From a virus: a stretch of 33,743 nucleotides of DNA. Position numbers and translations under genes: made by a program. Positions 1 through 33,743 of this stretch are shown one piece after another (positions within the stretch are counted from its first letter, which is position 1; every line of letters begins with the position of its first letter). The DNA is taken from IMG/VR virus record IMGVR_UViG_3300046167_000546, positions 1 to 33,743 of that record; one strand, 5' to 3'. Under the pieces are notes generated by a model. That model did not search any database. It worked only from the letters and a program-made list of their open reading frames with translations, and was not told the origin of the DNA.

Positions 1-321
1 GGTACGTCAGTGGGTGGTGATTACTATGTGACTGGCGGCAACGTAGATCAATCCACGCAGACCAGCACCGCAACGTCTTCAACAACCAGTAATGAAACAA
101 CGACTACAAGCACAACCACCACCAACACGGATAGCAATAACGTGACTGAGTATGTAACCAACGAGTATGTAACCACGGAAGGTACTAACGTAAGCCTAGA
201 GGATATTCAGGCGCTATTGGCTAACAACCTGGAGGTCACTGTTCTGATTGACGGTGAGGCTGTTGAGGTTGAGCAGTGTGAAGACGGTGGCCTAACGTTT
301 GGCGGCGACACTTGCTCTTGA
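1..321 (+). CDS. Virion lipoprotein, C-terminal part (gene starts at the right end of the window)
   Basis: The reading frame is open from base 1 to a TGA at 319-321. It encodes a Gly/Tyr start (VGGDYYVTGGN), a long Ser/Thr/Asn low-complexity stretch and a compact end, GGLTFGGDTCS. A GTG at 10 could act as a start but has no clear ribosome site. The content fits the missing C-terminus of the lipoprotein that starts at 33257. Removing one C at the junction (tccc|ggt) gives one frame of 268 codons. Known fact: phage lipoproteins with such Thr/Asp-rich tails occur near tail-fibre genes. Inference: this is the second half of that gene in a circular genome. Function is unknown. Confidence 0.6.
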   Translation, partial: GTSVGGDYYVTGGNVDQSTQTSTATSSTTSNETTTTSTTTTNTDSNNVTEYVTNEYVTTEGTNVSLEDIQALLANNLEVTVLIDGEAVEVEQCEDGGLTFGGDTCS

Positions 322-332
322 GGTAATAGATT

Positions 333-2084
333 ATGGGTTTGGTAGCAAAAGCTTTAGAAGAAGTCGCGGCCCTTGTTAGGAAGGGGCTTTCCGAAGACGT
401 AGCCGAGCGAGTTGTGGACGGAGCTATTTCTGAAGAAAAAGGCTTGCAAATAATGGAGCGAAGAAACAACCGCCAAGCCCTAAGAGATGAGGCAAACCGT
501 TTAAGGTTTGGCGATCCCGATACGTCTTACAGAGGCGATCACCGAGCGCCAGATGCAGACTATGGTGCGCCACTGCACGACCTAACCCAGATGATTCCCG
601 ATGATATATATAGCTCACAAGGAAAGCGGCTTTACGGTCTTGGAAGAAGTGATGTAGATGACGAGGCGTTTGACGTTCTTAACGCTGTGCGCGGTCAGCC
701 AGATGCGGAAGTAACAATGTACCGGGCAGTCCCGGAAGATGCACCAGACTCAATACTGGACGGCGATTGGGTTACGACTAGCGAAGAATATGCACGGATG
801 CATGGCGAGAACACACTTAATAATGAGTACAAGATATTAACCGAACCCACGTATGCAAGGCGCTTGCAGTCTGAGGGCTATCCGTATGAATTTGGTTATA
901 TGGAGAAGGGCAGCGCAACGCCCGGCGGTTTAGCCGCAGCAGGCAGCACAGCGCTAATAGCCTCATTGCTGGCTGAAGACTCTAAGGCTGGGGTCGGCGG
1001 ACATATTGCTAAAGAGGTGGCAGACCTCGTTCGGCTTGGCTTCCCTGAATCCACTGCCACCAAGATCGCGTCTGGTGAGCTTCCTATGGATACAGCCAGC
1101 AGGATGCAGCGGGCCGAAGAGCAGGGGTATTCTCCTGATGTGGTTTATAGGGGTATTGGCAGAGATTATGATCCTGATAAGGCGGGTCATTATCAAATGT
1201 TTACAAGCAGCAGTCAGGATGCGGCTGAGTATGGCGATAATGTTATTGAGGCCCGATTAAACCTCGGGGACAGTATTGAGGTTGATGGCAGGGGCAGGAA
1301 TTTTAATAATATTTACGTTGGCGACTTGCCAAGTAATTTATTTGACCGCCTTCATGGAAGCGAAAGAGAGTCCCTGATAGCTAGAACAGATGATTTAGCT
1401 CACGCTGCTAATAAGGCTGGCAATGATTCACTTATTATAAAAAACATTTACGACAAGGCAGACAACGAAATACCCAAGCGTCCAAGTCCCAACACTGATA
1501 GCCGAATGCCAGATATAGAGCTTTTGAGGGGGCTTGGGATAGAGGTAGATGCGACTCCAGCAAAAAGCGGCGGCTCATTTGTTGACACAAAAAACTATGA
1601 TCCCGTTGATGTTAGTGTTGTTTTTGACCCATCAAGGGTTAGGTCGGCTGATGCCGCTTTTGATCCAGATTACAAAGGCTCAAACATACTAGGCGAGTAC
1701 GCACTACCGGCAGGCAGCACAGCGCTAATGGCCTCGTTACTAGCTGCACCCGAAGAGGCAGAGGCTGGCATAACCGCAGGCAGTGAGTCCAATGCCGTCA
1801 CAGAGGCCACAAGCCGTATTGTGAACCACATGTTAGACAACGTAACCGAAGTCACAGACTTACTTGAAATCCCTCAGCGGGGCATTCAGGGGTTGCTGCG
1901 GGCAGGGTATGGGCTTATGCAAGGGGACGGCCTAGACGCCTCACTAAATGCAGGCGCTGATGTGGTTAATCAGGGTGTTGAAGAAACGGCCAAGCAAGCC
2001 GGGGATGCCATGCTAGAGAAGACTGGCAACCCGGAGTTGGCAGCTATGGCCTATACCGCCGTCATGCTAGGCAGTCCGCTTTAA
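333..2084 (+). CDS. Protein with two ADP-ribosyltransferase-like domains (polyvalent/ejected effector candidate)
   Basis: 583 aa; ATG preceded by GAGG at good spacing. Two similar units are visible, each starting with a short helical segment (about 5-45 and 225-262). The first ART-like domain spans roughly 120-190: VTMYRAVP, GDWVTTSEEYARMHG, then a GYPYEFGY end. The second spans roughly 262-450: VVYRGIG, FTSSSQDAAEYG, SLIIKNIYD and VVFDPSRVRSADAAFDP. The latter matches the ART-PolyVal-like family in phage polyvalent proteins. Each unit ends in a near-identical hydrophobic stretch (AGSTALIASLLA, AGSTALMASLLA). It is the last gene of the late operon, after the tail fibre and lipoprotein, so it may be packaged and delivered with DNA. 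Enzymatic activity is inferred only. Confidence 0.75.
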   Translation: MGLVAKALEEVAALVRKGLSEDVAERVVDGAISEEKGLQIMERRNNRQALRDEANRLRFGDPDTSYRGDHRAPDADYGAPLHDLTQMIPDDIYSSQGKRLYGLGRSDVDDEAFDVLNAVRGQPDAEVTMYRAVPEDAPDSILDGDWVTTSEEYARMHGENTLNNEYKILTEPTYARRLQSEGYPYEFGYMEKGSATPGGLAAAGSTALIASLLAEDSKAGVGGHIAKEVADLVRLGFPESTATKIASGELPMDTASRMQRAEEQGYSPDVVYRGIGRDYDPDKAGHYQMFTSSSQDAAEYGDNVIEARLNLGDSIEVDGRGRNFNNIYVGDLPSNLFDRLHGSERESLIARTDDLAHAANKAGNDSLIIKNIYDKADNEIPKRPSPNTDSRMPDIELLRGLGIEVDATPAKSGGSFVDTKNYDPVDVSVVFDPSRVRSADAAFDPDYKGSNILGEYALPAGSTALMASLLAAPEEAEAGITAGSESNAVTEATSRIVNHMLDNVTEVTDLLEIPQRGIQGLLRAGYGLMQGDGLDASLNAGADVVNQGVEETAKQAGDAMLEKTGNPELAAMAYTAVMLGSPL

Positions 2085-2269
2085 TTCCACTTAGGCGTTA
2101 CACGCTCCAGCCAACGCGAGGGTGCGTCCACCTGTCTTCGTACTGACAGGTCAAACAGTATTACTATTGGCTCATTGAGATTATCGGCCATATTTTGTGC
2201 GGCCCGCAGTGCAATGCTTACGTCTTCAGAGTCCCAGGTGGGTATGTACTTATTTACGCTGGCGTTCAT
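2081..2269 (-). CDS. Small hypothetical protein (62 aa)
   Basis: 62 aa, not recognised. The ATG at 2269 has AAAGGA about six bases upstream. It converges on the ART-like gene with a 4-base overlap of the 3' ends and lies on the attP side next to the integrase arm sites. The sequence is soluble and mixed (IVILFDL strand, several Trp/Arg); no signal peptide or membrane segment is seen. Its strand matches the integrase operon, but the attP lies between them, so in the prophage it would end up at the opposite end from int. Confidence 0.55.
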   Translation of the reverse strand: MNASVNKYIPTWDSEDVSIALRAAQNMADNLNEPIVILFDLSVRRQVDAPSRWLERVTPKWN

Positions 2270-2279
2270 GTCATTCCTT

Positions 2280-2299
2280 TAAGGCAAATCTAAGGCAAA
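2280..2299. repeat. Left pair of integrase arm-type repeats (TAAGGCAAA x2)
   Basis: TAAGGCAAA occurs at 2280-2288 and 2291-2299, 11 bases apart start to start, which is about one helical turn. A matching pair lies on the other side of the attP core. Paired direct repeats flanking a core are how tyrosine integrase arm sites are arranged in lambda-like attP regions. The assignment to integrase binding is inferred. Confidence 0.6.
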
Positions 2300-2383
2300 A
2301 TGAATGACAAACAAAGGGCTTTATAGTCTCCAATAACACCGTATAAGTTATTAAAATCAATGACTTAGCTATAGCATAAACAA

Positions 2384-2407
2384 GTTCGAGTCCCGTCCGC
2401 TCCGCCA
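2384..2407 (+). other. attP: attP core: 3' end of a tRNA-Asp-like gene
   Basis: The bases from GTTCGAGTCCC to CTCCGCCA read as the T-loop, 3' T-stem, acceptor strand and CCA of a tRNA. Upstream (ataaacaa) the match stops, so this is only a tRNA fragment. E. coli tRNA-Asp ends almost identically (…GTTCGAGTCCCGTCCGTTCCGCCA as one run, differing at one acceptor base). The core lies directly downstream of int. The phage presumably restores the 3' end of the host tRNA-Asp gene on integration. Confidence 0.82.
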
Positions 2408-2463
2408 TTTTATCCCTTCAATTGTCGTTTAACTTCAGTAACTTACAAATTCCAAATGTAATT

Positions 2464-2484
2464 TAAGGCAAGATTTAAGGCAAC
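2464..2484. repeat. Right pair of integrase arm-type repeats (TAAGGCAAG / TAAGGCAAC)
   Basis: TAAGGCAAG at 2464-2472 and TAAGGCAAC at 2476-2484, 12 bases apart, are the partners of the left pair. The second copy overlaps the stop codon and last codons of int, which ties the site to the integrase gene. They lie about 60 bases from the tRNA-like core, against about 85 for the left pair. Confidence 0.6.
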
Positions 2485-3509
2485 TTGCGCTCGAGTGGTG
2501 TGTCAAAAATCTGCTGGTCGGCATACGCTTCAATGTACTCAGAATAGATACGCAAAAACATTTCTACGCTATGACCCATTTGCTTCGCTGCGGCGGCTGG
2601 GTTGACATTAGCGGACAGCAGTTCAGCAGCCCGAGTGTGTCGGCAAACGTAGGGTATCCGATACGCAATACCCGTAACGTCATGGGCTTGCTTCCACGCA
2701 TCAGCCACCAACTTGCTGTCCAACATGGCTGTGCCTTTGGTGTTCAAGAACATGTGACCGCCTGCAAACCGTGACGGCAATTCATTAATCAGTACACGCA
2801 CCCAAGAGGGTACGACCACAGCCCGGCTCTCGTCGTTCTTCAATGTGTCTAGCTTCCGCCTGGTCATTGAGCGTTCAAGGTGTAGGCGCTCACCGTCCCA
2901 GTCACCCCACTGCAAACCCAGCACTTCACCCGTCCGCAATCCAGCGCCAAACATAATGGCAAAGAACACCCGAGCTTGACCGTCCAATGCACCTAACAAC
3001 GCCTCACGTTCTTCAGGCTTATAGCGCTCCACCTTGGGCCTCTGCTGCTTTCTAAGCCGTATGGATGAGCAAGGGTTAGGGCTAATCTCTGCGTGGTCTA
3101 GGACGCCTTTAAGCACCAACAGGGCGTTACGCTTCGTTTTGTTCTTAACGTCACGCTCGGCCAATATGCGTTTAATAACTCTGGCATTAATCACGTTGAG
3201 CTTGGTGTGTTCAAGCGGGGGCATCCACCAACTATTCAACAAATTGGCATAAGACATTGAGGTGCTGCGCTTAACATCAACCGTGTTCAGCCAGTCCTGT
3301 GCAGCCTCGCCAAAGGTGGCAAATGAAAGGACAGCGCCATTACTGACTAACTCAATAATTTGATTGCGGCGCTTTACGCAAGCGGTGATGTGAGCTTTGT
3401 CACAGGGGCCTTCGTGTTCTTCTGAGTAGGACTTTCCGTTGACCGTGACACGGATTCGGATACCAGAGTTTTGTTTGCTGAGTCCTGTCGGAAGCCTTCG
3501 CTTAACCAT
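2475..3509 (-). CDS. int: Tyrosine-family site-specific integrase
   Basis: 344 aa, the usual size for a phage tyrosine recombinase. The N-terminus (RLPTGLSKQNSGIRIRVTVNG) resembles an arm-binding domain, and residues about 65-145 the core-binding SAM-like domain. Catalytic residues can be followed: R192 (GAGLRTGEVLGL), K224, R290 in PYVCRHT, H313 in MGHS and the nucleophile Y322 (RIYSEY). The usual first His of HxxR is Tyr (YVCR), as in many phage integrases with a PYxxRHT motif. It recombines attP with the host tRNA gene; its 3' end touches the arm-type repeats. The ATG at 3509 lies inside the excisionase gene, so the two are probably co-transcribed. Confidence 0.95.
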   Translation of the reverse strand: MVKRRLPTGLSKQNSGIRIRVTVNGKSYSEEHEGPCDKAHITACVKRRNQIIELVSNGAVLSFATFGEAAQDWLNTVDVKRSTSMSYANLLNSWWMPPLEHTKLNVINARVIKRILAERDVKNKTKRNALLVLKGVLDHAEISPNPCSSIRLRKQQRPKVERYKPEEREALLGALDGQARVFFAIMFGAGLRTGEVLGLQWGDWDGERLHLERSMTRRKLDTLKNDESRAVVVPSWVRVLINELPSRFAGGHMFLNTKGTAMLDSKLVADAWKQAHDVTGIAYRIPYVCRHTRAAELLSANVNPAAAAKQMGHSVEMFLRIYSEYIEAYADQQIFDTPLERKLP

Positions 3510-3661
3510 TTCTCTGCCTCATCCTTTTTAACCAATGTGGTCTTGCCAACTACAACGTAATGTACACCACGTTGCCAGTAGTTGTTTTTCTGCCATGACT
3601 TAACGGTGCTTTCAGGCACCCCCAGTTCATCGCAAAATGATTTCCTGCTAATCAGGTTCAT
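3374..3661 (-). CDS. xis: Excisionase-like winged-helix protein
   Basis: 95 aa. The start at 3661 is preferred over an upstream in-frame codon at 3700 because GGAG sits nine bases before it and the protein then begins with the HTH (MNLISRKSFCDELGVP). Features seen: HTH at about 4-25, then the YWQRGVHYVVVGKTTLV strand pair and EAEKWL, typical of small excisionase/AlpA-type DNA-binding proteins. The last 45 codons overlap the start of int in another frame, a longer overlap than in lambda. It probably bends attP/attR DNA and sets integrase direction. The Ser/Thr/Lys tail may be dispensable. Confidence 0.7.
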   Translation of the reverse strand: MNLISRKSFCDELGVPESTVKSWQKNNYWQRGVHYVVVGKTTLVKKDEAEKWLSEGFRQDSANKTLVSESVSRSTESPTQKNTKAPVTKLTSPLA

Positions 3662-3719
3662 ACATAAAGCTCCAAAAAGTCCCCGCCTGGAGTCTCCCAA
3701 CAGAGGCGGGGCAAAGGGT

Positions 3720-3884
3720 TTATTCTTGCTCTTCGCTGGCTTCCAAGGTGGCTATGTGCTGACTTGCCACGTTGAATATAGTGATTGCCATTGACCGCCA
3801 GTCGATAGCAACGCCAGTCTTCTCAGCTTCAATCGCATTACCAATCATTTGATTGAGCGTAATCTGTTCGGCTGGATCGTCCAT
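3720..3884 (-). CDS. Small hypothetical protein (54 aa)
   Basis: 54 aa, not recognised. The ATG at 3884 has GGAG six bases upstream. An in-frame ATG at 3896 overlaps the preceding stop (TAATG) but has no ribosome site. It is acidic and helical (MDDPAEQITLNQMIGNAIEA…ASEEQE) without membrane segment. It sits between the SSB-tail protein and the excisionase in the same minus-strand run, so it is probably co-expressed with the recombination genes. Confidence 0.55.
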   Translation of the reverse strand: MDDPAEQITLNQMIGNAIEAEKTGVAIDWRSMAITIFNVASQHIATLEASEEQE

Positions 3885-3895
3885 GTTGTTCTCCA

Positions 3896-4222
3896 TTAAA
3901 AGGGTATGTCTTCGGGTGCAGCCATAGGCTCAGGAGCGGCTACAGGCTTAGGGGCGGGTGCTGCATCGGGATGCCACATTTGAAAATAGAGGTCGCCCTC
4001 TTGACTTTCCTTCAAGTCAAACCACAGCGTCTTACCTTGTGTGCCGTCTTTATTTAAGATTGGGTTTTTGTCTTGATCAATGGCGTCAGTGCATCGCCCA
4101 TTCGCTATGCACTCTTCAGCAAAAGCCTGAAACTCAGGGAGGTTTACAACAACCCGATTCCTTGCGTACTTGGGATCTTTTGGTGCTATGGTTTTCATGC
4201 CTTGTATTTTTACTCTACCCAT
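3896..4222 (-). CDS. SSB-like protein with EDIPF C-terminal tip
   Basis: 108 aa. The body (VKIQGMKTIAPKDPKY…VVVNLPEFQAF…LWFDLKESQEGDLYFQMWHP) is not a canonical SSB OB-fold that I can recognise. It ends in an Ala/Pro/Glu linker and an acidic-aromatic tip, PEDIPF. Such a tip (DDIPF in E. coli SSB) is the docking peptide for SSB-interacting repair proteins. It lies between the exonuclease (8-base overlap of 3' and 5' ends) and excisionase in an operon with Erf, so a ssDNA-binding role in recombination fits. AAGGAAG precedes the ATG. Confidence 0.6.
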   Translation of the reverse strand: MGRVKIQGMKTIAPKDPKYARNRVVVNLPEFQAFAEECIANGRCTDAIDQDKNPILNKDGTQGKTLWFDLKESQEGDLYFQMWHPDAAPAPKPVAAPEPMAAPEDIPF

Positions 4223-5090
4223 TTTTTACTTCCTTCAGTTGTAGTGTTTCCACCAGTTCACCCCGAAACGGCTCTAAGTCCGCAGTGGGCATTAATGATT
4301 TAAAGGCTTTGGCGTAGCTGATAGAGCCTTTGCGTGTGGTCTTTTGAACGCGGTAGTTGAGGCCAACCACATCACGTTCTTGGGCATACTCAAACATCAA
4401 GCCTTTAAGGTGCTTTGCTGACATTTCAGCACTCGCCAACTTCTTCATTACCGCCTCATACTGGCCTTCAAGAATCAGCCAGTCAGAATCTTGGCTAAGG
4501 TCGGCAATGTCGGGGGTATCTTCCAAGTCTTTAAGGAACTGAACCCAGCCGTCACAGATAGCCTCGCGCAACTCAAGATCAGGCAGATACCATTGGTGAC
4601 AGCTTTCAGCCTCATTGCTTGCCATGAACAAGCACTGGTCTGCGCCACTCACTAATAACTGCTGTTCCATTTGAATGCGGTGCTGGATAGGTATCTGTCC
4701 TGCATCAACAGCCGCCTGAATCTTTTGGTTCCACGTTTTGTGTTCCCACAATACGGTGTGTTCCATGTCGATACCGTCAAAGGACGCCGACAAGCGGCCC
4801 TGAATTGCGTCAGGCAGGCCGTTGCCGTCATACACTCCCGACATGGGGGCTAAGTCTTCGCCTGCTATCTCGCAGGCAAAGGGAAGCGCACGGGCCTCTA
4901 GCTCATGGCCCTTGGCAAACAGCATCGCTTGATAGCTGCTGATGTTCTTCTCTTTGCCCCAGTTGCGAATGAACGAATCTCTAGAGCCATAGCCTTCGCC
5001 CATCATTTCAGGTGCCTGGGAGGCGGTTAGGTGGGTGGCTCTGAACAGGTGCCATTCAGGAGTTCCTTGATCGAGGTCAACTATCTTCAT
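4215..5090 (-). CDS. YqaJ/lambda-Exo-type recombination exonuclease
   Basis: 291 aa. The N-terminus has the family signature Q-GTPEWHLFRATHLTAS (8-24). GHELEARAL supplies a conserved Glu (E63), and SASFDGID…WEHK gives the PD-(D/E)XK core D105, E116, K118. HRIQMEQQLLVSGAD (137-151) is the conserved downstream motif. The family degrades one strand of duplex DNA to feed a ssDNA annealing protein; the partner here is Erf, two genes upstream. GGAGG precedes the ATG, and start and stop overlap neighbours by 4 and 8 bases. The C-terminal 80 residues are helical. Confidence 0.88.
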   Translation of the reverse strand: MKIVDLDQGTPEWHLFRATHLTASQAPEMMGEGYGSRDSFIRNWGKEKNISSYQAMLFAKGHELEARALPFACEIAGEDLAPMSGVYDGNGLPDAIQGRLSASFDGIDMEHTVLWEHKTWNQKIQAAVDAGQIPIQHRIQMEQQLLVSGADQCLFMASNEAESCHQWYLPDLELREAICDGWVQFLKDLEDTPDIADLSQDSDWLILEGQYEAVMKKLASAEMSAKHLKGLMFEYAQERDVVGLNYRVQKTTRKGSISYAKAFKSLMPTADLEPFRGELVETLQLKEVKNG

Positions 5091-5404
5091 TTTACGGCCT
5101 CCATTTCATCTAAAAGAACCATGCACTTGTTGCCAATCTCCACTGCCGCAGCATTTGCCCTGTCATGGGCAGTCGTTGGGACTATGAAAGCAACGTCATC
5201 AACAAGCGGTTTAGGGTGTCCGTTCCAATATCGGCGCGAACACGTTTGATAGAAGTAGTGACAGACGCTCGTGTATTCCATTTTCATACGCTCGGCGTGT
5301 TGCTGTGCGGCATCCCACTTTGACAGGCAAAAATCATATTCTTCAGAAGGCCCACCCATAGCAGATAAGCAGACAAAAGAAAGCGCAAGAATCAATGCTT
5401 TCAT
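5087..5404 (-). CDS. Secreted/periplasmic protein nested in the recombination operon
   Basis: 105 aa with a clear signal peptide: MK then the hydrophobic ALILALSFVCLSA, with likely cleavage after about residue 15. The mature part has four Cys (26, 48, 55, 94), aromatic-rich (YTSVCHYFYQTC), suggesting two disulphides. It overlaps Erf by ATGA upstream and the exonuclease by 4 bases downstream, so it is translated with cytoplasmic recombination proteins although it should leave the cytoplasm. Function not recognised; an envelope role such as superinfection exclusion or lysis is only a guess. GAGG lies seven bases before the ATG. Confidence 0.7.
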   Translation of the reverse strand: MKALILALSFVCLSAMGGPSEEYDFCLSKWDAAQQHAERMKMEYTSVCHYFYQTCSRRYWNGHPKPLVDDVAFIVPTTAHDRANAAAVEIGNKCMVLLDEMEAVK

Positions 5405-5988
5405 GCCGCCACCTCTGGTTCATTCTCTCGCAGCAGCTTTTCCAAATCGGCGCTAATGGTGTACTTGCGCTTCCAGTGGGCGATAGCTTTATCCGCAGTG
5501 CCGCGTCCAGCTTGTATAGCCTCTATGACCTTCTCAACAGCGTCTTGTGGAACGTTGGGTTTTACCTTGGGCTGTCTAATGGCAGGGGCGGGTGGTGTGC
5601 TGTGCTTGCTGTCTTCACCGTCCAAGTCGGCTTGGGCCACCCCGGTCATTGCAGCCAATCCATAGCGGCGAAGATAGGTGGTTGCAGAGCCAATGCCTTG
5701 GCCGTCCATTTTGGCAGGGACGCAGCTTGCCTCGCTGCTAATACTGCCGCCACCTGCATGTGCCAGTACCGTAGTCACGGTCACCATAGAGCCGTCAAAT
5801 GCTGTACCCTGAATGACAGCAATGCCATTTTTTGAGAGCGCAGGTTTAACGGTGTCGAGGATAGACGCCAGGTCAGCGTAGTCAGATTTAAAGTGCGGGT
5901 TCTTAGAGTTCTTTGCCGCGTTGACAATCTCGCCCTGAGCCTTGGCTAAAGCGCCATATAGCTCCGCGTTTCCAGTTTCAGTGTGCAT
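5401..5988 (-). CDS. erf: Erf-family single-strand annealing protein
   Basis: 195 aa from the ATG at 5988, which has GGGAG upstream; a longer in-frame version begins at 6012 without a good site. The family core is plain: LAKAQGEIVNAAKNSKN, then FKSDYADLASILDTVKPAL (about residues 33-51), then GIAVIQ and the GSATTYLRRYGLAAMTGV block. A Pro-rich linker at about 148-165 leads to a small helical C-terminal domain. Erf anneals complementary ssDNA, enabling circularisation or recombination of phage DNA. It forms an operon with the YqaJ-type exonuclease and the SSB-tail protein. Confidence 0.92.
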   Translation of the reverse strand: MHTETGNAELYGALAKAQGEIVNAAKNSKNPHFKSDYADLASILDTVKPALSKNGIAVIQGTAFDGSMVTVTTVLAHAGGGSISSEASCVPAKMDGQGIGSATTYLRRYGLAAMTGVAQADLDGEDSKHSTPPAPAIRQPKVKPNVPQDAVEKVIEAIQAGRGTADKAIAHWKRKYTISADLEKLLRENEPEVAA

Positions 5989-6199
5989 AGTTACTCCCTT
6001 CAAGAATCTCACCCAGATAATGCTGGGCCTCTTCAGCGGCCTCTTCGGTCGCCAGTTCCAGTGCGGCAGTCAGTTGCGTGTGGTTAGCGGCAAAAGTGAT
6101 CTCACTCACAGCGCTCTCCACAAACACATTCCACTCGCCATTTCTTCGTACAGCGGTCGTGTTAAACCGCAGTCGATCAACTGAGCTTTTCGACAACAT
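5978..6199 (-). CDS. Hypothetical protein (73 aa)
   Basis: 73 aa, not recognised. The ATG at 6199 is chosen because GGAGG lies eight bases upstream; an in-frame TTG at 6214 has none. It overlaps the upstream gene by 23 bases and Erf by 11. The protein looks soluble, with a strand-rich half (RLRFNTTAVRRNGEWNVFVE) and an Ala/Glu helix (ALELATEEAAEEAQHYL). It is probably a small accessory of the recombination operon. Confidence 0.6.
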   Translation of the reverse strand: MLSKSSVDRLRFNTTAVRRNGEWNVFVESAVSEITFAANHTQLTAALELATEEAAEEAQHYLGEILEGSNYAH

Positions 6200-6452
6200 C
6201 AGACATGCCTCCAATTATGTGCCGCAACATATCCCCGGCACGTTGGTCAAACTTATGGTGGTCACGGGCATCCATAGCTTCCAAAGCGCTAACAATGTAA
6301 TTGCTAACCACCTCTTCGCTAACGTCCCATTGTTCAAGCGTGGTGCCTGCGAATATGCCGTCATTAATCATTGACTCGACACAGGACTTTGGAGACTCGT
6401 CGCAGTAATCAATCAGCTTTTGCAGCTTCGTTCTGTCTTGTTCTGGTTGCAT
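6177..6452 (-). CDS. Hypothetical acidic protein (91 aa), first gene of the recombination operon
   Basis: 91 aa from the ATG at 6452, which follows AAAGGGAA; the frame is open to 6524 but the extra residues look non-coding. It is helical and acidic (KLQKLIDYCDESPKSC, EEVVSNYIVSALEAM) with no membrane segment. I do not recognise a family. It is the promoter-proximal gene of the leftward operon that ends with int. Confidence 0.6.
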   Translation of the reverse strand: MQPEQDRTKLQKLIDYCDESPKSCVESMINDGIFAGTTLEQWDVSEEVVSNYIVSALEAMDARDHHKFDQRAGDMLRHIIGGMSDVVEKLS

Positions 6453-6611
6453 AGCATTCCCTTTTTCTTTGCGTTGCAATGTCATACAAAGCGGACGATA
6501 AAGGGCTTTAACGGGTCTTTGCAAGTGTTTACATACAAATGTGTACAGCGATGCTACATGTGGTTAGTATGGCGGGGACGGCATAGGGTATGGCGTCAAT
6601 AGATACAGACG

Positions 6612-6629
6612 TCCGAACATATAGTCGGA
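6612..6629. promoter_or_regulatory. Inverted repeat TCCGA-N8-TCGGA in the 6453-6666 control region
   Basis: TCCGA at 6612-6616 and TCGGA at 6625-6629 form a perfect 5-bp inverted repeat with an 8-base spacer (acatatag). It lies in the 214-base gap upstream of the leftward recombination operon and of the rightward ORF at 6667. A second imperfect dyad, ACAT-acaa-ATGT, is at about 6531. Such dyads suit a repressor operator for the leftward promoter. No strong -35/-10 pair was found by eye. Confidence 0.35.
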
Positions 6630-6666
6630 TACTGTGTTTCAGTCAACCAAGGAGAGGTGTGGGTAG

Positions 6667-6861
6667 ATGGGTTCAGTGGTACAGGATTTAATTAAGTTGA
6701 ACAGCGAAATGAGTGCAGCAGGAAAGGTAGCAATGCTTGAAGCTCTCAGCGCCGTTCAGTCGCACGGTCAGCAAGCAACGCAACCAACCGCAACAAATCC
6801 TGCTGAGGTAGACGCCGAGACAAATCGCCAATCAGACGGCGTAAGTCATCGGGAGCCATAG
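6667..6861 (+). CDS. Small hypothetical protein (64 aa), antisense to the repressor 3' end
   Basis: 64 aa. AAGGAGAGG lies about nine bases before the ATG, a strong ribosome site. The first half is helical (VQDLIKLNSEMSAAGKVAMLEALSAV), the rest Gln/Thr-rich. The last 39 codons run antisense over the end of the repressor gene at 6746. It faces away from the leftward operon and shares its upstream region. It could be a real small regulator, or the ORF may be partly fortuitous over the repressor. Confidence 0.4.
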   Translation: MGSVVQDLIKLNSEMSAAGKVAMLEALSAVQSHGQQATQPTATNPAEVDAETNRQSDGVSHREP

Positions 6862-7166
6862 CCTCCAACTGCTGCTCTACGTCGATTAGATCATCGGGGG
6901 GAACGATAAAGTTCTCTGCCAATGACGGGTCTATGTCGTAAGGACTGACGCCCAGGTACTTAGCAAAGCGGCTAATCGCATTCGCATTTAGGGGTATTCG
7001 CCCCAGCATATACTGGCCTGCTGTGCCGACTGTCCAGCCTAACGCTTTAGCCATGTCTCTCTGGGTAACGCCTTCACGTTCTTTCTTTGCCAGCCATAAG
7101 CTGTGGATACGTGCGGCAATCTTTTGCTCCTTTCTCGGTGAGCTTCCGTCTGTTTGTAATGGTCAT
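6746..7166 (-). CDS. Cro/CI-type (XRE) phage repressor, frame broken near its N-terminus
   Basis: The intact part (ATG 7054 to 6746) starts in mid-HTH: MAKALGWTVGTAGQYMLGR, then ISRFAKYLGVSP and an acidic/helical tail rich in Leu and Arg. The missing first helix is present upstream in the same frame (IAARIHSLWLAKKEREGVTQRD). A proper start, MTITNRRKLTEK at 7166, is in the other frame. Removing one base near 7129-7133 (+ strand cctttc) fuses them into 139 aa. Alternatively, an ATT at 7120 behind AAAGGAG could be an unusual start. By position and fold it is the lysogeny repressor, short and without a LexA-like cleavage domain. Confidence 0.7.
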
Positions 7167-7194
7167 CCTTCAGTACCTGTTGATGTAGGGGTCG

Positions 7195-7224
7195 CTTATA
7201 GCATTGCGATACATGCGCTGACAA
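7195..7224 (-). promoter_or_regulatory. Repressor promoter (TTGTCA-N18-TATAAG)
   Basis: Read on the minus strand, TTGTCA (7224-7219) is followed after 18 bases by TATAAG (7200-7195), good sigma-70 elements. It lies about 30-60 bases upstream of the repressor ATG at 7166. One copy of the GCATTGCGATAC element fills its spacer, and the LexA-type dyad abuts the -35 box, so its output is probably controlled by both. Confidence 0.6.
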
Positions 7225-7258
7225 CCTGTTGATTTATACAGGCGTGGCAATGCGATAC
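7201..7258. repeat. Directly repeated operator-like elements GCAWTGCGATAC
   Basis: GCATTGCGATAC (7201-7212) recurs as GCAATGCGATAC (7247-7258), with a weaker form TGCAATGAAATAC starting at about 7270. ACCTGTTGAT also occurs twice (from about 7175 and 7224), so a unit of roughly 35 bases is imperfectly duplicated with about 47-base spacing. The elements overlap the repressor promoter and the start of the rightward region. They are the best candidates for repressor/Cro binding sites. Confidence 0.45.
7226..7241. promoter_or_regulatory. LexA-type SOS box (CTGTTGATTTATACAG)
   Basis: The site is CTG-N10-CAG with CTGT/ACAG ends, the gammaproteobacterial LexA consensus; with flanks it is a perfect CCTGT…ACAGG dyad and an AT-rich centre. 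It sits between the repressor promoter and the rightward gene region. It would allow host LexA to control phage promoters and link induction to DNA damage. Confidence 0.6.
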
Positions 7259-7272
7259 AGAAAAAGGTTGCA

Positions 7273-7416
7273 ATGAAATACGAAGGGGGATTAAGATCGG
7301 GTCGAGTCAATGGTGCGCTAACACCGATTGAGACCGTGAGAGTTGCCAGAAGAGAAAGAACAGTACACACGACCCAGCGTCATTATACTGTATCCGACAC
7401 TTCCAGCAACACCTAA
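7273..7416 (+). CDS. Possible small early ORF (47 aa)
   Basis: 47 aa, basic (VRVARRERTV), with AAAAAGG about five bases before the ATG. It occupies the position where a cro gene would lie but shows no HTH. In the same frame after its stop, codons from about 7432 to 7557 also look protein-like (TTAGLIEARLLWDVFAAARG), so a longer damaged gene is possible. Weak call. Confidence 0.25.
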   Translation: MKYEGGLRSGRVNGALTPIETVRVARRERTVHTTQRHYTVSDTSSNT

Positions 7417-7737
7417 CAAACTCATACACCATTGACCTCTCTATCAGTCGTCGGGGAAACCACGGCAGGGCTGATTGAAGCGCGGTTACTGTGGGATGTG
7501 TTCGCAGCCGCAAGGGGACTCGAAAGGTGGAACCCCGAACACTCAGGCGCAGATTAGCCTGATTAAGTTGCCACCGAACTCATAGCTACTGCGGTGTATG
7601 AGTGACCTAACTGCCGATGTGACGGTGACGGGTGAGAGAGAGTGAACCTAGGCGAATTCTCTCCTAAGTTCCTCTCTAACCTATCAACCAATGCTCTGGC
7701 TCTGGGTGAGTTTTAAAACACTTTGAAGGGAAATTAT
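7417..7737 (+). other. Structured leader region before the ParB/methyltransferase gene
   Basis: No convincing gene fills this stretch. It holds several hairpins: TCAGGC/GCCTGA (7543-7562), ACTCATA/TATGAGT (7578-7603, perfect 7 bp), and a nested 51-base stem-loop at 7631-7681. That one has an outer stem GGTGAGAGAG/CTCTCTAACC and an inner GAACCTAGG/CCTAAGTTC, each with one imperfect pair. The last ends 57 bases before the next ATG. It may be a long 5' leader, a small RNA, or a decayed cro-like gene. Confidence 0.35.
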
Positions 7738-9102
7738 ATGCACGAAAATATTAGTCAAATTGATATTAATAAATTGCAACCGCACCCACAAAACCCAAGG
7801 CTTTCACTGCGACAAGATGTAGTTGATGCTTTGATTATAAATATTGGCAAAAACTTTGACCCGGCACACGCGCTTTTGGTGCGCGAAACTGCCAGCGGTT
7901 ATGAGGTTTTAAGCGGCCACCACAGGCTAGAGGCCGCAAAACGTAACGGCCTTGAATCTGTCCCATGTTGGGTTAGGGATATGAATGATGACGAGGCTTA
8001 CATGGCCTTAGTCACCAGCAACAGCCAAGGTGAGTTATCGCCATTAGAGATTGGCTTTCACGCACTAAATTGCGTTGCCTTGTCTGCTGGTGGCAGGGGG
8101 CAAAAAGGCGGCTTGTCTGCCTATGCCGAGCGGGTGGGGAAGTCGCAACCGTTTATTTCGCAACTGGTCAAGGCGGCAGAGGTTGCAAAAGGTATAAGCG
8201 GGCTTATGGGTTTAGAGACAAAAACCCAGCACCTAAACGCCATTCACTCTTTGCCCGAATCCTGCTGGCCCGAGGCTGTTCAGTTCATGCTTGATAAGGG
8301 GTGGTCAAAGGAAGAAACACAAAAGCGGGTAAAAGATTCAGAGGCGTCTACGGAAAAGCGGCGCATTGCGTTGTTTGTTGGCAAGACCAGCCAGCGCGAG
8401 TTAAAGCGCATGGATGATTTGCGGCAGCAAGTGGCGCAAAACATTGAGTACGAAGACCTAAAAGCCGAATGGCTAGACTGGCTAAACGTAAACGATCCAA
8501 CTGACATTAAAGAATTTCAAGCCCAGCGGATCGAAATAGAGGAGCGGGTGTTAGAGAGGCGAGAGGCTGAAGAGGAAGCGGCCAAAGCACAGAGGGAGAT
8601 AACACTGCCGCAATTAGTTTTAGCTGACCCGCCCTGGCGTTATGACTTTGCCCAATCTGATTCCCGTCAAATCGAGAATCAATATCCAAGCGCTACAGTT
8701 GACGAGATTATTGATCACTCACCCGAGACTCACCACGACTGCGTTTTGTTCATGTGGGCAACGGTAGCAAAGCTGCAAGAGGCTTTCGAGGTTATGCAGG
8801 GTTGGGGCTTTGAATATAAAACCCACGCCGTATGGGACAAGCAAAAAATAGGTATGGGTTACTGGTTTAGGGGGCAGCATGAATTGCTGTTAGTGGGTAC
8901 AAAGGGGCAGGCGTCACCACCAGAGGAAGCCAATCGAGTAAGCAGCGTTTTTAGTGAGGGGCGCGGCAAGCACAGCAAAAAGCCTGAGTGCGTTTATCAG
9001 TGGCTGGACACTGCATTCCCAAATATTAACAAGCTAGAGATGTATTGCCGCGAGTCAAGGCAAGGTTGGGTTGTGTTTGGTAATGAATCGGGGGTGGCGT
9101 AA
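7738..9102 (+). CDS. ParB-like domain / MT-A70 adenine methyltransferase fusion
   Basis: 454 aa from the ATG at 7738 (GAAGGG upstream); a TTG at 7723 is in frame but lacks a site. Residues 7-100 are a ParB/Spo0J-type domain: IDINKLQPHPQNPR, then VLSGHHRLEAAKR (57-69). Residues about 125-285 hold an HTH and a charged coiled linker. Residues 293-450 are an MT-A70 methyltransferase with DPPW at 297-300, YWFRGQHELLLVG (375-387), HSKKPE and LEMYCRESRQGW (433-444). The expected reaction is S-adenosylmethionine-dependent N6-methylation of adenine in DNA. It is translationally coupled (TAATG) to a nuclease-like gene. Confidence 0.88.
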   Translation: MHENISQIDINKLQPHPQNPRLSLRQDVVDALIINIGKNFDPAHALLVRETASGYEVLSGHHRLEAAKRNGLESVPCWVRDMNDDEAYMALVTSNSQGELSPLEIGFHALNCVALSAGGRGQKGGLSAYAERVGKSQPFISQLVKAAEVAKGISGLMGLETKTQHLNAIHSLPESCWPEAVQFMLDKGWSKEETQKRVKDSEASTEKRRIALFVGKTSQRELKRMDDLRQQVAQNIEYEDLKAEWLDWLNVNDPTDIKEFQAQRIEIEERVLERREAEEEAAKAQREITLPQLVLADPPWRYDFAQSDSRQIENQYPSATVDEIIDHSPETHHDCVLFMWATVAKLQEAFEVMQGWGFEYKTHAVWDKQKIGMGYWFRGQHELLLVGTKGQASPPEEANRVSSVFSEGRGKHSKKPECVYQWLDTAFPNINKLEMYCRESRQGWVVFGNESGVA

Positions 9103-9614
9103 TGGGGTCAGTACATGATTTTAGGGACAGTCTTGAGTTTTCTCACGCAGTCGGGGAAGAACCGTTTTGGGAGTCGTTATATAGACAGTGGTTCCCAACC
9201 ATGCAGGGCATGCACAGCCATGATCAAAACGGCGATCACCAGAAGGCTGGGATTGATCGCACTATTATATTGAGAAATTCAAAGCAAATTACGATTGATG
9301 AAAAGGTAAGGCGCAAAGATTATGGCGATATTTTGCTTGAATTTTGGAGCAATAAAGAAAAAAAGATAGAAGGTTGGGTAGCTAAGGATTTGCTCTGTGA
9401 TTATGTCGCCTATGTAATTAGGCCCGCTAAACAGGGTTATCTTTTGCCAGTCCCACAATTAAGGGCCGCGTGGCGCAAGCACCATGTTGAATGGCTTAAA
9501 AAGTATGAGCGGATAAACTGCAAAAACAAAAATTATACGACTGAATCGGTAGCCGTACCGCCTGATGTTGTGTTTGCGGCAATGAACAGCGCTTCACAAG
9601 GCGGCTTTGAATAA
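9102..9614 (+). CDS. PD-(D/E)XK-like nuclease candidate coupled to the methyltransferase
   Basis: 170 aa. After a helical N-terminus come GIDRTIILRNS (D52) and ITIDEKVRRKDYGDILLEF, in which D66-E67-K68 supplies the (D/E)XK motif one strand later. This spacing, with a Gln-rich/aromatic third strand (KDLLCDYVAYVI), fits the PD-(D/E)XK endonuclease fold. The ATG overlaps the methyltransferase stop (TAATG), so the pair is made together. It may be a restriction partner, a Holliday-junction or repair nuclease; no cognate specificity can be read from the sequence. Confidence 0.55.
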   Translation: MGSVHDFRDSLEFSHAVGEEPFWESLYRQWFPTMQGMHSHDQNGDHQKAGIDRTIILRNSKQITIDEKVRRKDYGDILLEFWSNKEKKIEGWVAKDLLCDYVAYVIRPAKQGYLLPVPQLRAAWRKHHVEWLKKYERINCKNKNYTTESVAVPPDVVFAAMNSASQGGFE

Positions 9615-9697
9615 TGGGCTTTTTATTGGGCGGGCAATTTGCGTCTTTTTTATTAACTGTGAATAATGGCAATGCTATGCGGAGGGGTACAGCATGA
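9614..9697 (+). CDS. Micro-ORF (27 aa), hydrophobic
   Basis: 27 aa beginning MGFLLGGQFASFLLTV, so probably membrane-attracted. Its ATG overlaps the preceding TAA (TAATG) and its TGA overlaps the next ATG (ATGA). This coupling is the main reason to accept it. Function unknown. Confidence 0.4.
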   Translation: MGFLLGGQFASFLLTVNNGNAMRRGTA

Positions 9698-9810
9698 TTA
9701 TATTTGTAATGGTTTGTTATACCTGGTGGGCGATTGAGCGGGAGCGCGAATACCGCAGGATGCTGCCACCACGCCGTCTAGCGCCTTTCTCAACGGAGGG
9801 TGTGCAATGA
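9694..9810 (+). CDS. Micro-ORF (38 aa), N-terminal hydrophobic segment
   Basis: 38 aa with GGAGG nine bases before the ATG. It begins MIIFVMVCYTWWAIERERE, a short membrane-like helix followed by a charged segment, then a Pro/Arg-rich end. It overlaps both neighbours by ATGA. Candidate small membrane protein; function unknown. Confidence 0.5.
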   Translation: MIIFVMVCYTWWAIEREREYRRMLPPRRLAPFSTEGVQ

Positions 9811-10142
9811 CAGTCGAAGAGCAGATTAAGGCGCTGACAGCGCGAGTCGAGGAACTGGAGGCCCAGTCCAGTAAGAAGCGGGGCAAGTTATTCAAGCCGC
9901 CCACACCGCAGGAGGTAGAAGATCATGCCGCTAGCCGGGGCTTAATCATCGACGCTAACGCCTTCATTGATTTCTATGAGTCTAAGGGCTGGAAGGTTGG
10001 CACGGCCAAAATGAAGTGCTGGAAGTCATCGGCTAATAACTGGATTCGCAATCAAGCGAAGTTTGAGAAGCCCAACGCCGTCACCCTAGCCAACAAGAAC
10101 TCCAAGCTGGTCACTGATGACACGATGGGGTGGTTGGAATGA
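9807..10142 (+). CDS. Replication-initiation-accessory-like protein (C-terminal replisome-organiser-type domain)
   Basis: 111 aa. Residues 1-22 form a short coiled coil (EEQIKALTARVEELEAQ). Residues 30-85 carry FKPPTPQEVEDHAASRG, DANAFIDFYESKGWKVG and MKCWKSSANNWIRN. This pattern is common at the C-terminus of phage replisome-organiser/DnaD-like proteins, here without the N-terminal DNA-binding domain. GGAGGG precedes the ATG. It overlaps the next gene by ATGA, and that gene looks like a helicase-loader type, so a role in recruiting the host helicase is plausible. Confidence 0.5.
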   Translation: MTVEEQIKALTARVEELEAQSSKKRGKLFKPPTPQEVEDHAASRGLIIDANAFIDFYESKGWKVGTAKMKCWKSSANNWIRNQAKFEKPNAVTLANKNSKLVTDDTMGWLE

Positions 10143-10621
10143 ACGCTAAAGAGATGGACGATTGCTTACATGCACTGGGTCAGACCTATGCGTTTTACGG
10201 CAAAGAGTTAGACAGCTTGCAGGTGGGATTCTGGCGGCAGTTTTTCAACGGTAAGAATCCACACCACGCGCTCACAGCCATAAAGAACTACGCCATTTCT
10301 GGCCGTTATGCACCTAAGCCCAAAGACTTGCTGGAGGAATACCAGAAGCTTAAAGACGCTGACACGGTTGAGCGTAGCTATGTCACGCCAGCTTTAGCGG
10401 CTCCCAAATGCCCGGCAGACGTTAGTTTGGGGTGGCGTTATTGGCTGCCTCGGTTTTATGGCAATGACGTTGGTGGCCTTATGGGAAAGGTAGACAAGGT
10501 TACAGAGGAGCAGGCTGAACACCTGTTGTTTGTTGTCAACAAAGAGGCCAAGGCCCAAGGGCTGATTGAGGCCATACCCGAGGCGTTCAGATTGGAGGCC
10601 GTATGGGGAAAAGCCTGCTGA
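10139..10621 (+). CDS. Possible helicase-loader-type replication protein
   Basis: 160 aa from the ATG at 10139, overlapping the upstream TGA. It starts with a helical domain (DDCLHALGQTYAFYGKEL, VGFWRQFFNGKNPHHALTAIKNYA) and KPKDLLEEYQKL. This resembles the N-terminal part of phage helicase loader/inhibitor proteins, which bridge origin-bound proteins and the replicative helicase. No Walker motif is present. The second half (WRYWLPRFYG…EEQAEHLLFVVN) is not recognised. Call rests on general pattern and on its neighbour. Confidence 0.4.
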   Translation: MNAKEMDDCLHALGQTYAFYGKELDSLQVGFWRQFFNGKNPHHALTAIKNYAISGRYAPKPKDLLEEYQKLKDADTVERSYVTPALAAPKCPADVSLGWRYWLPRFYGNDVGGLMGKVDKVTEEQAEHLLFVVNKEAKAQGLIEAIPEAFRLEAVWGKAC

Positions 10622-10791
10622 GGAAGAAGGTGAAGCAGAGCAGGGCATGGGACGCGGATGACCACATGACACGAAAAGAGGTCGCTGAGTCCTTAAACCT
10701 AACCTATGGGCAAGTTAAGCGGGCAGAAACCACTGGCCTAAACAAGCTTTATGAAAACAAGACAATGAGGGCATGGGCTGATGAGCGGTGA
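10603..10791 (+). CDS. Small HTH protein resembling sigma-70 region 4
   Basis: 62 aa. Basic N-terminus (LLRKKVKQSR), then MTRKEVAESLNLTYGQVKRAETTGLNKL, which has the layout of a sigma region 4 / FIS-type HTH: K-E-V-A-x-x-L, turn, then V-K-R-A-E. The gene starts within the previous one (19-base overlap) and overlaps the next by 11 bases. A small DNA-binding regulator, possibly of late or early transcription; target unknown. Confidence 0.5.
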   Translation: MGKSLLRKKVKQSRAWDADDHMTRKEVAESLNLTYGQVKRAETTGLNKLYENKTMRAWADER

Positions 10792-11191
10792 AGCTTGGAC
10801 AGTTAAGGATTCAGACACGTTGCAGCATTTTGTGGCTTATGTGACGGCTAGATACGAGCAGGGCATTACGTACAGCATTCAGAGGCCCAACCGCACGGGC
10901 AAACAAAACAACGCCATACACGCCTGTCTGCGGCGTCTAGCGAGGTCATTGAATGACGCAGGTTATGGGGTGGCCCATCCATTAAAGCCTGAGCTTGAGA
11001 TTCCCTACAGCGAGAGCAGCGTTAAAGAGCTTTTGCTGAAGCCCATTATTAGCGCCCTCTATGACGTTGACAGCACCAGCAAGCTCGACACTGAGCAGGT
11101 GAGCAAGGTCATGGGTCTGATGCTTAACCGCGTTGCAGAGCTTACAGGGGTGGTTGAGGAGTTTATTTTGGGGGAACTCAGCCATGAATAA
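10781..11191 (+). CDS. Conserved phage replication-region protein of unknown function
   Basis: 136 aa. Features: RPNRTGKQNNAIHACLRRLARSLNDAGY (about 36-63, basic with a Q-N), then EIPYSESSVKELLLKPI and a helical C-terminus with AELTGV. This arrangement, with basic/QN helix, LNDAG, a [DE]IPW/Y…VKE..L.P motif and a helical end, occurs in a family of phage proteins found by replication and NinB/NinG-type genes. Its role is not known to me. It is coupled to both neighbours. Confidence 0.5.
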   Translation: MSGEAWTVKDSDTLQHFVAYVTARYEQGITYSIQRPNRTGKQNNAIHACLRRLARSLNDAGYGVAHPLKPELEIPYSESSVKELLLKPIISALYDVDSTSKLDTEQVSKVMGLMLNRVAELTGVVEEFILGELSHE

Positions 11192-11342
11192 TCAGCATTG
11201 GTGTGTCTGCGGCGCACCGTATCGCCTTCACAATGTCGTGAGGGCTGCGGGTGAGACAAATGGCGGGCTGATGCTGACTAGCCGCTGGTGGTGGATATGC
11301 CACACCTGCTTTAGCTTCGAGGCGCATCATGGGGGGGATTAA
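11184..11342 (+). CDS. Small zinc-ribbon-like protein (52 aa)
   Basis: 52 aa. It holds two Cys pairs, WCVCGAP near the start and WICHTCFSF near the end, a zinc-ribbon-like layout, and ends in HHGGD. The ATG overlaps the upstream stop by 8 bases, and the 3' end overlaps the HNH gene by 14. It probably binds one zinc. It may assist the HNH nuclease or act in DNA/RNA binding. Confidence 0.5.
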   Translation: MNNQHWCVCGAPYRLHNVVRAAGETNGGLMLTSRWWWICHTCFSFEAHHGGD

Positions 11343-11751
11343 GCGAACAGCCGCAGACGCGCATTTTAGTAACGCCGTTAGAAGTCGTGACAGGTGGACA
11401 TGTCAGCGTTGCCGCAAGAGCTATGAGCATTCCACCCAGGGGCTAGACTGCGCTCATATTGTAGGACGTAGAGGGGCCAGTACGCGCTACGACTTACACA
11501 ATGCATTGAGCCTTTGTTTTACATGTCATCGGTGGTTTGACGGCGAGATACTAGAGGCTGGCGACTGGTTTTGTCAGACATTCGGTGAGGCCCGTAAGGA
11601 CTATCTACTAGAGCGTAAGAACTGGGTCGTTAAGAACAACGACAAGCTACGCAATGCGGTATCCGCGCATTACCGGCAAGAGCTTCAGGCTTTAAAGGAC
11701 GACCCACTGCATAAGATCAACAACTTCGACATAGTACCGTTCAAAAAATAA
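11329..11751 (+). CDS. HNH endonuclease, NinG/Rap-like
   Basis: 140 aa. The core reads CQRCRK (C25, C28), LDCAHIVGRR (H43), RYDLHNALSLC (N58) and CFTCHRWF (C63, C66, H67), an HNH fold with a structural zinc. The rest is basic and helical. Such small HNH proteins act in phage recombination (NinG/Rap) or in packaging beside terminase. Here it closes the DNA-metabolism operon, 1.4 kb before the terminase genes. GAGG lies seven bases before the ATG at 11329. A terminator follows at once. Confidence 0.8.
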   Translation: MGGIKRTAADAHFSNAVRSRDRWTCQRCRKSYEHSTQGLDCAHIVGRRGASTRYDLHNALSLCFTCHRWFDGEILEAGDWFCQTFGEARKDYLLERKNWVVKNNDKLRNAVSAHYRQELQALKDDPLHKINNFDIVPFKK

Positions 11752-11770
11752 GGGGCCATATCAGCCCCTT
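11750..11770 (-). terminator. Bidirectional stem-loop between convergent genes
   Basis: AAGGGGC (11750-11756) pairs perfectly with GCCCCTT (11764-11770) around a 7-base loop. On the minus strand it is followed by TTATTTTTT, a strong Rho-independent terminator for the inverted 12290-11791 operon. On the plus strand the following bases (aatcgcg) are poor in T, so it stops the HNH operon less well. Confidence 0.75.
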
Positions 11771-11790
11771 AATCGCGTTCTAAGCAACGG

Positions 11791-12115
11791 TCACTGATCG
11801 CTATCGTACTCATACCCAGACGCACTCAACGCGCTAATAATGGCGTTCTCGACGTAAGGGGGCTAGCTTGCCGGGCTTTGCGGCCTTGATTGCCATGCTC
11901 TTTAGCTGTTTGGTGACTCTGATGGTGATAACGGCGTCCCGCGTGACTCGTTTCTCTGCGTTGAGGTTGCGGGCCAGGGACTGGTATTTCCCATCTGTCC
12001 GGCAAGGCTCAGTCTCTTCACTAGGGGTATCTACTACCTCATCAACGAGGGTAGGTGTATCAATCCCCAGGGCCGCTAAACGGGCCTTGAGCTGTGCGTG
12101 GTCAGTAAGTGCCAT
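11791..12115 (-). CDS. Ribbon-helix-helix-like small protein, frame broken near its C-terminus
   Basis: The continuous frame gives 93 aa ending at 11834: an acidic/Thr linker, then DAVITIRVTKQLKSMAIKAAK, a ribbon strand plus first helix. The expected second helix lies in another frame: YVENAIISALSASGYEYDSDQ, ending at 11791. Removing one base from the C5-T2 run near 11856-11862 fuses them into about 107 aa. RHH proteins are dimeric DNA-binding repressors or antitoxins. The ATG follows AAGGA, 10 bases after the stop of the two-TM gene. Both genes run against the surrounding operons, like a moron. Confidence 0.55.
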
Positions 12116-12125
12116 ATCGCTTTCC

Positions 12126-12290
12126 TTAAAGTGTGGGTGCTAAGTACACGTAGACGGCTATTGAAAAAAAGAATGCGAAAATCATTACCTCGCCAAAGTA
12201 TTTAGACAGCGCACCCAACAGGCTGTTTAGCGTGACAAGGGCTGCGGGCAATAGGGCGAGGGCGATAATGCCGATAAATAGGGTTGTCAT
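12126..12290 (-). CDS. Two-transmembrane small protein (54 aa)
   Basis: 54 aa. Hydrophobic segments at about 3-20 (LFIGIIALALLPAALVTL) and 34-50 (GEVMIFAFFFSIAVYVYL) are joined by LNSLLGALSKYF. AGGAG lies six bases before the ATG. It is the first gene of a two-gene minus-strand operon with an RHH-like protein. It could be a holin-like protein, a membrane toxin with its RHH partner as regulator, or a moron. Size and two-helix layout fit small holins, but no endolysin lies nearby. Confidence 0.65.
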   Translation of the reverse strand: MTTLFIGIIALALLPAALVTLNSLLGALSKYFGEVMIFAFFFSIAVYVYLAPTL

Positions 12291-12476
12291 ATCGTTCTCC
12301 TAGTGACTGGAAGCCCTCCAGCGGGGTGGGTCATGTGAATTAACAACCCATAAGGTGGATACTGAACTGTTTTGTATGACACTGCAAGGGTTATGGGTCA
12401 GATATTGCAAGATAATTAGGTGCTTGCCGGGTGGTTATTGAGTGGGTATTGGGTGGCTATGAGGGCGGCTTGAGGG

Positions 12477-12614
12477 GTGGCTAGGAAGGCTATCCTGGGG
12501 GTGTGTTGCTGGTTGATGGGGGTAGGGTCGGTGGGTATCGTAATCGGCCTGAAAGCCTTTGGTGGTGCCATTTCGCATGTGTCCGGCAAAGACCTGTCTT
12601 TACCCAACGTATAA
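12477..12614 (+). CDS. Possible small membrane ORF (45 aa) in the G-rich region
   Basis: GTG start just after an in-frame TGA; 45 aa with a hydrophobic stretch (ILGVCCWLMGVGSVGIVIGL) and a soluble end (SHVSGKDLSLPNV). There is no properly spaced ribosome site, and the G/T-rich composition favours Gly/Val/Leu by chance. Weak call, listed because a membrane peptide here could matter for lysis. Confidence 0.2.
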   Translation: MARKAILGVCCWLMGVGSVGIVIGLKAFGGAISHVSGKDLSLPNV

Positions 12615-12984
12615 GGGGACAGTAATAAGGAAGTAAGTCAAGAAGGTAAGGGGATAAGTATAAAGGGGGAATGATTAAGCAAAGGCCATTAAGGGCTAAT
12701 GACAGCATTGCGGGTTATTGGTGTATAGTGGCGAAATAAGGGATTAACACCGTTCTGAAATAGGGATTGGTTATGTGCAGGAAATTGGGGAGAAATGGGG
12801 GGGGAATCTACGCTCGCGGGCGCGCTCAAGTTTCGCCGGGAGGGGGCCAACCGATGCCTCTTCCCTCACCTTATGCCTTCCCCAAACCACCCTGTTTTTT
12901 GGCCCATAATGTCAAGCCACCCAACCATAATGTTTGCGTAACATGATAACTCCAACCAAATCAAACACTTACGGAAATGTAACA

Positions 12985-13012
12985 TTGCGCATAATGGGTA
13001 AAATGTTAAATT
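12985..13012 (+). promoter_or_regulatory. Candidate late promoter
   Basis: TTGCGC (12985-12990) and TAAATT (13007-13012) are 16 bases apart, moderate sigma-70-like boxes, 140 bases before terS. The surrounding A-rich DNA would favour opening. It would read into the whole terminase-to-fibre operon. A phage-specific activator may be needed. Confidence 0.3.
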
Positions 13013-13150
13013 CCAGAATGGAACCAACTAAATCGAACAAAAGAAAAAGCAAACAAAAACCCGAAACCCAACCACCCCCCCCGGGCTGTTTGAAGTCGAT
13101 GCCGCAGATGGGGTTTAGACCCCCCTCAAAAATTTTGAAATGGAGGAAAC

Positions 13151-13609
13151 ATGCCTAGAGGATGCAAACCCGGCCAGAAGCACTCAGGCCACTTCAGTAA
13201 AGGCTTTGACCCGCGCCGTAATACCAAGGGCCAGTATTTGCAGCGTGAGCGTGCGACTGTTGAGCAGAAGTTCCGTGAGCATACGGAGACGGCTCTGAAG
13301 GCGTTGTTAGCGGTGTTGGAGGATAAGGACGCGCCGCATAAGGACATTGTGACGGCGGCTAACAGTTTGTTGGATAGGGCGCATGGTAAGGCGGTGGATA
13401 GGATACAGGTGGCTAATCTGGGAAATGATGTGGGTAATACGGCCTCATTAACCCGTGATGAGCTAATGGCGCGTTTGACCCAGCAATATACGGAGCCTGT
13501 TAGTGATCTTGAGGATGCCGATGAAGACGCTGATTACGCGGTCAAAGAGGATGACGATATTGAAGAGGCTGATTACGAAGAAATAGGTGAAGAAGTTAAG
13601 TATGGATGA
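13151..13609 (+). CDS. Terminase small subunit-like protein
   Basis: 152 aa, directly before the large subunit. It starts with a basic Gly-rich segment (CKPGQKHSGHFSKGFDPRRN), like the KPGQSGNPKG start of many phage/terminase-associated proteins. A helical domain follows (FREHTETALKALLAVLEDKDAPHKDIVTAANSLLDRAHG as one run of helices) and an acidic Asp/Glu tail. GGAGG precedes the ATG. The 3' end overlaps terL by 8 bases. The role, DNA recognition for packaging, is inferred mainly from position. Confidence 0.65.
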   Translation: MPRGCKPGQKHSGHFSKGFDPRRNTKGQYLQRERATVEQKFREHTETALKALLAVLEDKDAPHKDIVTAANSLLDRAHGKAVDRIQVANLGNDVGNTASLTRDELMARLTQQYTEPVSDLEDADEDADYAVKEDDDIEEADYEEIGEEVKYG

Positions 13610-15122
13610 TCCCGATCTCTCTTATTTAACCGATGTTGAGCGTCAGTTTTATGAGGTTGAACACGCGTTATCCAGCCTAGAGTTGTTTCGTCAGTATATG
13701 GCGGCCTCTGATCACAATGACTTTGTATTTCCGCATCAGGAGCATCATCGGGTTGTGGCGCATCACTTAGAGCGTGTGGCTCGGGGTGAGATTAAGCGCT
13801 TGATGGTGTGCTTACCCCCAGGTGCCGCGAAATCAACCATTGTGTCTATTCAGTTTGCGACATGGTGGTGGGCAATGAATCCTGAACACCATATTTTGCG
13901 CTGTTCGGCCACGCAGTCGTTGGCTGAGAAGTTTGCGCGGCGTTGTCGTGCGGCGATTCAAACCGAGCAGTTTCGGATATTAAGTAGTACGACGATTGAC
14001 CCCTCTAACCAATCGGTAAGCTCTTTTTCTAATTTGAAGGCGGGGACGATGACGGCGGCGGGCGTGGGTACGTCGATTGTGGGCCTGCGCTCTAATCTGT
14101 CGATCCTTGATGACCCTGTTAGCTCGTTTGAGGCGGTGCATAGTGAAACACAGCGACAGGCAGCGTTGGATTGGTATCGGACGGAGTATCGCAGCCGATT
14201 AATTCCTGGCTCACCTGAGATTATCGTAACGACCCGCTGGCATACCGATGATATTCCTGGGGCTATCTTGAAATCTGAAGAGGCTGAGACATGGGAGGTG
14301 GTGCGGATTCCGATGGAGGCTGACAGCGCTGATGACCCAATTGGCCGTGAGATAGGTGAGCGTTTATGGCCTGAATGGTTTACGGATCAGATGGTGTCTG
14401 AGGCGAAGCGTGATCCTGAGCGCTGGGCGGGCATGTACCAGCAAAAGCCGCTGACCAGTGAGGGTGATTGGCTGAACCCTGATGACATTGAGATTGTGGA
14501 TAAGGCACCGCAGATGAACCTTTATGGCGGTTTGGATATTGCGATGACCGAGGGCCGTGGTGACTTCTCTGTGTGCGTGATTGGTGGGATACACAACGGG
14601 GATTTGTATTTGGTGGATATGTGGCGTGATCGCGTCACCCCCGACAATATCGTGACTAACCTGATTCGGCTGCATCAAACGTGGAATATGATCGAGGTGC
14701 TGATTGATGATGATGTGGGCGCCAAGGTCTTTAAGAACCTGGCGCATAAGATACTGAGGGAGCAGGGAGCGCTGGTGCCTTTGAATGGAATGCCAACACG
14801 GGGCCAGAATAAGGAACTGAGAGCGGCGGCTTTTCGGGGATTGGCGAAAATGGGCGGCGTGAAGATGGTGCGCGGCAACTGGAATACCGAATTATTGCGT
14901 GAGATTAGCGAGTTTCCGTTTGGCGACCATGACGACATTGTTGACTGCCTTTCTTTGCTGGGCCGAAGGGCCGCTAGCATGGGTGAGAAAAATGTCAATG
15001 CTATAAACGAGAAAAAGGCAATGGAATGTGCGATTATCCGCAAAGATGGTGGTCTTTATACCCGCGAAGCGCTGGGTGACATGTGGAACACACCCCAAAG
15101 GCGGGGCAGACAGAGGATTTAG
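13602..15122 (+). CDS. terL: Terminase large subunit
   Basis: 506 aa from the ATG at 13602; GGTGAAGAAG lies upstream, and an in-frame GTG at 13587 is less likely. ATPase domain: Walker A PPGAAKST (72-79), Walker B LSILDD (166-171), with the coupling RWHTDD further on. The RNase H-like nuclease follows: YGGLDIAMTEGRGDFS, VLIDDDVGAK and DHDDIVD carry the acidic metal ligands. It drives DNA into the prohead and cuts it. It is coupled to terS and followed closely by the portal gene. Full length with no missing motif. Confidence 0.95.
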   Translation: MDDPDLSYLTDVERQFYEVEHALSSLELFRQYMAASDHNDFVFPHQEHHRVVAHHLERVARGEIKRLMVCLPPGAAKSTIVSIQFATWWWAMNPEHHILRCSATQSLAEKFARRCRAAIQTEQFRILSSTTIDPSNQSVSSFSNLKAGTMTAAGVGTSIVGLRSNLSILDDPVSSFEAVHSETQRQAALDWYRTEYRSRLIPGSPEIIVTTRWHTDDIPGAILKSEEAETWEVVRIPMEADSADDPIGREIGERLWPEWFTDQMVSEAKRDPERWAGMYQQKPLTSEGDWLNPDDIEIVDKAPQMNLYGGLDIAMTEGRGDFSVCVIGGIHNGDLYLVDMWRDRVTPDNIVTNLIRLHQTWNMIEVLIDDDVGAKVFKNLAHKILREQGALVPLNGMPTRGQNKELRAAAFRGLAKMGGVKMVRGNWNTELLREISEFPFGDHDDIVDCLSLLGRRAASMGEKNVNAINEKKAMECAIIRKDGGLYTREALGDMWNTPQRRGRQRI

Positions 15123-15124
15123 GT

Positions 15125-17270
15125 ATGGATTCAGGTATTGAGTCGCAGGTTGTTTACGAAATGAACCCCGAAGGTGAAAAAACACCTCAGCAATGGGCGC
15201 AGCATTGGCAAAAAGAGATTGCTGCGGCGGGTAAGCGTCTAAGGGACTTTCAATCCAAGGGTAATAAGGTGGTTGACCGCTATTTGGATGAGCGCCGCTC
15301 TGATGGTGGCCCGCAAAGCCGTTTAAACCTGTTTTATACCAATGTCTCGACATTGCAGAGCATGTTGTTTGGCTCAACGCCCCGTGTGGACGTTTCAAGG
15401 GCGCACCAAGACCCTGATGACGATGTGGCGCGTGTTGCATCTAACCTTTTCCAGCGTTTGCTAGAGGCCGATTCAGAGCCGTCTGGTGAGGACTTGCCAA
15501 GCGTCTTAAAGGCCGCTTTGCAGGATCGTTTGCTGCCAGGACTCGGTATGGCGCGGGTTCGCTATACCTATGAGTCTGAGGTCGAGGTGGTGATTGACCC
15601 CATGACAGGCATGGAAATGGAAATGGAGAATATTACCAATGAGCGGGTGCCGATTGACTACGTTCACTGGCAGGACTTGCTGTGGGGCTGGTGTCGCACA
15701 TGGGATGAGATGCCGTGGCTGGCATTTAGGAATTATATGACCAAATCCGAGATTGCCGAGCGGTTTGGCGAGGATTATGCGGGAAAACTTGAATACAAAA
15801 ATCAAACGCCAACGGGCGAAAACGATTCGGAAGCGGATCAGGAAAGTTCAATCCAGAAAGCAGCGGTTTGGGAAATCTGGTGTAAGAAGTCCAAGAGCGT
15901 CTATTGGTGGTCAAAAGGCTGCGACACGGTGCTGGACAGTACACCCGATCCCCTCCAATTAACGGGGCTTTTGGCCTTCTCCGCGACCAATGGCCGCTAA
16001 CCTAACCACCAACCTATTTCGCCCTGAAGCTGACTTTATCTTGGCGCAGGACTTATATAACGAGGTTGACGAGCTACAAACCCGTATTGCCATTATTACG
16101 GAGGCTGTGAAGGTTGTTGGGGTCTATGACGCCACGGCTGGGGCCAGTGTTGGCCGTATGCTACAGGAGGGTGTCGATAACGACATGATACCTGTGGATA
16201 ACTGGGCTATGTTCAGTGAGAAAGGGGGTGTCAGGGGCGCGGTTGATTGGTTCCCTGTGGATACGGTTGTGGGTGTCTTACAGACATTGCAGGGTGTTCA
16301 GCAGGCTAAGGTGAGCCAGTTGTATGAGGTCACAGGACTGTCTGACATTATGCGCGGCGCTCAGACTGACCAGTATACGGCGGCGAGTACACAGGCCACT
16401 AAGGTCAAGATGGGGTCTATTCGTGTGCAGGCGCTGCAAGAAGAGTTTGCGCGGTTTGCCAGTGAGATTGAGCAGTTAAAGGCTGAGGTGATCGGTAAGC
16501 ACTATACGCCGCAGTCTATCGTGACCCAATCCGCAGCCATGTATATGCCGCAAGTTGATGTGCAGTACGTTGAGCCTGCTATCCAGCTTATGAAGTCACC
16601 TGATTGCAAATGGCGCATTGAGATACGCCCCGAATCCATTGCGATGCAGGATTACGCGCAGGTAAAGCAGGAAAGGACTGAGTTCCTGATGGCGATGGCG
16701 CAGTTTGTTCAAAGCGCACAGGCGGCGGTGAAGGTTATGCCCGAGGCGCTACCGATTCTGATCGGCATGATTAAGTTCACCATGAGCGGCTTTAAGGGTG
16801 CGGCCTATCTTGAGGGCATGATGGATCAGGCGTTGGATTCTATTCAGCAGTCACAAGGTCAGCAGCAAGGTCAGCCCCAGCAGCCCTCACCTGAGCAGAT
16901 GAAGGCTCAGATGGAGCAGCAGAAGATGCAGATGGAGATGCAGAAGGCGCAGATGGAGCTTCAGAAGATGCAAATGAAGGCCCAGGCTGATATGGCGCTT
17001 CAGCAGTCCAAGCTTCAGGGTGAGATGGCGAAGATTCAGGCCGATAGCCAAGCGGACATGACCAAAGAGCAGGTTGCGTCACAGAATAACTTGGCGGCGA
17101 TTGCGGCCCAGATGAATGCCCGATTACAAGAGAGTCAGGCACAGTTAGCGGCTGATTTAGAGATAGAGCGGGCGCAGGCTGAATACGATGTAGCTTCACA
17201 GCAGATAGAGCATCAAAACAACATGACGGAGGCGGCACTCAATGCCCAAATATCGGCAGGTTCTCGATAA
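15125..17270 (+). CDS. Portal protein (podovirus type), frame broken by one base
   Basis: The first frame runs from ATG 15125 to 16000, the second from before 15990 to 17270. In-frame homology continues if one G of GGGG at 15964-15967 is dropped, giving …LQLTGFWPSPRPMAANLTTN across the break and 714 aa in all. The conserved stretch TGFWPCPRPM-like is typical of podovirus portals. The C-terminal third is a Gln/Met-rich coiled coil. The portal forms the dodecameric ring for DNA entry and tail joining. As written, the gene yields two pieces; the second has a usable ATG at 15990 without a clear ribosome site. Confidence 0.85.
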
Positions 17271-17544
17271 AGAGACAGGTAAGTATGAGTTGATTGAAGT
17301 GGGGGCTGCTGTCACGCGCAGTTCTCACGCTATCCACGGCGACATTGACGCTTTCAAGAGCGTTGTTGATGGCAGTGTGATTTCTGACCGCAAGCAATTG
17401 CGGGAACATAATTTGCGTAACGATGTTGTGCAAACTGCGGACTTGGGCGGTGTTTCGCCTAATGTCCGAACGAAGGCAGGTTGGTCACAGGAAGTTAAAC
17501 AAGCGATTTATGAGCGAATCAATCAATTGGAGAGACAGCAATGA
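17242..17544 (+). CDS. Conserved small protein between portal and scaffold (100 aa)
   Basis: 100 aa. It has a strand-rich start (YRQVLDKETGKYELIEVG), then HAIHGDIDAFKSVVDGSVISDRKQLREHN and a helical end. Small proteins with HGDI…F.S..DG..I.SR..LREHN occur at this place in other podovirus-like genomes; their function is unknown to me. GGAGG lies nine bases before the ATG. It overlaps the portal by 29 bases and the scaffold by 4. Possibly a head-assembly factor. Confidence 0.6.
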   Translation: MPKYRQVLDKETGKYELIEVGAAVTRSSHAIHGDIDAFKSVVDGSVISDRKQLREHNLRNDVVQTADLGGVSPNVRTKAGWSQEVKQAIYERINQLERQQ

Positions 17545-18563
17545 GTGAAGAAGACACAAGCTTAATGGATGAATTAACCGCCGCATGGGAGGAACACGAA
17601 GATGCCGAAATACATGAAGACGCGACAGATGAACCCGCAGGTGAACCCCTCGGCGTCTCAGAAGTTGTACAAGATACCGCAGGAGAACCCAGTCCCTTAC
17701 AGCCAGTCGAAGGCGGCGAATCTGGAGAAATTAACAGTCAAGCAGGGCAAGGCCAAGCTAACGCGCCCACTCCCGTAGATGAGGCTCCCAAAGGTTTGTC
17801 TATTGGGATGCGCGAGAACTGGAAGAACCTAGACAGCCAAACCAAGGATGAGTTTAAGCGTTACGAAGAGCGTATAGGCGGCATGGCGCAGAAGTATGCC
17901 CATGATGCTCGACGCGCTCAGGCAATGGATAAGGTCATGCAGCCTTATAGCCAGTTGATGCAGATGAATGGCGGGCCTCAGAATATCTTGCCGGGGCTGT
18001 TGCAAACGGGTGCGGCGCTACAGACAGGCAACGAGGTTGAGCGGGCTAGGACAGTGGCTAGCTTGATTAGCCAGTTTCAAGTTAATCCTGCACAAGTTGC
18101 GGGCTTTCTGAAGGGTGAGAACCCGGAGCCTTCGCAGAATGAGCAGATGCAGCAAATGATTAACAAGCAAATGGCCCCGGTACATCAGCAGCTTCAGCAC
18201 TACCAGCAGCGTGACCAGCAAATGCGCCAGCAAGGGCAGGAGCAGATAAAGGGGAAAATCCGCGAGTTCGCACAAGCCAATGAGTTTTACGGTGATTTGA
18301 GTGAAACAATGGCTGACATTATGGACATTGCGGCGCGCAATGGTCGGGAGATGGGATTGCAGGAGGCGTATGACGCCGCAGCATGGCAGCACCCGGAGAT
18401 TCGCAAGGTGATGTTGGCGCGGCAGTCGCAGGGACAGGTACAGCAGCGCAAACGCGCAGCGAGTTCTATTCACGGCACTCCGGGCGGCGAGGGTTCAAAT
18501 GCGGCACCAGCAGACCTCAGAAGTACATTAGAGCAGGCTTTTCAAACGGCTAATCGTATGTAA
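17541..18563 (+). CDS. Scaffolding protein
   Basis: 340 aa. The N-terminus to about 90 is acidic and disordered (EEHEDAEIHEDATDEPAGEP). The middle is helical (NWKNLDSQTKDEFKRYEERI) and very Gln/Met-rich at about 200-235 (HQQLQHYQQRDQQMRQQ). A basic C-terminus (QQRKRAASSIHGTPGG) may bind the coat protein. Composition and position just before the capsid gene fit a podovirus scaffold, which directs prohead assembly and then leaves. GGAGAG precedes the ATG. No frame disturbance. Confidence 0.8.
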   Translation: MSEEDTSLMDELTAAWEEHEDAEIHEDATDEPAGEPLGVSEVVQDTAGEPSPLQPVEGGESGEINSQAGQGQANAPTPVDEAPKGLSIGMRENWKNLDSQTKDEFKRYEERIGGMAQKYAHDARRAQAMDKVMQPYSQLMQMNGGPQNILPGLLQTGAALQTGNEVERARTVASLISQFQVNPAQVAGFLKGENPEPSQNEQMQQMINKQMAPVHQQLQHYQQRDQQMRQQGQEQIKGKIREFAQANEFYGDLSETMADIMDIAARNGREMGLQEAYDAAAWQHPEIRKVMLARQSQGQVQQRKRAASSIHGTPGGEGSNAAPADLRSTLEQAFQTANRM

Positions 18564-18576
18564 TACTTCAAGTAAT

Positions 18577-18601
18577 GCTCTATCACTCACAATGGTAGAG
18601 C
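18577..18601 (+). terminator. Stem-loop between scaffold and capsid genes
   Basis: GCTCTATCA (18577-18585) pairs with TGGTAGAGC (18593-18601), nine pairs including one G-T, with a 7-base loop, followed by TATAAATTT. It may be a weak terminator or processing site that sets capsid mRNA apart from upstream messages. Confidence 0.5.
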
Positions 18602-18703
18602 TATAAATTTAAGAGGTCATTCACGGGACTTCTATCAGCCAAAGCCTCTCACGCGGCCAAGGTAACGAGTTGAATTTTCAGGCTTTTGATAGGAGAAACT
18701 ACT

Positions 18704-19666
18704 ATGGCCTTCGCAAATGTTAGCGACATCGTCGCAACCACCATTGAATCTCGCAGCAAATCCGTTGCGGATAACGTCACCAAAAACAACGCACTGCTTT
18801 CGCGTCTTGAGCAAAAAGGAAAGGTTAAGCCTTTTACTGGCGGCTCAAAGATCATGCAGGAGCTTTCTTTCGCGGAAAACTCTAACGCAGGTTACTACTC
18901 AGGTTATGACATTCTGCCCGTTGGCGTGAGTGACGTAATCTCTGCGGCTGAGTTCCAAATTAAGCAGGCAGCGGTTCCTGTTGTTATCTCAGGTCTTGAG
19001 ATGCTTCAGAACAGCGGCAAAGAGGCGATGATTGACTTATTAGAGTCACGCATCACTGTTGCCGAGTCTACTTTGTCTAACCTGATCTCTTCAGGCTTGT
19101 ACTCAGACGGTACGGGTTCTGCGGGTAAGGAAATCGACGGACTAGACGCAGCGGTTCCTGTTGACCCAACGACTGGCACGTATGGCGGCATTGATCGCGC
19201 TACGTGGACATTCTGGCGTTCTGCCACTGACACAGCCACGGCAATTAGTGCCTCAACTGTTCAGGGCGCAATGAATGCTATGTGGTCAACACTGGTACGC
19301 GGAACTGATCGCCCTGATTTGATCATGGTCGATAACACGTTCTGGGCTGCTTACATGGAAAGCTTGCAAGCTATCCAGCGCTTTACCAGTTCTGACTCTG
19401 CGGCTTTGGGCTTCCCTTCAGTGAAGTTCATGGATGCTGATGTTGTTCTTGACGGTGGTATTGGTGGCTACGCAGACGCGGGTACAGCTTACATGCTGAA
19501 CACCAACTATCTGCACTACCGACCACACTCAAAGCGCAACATGGTGAATCTGTCGCCTAATAAGCGTTACGCCACCAACCAGGATGCTGAAGTTAGCATT
19601 TTGGCATGGGCTGGAAACTTAACCTCTTCAGGTTGTCAATTCCAAGGTCGTATCACTTCAGCGTAA
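18704..19666 (+). CDS. Major capsid protein
   Basis: 320 aa from the ATG at 18704, six bases after GGAGA. The start, FANVSDIVATTIESRSKSVADNVTKNNALL in pieces, with KPFTGGSKIMQEL, YYSGYDILPV and AVPVVISGLEML, is that of a coat-protein family common in podovirus-like phages with an HK97-type fold. IDRATWTFWRS and PNKRYATNQDAEVSILAWAGNL lie in the C-terminal half. It forms the icosahedral shell. Strong terminator-like hairpins flank it, so it may be on a separately stable mRNA. Frame intact. Confidence 0.9.
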   Translation: MAFANVSDIVATTIESRSKSVADNVTKNNALLSRLEQKGKVKPFTGGSKIMQELSFAENSNAGYYSGYDILPVGVSDVISAAEFQIKQAAVPVVISGLEMLQNSGKEAMIDLLESRITVAESTLSNLISSGLYSDGTGSAGKEIDGLDAAVPVDPTTGTYGGIDRATWTFWRSATDTATAISASTVQGAMNAMWSTLVRGTDRPDLIMVDNTFWAAYMESLQAIQRFTSSDSAALGFPSVKFMDADVVLDGGIGGYADAGTAYMLNTNYLHYRPHSKRNMVNLSPNKRYATNQDAEVSILAWAGNLTSSGCQFQGRITSA

Positions 19667-19671
19667 GCATC

Positions 19672-19698
19672 AAGAGGGCTTCGGCCCTCTTATCTCTT
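19672..19698 (+). terminator. Strong UUCG-loop terminator after the capsid gene
   Basis: AAGAGGGC (19672-19679), TTCG loop, GCCCTCTT (19684-19691): eight perfect pairs closed by the extra-stable UUCG tetraloop, then atctcttt. It begins three bases after the capsid stop codon. Likely a partial terminator or RNase block giving more capsid than downstream product. Confidence 0.8.
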
Positions 19699-19710
19699 TA
19701 AGGGGTCAGC

Positions 19711-20312
19711 ATGGCATATTACATAGATGGTAGCGTGACACCCGCAGGCCCAAAGCTTGGGACTCTCACCGAGGGTTTAGGCTTTGACCTAGTAACCGTA
19801 GACACCGCAGCAGGGCGCTCAACTGGCGTAGACGTAAGCACTGAATACGTCTTTATGGGCCAGAGTGACAGCGACCAGCAGCCCGCAGCAACCAACGAGG
19901 TTATGCAAGTAAGGTTTGGCCCCGCAGATGCAACTAGCGCCTTTGATTTGGCCGCTGACGGCACGTTGACTTGCTTAAAAGCTGGCAACTACACGTTTAC
20001 AGCCGTTTGCTGGTAGGCCGCACAGGTGGCTCTACGGGGGCAGCAGATATTTTTATCAGGGCCACCATTAACGGTGTTCAGACAGGCCCGACTGTGTTCG
20101 CCAAGGTCGCGGGTACAGACTTCGTATTTCCTGCAATCTTCAATTATCACCTCGACATGAATGCGGGTGACGCGTTGGTTGTTGAGCTTATTCGTGGCTC
20201 AAGTGGTGCTAACGAAGGCGGCATATTACGGCAATCACCAACACTGGCGGGCTGGGGTGAAGTCCCTTCTGCCTATATAGCGATTTCACAAACCACAGGC
20301 ACGTTGATCTAA
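19711..20312 (+). CDS. Capsid-associated/decoration-like protein, frame broken by one base
   Basis: ATG after AAGGGG. The first frame stops at 20016 (…GNYTFTAVCW). The second frame continues the same domain (LLVGRTGGSTGAADIFIR…SQTTGTLI) to 20312. Adding one C at 20003-20004 gives …YTFTARLLVGRTGG and 200 aa, a plausible beta-sandwich of the C1q/TNF-like kind (TFTAR.L, IRATINGVQTG, GDALVVELIRG). Between capsid and adaptor genes such proteins decorate the head or tail. Fold and role are inferred. Confidence 0.55.
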
Positions 20313-20324
20313 CCAGGAGGCCAC

Positions 20325-20688
20325 ATGGCTAACTCACCTAATACTTACTTTGACCCTGCTGCAATTGTTGTCCGAGAAGGCGAAACAGTCCCCGCGATTG
20401 GCTTTGGCTTTAACGCTAACGGCGGCATGAACTATGGCTCTTGTCAGCCTGGCATCGGCATTGCGACTGATCAGCCCAACCTTACGGGTGACGCGAAATC
20501 AGTGGACGTTGCTGGATCAAGATGGCGCTGCACGTACTCCGCAAAACTCTCAGTACATTGGTGACGTAATGACGCCTGCACTGATTGTTGCTAACAGCGC
20601 TACGGGTGACGGCAATCCAACAGGAACACCTGCCGATGCAACGCTTGCAACCTTGGCGGCTGGATGGACTGGCGCAGCAGCACCTTAA
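20325..20688 (+). CDS. Small head-region protein, frame broken by one base
   Basis: AGGAGG precedes the ATG. The first frame ends at 20564. Its last residues (GSRWRCTYSAKLSVHW) look out of frame, while the +1 frame reads LDQDGAARTPQNSQYIGDVM…GWTGAAAP to 20688. Dropping one base near 20511 (gttGctgg), or earlier around 20496-20511, gives about 120 aa. The product is small and Gly/Ala/Asn-rich. Not recognised; position suggests a minor capsid or decoration protein. Confidence 0.5.
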
Positions 20689-20715
20689 ACATTAATTCTC
20701 TGGAGGGAGAGACTT

Positions 20716-21300
20716 ATGGAAGCTGATTTCGGCACAACAGACATGGCTATGGGCCAGAACGCTGGCGATGACACCTTAATGGTGCGTTTCTTTCTGCACC
20801 CCAGAGAGAACGCGGCAAAGAGCAAAGAATCGGGGCGTCCTATATTTGAAGAAATCCCATACGTCAGCATTAAGCAGCCCGGCCAAAAGGATAGTGAAGT
20901 TATTGCCCCAGTAAGGCAGAAGCATAAAGAGCGTTTCCCGAGGCATTGGGCGATGTTTGAGGCAAAGAAAGATCAAGACTATGTAAGCGGCACACCGCTT
21001 GAAGAATGGCCGGGGGTTACCCGCTCCGTGGCTGAAGAGCTAAAGCACTTCAACATTCGGACGGTTGAGCAGCTTGCAGGCATGAGTGATGCCAATGCCC
21101 AGAACATGATGGGTATTAACGGACTGAAGCAGAAGGCAAATGACTGGCTTGAATCAAGTGACAACCAAGCCTCTGCCATTGCACTGCGAGAGTCTACTGA
21201 GATGAATGAAATGCTGCTTAAAGCGCTGGAAGATATTAAGGCGCAGTACCAAGAGCAAGCAGAAGTAATCGCGCATTTGAAGGCGCAGTTAGCGGAGTAA
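20716..21300 (+). CDS. Conserved phage head-region protein with HhH-like segment
   Basis: 194 aa; GGAGGGAGAG before the ATG. N-terminal half is strand-rich (MVRFFLHPREN, YVSIKQPGQKD). It is followed by GTPLEEWPGVTRSVAEELKHFNIRTVEQLAGMSDAN in pieces, a helix-hairpin-helix-like pattern, and a C-terminal coiled coil (MLLKALEDIKAQYQEQ). Proteins with [GTPL.EWP] followed by …L…I.TVEQLA occur beside capsid genes in many phages. Function unknown; probably head completion or a virion component. Confidence 0.6.
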   Translation: MEADFGTTDMAMGQNAGDDTLMVRFFLHPRENAAKSKESGRPIFEEIPYVSIKQPGQKDSEVIAPVRQKHKERFPRHWAMFEAKKDQDYVSGTPLEEWPGVTRSVAEELKHFNIRTVEQLAGMSDANAQNMMGINGLKQKANDWLESSDNQASAIALRESTEMNEMLLKALEDIKAQYQEQAEVIAHLKAQLAE

Positions 21301-21303
21301 TGT

Positions 21304-22039
21304 ATGGCCCGATTTGAGACCGCGAACGCACTGATTAACAGGGCTGCTGTTGAAGTCGGGCTGAACGCTGATAATGACCCCGTAGCGTCACCAGATGAAA
21401 CCTATATCCAGATGCAGGCGCTATTGGATTCGTTGGGGCAGGAGCTGGTCAACCTATACGACTGGCCGATACTGGTTAGAACGCTGACGATAGACACCGA
21501 GGCCGATGATTCGGGCGTTTATGACTTGCCTGATGATTACGACCACATGATTAACCAGACCGCATGGGACATGAATAACACCGGTCCCTGTGACTGGCCC
21601 ACTGTCACCGCAGCAATGGCAATACTTGGAAGGCACTAATCTTGTTAGCCAAAGCCTGTATGCGTCATTGCGTCAATTTGATAACAAGCTTGAGGTTTAC
21701 CCGCAGCCAGCACCGCCAACCATTATTACGCTTGAGTATATCTCGCGTAACTGGGTAATGGAGCAGGGGCAGACTGTACCTAACCTTGACAGCGTTTCGA
21801 CGGGTTCAGACTTCGTAATGTTTGACCCGTTGCTTGTAGTGAAAATGCTCAAGCTCAAGTATTTACAGGCCAAGGGATTACCCGCTCAAGACGCAGCAAT
21901 GGAGTTTGACACCATGTTGCAGGCACGAATGTCTAAGGCGCAAGGCGCACCCATGTTAAACGCGGGCCGATCAATGCGCGGCTATCGTTACATCAACGGC
22001 TGGAATGCACCCGATACGGGTTACGGTGGTATGCACTGA
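21304..22039 (+). CDS. Head-tail adaptor / tail tubular protein A-like, frame broken by one base
   Basis: The first frame runs 21304-21639. From ACCGGTCCC on it loses similarity. The +1 frame reads VTGPLSPQQWQYLEGTN and goes on to 22039. Dropping one C of CCC at 21586-21588 gives …MNNTGPVTGPLSPQQWQYL and 244 aa. The features TAWDMNN..P.TGPLSPQ.WQ, and a start with LINRAAVEVGL and DETYIQMQALLDSLGQEL, match the gp4/gp11-type adaptor of podoviruses, which joins the portal to the tail nozzle. The gene overlaps the next by TGATG. Confidence 0.8.
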
Positions 22040-24141
22040 TGTATGCCCGTCAACGGACATTAAGCCGCTACGGTAAGGCCGCACAGCCAACGGCCCAGTC
22101 TATGACGGTTCCCGCTCCAGTCGGCGGCATTAATGCGTATGACTCTTTGATGCAGATGCCCCCTAATGACTGCATTTATGCCTACAACTTGATGCCAGTT
22201 GAGTACGGATTGAGATTGCGAAAAGGCTATGAGGAATGGGCAACAGGTTGCCTTGAAAGTCCCGATCGAGGCACTGGAGAAGTTCGGACGATTATCCCCT
22301 ATGAATCTAACCTTAATGACGTTGTTAATGATCGGTTGTTTGCGGTCACTGATGAGGGCATTTGGGACGTTACAAGCAAAGGCGAAACAACACCCTCACA
22401 GGCTGCCACGTTTACAGAGCTAGGCGATGAGGCTGGCCGAGGCGTGTGGTGTGAGTATACGGGTGCTGCGGCTGATGCGCCTGTTGCTGGCGCTAGAGGT
22501 CATTATTTATTCTATGCTGATGGCCGTAATGGCATTTGGCAGTACACCGAAAGCTCAGGGCTGTGGACTCGCCCACCTGTCGGCACCGCAGAGACAGATT
22601 GGTATTACTTAGACCCATCAGACGGCACAACAAAGATTCCGTTCCCCATTGATAACGTTTGTTATGTCGTGGTGTTTAAGCAGCGTATCTGGGTGATTCT
22701 GGAGAATGATGACGATGCCTATTATCTACCTGTCGCCTCCATTTCTGGCGAGCTTACGCGCTTTACATTTGGCTCAAAGCTTCCTCATGGCGGTGATCTG
22801 CGGGGTTTATGGACTTGGACTCTTGATGGGGGTGCTGGTGTTGATGACTACTTTGTTGCTATTTCACGCGGCGGGGACGTTGTTATCTACCAGGGTGAAG
22901 ACCCCGAACTCGACTTTGCTACGCGGGGTGCGTGGTTTATAGGTGAGGTTCCTGAGTCACGCCGCATTGTGATGGAGTTTGGTGCCGACTTATTTATGTT
23001 GAGTACGCTTGGGATTACATCGGCTAAAGCGTTGTTATCGGGTGCGCCTGTTGCTATGACGGCCCCCTCATCACCCTCTGCAAAGATCAACCGATTCTTG
23101 CGGCAAGACATTGTGAGCGGCAAAGACTTGGCCCAATGGCAGCTAACCATAAACCCGTCTGATGGTTTTATGCAGATAGTAACGCCAGCCCCAGCGAATA
23201 CACCGTTTGTTCAATACCTAATGAACTTGAACACGGGTGCCTGGGGAATGTGGGAAGGCGTACCGATGACGTGCGGCTACTCAAGTAGCGGCCAGTTTTT
23301 CATGGGTGCCTCAGAGTCATATAAACGCGGCACGGTGTTTCATTATGACGGCGTGTTAGACGGCACCAAGTTGCCGAGCGCGTCATTCTTTACCCCTATT
23401 GCGGGCAATGATCCGCAGCGGTATTGGAGCCAGCGGGCTGTTGGCGCGAATGATTACACCTGTTCGCCTGATCGGTTCGGCACAAGCCCCGCCATATATA
23501 CCATCGACACGGGTGTAACGGCAGAGGTCGGCAAGGTGTATCAAGTCTCTTACACCGTGGCTAATGCAGGACTTGATGAGAAGTGTGCTGTGATTTATGG
23601 CACTGACTCTTACATTGACCACTTAGCTGTGGGTGACGGCGCGTATGTGTCAACGATTACCGCAACGCAAGCCACATCAACAGTTCAGCTTATTGCAGTG
23701 ATTGACGGCAACGCACAATTTAACGGGCGCATTACTGACATAAAAGTCTATGAGGCTGGCAAGCAAGGCGAGGGCATTGAGTTCAGGGCGCTTACGTCAT
23801 TTCAGAGTCTTGGCGAACACGCCCGATTAAAGCGGGTGGGTATTGCCAGAACTATTGGAGTGCTTGCAGGTACAGCCAGCTTTAACGTCCAAGCCGTTTA
23901 TGACTACAAAATTGAAACGTCTGTTGAGCGGCCAAATTCGTCACCCGAGGTGGGCCTGAATACATGGGACTCAGCGGTATGGGACTCAGCGACATGGGAC
24001 TTTGATATTGAAGGCAAATCATTCCCTGTTGGCGTGTTAGGCATGGGTCGTGCCGTTGCGGTGGGTATTCGTGGCGATGCGACAACGCGCATTAACATTG
24101 TTGGCTGGGACATGCTACTAACAATGGGGGGTTATCTATGA
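22039..24141 (+). CDS. Tail nozzle/propeller-like protein (gp10/tubular B-type)
   Basis: 700 aa. The start has VPAPVGGINAYDSLMQMPPNDCIYAYNLMP, typical of podovirus tail proteins that sit below the adaptor (P22 gp10 / T7 gp12 type). Repeated strand blades with Trp/Tyr/Gly follow (YLFYADGRNGIWQYTE, YFVAISRGGDVVIYQG). A carbohydrate-binding-like beta domain lies at about 450-575. The end has WDSAVWDSATWDFDIEG, two short tandem repeats at 23965-24000. It forms part of the short tail. Frame intact, coupled to both neighbours. Confidence 0.75.
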   Translation: MYARQRTLSRYGKAAQPTAQSMTVPAPVGGINAYDSLMQMPPNDCIYAYNLMPVEYGLRLRKGYEEWATGCLESPDRGTGEVRTIIPYESNLNDVVNDRLFAVTDEGIWDVTSKGETTPSQAATFTELGDEAGRGVWCEYTGAAADAPVAGARGHYLFYADGRNGIWQYTESSGLWTRPPVGTAETDWYYLDPSDGTTKIPFPIDNVCYVVVFKQRIWVILENDDDAYYLPVASISGELTRFTFGSKLPHGGDLRGLWTWTLDGGAGVDDYFVAISRGGDVVIYQGEDPELDFATRGAWFIGEVPESRRIVMEFGADLFMLSTLGITSAKALLSGAPVAMTAPSSPSAKINRFLRQDIVSGKDLAQWQLTINPSDGFMQIVTPAPANTPFVQYLMNLNTGAWGMWEGVPMTCGYSSSGQFFMGASESYKRGTVFHYDGVLDGTKLPSASFFTPIAGNDPQRYWSQRAVGANDYTCSPDRFGTSPAIYTIDTGVTAEVGKVYQVSYTVANAGLDEKCAVIYGTDSYIDHLAVGDGAYVSTITATQATSTVQLIAVIDGNAQFNGRITDIKVYEAGKQGEGIEFRALTSFQSLGEHARLKRVGIARTIGVLAGTASFNVQAVYDYKIETSVERPNSSPEVGLNTWDSAVWDSATWDFDIEGKSFPVGVLGMGRAVAVGIRGDATTRINIVGWDMLLTMGGYL

Positions 24142-24569
24142 GATTTCATTCCCTGTCGCATGAGCATGAATGGCAGTGGTTTAAAGACCGCACCCACACC
24201 ATCAAGTGTGAAGACGCTCAAGGTCTTGTGGTTTACGACAACAACAACGACATACAAGCCATGTGCGTTGCCGACAGCTTCACGGGTAATAGCTGCAACG
24301 TTCACTTTGCTATTGAGAATCCGATGGTACTTCGACATGGGTTCTTTGAAGAAGTTGCAGAACATACTTTTCACCGCAATGAGTGCAAACAGATATTTGG
24401 CTTGGTGCCTAGCAATAACAAGAAGGCGCTGAAGCTTGATAAGCACATTGGATTTTCTGAGATTGCACGGATTCCAGACGCCATTGCTGACGGCGTTGAC
24501 ACTGTAGTTATGCGGCTAAAGAAAGCGGATTGTCGTTGGCTACGCGAAGAATTAAGAGAGGCTAGTTAA
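24138..24569 (+). CDS. GNAT-like acyltransferase-fold protein in the tail module
   Basis: 143 aa, ATGA overlap with the tail gene. Strand-rich start, then IFGLVPSNNKKALKLDKHIGFSEIARIPDAI, the shape of the acetyl-CoA-binding end of GNAT proteins (…N..A..L..K.GF.E..R..D), and VVMRLKKADC. The pyrophosphate-loop motif is not plainly visible. Similar small GNAT-like proteins lie between tail and internal virion protein genes in other podoviruses. Whether it is active or structural is unknown. Confidence 0.6.
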   Translation: MRFHSLSHEHEWQWFKDRTHTIKCEDAQGLVVYDNNNDIQAMCVADSFTGNSCNVHFAIENPMVLRHGFFEEVAEHTFHRNECKQIFGLVPSNNKKALKLDKHIGFSEIARIPDAIADGVDTVVMRLKKADCRWLREELREAS

Positions 24570-24570
24570 A

Positions 24571-26580
24571 ATGGCTGTAGGTAGAGATGTTGTGGGTGCT
24601 GATGGCTTAACTAATGCCGAGCGATATGCGAAGAGGCTGGCTGACGAGAAGGCTAGACAGGCTGCTTTTAGGGCGCAGCAGGACGCTCAGAAAGCAGCAG
24701 CGGCACAGCAAGAAGCGCCCACTGTTCGGCAAGAGCTTGAAAGGCAGTTTTCAGCGCAAGACGGATTAACGTTTGGCGGTAGTTCTGGTGTTGGTGAGTT
24801 AGAGGCTCAAAGACAGGCAGAAACGCAACGACAGGCAGCGGCAGCAGCAGAAGCTCAAAGACAGGCACAACTAGAAGCGCAGCGTCAAGCTGAGGCCCAA
24901 GCAGCAGCAGAAGCCCAAAGACAGGCGCAGCTAGAAGCTCAAAGACAAGCAGAAGTACAGGCACAGGCCGAAGCACAGCGTCAAGCAGAAGCACAGAGGC
25001 AAGCACAGGCACAGGCCCAAAAGGAAGCGGAAGAGTTGAGTGTCCGTGAAGAGCTGGAGCGTCAAGTGGCTGCACAAGAGGCTGCTGCTGCTGAGGCAGT
25101 GACGCCACTACAGCAGTTATATGCTGACGGGAATACGAAGGGGCAGCAAAGAGAGCAGGCAGCAAGTGATTACTATAGTATGTCTGACGGCCAGCGGTCG
25201 GCGCTTGAGGGGTACTATGACCGAGGCATTCTTGACCCAGAAACCAACCTCTTCAGCGAAGAGTTTTTAGCCAACCCAGACAATAACGATTCTTTGTATC
25301 AAATGTTTACGGGAGGCTTTGGATTAGGCGATAACGACCTTCACCGTTCGCTTATGTCGCAGGCGCAGGCAGGTTGGACGACACAGAATCAGGCCGCCAA
25401 TCCTTACGATGCAGCAGCCAATGACGGGCTGACACTTGGGGGCGGTTCTAATGCTGGTGACTATGTACAAACTACGCCTGAGTATATTCCACCTCCACCA
25501 CCACCGCCCCCAGCGGGTAATCCTGGAGGGATGTTTAGCTCCCTAACTGGAATAATTAATGGAACGGTGAGACCTCCAGTCGATACTACGCCTGTGGTTG
25601 AGTCGCCAACGGATAAGACACCACCTGCACCAGAGCCACCACCGCCTGTGGTTATCGTTGAGACACCACCTACAACTACAGATTGGGATGACCCCTATCA
25701 GGGTGTTGGCCCTAATGAGCCGCTGGATGATCCAGAGAACCCGCCAGCAGGTTACGAAGGCGGCTATGACTGGAATTGGGAAGACTTCCAAATGGGTGCG
25801 CCAAGCCTTGATGGCGGCGGGGGCTATGACCCCAATGACTATGCGTTTGATCGCTATGTGCCAGGTCAAGAATCGCCTTGGGGTATTCCAGAGGTAGAGG
25901 GCGGTAACAAGGACTTCTACCGCAATCAGTTCGTTAATCTTTTACGTGACGAGCAGAATTTCCAAAACAATCAAGATAAATCAAGGCAACAACGCTGGCT
26001 GACGGACATAGTTCAAAGCGGCGGGAGCAAGCCAGATTCAATCTCTGACGAGCGGTGGGCTGCGGAGCAAGAGCGATTAGCCCCTGCAAAAATGGATTGG
26101 TCTTGGATTGATGGCGGTCTGCCTGAAGTCGCTGTTTCTGGCGAGGACGACTATCAATATAACGATGGCTTTGCTGGTTTGAATAACCTTGATGCTTTGA
26201 CGCAATTGAGGGAAGGCGGCGATATATCTAAAACAACGTATGACTGGTTTAGAAACAACTGGGAAGCTGGTGACGTTGACCCCTCATCGACAAGCTGGTG
26301 GACGGGAAACAATGATTACAACCAGCTTTCAAGCTTAGGTAATGCGGCCAGTAACAAGTATTACCAAGAAGTCGCGGACGGCCTTTATCAGAACATGGGC
26401 GGTTCTATTGAGGGTGTTGCATCAGGATACGCCGCACCCGTTGCGGGCTATGACCCCAAGCGAAGGCAAGACGGAGCAGCCTCGATGTTTTACAACCCCA
26501 TAACAAGTCAGTGGGTAACGGGCGCAGGATTGCCTAGCGGCACAACAGGCGGCGCTGGCGGCAATCAGAGCAAGAAATAG
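24571..26580 (+). CDS. Virion protein with AQR coiled-coil repeat and Pro-rich linker
   Basis: 669 aa. Residues about 72-155 are an almost pure Ala/Gln/Arg/Glu coiled coil built of repeats such as EAQRQAQ. At about 305-395 lies a Pro-rich stretch (PPPPPPPP, TPPAPEPPPP). The C-terminal half is aromatic and Asp/Gly-rich (YDWNWEDF, FYRNQFVNLL). DGLTFGG and DGLTLGG occur at about 66 and 286, and GGLTFGG near the end of the lipoprotein. Likely an internal or tail-associated virion protein. GAGAGG precedes the ATG. Confidence 0.55.
   Translation: MAVGRDVVGADGLTNAERYAKRLADEKARQAAFRAQQDAQKAAAAQQEAPTVRQELERQFSAQDGLTFGGSSGVGELEAQRQAETQRQAAAAAEAQRQAQLEAQRQAEAQAAAEAQRQAQLEAQRQAEVQAQAEAQRQAEAQRQAQAQAQKEAEELSVREELERQVAAQEAAAAEAVTPLQQLYADGNTKGQQREQAASDYYSMSDGQRSALEGYYDRGILDPETNLFSEEFLANPDNNDSLYQMFTGGFGLGDNDLHRSLMSQAQAGWTTQNQAANPYDAAANDGLTLGGGSNAGDYVQTTPEYIPPPPPPPPAGNPGGMFSSLTGIINGTVRPPVDTTPVVESPTDKTPPAPEPPPPVVIVETPPTTTDWDDPYQGVGPNEPLDDPENPPAGYEGGYDWNWEDFQMGAPSLDGGGGYDPNDYAFDRYVPGQESPWGIPEVEGGNKDFYRNQFVNLLRDEQNFQNNQDKSRQQRWLTDIVQSGGSKPDSISDERWAAEQERLAPAKMDWSWIDGGLPEVAVSGEDDYQYNDGFAGLNNLDALTQLREGGDISKTTYDWFRNNWEAGDVDPSSTSWWTGNNDYNQLSSLGNAASNKYYQEVADGLYQNMGGSIEGVASGYAAPVAGYDPKRRQDGAASMFYNPITSQWVTGAGLPSGTTGGAGGNQSKK
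24793..25030 (+). repeat. In-frame repeat encoding EAQRQAQ units
   Basis: Imperfect tandem units around (gaa)gc(t/c)ca(a/g)agacaggca / gcgcagcgtcaagc recur about a dozen times inside the 669-aa gene. Codons vary, so the repeat is maintained at protein level. It encodes a long alpha-helical coiled coil and is a natural spot for length change. Confidence 0.7.
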
Positions 26581-26589
26581 GAGATAGAC

Positions 26590-27951
26590 ATGGGCGGCAA
26601 ATCATCACCAGATTATTCAGGCGCGGCGGCAGCACAGGGCGAAGCTAACCGTGAGGTTGTTCGCGACCAGACTTTTGCTAACCGCCCTGATCAGTTCACA
26701 CCTTGGGGCGCGACAACATGGACGCCTTATCAATCTACTGACCCGTCAACTGGCGAAGCGGTAACTTCATGGTCACAAACCCAGAGCCTAACGCCTGAAC
26801 TTCAGGATATTCTGAATAAGCAAGTTGCGATTCAGTCAGGGCGGTCTGATGTGGCGGGTGCGCTAACGGGTCGAATGGGTGCGGAGTTCACGCAGCCTAT
26901 GGACTGGAGCGGTCTTAATCCTATGGGTGAGGTTCCAACCCAGCAGTACACCATACCCGAGGAAATCCAAAGGAATGTTGATTACTCAGACATTCCAATG
27001 CCAAACGCGCCTGGTCAACAGACAAGCTTGAATACGGATGGATTGACAGGCATTAATGGCCCGCAGCAGCAAACCAATCTTGATTACTCTGGCATTGGTG
27101 GTGTTGGTAATGGGTCTGACTACAGGGCTAGGGCAGAACAATCTATTTACGATAAAGGCGCGTCTAGGCTGGGTGATCAATTTGAAGCCCGCCGTGAGCA
27201 GATGGAGATTAAGCTAAGAAACCAAGGCTTGCGTCCAGGCGATGCAGCTTATGAGGCACAGGTTCAATCCGTAAATCAGCAAGAGACTGACGCCTACGGC
27301 CAGCTACAAAATGACGCCATCATGGGTGGCATGTCTGAGGCTAATCAAGCTTTTAACCAAGACGTAACTCGACGCGGCATGTATACGGGAGAGCGTGACA
27401 GGCAAGCGCAATTCTCTAATGACGCCAACGCTAACTTGTTTAACATGCAATCAGGTCTGAGAGGCCAGATGTTCGGTGAGCGTGAATCGCAAGGACAGTT
27501 CACTAACAGCGCGGCACAAAACCTTTACGGAATGCAGTCAGACTTGCGGAACATGTACACAGGTGAGCGGGACAGAAACGCTGCCTTCTACAACGCAGCA
27601 GGACAGCAGGCTTACGACCAGTCCAGAGGCGCTAACCAACAGAACTATCAGCAGGCAATGGCGGGCAGTCAGTACGCCAACCAGATACGCCAGCAGCAGA
27701 TCACTGAGGCTATGACTAAGCGCGGATTTAGTCTTAATGAGATTAACGGATTGCTTAGTGGTCAGCAGGTTAATACGCCGCAGATGCCTAGCTTCCAAGG
27801 CGCAAGCGCTGCACAGGCTGCACCTGTTTATCAGGCTGCTGTCGATCAGGGTAACTATAACGCAGGTATGTCACCGTGGAATGCCGTGCTAGGCGCAGCG
27901 GGTACGTTAGGCGGGGCATACCTTGGCAACCCGTCAGCATTCGGTGGGTAA
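26590..27951 (+). CDS. Internal virion protein (podovirus type, GGKSS… family)
   Basis: 453 aa. Starts MGGKSSPDYSGAAAAQGEANREVVRDQTFANRPDQFTPWG in pieces, followed by LTPELQDILNKQ. This N-terminal pattern is frequent in marine podovirus internal/tail proteins. The centre is helical (RLGDQFEARREQMEIKLRNQGL), with a repeated RRGMYTGERDR / RNMYTGERDR element at about 255-335, and a Gly-rich hydrophobic end. AGGAG precedes the ATG. Probably ejected with DNA or part of an inner core. Confidence 0.65.
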   Translation: MGGKSSPDYSGAAAAQGEANREVVRDQTFANRPDQFTPWGATTWTPYQSTDPSTGEAVTSWSQTQSLTPELQDILNKQVAIQSGRSDVAGALTGRMGAEFTQPMDWSGLNPMGEVPTQQYTIPEEIQRNVDYSDIPMPNAPGQQTSLNTDGLTGINGPQQQTNLDYSGIGGVGNGSDYRARAEQSIYDKGASRLGDQFEARREQMEIKLRNQGLRPGDAAYEAQVQSVNQQETDAYGQLQNDAIMGGMSEANQAFNQDVTRRGMYTGERDRQAQFSNDANANLFNMQSGLRGQMFGERESQGQFTNSAAQNLYGMQSDLRNMYTGERDRNAAFYNAAGQQAYDQSRGANQQNYQQAMAGSQYANQIRQQQITEAMTKRGFSLNEINGLLSGQQVNTPQMPSFQGASAAQAAPVYQAAVDQGNYNAGMSPWNAVLGAAGTLGGAYLGNPSAFGG

Positions 27952-27964
27952 TTAGGAGCAAGCA

Positions 27965-29086
27965 ATGAGTTATTTAGGCAACCTTAATCCATACATGACG
28001 CAGAGCAATTACGCTGAAGAAATGCGTAAGCGCAACCAAATGCTGACTGGCCCCAAGCCTGCACCGCAAATGTCGATGAATCCTGTCGCACCGGAGTCAA
28101 TGCCCGATATGTCGCCTAACACAAAGTTAAGTCGGCAAGAGCAACTAGCCAACATGATCCGCAATTCAAATCAAGATATGACCGCTGATGACAATGCTTT
28201 GGATTATCAGCGAGATTATGCCAGGGGATTACTAGCCACCAAAGACGCAGGGCCAAGGCAACTGGGTAACGTGGTTGTAAACAATCCTTGGGAGGGATTG
28301 TCTGTTGGTCTGAGTCGCGGGCTTGGCGGGTACATGATGGGCAAAGCTGCGGAGAAAGATAAAGAATTACAGGTTAGGCGGGATGAGATTGCCGATTCTA
28401 AAACAGACCTTGCGGCGTTTACGCTGGGCAATCAGCTTGATCAACAGGATACGGAAAACACTATTGCCTACGCTGGGTTGGCGGACTCGCTAAGAAAGAC
28501 GAGAGACGATAAGAGTAAAGATTTAACTAACTGGGAAAAGGAAGGCCGCAGGGACTTCACAAAATTGACCGGGGGATTTAGAGAAGTTGATGATGCTTTT
28601 GGGAAAATAATTGCAGCCAGCGACATTGAGCAACAAACACCGCAAACGCAAATGTCTTTAATCTTTAGCTATATGAAAATGCTTGATCCGGGTTCAACAG
28701 TAAGAGAGGGAGAGTTTGCAACAGCAGAGCAGACAACGGGGATACCGGGCATGGTTAAGAATGCCTATAACCGAGCATTAGCTGGAGAGTTTTTGGGAGA
28801 AGATCAAATCCTTGGGTTTAGAAATGCCGCAGGCGATATTTACAAGAACTCGTTGAATGCGTTTGACGCAGACTTGGCTTATTACACGGGCTTGGCAGAA
28901 GATCAGGGCGCAGACCCCACGCGTGTAGTTCGTGACTTAGCAAGGTTTAGAAACTTTGGGGAAGAGACACCGCCGCCAGTAGAGCTTGTGAGGCCGAATA
29001 GCGTAGACCAAGAAACTTGGGACAGGGCAGACGATGATCAGAAGCTGCAATTTATGGAGCTAGCAGCAAATGGCGGTGGCGTATGA
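27965..29086 (+). CDS. Internal virion protein (373 aa)
   Basis: AGGAG before the ATG. The N-terminal 100 residues are polar and Met-rich, followed by a Gly-rich patch (LSVGLSRGLGGYMMGKAAE). The C-terminal half holds LIFSYMKMLDPGSTVREGEFATAEQTTGIPG in pieces, a conserved motif of phage internal/injection proteins, and NAYNRALAGEFL. It overlaps the next gene by ATGA. Together with its two neighbours it likely makes the ejected protein set. Confidence 0.65.
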   Translation: MSYLGNLNPYMTQSNYAEEMRKRNQMLTGPKPAPQMSMNPVAPESMPDMSPNTKLSRQEQLANMIRNSNQDMTADDNALDYQRDYARGLLATKDAGPRQLGNVVVNNPWEGLSVGLSRGLGGYMMGKAAEKDKELQVRRDEIADSKTDLAAFTLGNQLDQQDTENTIAYAGLADSLRKTRDDKSKDLTNWEKEGRRDFTKLTGGFREVDDAFGKIIAASDIEQQTPQTQMSLIFSYMKMLDPGSTVREGEFATAEQTTGIPGMVKNAYNRALAGEFLGEDQILGFRNAAGDIYKNSLNAFDADLAYYTGLAEDQGADPTRVVRDLARFRNFGEETPPPVELVRPNSVDQETWDRADDDQKLQFMELAANGGGV

Positions 29087-30927
29087 GCCTATCAGAAGAA
29101 GAGTTTAATCAGGTTTTAGCTCAGATTTCAGCAACACAAACCGCCGCTCAAAAGCAACAGGAAGATCAATCGGCAAAATACTTACCCGCAAGCTCTAACA
29201 AGGTAATAGAGCCTTTATTAGCTATGGTTACTAGCAGCCTTGCAGATATTCCTGCGGGCTATGCGGGTCTTGGCCGTGCATTATTTTCAGGGGCCGATGC
29301 AGGGGTTGAAACGCTTAGGAGTGTTCAGGATGCGCTAACGTATAAGCCGCAAACCGCTTATGGCAGGGAGGGCGTTGAAGAACTGGCAAACGCTCCCGCA
29401 GTTAAGTGGCTAAATGATGCGGTTGAAACCGTTAGGACAACTTCGGGTGATTTTGGTTACGAAGTCACTGGCGGTTCACCGTTGGCGGGCGCTATAGCAA
29501 CAGTTGTCCCCGAGGGCGTTCTTGAGCTTGCGGGGGTAGGTTTAGGTCGCAGGCTAATGCCTAAAGATCAGTTCTTTGATGCTAATGGCCTTCCGTCTGA
29601 AGCGCTGGCGCAGGAGTTGCGAAAGCTTGGTATTGATTTCGACGACCTATCAACTGAGGCTAGGGCGTTAATACCTAACTCACCTCCGGGCAGGATAGGC
29701 GGCAGAGATAATGCGGCAAGAGGGGCGTTAATGCCTGCTGCTGCGGCACAAGTAAAAACGGGTAATGAGCCAACCTTGGCGGGATCATCACCCGAAGTTG
29801 CGTCCACGAAGATGGGGCTTGGTGAGCCTGCGTTATTGCCATACCCCAACGCGCAGAAAGCCGCTGACCTAATGGAAGACCCCGGCCTGATTCAAATGAT
29901 TAAGACGGCCACGCCAGAGACTAGGGCGGCAATGCTTGAGATGCTTGATATTAGACGGCGCACCCAAGGCAACGCTAGGGCGTCCCAGTCTATACGCAGC
30001 ACTGATGTATCAGGTGGCGCGGTTGTTGATCGCATTGAGTACCTTGCGGAAATTGCAGGGCAGAACAGATCGCGCCTTGATGAGATTGCCAGCAACGAAT
30101 TGGCGGGCGTACAGACAAACGTGGCTCCTGTTGCTGAGGCGTATTTTGAACTGCTTAATAAGTCACGGGTCAGGCTAAACGATGACGGCTCATTTAACTT
30201 TGAAGACTCTATATTTAAGCCAGCCCCCGGCGCTCAAAGCATTCTAAATAGAATGAATGACGTTTTAAGCAAAGACACTGTTGATGCGGGTGAGTTGCAT
30301 ATTATGAAGCGGCAGCTTGACGAACTAATTGCTGAGACTAAAGGCAAGGCAGGCGCAACAGGCAATGCGGGTTCATTCTTAGCCAGAATGCGGGCAGAGA
30401 TTAACGCGGCCATTAGGTCTATCAATCCCGAATATGCGGCGGTTAATGACGAGCTATCTCAAACGCTTACGGTGTTTGATGATCTTAATAACGCAGTGGG
30501 TTCGAAGATTGATATTTTTGACGTAACGGCAGACCAGAAGCTAGGGCAGGAGCTACGAAAGTTATTTAGCAATTATGGCTCCCGTGTCGATATAGGCCAA
30601 TCCATTAGAGAGCTTGAGAATGTTGCCACATTGCAGGGCGCTGAATTTGGGTCTAGCGCTGGAGACTTGGCGAAGCTAGCCAGCAGTCTGAACAGGCGTC
30701 TAGGGGATGAGGCCGAGGGAAGCTTACGCGGGATCATTCAAAGCTCAAGCAATCCCAGAGGAACGCTGGGTTATGACGCGGCAGATATTGTGTTAGAGAG
30801 TGCAGCGCCCGGAGGCGGTGTAATGCTAAACAAGATCAAAAAAATGTTTAAAGAAGACGGCGCAACAAATGCAGAAATAATGAGTGCGCTAGAGACATTG
30901 ATTAAAGAATTAGGAACTGGGGAGTAA
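29083..30927 (+). CDS. Large internal/ejection virion protein (614 aa)
   Basis: Helical, with Gly/Ala-rich stretches (SLADIPAGYAGLGRALFSGADAG; LAGAIATVVPEGVLELAGVGLG in pieces) that could enter membranes. About residues 330-540 form a long helical domain (VAEAYFELLNKSRVRLN, IMKRQLDELIAETK, FLARMRAEINAAIRSINPEYA). No transglycosylase or lysozyme motif is seen. Position between another internal protein and the tail fibre fits a DNA-ejection protein. ATGA overlap upstream, GGGGAG before the next gene. Confidence 0.55.
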   Translation: MSLSEEEFNQVLAQISATQTAAQKQQEDQSAKYLPASSNKVIEPLLAMVTSSLADIPAGYAGLGRALFSGADAGVETLRSVQDALTYKPQTAYGREGVEELANAPAVKWLNDAVETVRTTSGDFGYEVTGGSPLAGAIATVVPEGVLELAGVGLGRRLMPKDQFFDANGLPSEALAQELRKLGIDFDDLSTEARALIPNSPPGRIGGRDNAARGALMPAAAAQVKTGNEPTLAGSSPEVASTKMGLGEPALLPYPNAQKAADLMEDPGLIQMIKTATPETRAAMLEMLDIRRRTQGNARASQSIRSTDVSGGAVVDRIEYLAEIAGQNRSRLDEIASNELAGVQTNVAPVAEAYFELLNKSRVRLNDDGSFNFEDSIFKPAPGAQSILNRMNDVLSKDTVDAGELHIMKRQLDELIAETKGKAGATGNAGSFLARMRAEINAAIRSINPEYAAVNDELSQTLTVFDDLNNAVGSKIDIFDVTADQKLGQELRKLFSNYGSRVDIGQSIRELENVATLQGAEFGSSAGDLAKLASSLNRRLGDEAEGSLRGIIQSSSNPRGTLGYDAADIVLESAAPGGGVMLNKIKKMFKEDGATNAEIMSALETLIKELGTGE

Positions 30928-30930
30928 GTA

Positions 30931-33183
30931 ATGCCAAGAGATACAGCCGGGAACTACACACTACCAGCGGGCAACCCTGTCGCGTCTGGTGAGATTATCT
31001 CAGCAAGCTGGGCTAACTCCACGATGAATGATTTGGGTCAATCCCTCAGTGCCAGCTTAGACCGTTATGGTCGTGGCGGCATGTTGGCCCCATTCCAATT
31101 TACGGACGGTACTGAGTCGGCCCCAGGTGCAACGTGGAGCAACGAGCCAACAACAGGCTTATATCGGGCAGCCTATGGTGATTTACGCTTTACGCTCACG
31201 GGTACGGACGTTCAGCGTTGGACAAGTGCAAACGCTTATCTGTGGCGTAACAGCCAGTGGGAGGAAATACTTACTCAGGCAGGTGGCGGCGGCGATACCA
31301 CTATTAACAACTTGGTGGTTACGGGTAGCTTTACTTCCCCCGGCATCGACGACAACGCTACGTCCACGGCTATCACGATTGATTCCAATGAGAACGTTGG
31401 CATCGGTACGAACGCTCCTTCAGCTTTTGGAGGAAAGGTCGTAACTGTAGGCTCTCAGACAACAGGCGGATCTACTTACGGCGTCTACTCTAACAATGCT
31501 ATCAACCAGTTCTTAAAGATAGGAATCAATGGAGATCAGGCAGAGATAACGTGGGACGACGGAGACTTCCTTGCTTTAGGAACTAGACCCGATAGCGCGT
31601 CTACAGCTTCCTTGACAGAATACATGCGTATCACCAGCACAGGAAACGTGGGTATCAATGAGCCAAGCCCCTCGACAAACTTACAAGTATCTAGCCCGAC
31701 TGGAGGCAATGCTTACCTAGAAGTTGCTCGTAAGAACTCTAACGCATCAGCGGTTCGTATTGCTGCTGAGAATGGGCTAACCGGTCTGTATTCTCAAGGC
31801 GATGAGCCTCTATGGTTCGGGGTAAACAGCACTGAGCGTATGCGTATCGACTCCACAGGAAACGTTGGCATTAACCAGCTTAATCCTCAAGAGAAGCTAG
31901 ACGTTATTGGTACGGGTTCGTTTACCGGCATGAAGATAGGCGGTAACGGTACTGATATAAACAGCACGTTCCTTGGCGCAAACTCGATAATGACGTTTAG
32001 GAACAATGGCGTCGAGCATATGCGTATCGACTCCTCAGGAAACGTGGGCATTGGAGAGACAGCTCCAAGCAGTAGCTATGTCGTTAAGTTTGCTCATGTT
32101 ACAGACCCTACGTCTGCTGGCTACTTATGTGAGAACTCTACTGCCAAGTGGTCAACGTATGTAAACACATCGGGCGCGTACGACATTCGTAACGAGACCT
32201 CTGGAAACCTTGCAATGCGTATCGACGCCTCAGGAAACGTGGGCATTGGTACGGACGCCCCAGCACAGCTTCTCTCTGTGGGTGACAGTGATGTTGTCTC
32301 TACTAACTACATAAGAATGAACCAACGGACACCTACAGCAGCAGCAACTTACGGCGGGTTAGAGTTTTTCTACGACAACACGGCTGGAATTACAGGCGTC
32401 AACGCTGCTATACGTTACGCCTCTGGTGCAGCAAGAAACGATGGAGAGCTGACTTTCTACACAGGGTCTAGCGGTTCGACTTCTGAAGCCATGCGTATCA
32501 GCTCCTCAGGAAAGGTTGGTATTGGAGTAAATAATCCTACTAGGGTTCTTCAAACAGATGGTACGCAAGTAGACTTCTCAAGGAATGGAAGGACGATAGA
32601 GTTAAACCCAAACGCTGGCAACGCTAATACGCACTCGACCATTCTGGTTGATTCGGGCATGGGTCTGAGTGTAGACATCCAAGGATTCGGCGAAGCCATG
32701 CGTGTCTCCAACGGAGGGAACTTGCTGGTTGGTGCTACTTCGCCAGCTCAAGTAACCAGCGGATCTGTCAACGGTTGTTATTTAAGCGGTTCAGCAGACA
32801 CCTCTTTCTCAAGAAGCACTACTAACAACCGAGGGCAAATAGCTTTCTATAACCCCAATGGTTTAGTTGGACAGATTACAACATCTGGCAACACAACAAA
32901 TTACGCAGAGCAGTCAGACGAACGCCTAAAGGAGAACGTTGTAGACGCACCTGCTGGCAACATCGACAGCATCAAGGTTCGTTCATTCGACTGGAAGAGT
33001 GACGGTGAACATCAGGAGTACGGATTCATAGCTCAAGAGCTTGAGACTGTAGCACCCTATGCTGTATCTAAGGGCGAGACTGATGAGGACATGTGGGCTG
33101 TTGACTACAGCAAGCTAGTCCCAATGCTGGTTAAAGAAATCCAAGACTTAAAGGCCGAAGTAGCGGCACTCAAAGGGGCATAA
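30931..33183 (+). CDS. Tail fibre with C-terminal S74-type intramolecular chaperone
   Basis: 750 aa. The N-terminus (TLPAGNPVASGEIISASWANSTMNDLG in pieces) is a virion-anchoring type. The shaft contains five or six copies of MRI(D/S)SSGNVGIG, beta-helical repeats. The end QSDERLKENVVDAP…GFIAQELE…DYSKLVPMLVKEIQDLKAEVAAL is the peptidase S74 chaperone, with the Ser of SDERLKE as nucleophile for self-cleavage and a trimeric coiled coil after it. It binds the host surface. Full length and in frame. Confidence 0.92.
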   Translation: MPRDTAGNYTLPAGNPVASGEIISASWANSTMNDLGQSLSASLDRYGRGGMLAPFQFTDGTESAPGATWSNEPTTGLYRAAYGDLRFTLTGTDVQRWTSANAYLWRNSQWEEILTQAGGGGDTTINNLVVTGSFTSPGIDDNATSTAITIDSNENVGIGTNAPSAFGGKVVTVGSQTTGGSTYGVYSNNAINQFLKIGINGDQAEITWDDGDFLALGTRPDSASTASLTEYMRITSTGNVGINEPSPSTNLQVSSPTGGNAYLEVARKNSNASAVRIAAENGLTGLYSQGDEPLWFGVNSTERMRIDSTGNVGINQLNPQEKLDVIGTGSFTGMKIGGNGTDINSTFLGANSIMTFRNNGVEHMRIDSSGNVGIGETAPSSSYVVKFAHVTDPTSAGYLCENSTAKWSTYVNTSGAYDIRNETSGNLAMRIDASGNVGIGTDAPAQLLSVGDSDVVSTNYIRMNQRTPTAAATYGGLEFFYDNTAGITGVNAAIRYASGAARNDGELTFYTGSSGSTSEAMRISSSGKVGIGVNNPTRVLQTDGTQVDFSRNGRTIELNPNAGNANTHSTILVDSGMGLSVDIQGFGEAMRVSNGGNLLVGATSPAQVTSGSVNGCYLSGSADTSFSRSTTNNRGQIAFYNPNGLVGQITTSGNTTNYAEQSDERLKENVVDAPAGNIDSIKVRSFDWKSDGEHQEYGFIAQELETVAPYAVSKGETDEDMWAVDYSKLVPMLVKEIQDLKAEVAALKGA
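31624..32530 (+). repeat. Dispersed ~35-bp DNA repeats inside the tail-fibre gene
   Basis: atgcgtatcgactcc-caggaaacgt-ggcatt recurs at 31624, 31840, 32020, 32215 and 32491, with a degenerate sixth near 32698. Identity is high at DNA level, unlike the codon-varied coiled-coil repeat. The copies are spaced 180-276 bases and in frame, so recombination between them would delete or add whole shaft units. Confidence 0.75.
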
Positions 33184-33190
33184 ACTTAAT

Positions 33191-33240
33191 GGTGGGCGGG
33201 GGCCAACGCTAGTCCCTTCACTAGCGCCTCGTCCGCCACC
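33191..33240 (+). terminator. Nested stem-loop between fibre and lipoprotein genes
   Basis: The inner stem CGCTAGT (33207-33213) / ACTAGCG (33220-33226) is perfect. The outer stem GGTGGGCGG (33191) / CCGCCACC (33233-33240) has one bulged G. No T-run follows, so it is more likely an RNA-processing or stability element than a full terminator. Confidence 0.55.
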
Positions 33241-33256
33241 ATCGAAGGGGATTATT

Positions 33257-33743
33257 ATGAAACACTTACTACTTTTACCACTGTTTGTTTTGGGAGCCTG
33301 TACCAGTGTTGAGGACAAGACAGCGTACAGACAAGCGCAGATTGACATGGTTCGTCAGCAGCAACAAAGCCGAGAAGCCATTGCCACCCAGCGGGAGCAA
33401 GCCGAAGCCGAGAAGTGGAAACACGCAGCGGCGATTGTAGCGGCCAACCCTGAGTCAGCAGATGCCTTTGCAGTCGCTATGGCGGTCAGTGTAGTGACCA
33501 ACAACAACGAAGCTGATGCCCCTGTGGTGACATTGCAGCGTGAATCTAACGAGGCGCTTGAAGTTGTTAAAGCCGTAGCCCCCAGCCTGATTAACGTACT
33601 GGGGACAGTCGGCACAGTTGCCTTGAATGCTGATGTGGCGAAGACGCAGAGCCGCAATAACGCAGCGGTACAGATTAACGATAGTCAGCAGGATGCTAGA
33701 ATTGTGGAGGCCGTGGCAGGCTTAGGTGTGGCGGCAAGTTCCC
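33257..33743 (+). CDS. Lipoprotein, N-terminal part (continues at base 1)
   Basis: The ATG follows AAGGGG. MKHLLLLPLFVLGAC is a signal peptide with an LGAC lipobox; Cys15 would be lipidated. Then comes a Gln/Glu/Ala-rich helix (YRQAQIDMVRQQQQSREA), a middle domain (NPESADAFAVAMAVSVV) and a hydrophobic helix (VVKAVAPSLINVLGTVGTVAL). It is open to the window edge (AGLGVAASS). Joined to base 1 with one C removed it continues into VGGDYYVTGGN. Such lipoproteins follow tail fibres in some podoviruses. A role in superinfection exclusion or lysis is possible; neither is shown. Confidence 0.75.
   Translation, partial: MKHLLLLPLFVLGACTSVEDKTAYRQAQIDMVRQQQQSREAIATQREQAEAEKWKHAAAIVAANPESADAFAVAMAVSVVTNNNEADAPVVTLQRESNEALEVVKAVAPSLINVLGTVGTVALNADVAKTQSRNNAAVQINDSQQDARIVEAVAGLGVAASS

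Follow-up and report, generated by a model that had tools for sequence, protein, structure and literature searches.

Known phage ART effectors and the window protein

Polyvalent proteins of phages bear several effector domains on one polypeptide and are encoded near virion genes in a late-phage context (Iyer et al. 2017, PMC5512222). That paper gives ADP-ribosyltransferases (ARTs) as their commonest protein-modifying domain, with up to 12 copies per protein, describes GNAT domains beside ARTs and a polyvalent ART clade with a triad of His, Tyr and Asp (in strands 1, 2 and 5), raises cassette-like recombination as a possibility for a kinase-bearing polyvalent locus, and names T4 Alt as a packaged ART. 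All that the T4 internal proteins have in common is a capsid-targeting sequence (PMC3012670), MuF polymorphic toxins combine a phage head protein with exchangeable toxin domains that include ARTs (Jamet et al. 2017, PMC5576092), and AcrIF11 is an ART whose target in the infected cell is Csy1 (PMC12421852).

The window analysed here is the whole of a 33,743-nucleotide virus record (IMG/VR IMGVR_UViG_3300046167_000546), and its plus-strand gene at 333..2084 encodes a 583-aa protein with two ART-like domains, D1 and D2. By domain content and position this is a phage polyvalent protein: it has two predicted effector domains (D1 and D2; ART and GNAT in the homologue of a sister phage), and its gene lies with virion genes, at the end of the late genes and behind a lipoprotein gene. 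It differs from the described polyvalent proteins in that D1 has no Pfam match, D2 does not match PF18760 (ART-PolyVal) and Pfam shows no metallopeptidase domain; moreover, a comparison of sister phages directly reveals cartridges being replaced at the repeated linkers. It lacks the defining features of a MuF toxin and of a T4 internal protein. One relative, a MuF-D1-GNAT fusion, is like the former, but the window protein is without MuF and without an immunity ORF; the idea of a packaged effector is common to the latter, and the D1 homologue of Vibrio phage VH7D has an internal-protein leader, whereas the window protein has none and its phage is podovirus-like and temperate. AcrIF11 (PDB 6KYF) resembles D2 in fold (Z 5.9) and in a conserved acid near a strand end, but it is a standalone anti-CRISPR of a 137-residue chain, with 9% identity to D2 in the VIA alignment and no detected sequence relation. 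Among the matches listed in our literature search there is nothing on cartridge exchange of this kind or on the D1 family as ARTs beyond PMC5512222, PMC9503650 and PMC5576092; D1 as a probable ART family, the D1 plus D2 double ART and the cartridge replacement between sisters are thus new within the literature searched.

The proposed effector gene and its neighbours

The reading frame at 333-2084 has homologues in five other virus loci (L002, L003, L007, L035 and L036), and its ATG begins 11 nt past the stop of the upstream gene. The initial annotation described it as a tandem double ART-like protein at the end of the late operon and quoted two motifs, both of which are present: YRAVP...GDWVTTSEEYA contains R131 and S150, and VYRGIG...FTSSSQDAAEYG...FDPSRVRS runs from R273. 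By eye, the N-terminus reads MGLVAKALEEV and has no T4-type capsid-targeting leader. No promoter-like site precedes position 333, and there are four such sites in 1-3000 where 3.1 are expected.

The upstream gene is named lipoprotein from an LGAC lipobox seen by eye; its 3' part is at 1..321 (plus strand) and its 5' part at 33257-33743, so that the record opens and ends within it and, compared by eye with the sister, is about 5 nt short of a circle. The effector gene had been placed after the fibre and lipoprotein genes, an order that cannot be read directly from the window because of this break. In the sister phage the order is continuous: genes in the fibre's place (5409-9117), lipoprotein gene (9192-9986), effector gene (9998-11524) and integrase. 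Of the genes at 5409-9117 one has DUF7483, and none is called a fibre by Pfam. The window's own tail fibre gene (30931..33183, plus strand) is recognised by PF13884 and tail fibre PHROGs.

Downstream lie, on the minus strand, a tyrosine integrase gene that is convergent with the effector gene (2475..3509; PF00589, E 2.2e-11; phrog_1), a RecE/YqaJ-like recombination exonuclease gene (4215..5090; phrog_7655, E 8.8e-63; PF09588 below cut-off) and a gene for an ERF single-strand annealing protein (5401..6012; PF04404, E 3.3e-23; phrog_2324). The phage also encodes a terminase, a portal of phrog_12082 and an amidase, no S77 protease was found in the record, and the major head protein shares 70% identity with its counterpart in Stenotrophomonas phage BUCT555 and 63% with the one in Myxococcus phage Mx8. 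The phage is temperate and podovirus-like; "P22/Mx8-like" is our own label for it. Between the effector gene and the integrase gene the longest plus-strand ORF has 36 aa (35 aa in the same interval of both the sister and L007), and one 62-aa ORF lies on the opposite strand at 2081-2269.

Pfam searches with the window protein and with its two halves gave rows only at E 0.067 and worse, all below cut-offs, and thus no MuF (PF04233), ParB or metallopeptidase domain and no PF18760 match; a PDB sequence search found no match to the protein. The full-length AlphaFold model has a mean pLDDT of 71.3 and a pTM of 0.39, with low pLDDT in the linkers and at the start of the tail, where many residues fall below 50. 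A comparison of this model with predicted viral structures yielded 27 matches at E ≤ 0.001; large phage proteins make up many of these, and among the names are acetyltransferase, "ART-PolyVal-like domain-containing" and "Large polyvalent protein associated domain-containing". Against the PDB, Foldseek returned no row at E ≤ 0.001 for either the D1 model or the full model.

Two ART-like domains of different type

D1 (residues 66-190; 528..902, plus strand) lies in the only part of the protein that PHROGs recognises: residues 50-190 match the end of phrog_2579, "ParB C-terminal domain" (positions 325-461 of 472, E 6.7e-28). Pfam has nothing over cut-off for D1, and the D1 profile has no match in the PDB. 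Modelled alone, D1 has a pLDDT of 90.6 and a pTM of 0.82, and its block means in the full model are mostly above 90. In VIA-align, 29 of 328 chains reach Z ≥ 2 (26 entries listed), the best at 4.8 (rmsd 2.9, 73 aligned), in a range (Z < 8) where, by the tool's own warning, a match may mean a common arrangement only. We take 21 of these 26 entries to be ART-superfamily folds, 11 of them LT/cholera A1, with KptA, the added domain of CNFy, Arr, TreX, Vis, Tse6, RES and IcmQ among the others; Vis is also the top Foldseek row (E 0.67). Because the best Z is just 4.8, the comparison is supportive and not conclusive, and an ART fold for D1 is probable.

The residues point the same way. In 24 aligned D1 sequences Y66, H70, P123, R131, G144, D145, W146, V147, Y153, A154, H157, E186 and G188 are invariant, and at the position of S150 Ser predominates, a few sequences having N, T or V there; the homologues of phages E3 and Bask21 retain the R and the E. 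In ARTs of the R-S-E type these residues follow one another in a fixed order, which R131, the TxS stretch and E186 fit. The alignment thus yields a full set of conserved R-S/T-E candidates (R131, S150, E186), and D1 is probably an R-S-E type ART, with its activity predicted from sequence and model. The "ParB C-terminal domain" name looks wrong for the part that D1 matches, the C-terminal part of that family, since the fold is ART-like and the window protein is without a ParB domain.

D2 (residues 266-445; 1128..1667, plus strand) has block means mostly of 80-93 in the full AF2 model outside a disordered insert at about 376-420. When VIA was run on the full model D2 filled the list, and ARTs occupy at least 46 of 50 rows at weak scores: PARP1/2/3 (with many redundant PARP1 and PARP2 entries), tankyrase, ParT, diphtheria toxin and AcrIF11, at Z 5.2-5.9, with AcrIF11 in the second row. 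The first row, chain B of the cyanophage A4 pre-ejectosome (Z 6.0), was left out of the ART count; the uncounted rows also include the catalytic domain of one insecticidal protein, and two rows match helices only. AcrIF11 is also the best Foldseek row for D2, at E 1.0, and the PDB sequence search with D2 gave three chance-level rows, at E 0.83 and worse.

D2 is known from four distinct proteins, those of the window, L002, L035 and L036 (the last identical to L037), and R273, F290, T291, S293, Y300 and D374 are kept in all four, among them the candidate active-site residues R273, S293, Y300 and D374. The His of the ART-PolyVal/HYD2 triad does not occur in D2; Arg273 stands at its place in the four distinct carriers, and D2 is therefore a variant of the polyvalent ART clade whose chemistry, for want of that His, is uncertain. 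Tyr300 and Asp374 are candidates for the Tyr of strand 2 and the Asp of strand 5, and D374 may correspond to D115 of AcrIF11. Under the explanation favoured below, D2 would be related to the AcrIF11/ART-PolyVal type, the first-strand His being replaced by Arg, and a transferase activity is predicted.

Both domains are under purifying selection, as pN/pS is 0.21 (window/L007) and 0.41 (window/L002) for D1 and 0.28 (window/L035) for D2, with synonymous sites saturated in D1 and D2 alike. The view of the initial annotation that there are two ART-type domains of different subtype is supported by confident folds, by nearest structures that are mostly ARTs, at low scores, and by conserved candidate residues.

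A repeated frame around unlike predicted enzymes

Each domain is preceded by a leading helix and followed by a hydrophobic linker. The first helix (residues 2-32; 336..428) resembles the second (1011..1130), with a local BLOSUM62 score of 49 against 22.5 ± 4.6 for shuffled sequences (reached by 1 of 1000), and linker 1 (residue 203 onward; 939..998) and linker 2 (1710..1769) score 58 against 24.7 ± 4.9 (0 of 1000), so that the similar leading helices and near-identical hydrophobic elements reported initially are both confirmed; all of these elements, and the helical tail of residues 484-583 (1782..2081), are on the plus strand. D1 and D2, compared in the same way, score 37 against 33.2 ± 5.9, a value reached by 238 of 1000 shuffles. 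The frame is therefore repeated and not the enzyme. The idea that a single ART unit had been duplicated and had diverged is rejected; D1 and D2 each occur without the other in other phages.

As DNA, the linkers form a 60-nt direct repeat with 75% identity. They use the identical codon at 8 of 11 identical residues, where 2.6 are expected from codon usage and 22 of 20000 simulations reach 8; the linkers of L007 do so at 10 of 16 (49 of 20000 simulations). Codon sharing beyond codon usage suggests that the linkers derive from one ancestral DNA sequence. They read like a hydrophobic core with small-x-Ala at its end and, on a more speculative view, might be sites of membrane insertion or of cleavage that releases the enzymes singly. 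Cutting by a prohead protease was set aside, as the window record shows no S77 protease.

Cartridge exchange between sister phages

The sister phage is IMG/VR record 3300046167_000495 (L003, L046 and L047; 34,995 bp), which shares 23,543 of the 33,743 window bases, about 70%, in blocks of at least 80% identity. In and around the effector gene the matching blocks are 1-340 (89%), 1011-1130 (95%), 1653-1768 (94%) and 1776-3720 (96%), which cover, in this order, the end of the upstream gene with the start of this one, helix 2, linker 2 and the tail; the sister has no match to 341-938 or to 1131-1652. The sister protein begins with the second helix (95% DNA identity to 10022-10141 of that record), linker 2 lies within the block that is 94% identical to 10658-10773, between linker 1 and the sister's linker 26 nt match at 96%, and the tail is 96% identical to that of the sister protein.

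The sister protein (508 aa) consists of a helix, an ART-PolyVal-like domain, a linker, a GNAT domain, a linker and the tail. Its ART domain, with the motif VYHGT, scores 28.4 bits against PF18760 (E 3.3e-6; cut-off 31.2) and its GNAT domain 19.9 bits against PF14542 (E 8e-4; cut-off 30), so that both fall short of the threshold. Relative to the window gene D1 is absent, D2 is replaced and the GNAT is added, and the borders are sharp and fall at the repeated elements. The GNAT cartridge was found only in two phages of one metagenome, and its pN/pS between the sister and L007 is 0.14. The other larger unshared blocks include 7717-9660, 22545-25683 and, in the fibre gene, 31089-33178. The sisters differ in a few blocks, the tail fibre and the effector cartridges among them; this is a direct view of phage re-arming, with the exchange itself seen directly in one sister pair only.

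Matches as short as 26-120 nt cannot identify the recombinase responsible. Rad52-like phage recombinases, including Erf of phage D3, recombine diverged sequences more efficiently than RecA, according to PMC3945230. The RecE/ERF pair of the window phage could possibly have made the exchange.

Relatives, module combinations and the link to the virion

L007 and L035 come from another podovirus-like kind of phage (portal phrog_1216, scaffold phrog_3927, head phrog_1328). The L007 protein joins D1 (75% identical) to a linker, the sister's GNAT (83%) and a different tail, and that of L035 has the helix, D2 and the linker without D1. In L002 D1 and D2 occur together in a gene directly behind the portal gene (phrog_156), and in L036/L037 D2, without D1, follows an N-terminal stretch in which visual inspection suggests a further ART (Pfam gives no row at 0.05), encoded in L036 between the portal and scaffold genes. 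D1 is followed by different second domains in L010, L011, L013 and L021, which match PF18760 over cut-off in L013 (39.2 bits) and L021 (46.6), below it in L010 (22.3) and not at all in L011. L015 encodes the MuF-D1-GNAT fusion (PF04233 over cut-off, PF14542 below), and the protein of L017, 1673 aa long, combines ADPrib_exo_Tox with GDVAGHEFHGNQ-like linkers that are repeated. The tail of the window protein is weakly related to that of L007 (60 against 28.9 ± 5.3; 1 of 1000 shuffles); no similarity was found to the C-termini of L035, L008, L009 and L002, nor was either tail found in phage records. A role of the tail as a widespread packaging signal was considered and rejected, the sister being its only close relative found.

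Many relatives have virion genes as neighbours. Of 29 metagenomic D1 loci found, 11 were annotated, picked for their large neighbouring ORFs (L002, L007, L008, L009, L010, L011, L012, L013, L015, L021 and L026); several of the remaining 18 are standalone D1 genes. In each of the 11, D1 is fused to, or stands no more than about three genes from, a gene of head, tail or packaging function (terminase, portal, scaffold, major head, internal virion protein, tail fibre or MuF). Among four named phages D1 is by virion genes in two, adjoining a "structural protein" gene in E3 and four genes before the tail sheath gene in Skog. In the other two it lies elsewhere: in mycobacteriophage Bask21 D1 alone makes up a gene of 129 aa next to an HTH gene, and nothing in the 3.3 kb examined there is annotated as structural, and in VH7D it is between regA and the DNA polymerase gene. 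The D1 family is therefore not tied to virion genes everywhere.

The VH7D protein begins with MKTYTEFLSE, followed by D1, and T4 ipII and ipIII begin with MKTYQEFIAE; the leader scores are 40 for ipII, 40 for ipIII and 31 for ipI, against a maximum of 18 among the 42 other T4 genes of the stretch compared. Standalone D1 genes in T4-like phages with an S77 protease and gp23 were found in L031 and L032 (2 of 14 records, the rest often fragments). In a pooled test of seven loci 26 of 117 other N-termini score at least 20 against the D1 leader, a threshold chosen by us, as compared with 11 of 408 internal Met-windows; this signal stems from L022, L024, L031 and L032 and is unclear in L025 (1 of 7 against 1 of 20 controls), L027 (1 of 8 against 1 of 52) and L030 (3 of 19 against 3 of 79). 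Since the window protein is without a T4-type leader, we infer its delivery from kinship and position.

Proposed function

The explanation that we favour, at somewhat better than even confidence, is that the window protein is a polyvalent, host-directed effector, made late and delivered by the virion, whose cartridges are diversified at linker seams. The gene would be expressed with the late genes of the temperate P22/Mx8-like phage, and the protein would most likely be carried in or on the virion and enter the next host with the DNA. There D1 and D2, as NAD-dependent ARTs of different types, would modify two host macromolecules, plausibly parts of the defence or the transcription/translation machinery. 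The enzymes would be cartridges, each seated between a leading helix and a hydrophobic linker, while helix, linker and C-terminal tail stay constant, and the cartridges would be swapped by recombination at the repeated frame DNA, possibly aided by the phage's RecE-like exonuclease and ERF. Packaging and delivery had been suggested in the initial annotation; the relatives beside virion genes, the MuF fusion and the VH7D leader agree with this part, and the gene placements in Bask21 and VH7D do not.

The end of a late operon beside the integrase gene is a usual place of morons, and this gene sits there. A moron that acts in the infected or lysogenic cell and is never packaged, whether in superinfection exclusion, in anti-defence (as AcrIF11) or in late host modification (as T4 ModA/ModB), would also suit the second VIA row of D2, which is an ART working inside the infected cell, and the presence of D1 in a non-structural region of Bask21 and among replication genes in VH7D. 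A start so close behind the lipoprotein gene with no promoter-like site of its own speaks against it, as do the relatives that are fused to MuF or lie beside portal, scaffold, terminase or internal virion protein genes and the internal-protein leader of the VH7D relative, and we regard it as rather unlikely. A constant frame with variable enzymatic cartridges is also the build of polymorphic toxins, and one D1 relative (L015) is fused to MuF, but a MuF-toxin-like weapon against competing bacteria or phages should come with a cognate immunity gene, for which the interval before the integrase gene offers no plus-strand ORF longer than 36 aa; moreover the exchanged cartridges lie between constant ends and not C-terminally as in MuF toxins, and MuF itself is lacking, which makes such a toxin very improbable. 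The initial suggestion of phage-phage conflict found no specific evidence and meets the same shortage of ORFs. That the ART folds are enzymatically dead and form a structural or adaptor part of the virion would accord with the weak fold scores and the non-canonical residues of D2, but R131, E186, R273 and D374 are kept over deep divergence at pN/pS values of 0.21-0.41, and we give this explanation hardly any weight.

Beyond the favoured reading of a virion-delivered effector, a broader proposal, which we hold to be doubtful, is that in some phages the end of the late operon is a dedicated effector slot in which RecE/ERF, with the repeated helix and linker as DNA seams, swaps virion-delivered cartridges between unrelated phages, and that D1 is a widespread ART family under the ParB label. 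If true, the slot would be to phages what the cassettes of polymorphic toxins are to their bearers. With D1 as a suggested ART family, the old problem of the role of injected phage ARTs becomes testable in laboratory phage-host pairs.

Distribution of the two domains

A search of 50,697 phage records gave D1 in 171, of which 150 are of Mycobacterium phages. The annotation of 40 of the 171 was listed: 31 are hypothetical proteins, 8 are ParB-something and 1 is an acetyltransferase, and gp133 of Bask21, annotated as a ParB C-terminal domain, is the lone D1 gene mentioned above. Our results suggest that this whole family is an ADP-ribosyltransferase, which at least one phage provides with a head-packaging leader. 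All counts of relatives are lower bounds, because scans by pattern detect none but close relatives; D2 was found neither in the phage records nor, in the prophage search, in genome contigs. With one peptide pattern, again a lower bound, D1 was found in one genome contig, which encodes exactly the same protein as the 222-kb virus of L031.

Domain linkers and shared leader sequences

The two repeated hydrophobic linkers of the predicted double ADP-ribosyltransferase (ART) protein (939..998 and 1710..1769) look by eye like signal peptides, as do those at L007 and L035 (both podovirus-like), L008 and L009; in all of these a hydrophobic core is followed by a small-x-Ala end (SKA, AEA, SEA, AQA or ADA). 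A different type of seam is present in a 1673 amino acid phage protein (L017:6186-11207), whose ART, D1 (the phrog_2579-matching first ART-like domain of the double ART protein) and other parts are set apart by repeated GDVAGHEFHGNQ-like linkers. At the T4-like locus L032 and at L024, several unrelated small genes have leaders in common (MSILNE..E and MKI..L.E) that resemble capsid-targeting sequences, and such shared leaders offer a route to finding packaged phage proteins.

Annotation of D1 homologues

Mycobacteriophage Bask21 gp133 (L054:1492-1881) is annotated as "ParB C-terminal domain", a name also attached to phrog_2579. The protein is a D1 domain alone with the ART residues present, and the annotation looks wrong. 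A MAG contig named Fluviicola (L050) and a T4-like virus record of 222 kb (L031) encode identical D1 proteins; the contig may belong to a phage and have been placed in the MAG by binning.

Other genes of the window

The portal gene is present as two overlapping ORFs (15083-16000 and 15990-17270), whereas the sister phage (3300046167_000495) has a single open frame of 729 amino acids at this position, indicating either a frameshift in the record or an assembly error. Two further overlapping ORFs (21304-21639 and 21590-22039) match the first and second halves of the phrog_6013 tail family, a possible second frameshift. A GNAT-like gene (phrog_4470, 24138-24569) lies among the tail genes, and phages BUCT555 (Stenotrophomonas) and ppBjS10J-1 also carry a GNAT gene within their late genes. 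One fused ORF (7723-9102) encodes ParB_N and an MT-A70 adenine methyltransferase, and falls in a block that the sister phage does not share.

Follow-up and report, generated by a model that had tools for sequence, protein, structure and literature searches.

Phage proteins that join a ParB domain to a methyltransferase have been described before, and for the fusion of a Bacillus cereus prophage both m6A activity and nicking are on record (PMC12704722, PMC3459991, PMC5512222). This protein, BCE_0392 of B. cereus ATCC 10987, was shown to produce m6dA in E. coli, and like the protein discussed here, ORF1, it is a prophage-borne fusion of a ParB domain with an adenine methylase (PMC3459991). However, the available sections of that report ascribe the nicking to the ParB-methylase itself and describe no paired PD-(D/E)XK gene. 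According to the accessible part of a recent survey, methyltransferase fusions of the ParB-CTPase fold are enriched in prophages, and a possible anti-defense role has been proposed for them (PMC12704722). They resemble ORF1 in the linkage of a ParB fold to methylase domains, but the phage fusions named in that text contain N6_N4 and Methyltransf_23 domains and the MT-A70 fusions are archaeal, whereas the MT-A70 fusion analyzed here is encoded by a phage; furthermore, no nuclease partner is described there, in contrast to the ORF2 reported below. In the MT-A70 enzyme M.EcoPA8orf6770P of an Stx phage, specificity derives, as it would in ORF1, from a separate nucleic-acid-binding part, PNB-2 (PMC10810198). 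PNB-2 is an independent wHTH subunit, and the enzyme acts on 16S rRNA, whereas the corresponding part of ORF1 is fused to the enzyme and a nuclease gene follows. By their description, the restriction-modification (R-M) systems of chloroviruses and marseilleviruses, which serve in host DNA degradation or the exclusion of rival viruses, are also virus-borne methylase-nuclease pairs, but these viruses, unlike the phage studied here, infect eukaryotes (PMC7253447). Thus, the methylase half of the cassette has precedents, whereas both the family of the nuclease and its pairing seem to be new: neither this family nor its near-obligate association with MT-A70 or the module exchange described below was found in the literature and the family libraries searched.

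The window, that is the complete 33,743-base IMG/VR virus record analyzed here, encodes an integrase, an Erf-like annealing protein, a RecE-like exonuclease and a repressor on its left side, and a helicase-loader-like gene, a NinB-like gene, a NinG-type endonuclease, the large terminase and a portal gene on its right side, and is therefore assigned to a temperate tailed phage. A repressor-like HTH gene on the minus strand (positions 6746-7054; PHROG match) is separated by a divergent control region, as judged from the ORF layout (7055-7737), from ORF1 on the plus strand (7738-9102 including the stop codon; 454 amino acids), whose ATG at 7738 is preceded by GAAGGGA. ORF2 (plus strand, 9102-9614 including the stop codon; 170 amino acids) follows without a gap, because the stop codon of ORF1 (TAA, 9100-9102) and the start codon of ORF2 (ATG, 9102-9104) share one A in the sequence TAATG (9100-9104). 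The two genes also overlap in most relatives, usually by a few to approximately 25 bases, which agrees with the translational coupling claimed by an earlier, sequence-only reading of this DNA. That reading had also placed the pair in the first rightward operon of the phage; ORF1 is indeed the first rightward gene beyond the leftward repressor-like gene, but another rightward gene is present at 333-2084. The latter encodes 583 amino acids, matches PHROG 2579 ("ParB C-terminal domain," E 6.7e-28) but no Pfam family, and is possibly a second ParB-related gene of the phage. A NinG/Rap-like HNH junction endonuclease (11329-11751) belongs to the same rightward operon as the cassette. In related phages the neighbors of the cassette vary, but as in the window it adjoins repressor-like genes together with genes for helicase, primase, replication initiation or Bet-type annealing proteins. 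The cassette is an early-operon function, and a classical lysogenic exclusion gene is disfavored by these neighbors.

ORF1 consists of a ParB-like/HTH module (residues ~3-208), a helical linker (~209-290) and an MT-A70 domain (292-450), in agreement with the ParB/HTH-adenine methyltransferase fusion proposed earlier for 7738-9102. Pfam recognizes ParB_N at residues 3-91 (E 3.6e-11) and MT-A70 at residues 292-450 (E 1.2e-17). The N-terminus thus combines the ParB_N profile of the ParB/Srx (ParB-CTPase) fold with an HTH region, and solved Spo0J, Noc and ParB structures align with it through this region to approximately residue 204 (best E 2.3e-11, residues 7-194). The catalytic domain, delimited by alignment with 22 relatives (plus strand, 8611-9090), contains the catalytic DPPW at residues 297-300 and, besides this, the intact MT-A70 motifs NQYP, FMWAT, WDKxKIGMGYxFRxQHELL and HSxKP; ORF1 aligns to METTL3/MTA1, and a fold comparison of its model gives METTL3 and Tetrahymena MTA1 at E ~1e-11. 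The overall confidence of this AF2 model is moderate (pLDDT 67.5); the ParB core and the MT domain are for the most part modeled confidently, the middle part is not. With regard to the nucleotide-binding boxes of ParB-CTPase folds (G-x-x-R and E-N-x-x-R), the accessible text of the survey states that the box-II arginine is needed for NTP binding (PMC12704722). ORF1 retains the G-x-x-R of box I (SGHHR), but in box II (TSNSQGELSP, compared to ENLQREDLSP in Spo0J) it differs from the usual members of this fold by having glutamine in place of arginine, so that one should not presume NTP-driven clamp loading in the window protein. The arginine is kept in many of its relatives (NQFGRRN, NLHRRH). When the ParB half of ORF1 alone was used as query, no relative was retrieved from the viral contigs.

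The product of ORF2 belongs to a family that current annotation misses, as it is unnamed in all four family libraries consulted: ORF2 has no family match in Pfam, PHROGs, NCBIfam or PADLOC, its relatives yield chance-level matches only, and no named restriction enzyme could be recognized as a relative among the families of these libraries. Sequence searches with ORF2 retrieved no solved structures, and whole-sequence tblastn searches of INPHARED (~50,000 phage records) with three different members as queries found no relative; relaxing the INPHARED search to an E-value of 10 added chance matches only. Nevertheless, the AF2 model, based on 29 homologs, is of high confidence (pLDDT 91.2, pTM 0.85) and shows one compact fold. 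Its top five Foldseek matches in the PDB are I-Ssp6803I (probability 0.99), RecU (0.87), the SPARDA nuclease chain 9jsz_B (0.85), D212 (0.77) and MepB (0.51), the first four of which we take to be PD-(D/E)XK nucleases and the last a related protein; Cas4-type chains appear lower in the list. As these five matches reach E-values of only 0.01-0.08 and TM-scores of ~0.36, the kinship to solved nucleases is remote. Eight viral models match at E <1e-3; their annotations include an endonuclease and a NO VEIN C-terminal domain protein, one model each. The pattern D52-x13-[D/E/Q]66-x-K68 occurs in 63 of 63 distinct homologs (49 clusters at 70 percent identity). All of these share D52, K68, E80 and G91, position 66 varies only between D, E and Q, and no member has lost the predicted active site, even at 25-50 percent identity. 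In the window, the predicted metal ligand D52, located in a GIDR motif, is encoded at 9255-9257 and the predicted catalytic motif D66-E67-K68 at 9297-9305 (both plus strand). In the model, D52 lies just ahead of strand 53-57 and D66 and K68 on strand 62-70, and this arrangement of D...(D/E/Q)-x-K on adjacent strands of an alpha/beta core is that of PD-(D/E)XK enzymes, although the fold E-values are modest. By fold and residues ORF2 is therefore a PD-(D/E)XK protein with predicted nuclease activity. The sequence-only reading had arrived at the same assignment, which in the lack of any family match cannot stem from a database, and structure prediction did not reject it.

The association of this nuclease with an adenine methylase is close, as the sequence-only reading would lead one to expect for other phages. 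A scan of viral contigs with ORF1 yielded 22 loci, and an ORF2 homolog is located directly downstream in 18 of these. A second scan used ORF2 and was blind to the methylase; it recovered 33 contigs plus two via a second sub-family, and in 33 of these 35 an MT-A70 gene is directly upstream of the nuclease. In one of the other contigs (L027) the upstream side is cut by the contig end, and in the other (L047) a Dam-like methylase of the D12 class (4022-4879; Pfam 3.9e-19) takes the place of MT-A70 while the ORF2-type nuclease is kept (4947-5456). Hence an adenine methylase directly precedes the nuclease in 34 of 34 contigs with enough upstream DNA, the linkage characteristic of type II R-M genes, although several of these contigs are near-identical and the counts are not all independent. 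Replacement by an unrelated methylase with retention of the nuclease is the pattern that a functional bond between the two predicts. Bacterial genomes seldom contain the family, and all four loci found (three from MAGs and two from 369 genomes of one class, one being shared with the MAG set) have MT-A70 upstream. Two plasmid copies are exceptions: a Novosphingobium THN1 homolog (5923-6438) with an unalignable N-terminus and no adjacent methylase, which is probably a decayed remnant, and a remote Jeotgalibacillus homolog without an annotated methylase within 6 kb.

Conversely, MT-A70 genes without the nuclease are common. A nuclease-blind methylase scan gave 80 loci in 56 clusters, which were divided into extended enzymes, in which 100 or more residues precede the MT domain, and bare ones. 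ORF2 homologs are adjacent in 35 of 40 extended clusters, but in only two of 16 without extension, one of the two being truncated by the contig end (Fisher P 1.9e-7). As almost all bare enzymes fall into a single clade, this contrast, which comprises three evolutionary changes and only two to three independent pairs, is confounded by phylogeny and was downgraded as evidence; its direction is clear, its strength is not. An extended MT-A70 lacking the ORF2 family (L091) is coupled to a different ORF of 209 amino acids (2055-2684) with an E-x-K-like motif, IWYIEVKAK, possibly a second PD-(D/E)XK type, and a VRR-NUC-like gene comes next. Another VRR-NUC-like gene (L020, 5448-5879) is found ~1 kb downstream of a close MT-A70 relative without ORF2, and in one further locus (L050, 3769-6251) the nuclease is situated between an extended MT-A70 upstream and a bare one downstream.

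The N-terminal module has proved exchangeable. Most extended methylases have ParB-like boxes (DGHNRY, NQFGRRN and similar), but Pfam ParB_N is recognized in only five of 38, the remaining assignments being made by motif. Nine extended clusters possess other N-termini, which are either helical/HTH domains of AEIKIRAER type or DUF3102/DUF1016-like. On the methylase tree these nine require nine switches, which is the maximum (shuffled mean 8.1), so that each represents a separate exchange, with the reservation that many forks are weakly supported. The divergence of ORF2 follows the MT domain (Mantel r 0.51, P 0.0005), part of which could be produced by the gene order N-MT-ORF2 alone; it hardly follows the N-terminal domain once the MT domain is removed (partial 0.11), and does not follow the N-terminal type (r ~0). 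This fits a stable methylase-nuclease core carrying varied targeting modules, and such a division between catalysis and targeting is plausible because the Stx-phage MT-A70 needs a separate nucleic-acid-binding subunit (PMC10810198). At least nine N-terminal swaps with both methylase and nuclease retained constitute a natural experiment on where MT-A70 specificity resides. A ParB domain as the constant specificity partner was accordingly dropped. The R-M-like system led by a ParB domain that had been proposed earlier is best supported in its pairing, as the nuclease is found next to an adenine methylase at nearly all loci, in one case of the D12 class. Targeting by ParB is a possibility, but the other N-termini show that a ParB domain is dispensable.

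The recurrence of the pair in dozens of unrelated environmental phages suggests a phage-borne R-M-like system of new make. We consider it most probable that the two genes act as an R-M-like pair during the lytic cycle, a reading with about an even chance of being correct; the lytic cycle is the likeliest phase given the position of the cassette at the head of the early rightward operon. The MT-A70 domain of ORF1 would methylate adenine N6 in DNA, directed to its target by the ParB/HTH module, and ORF2, made from the same transcript, would act with the methylase as a small metal-dependent endonuclease, possibly receiving its specificity from ORF1. ORF2 is expected to cut DNA without the methylase's mark. 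Phage DNA that carries the mark from the ongoing or the preceding round would be spared, and unmarked DNA, such as that of competing phages and possibly the host chromosome, would be cut. For restriction and modification genes it is the rule that a methylase often occurs without the nuclease, but the nuclease with a methylase. The present pair behaves in this manner, and the R-M-like reading gains further support from the co-divergence of ORF2 with the MT domain rather than with the N-terminal type, and from the different E-x-K-like ORF coupled to the extended methylase of L091. The cassette shares with type II systems the adjacent, coupled genes for an adenine methylase and a PD-(D/E)XK nuclease, as well as the frequent solitary methylase; it differs in the exchangeable N-terminal module, in a nuclease belonging to no named family, and in its location in a phage early operon instead of a mobile defense island. 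The remote fold kinship, the failure to recognize a named restriction enzyme as a relative in the family libraries searched, the Jeotgalibacillus homolog without annotated methylase and the few evolutionary changes behind the extended-versus-bare contrast count against an R-M-like function.

The position in an early replication operon, moreover, would also suit a nuclease of replication or packaging. Here ORF1 would mark phage sites, and a MutH- or RecU-like ORF2 would nick or cut concatemers, branched or hemimethylated DNA in a methylation-steered manner during replication, recombination or packaging. This is a possibility that we take seriously without favoring it: the genes around the cassette include those for helicase, primase, replication initiation and single-strand annealing, the structure-selective PD-(D/E)XK enzyme RecU is a near fold neighbor of ORF2, and the available text on BCE_0392 reports nicking-associated concatenation and suggests replication or packaging (PMC3459991). 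However, the window already has the NinG/Rap-type junction endonuclease and the RecE-like exonuclease, and across phages the nuclease is linked to the methylase and not to one replication module, as the neighbors differ. Phage orphan methylases commonly counter host restriction, and early expression would be compatible with ORF1 shielding phage DNA in this way, while ORF2 would be a host-takeover accessory unrelated to the mark. Although a Serratia phage MT-A70 does confer m6A on GATC (PMC7556043), we regard this explanation as improbable, since ORF2 typically accompanies extended MT-A70 enzymes and is mostly missing beside bare ones, and since the nuclease stays beside the methylase even when the latter is of another class.

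Still less probable is a modification-dependent, type IV-like mode of action, in which ORF2 would cut 6mA-containing DNA in a foreign context or be restrained by ORF1. A viral m6A-dependent endonuclease, HHPV4I, is known (PMC10101028), but the 170 residues of ORF2 form one compact fold without room for a methyl-reader domain, and it would be self-destructive to co-express a methylase that creates the nuclease's target. The great majority of PD-(D/E)XK enzymes are DNases and the ligand of ParB folds is DNA, which together with the D12 DNA methylase replacing MT-A70 in L047 makes it very unlikely that ORF1 methylates RNA while ORF2 either targets RNA too or plays an unrelated role. Such a substrate is conceivable because METTL3 belongs to the MT-A70 family and the Stx-phage enzyme M.EcoPA8orf6770P, together with its accessory subunit PNB-2, methylates 16S rRNA (PMC10810198).

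Within the R-M-like reading, it is a rather doubtful idea that one interchangeable DNA-loading domain, either a ParB clamp or an HTH/helical module, places the MT-A70 enzyme and, via this enzyme, a specificity-free nuclease on DNA. If so, a single domain swap would change what the phage marks and cuts, and the cassette would represent a miniature analog of type I systems on a ParB platform, operating in the lytic cycle. In any case, the conserved nuclease partner offers a concrete and testable function for a group of phage ParB-methylase fusions, proteins that have been described repeatedly but lack a clear job.

Naming a target site of ORF1 and ORF2 from site avoidance in the window was abandoned because the signal is too weak; GATC occurs at 0.71 of expectation and CAATTG at a normal frequency. 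Several other palindromes are depleted, namely CCGG (0.37 of expected), AATT and several of six bases, and CTGCAG is absent from the window compared to 12.9 expected occurrences, a depletion that may originate from restriction by the host.
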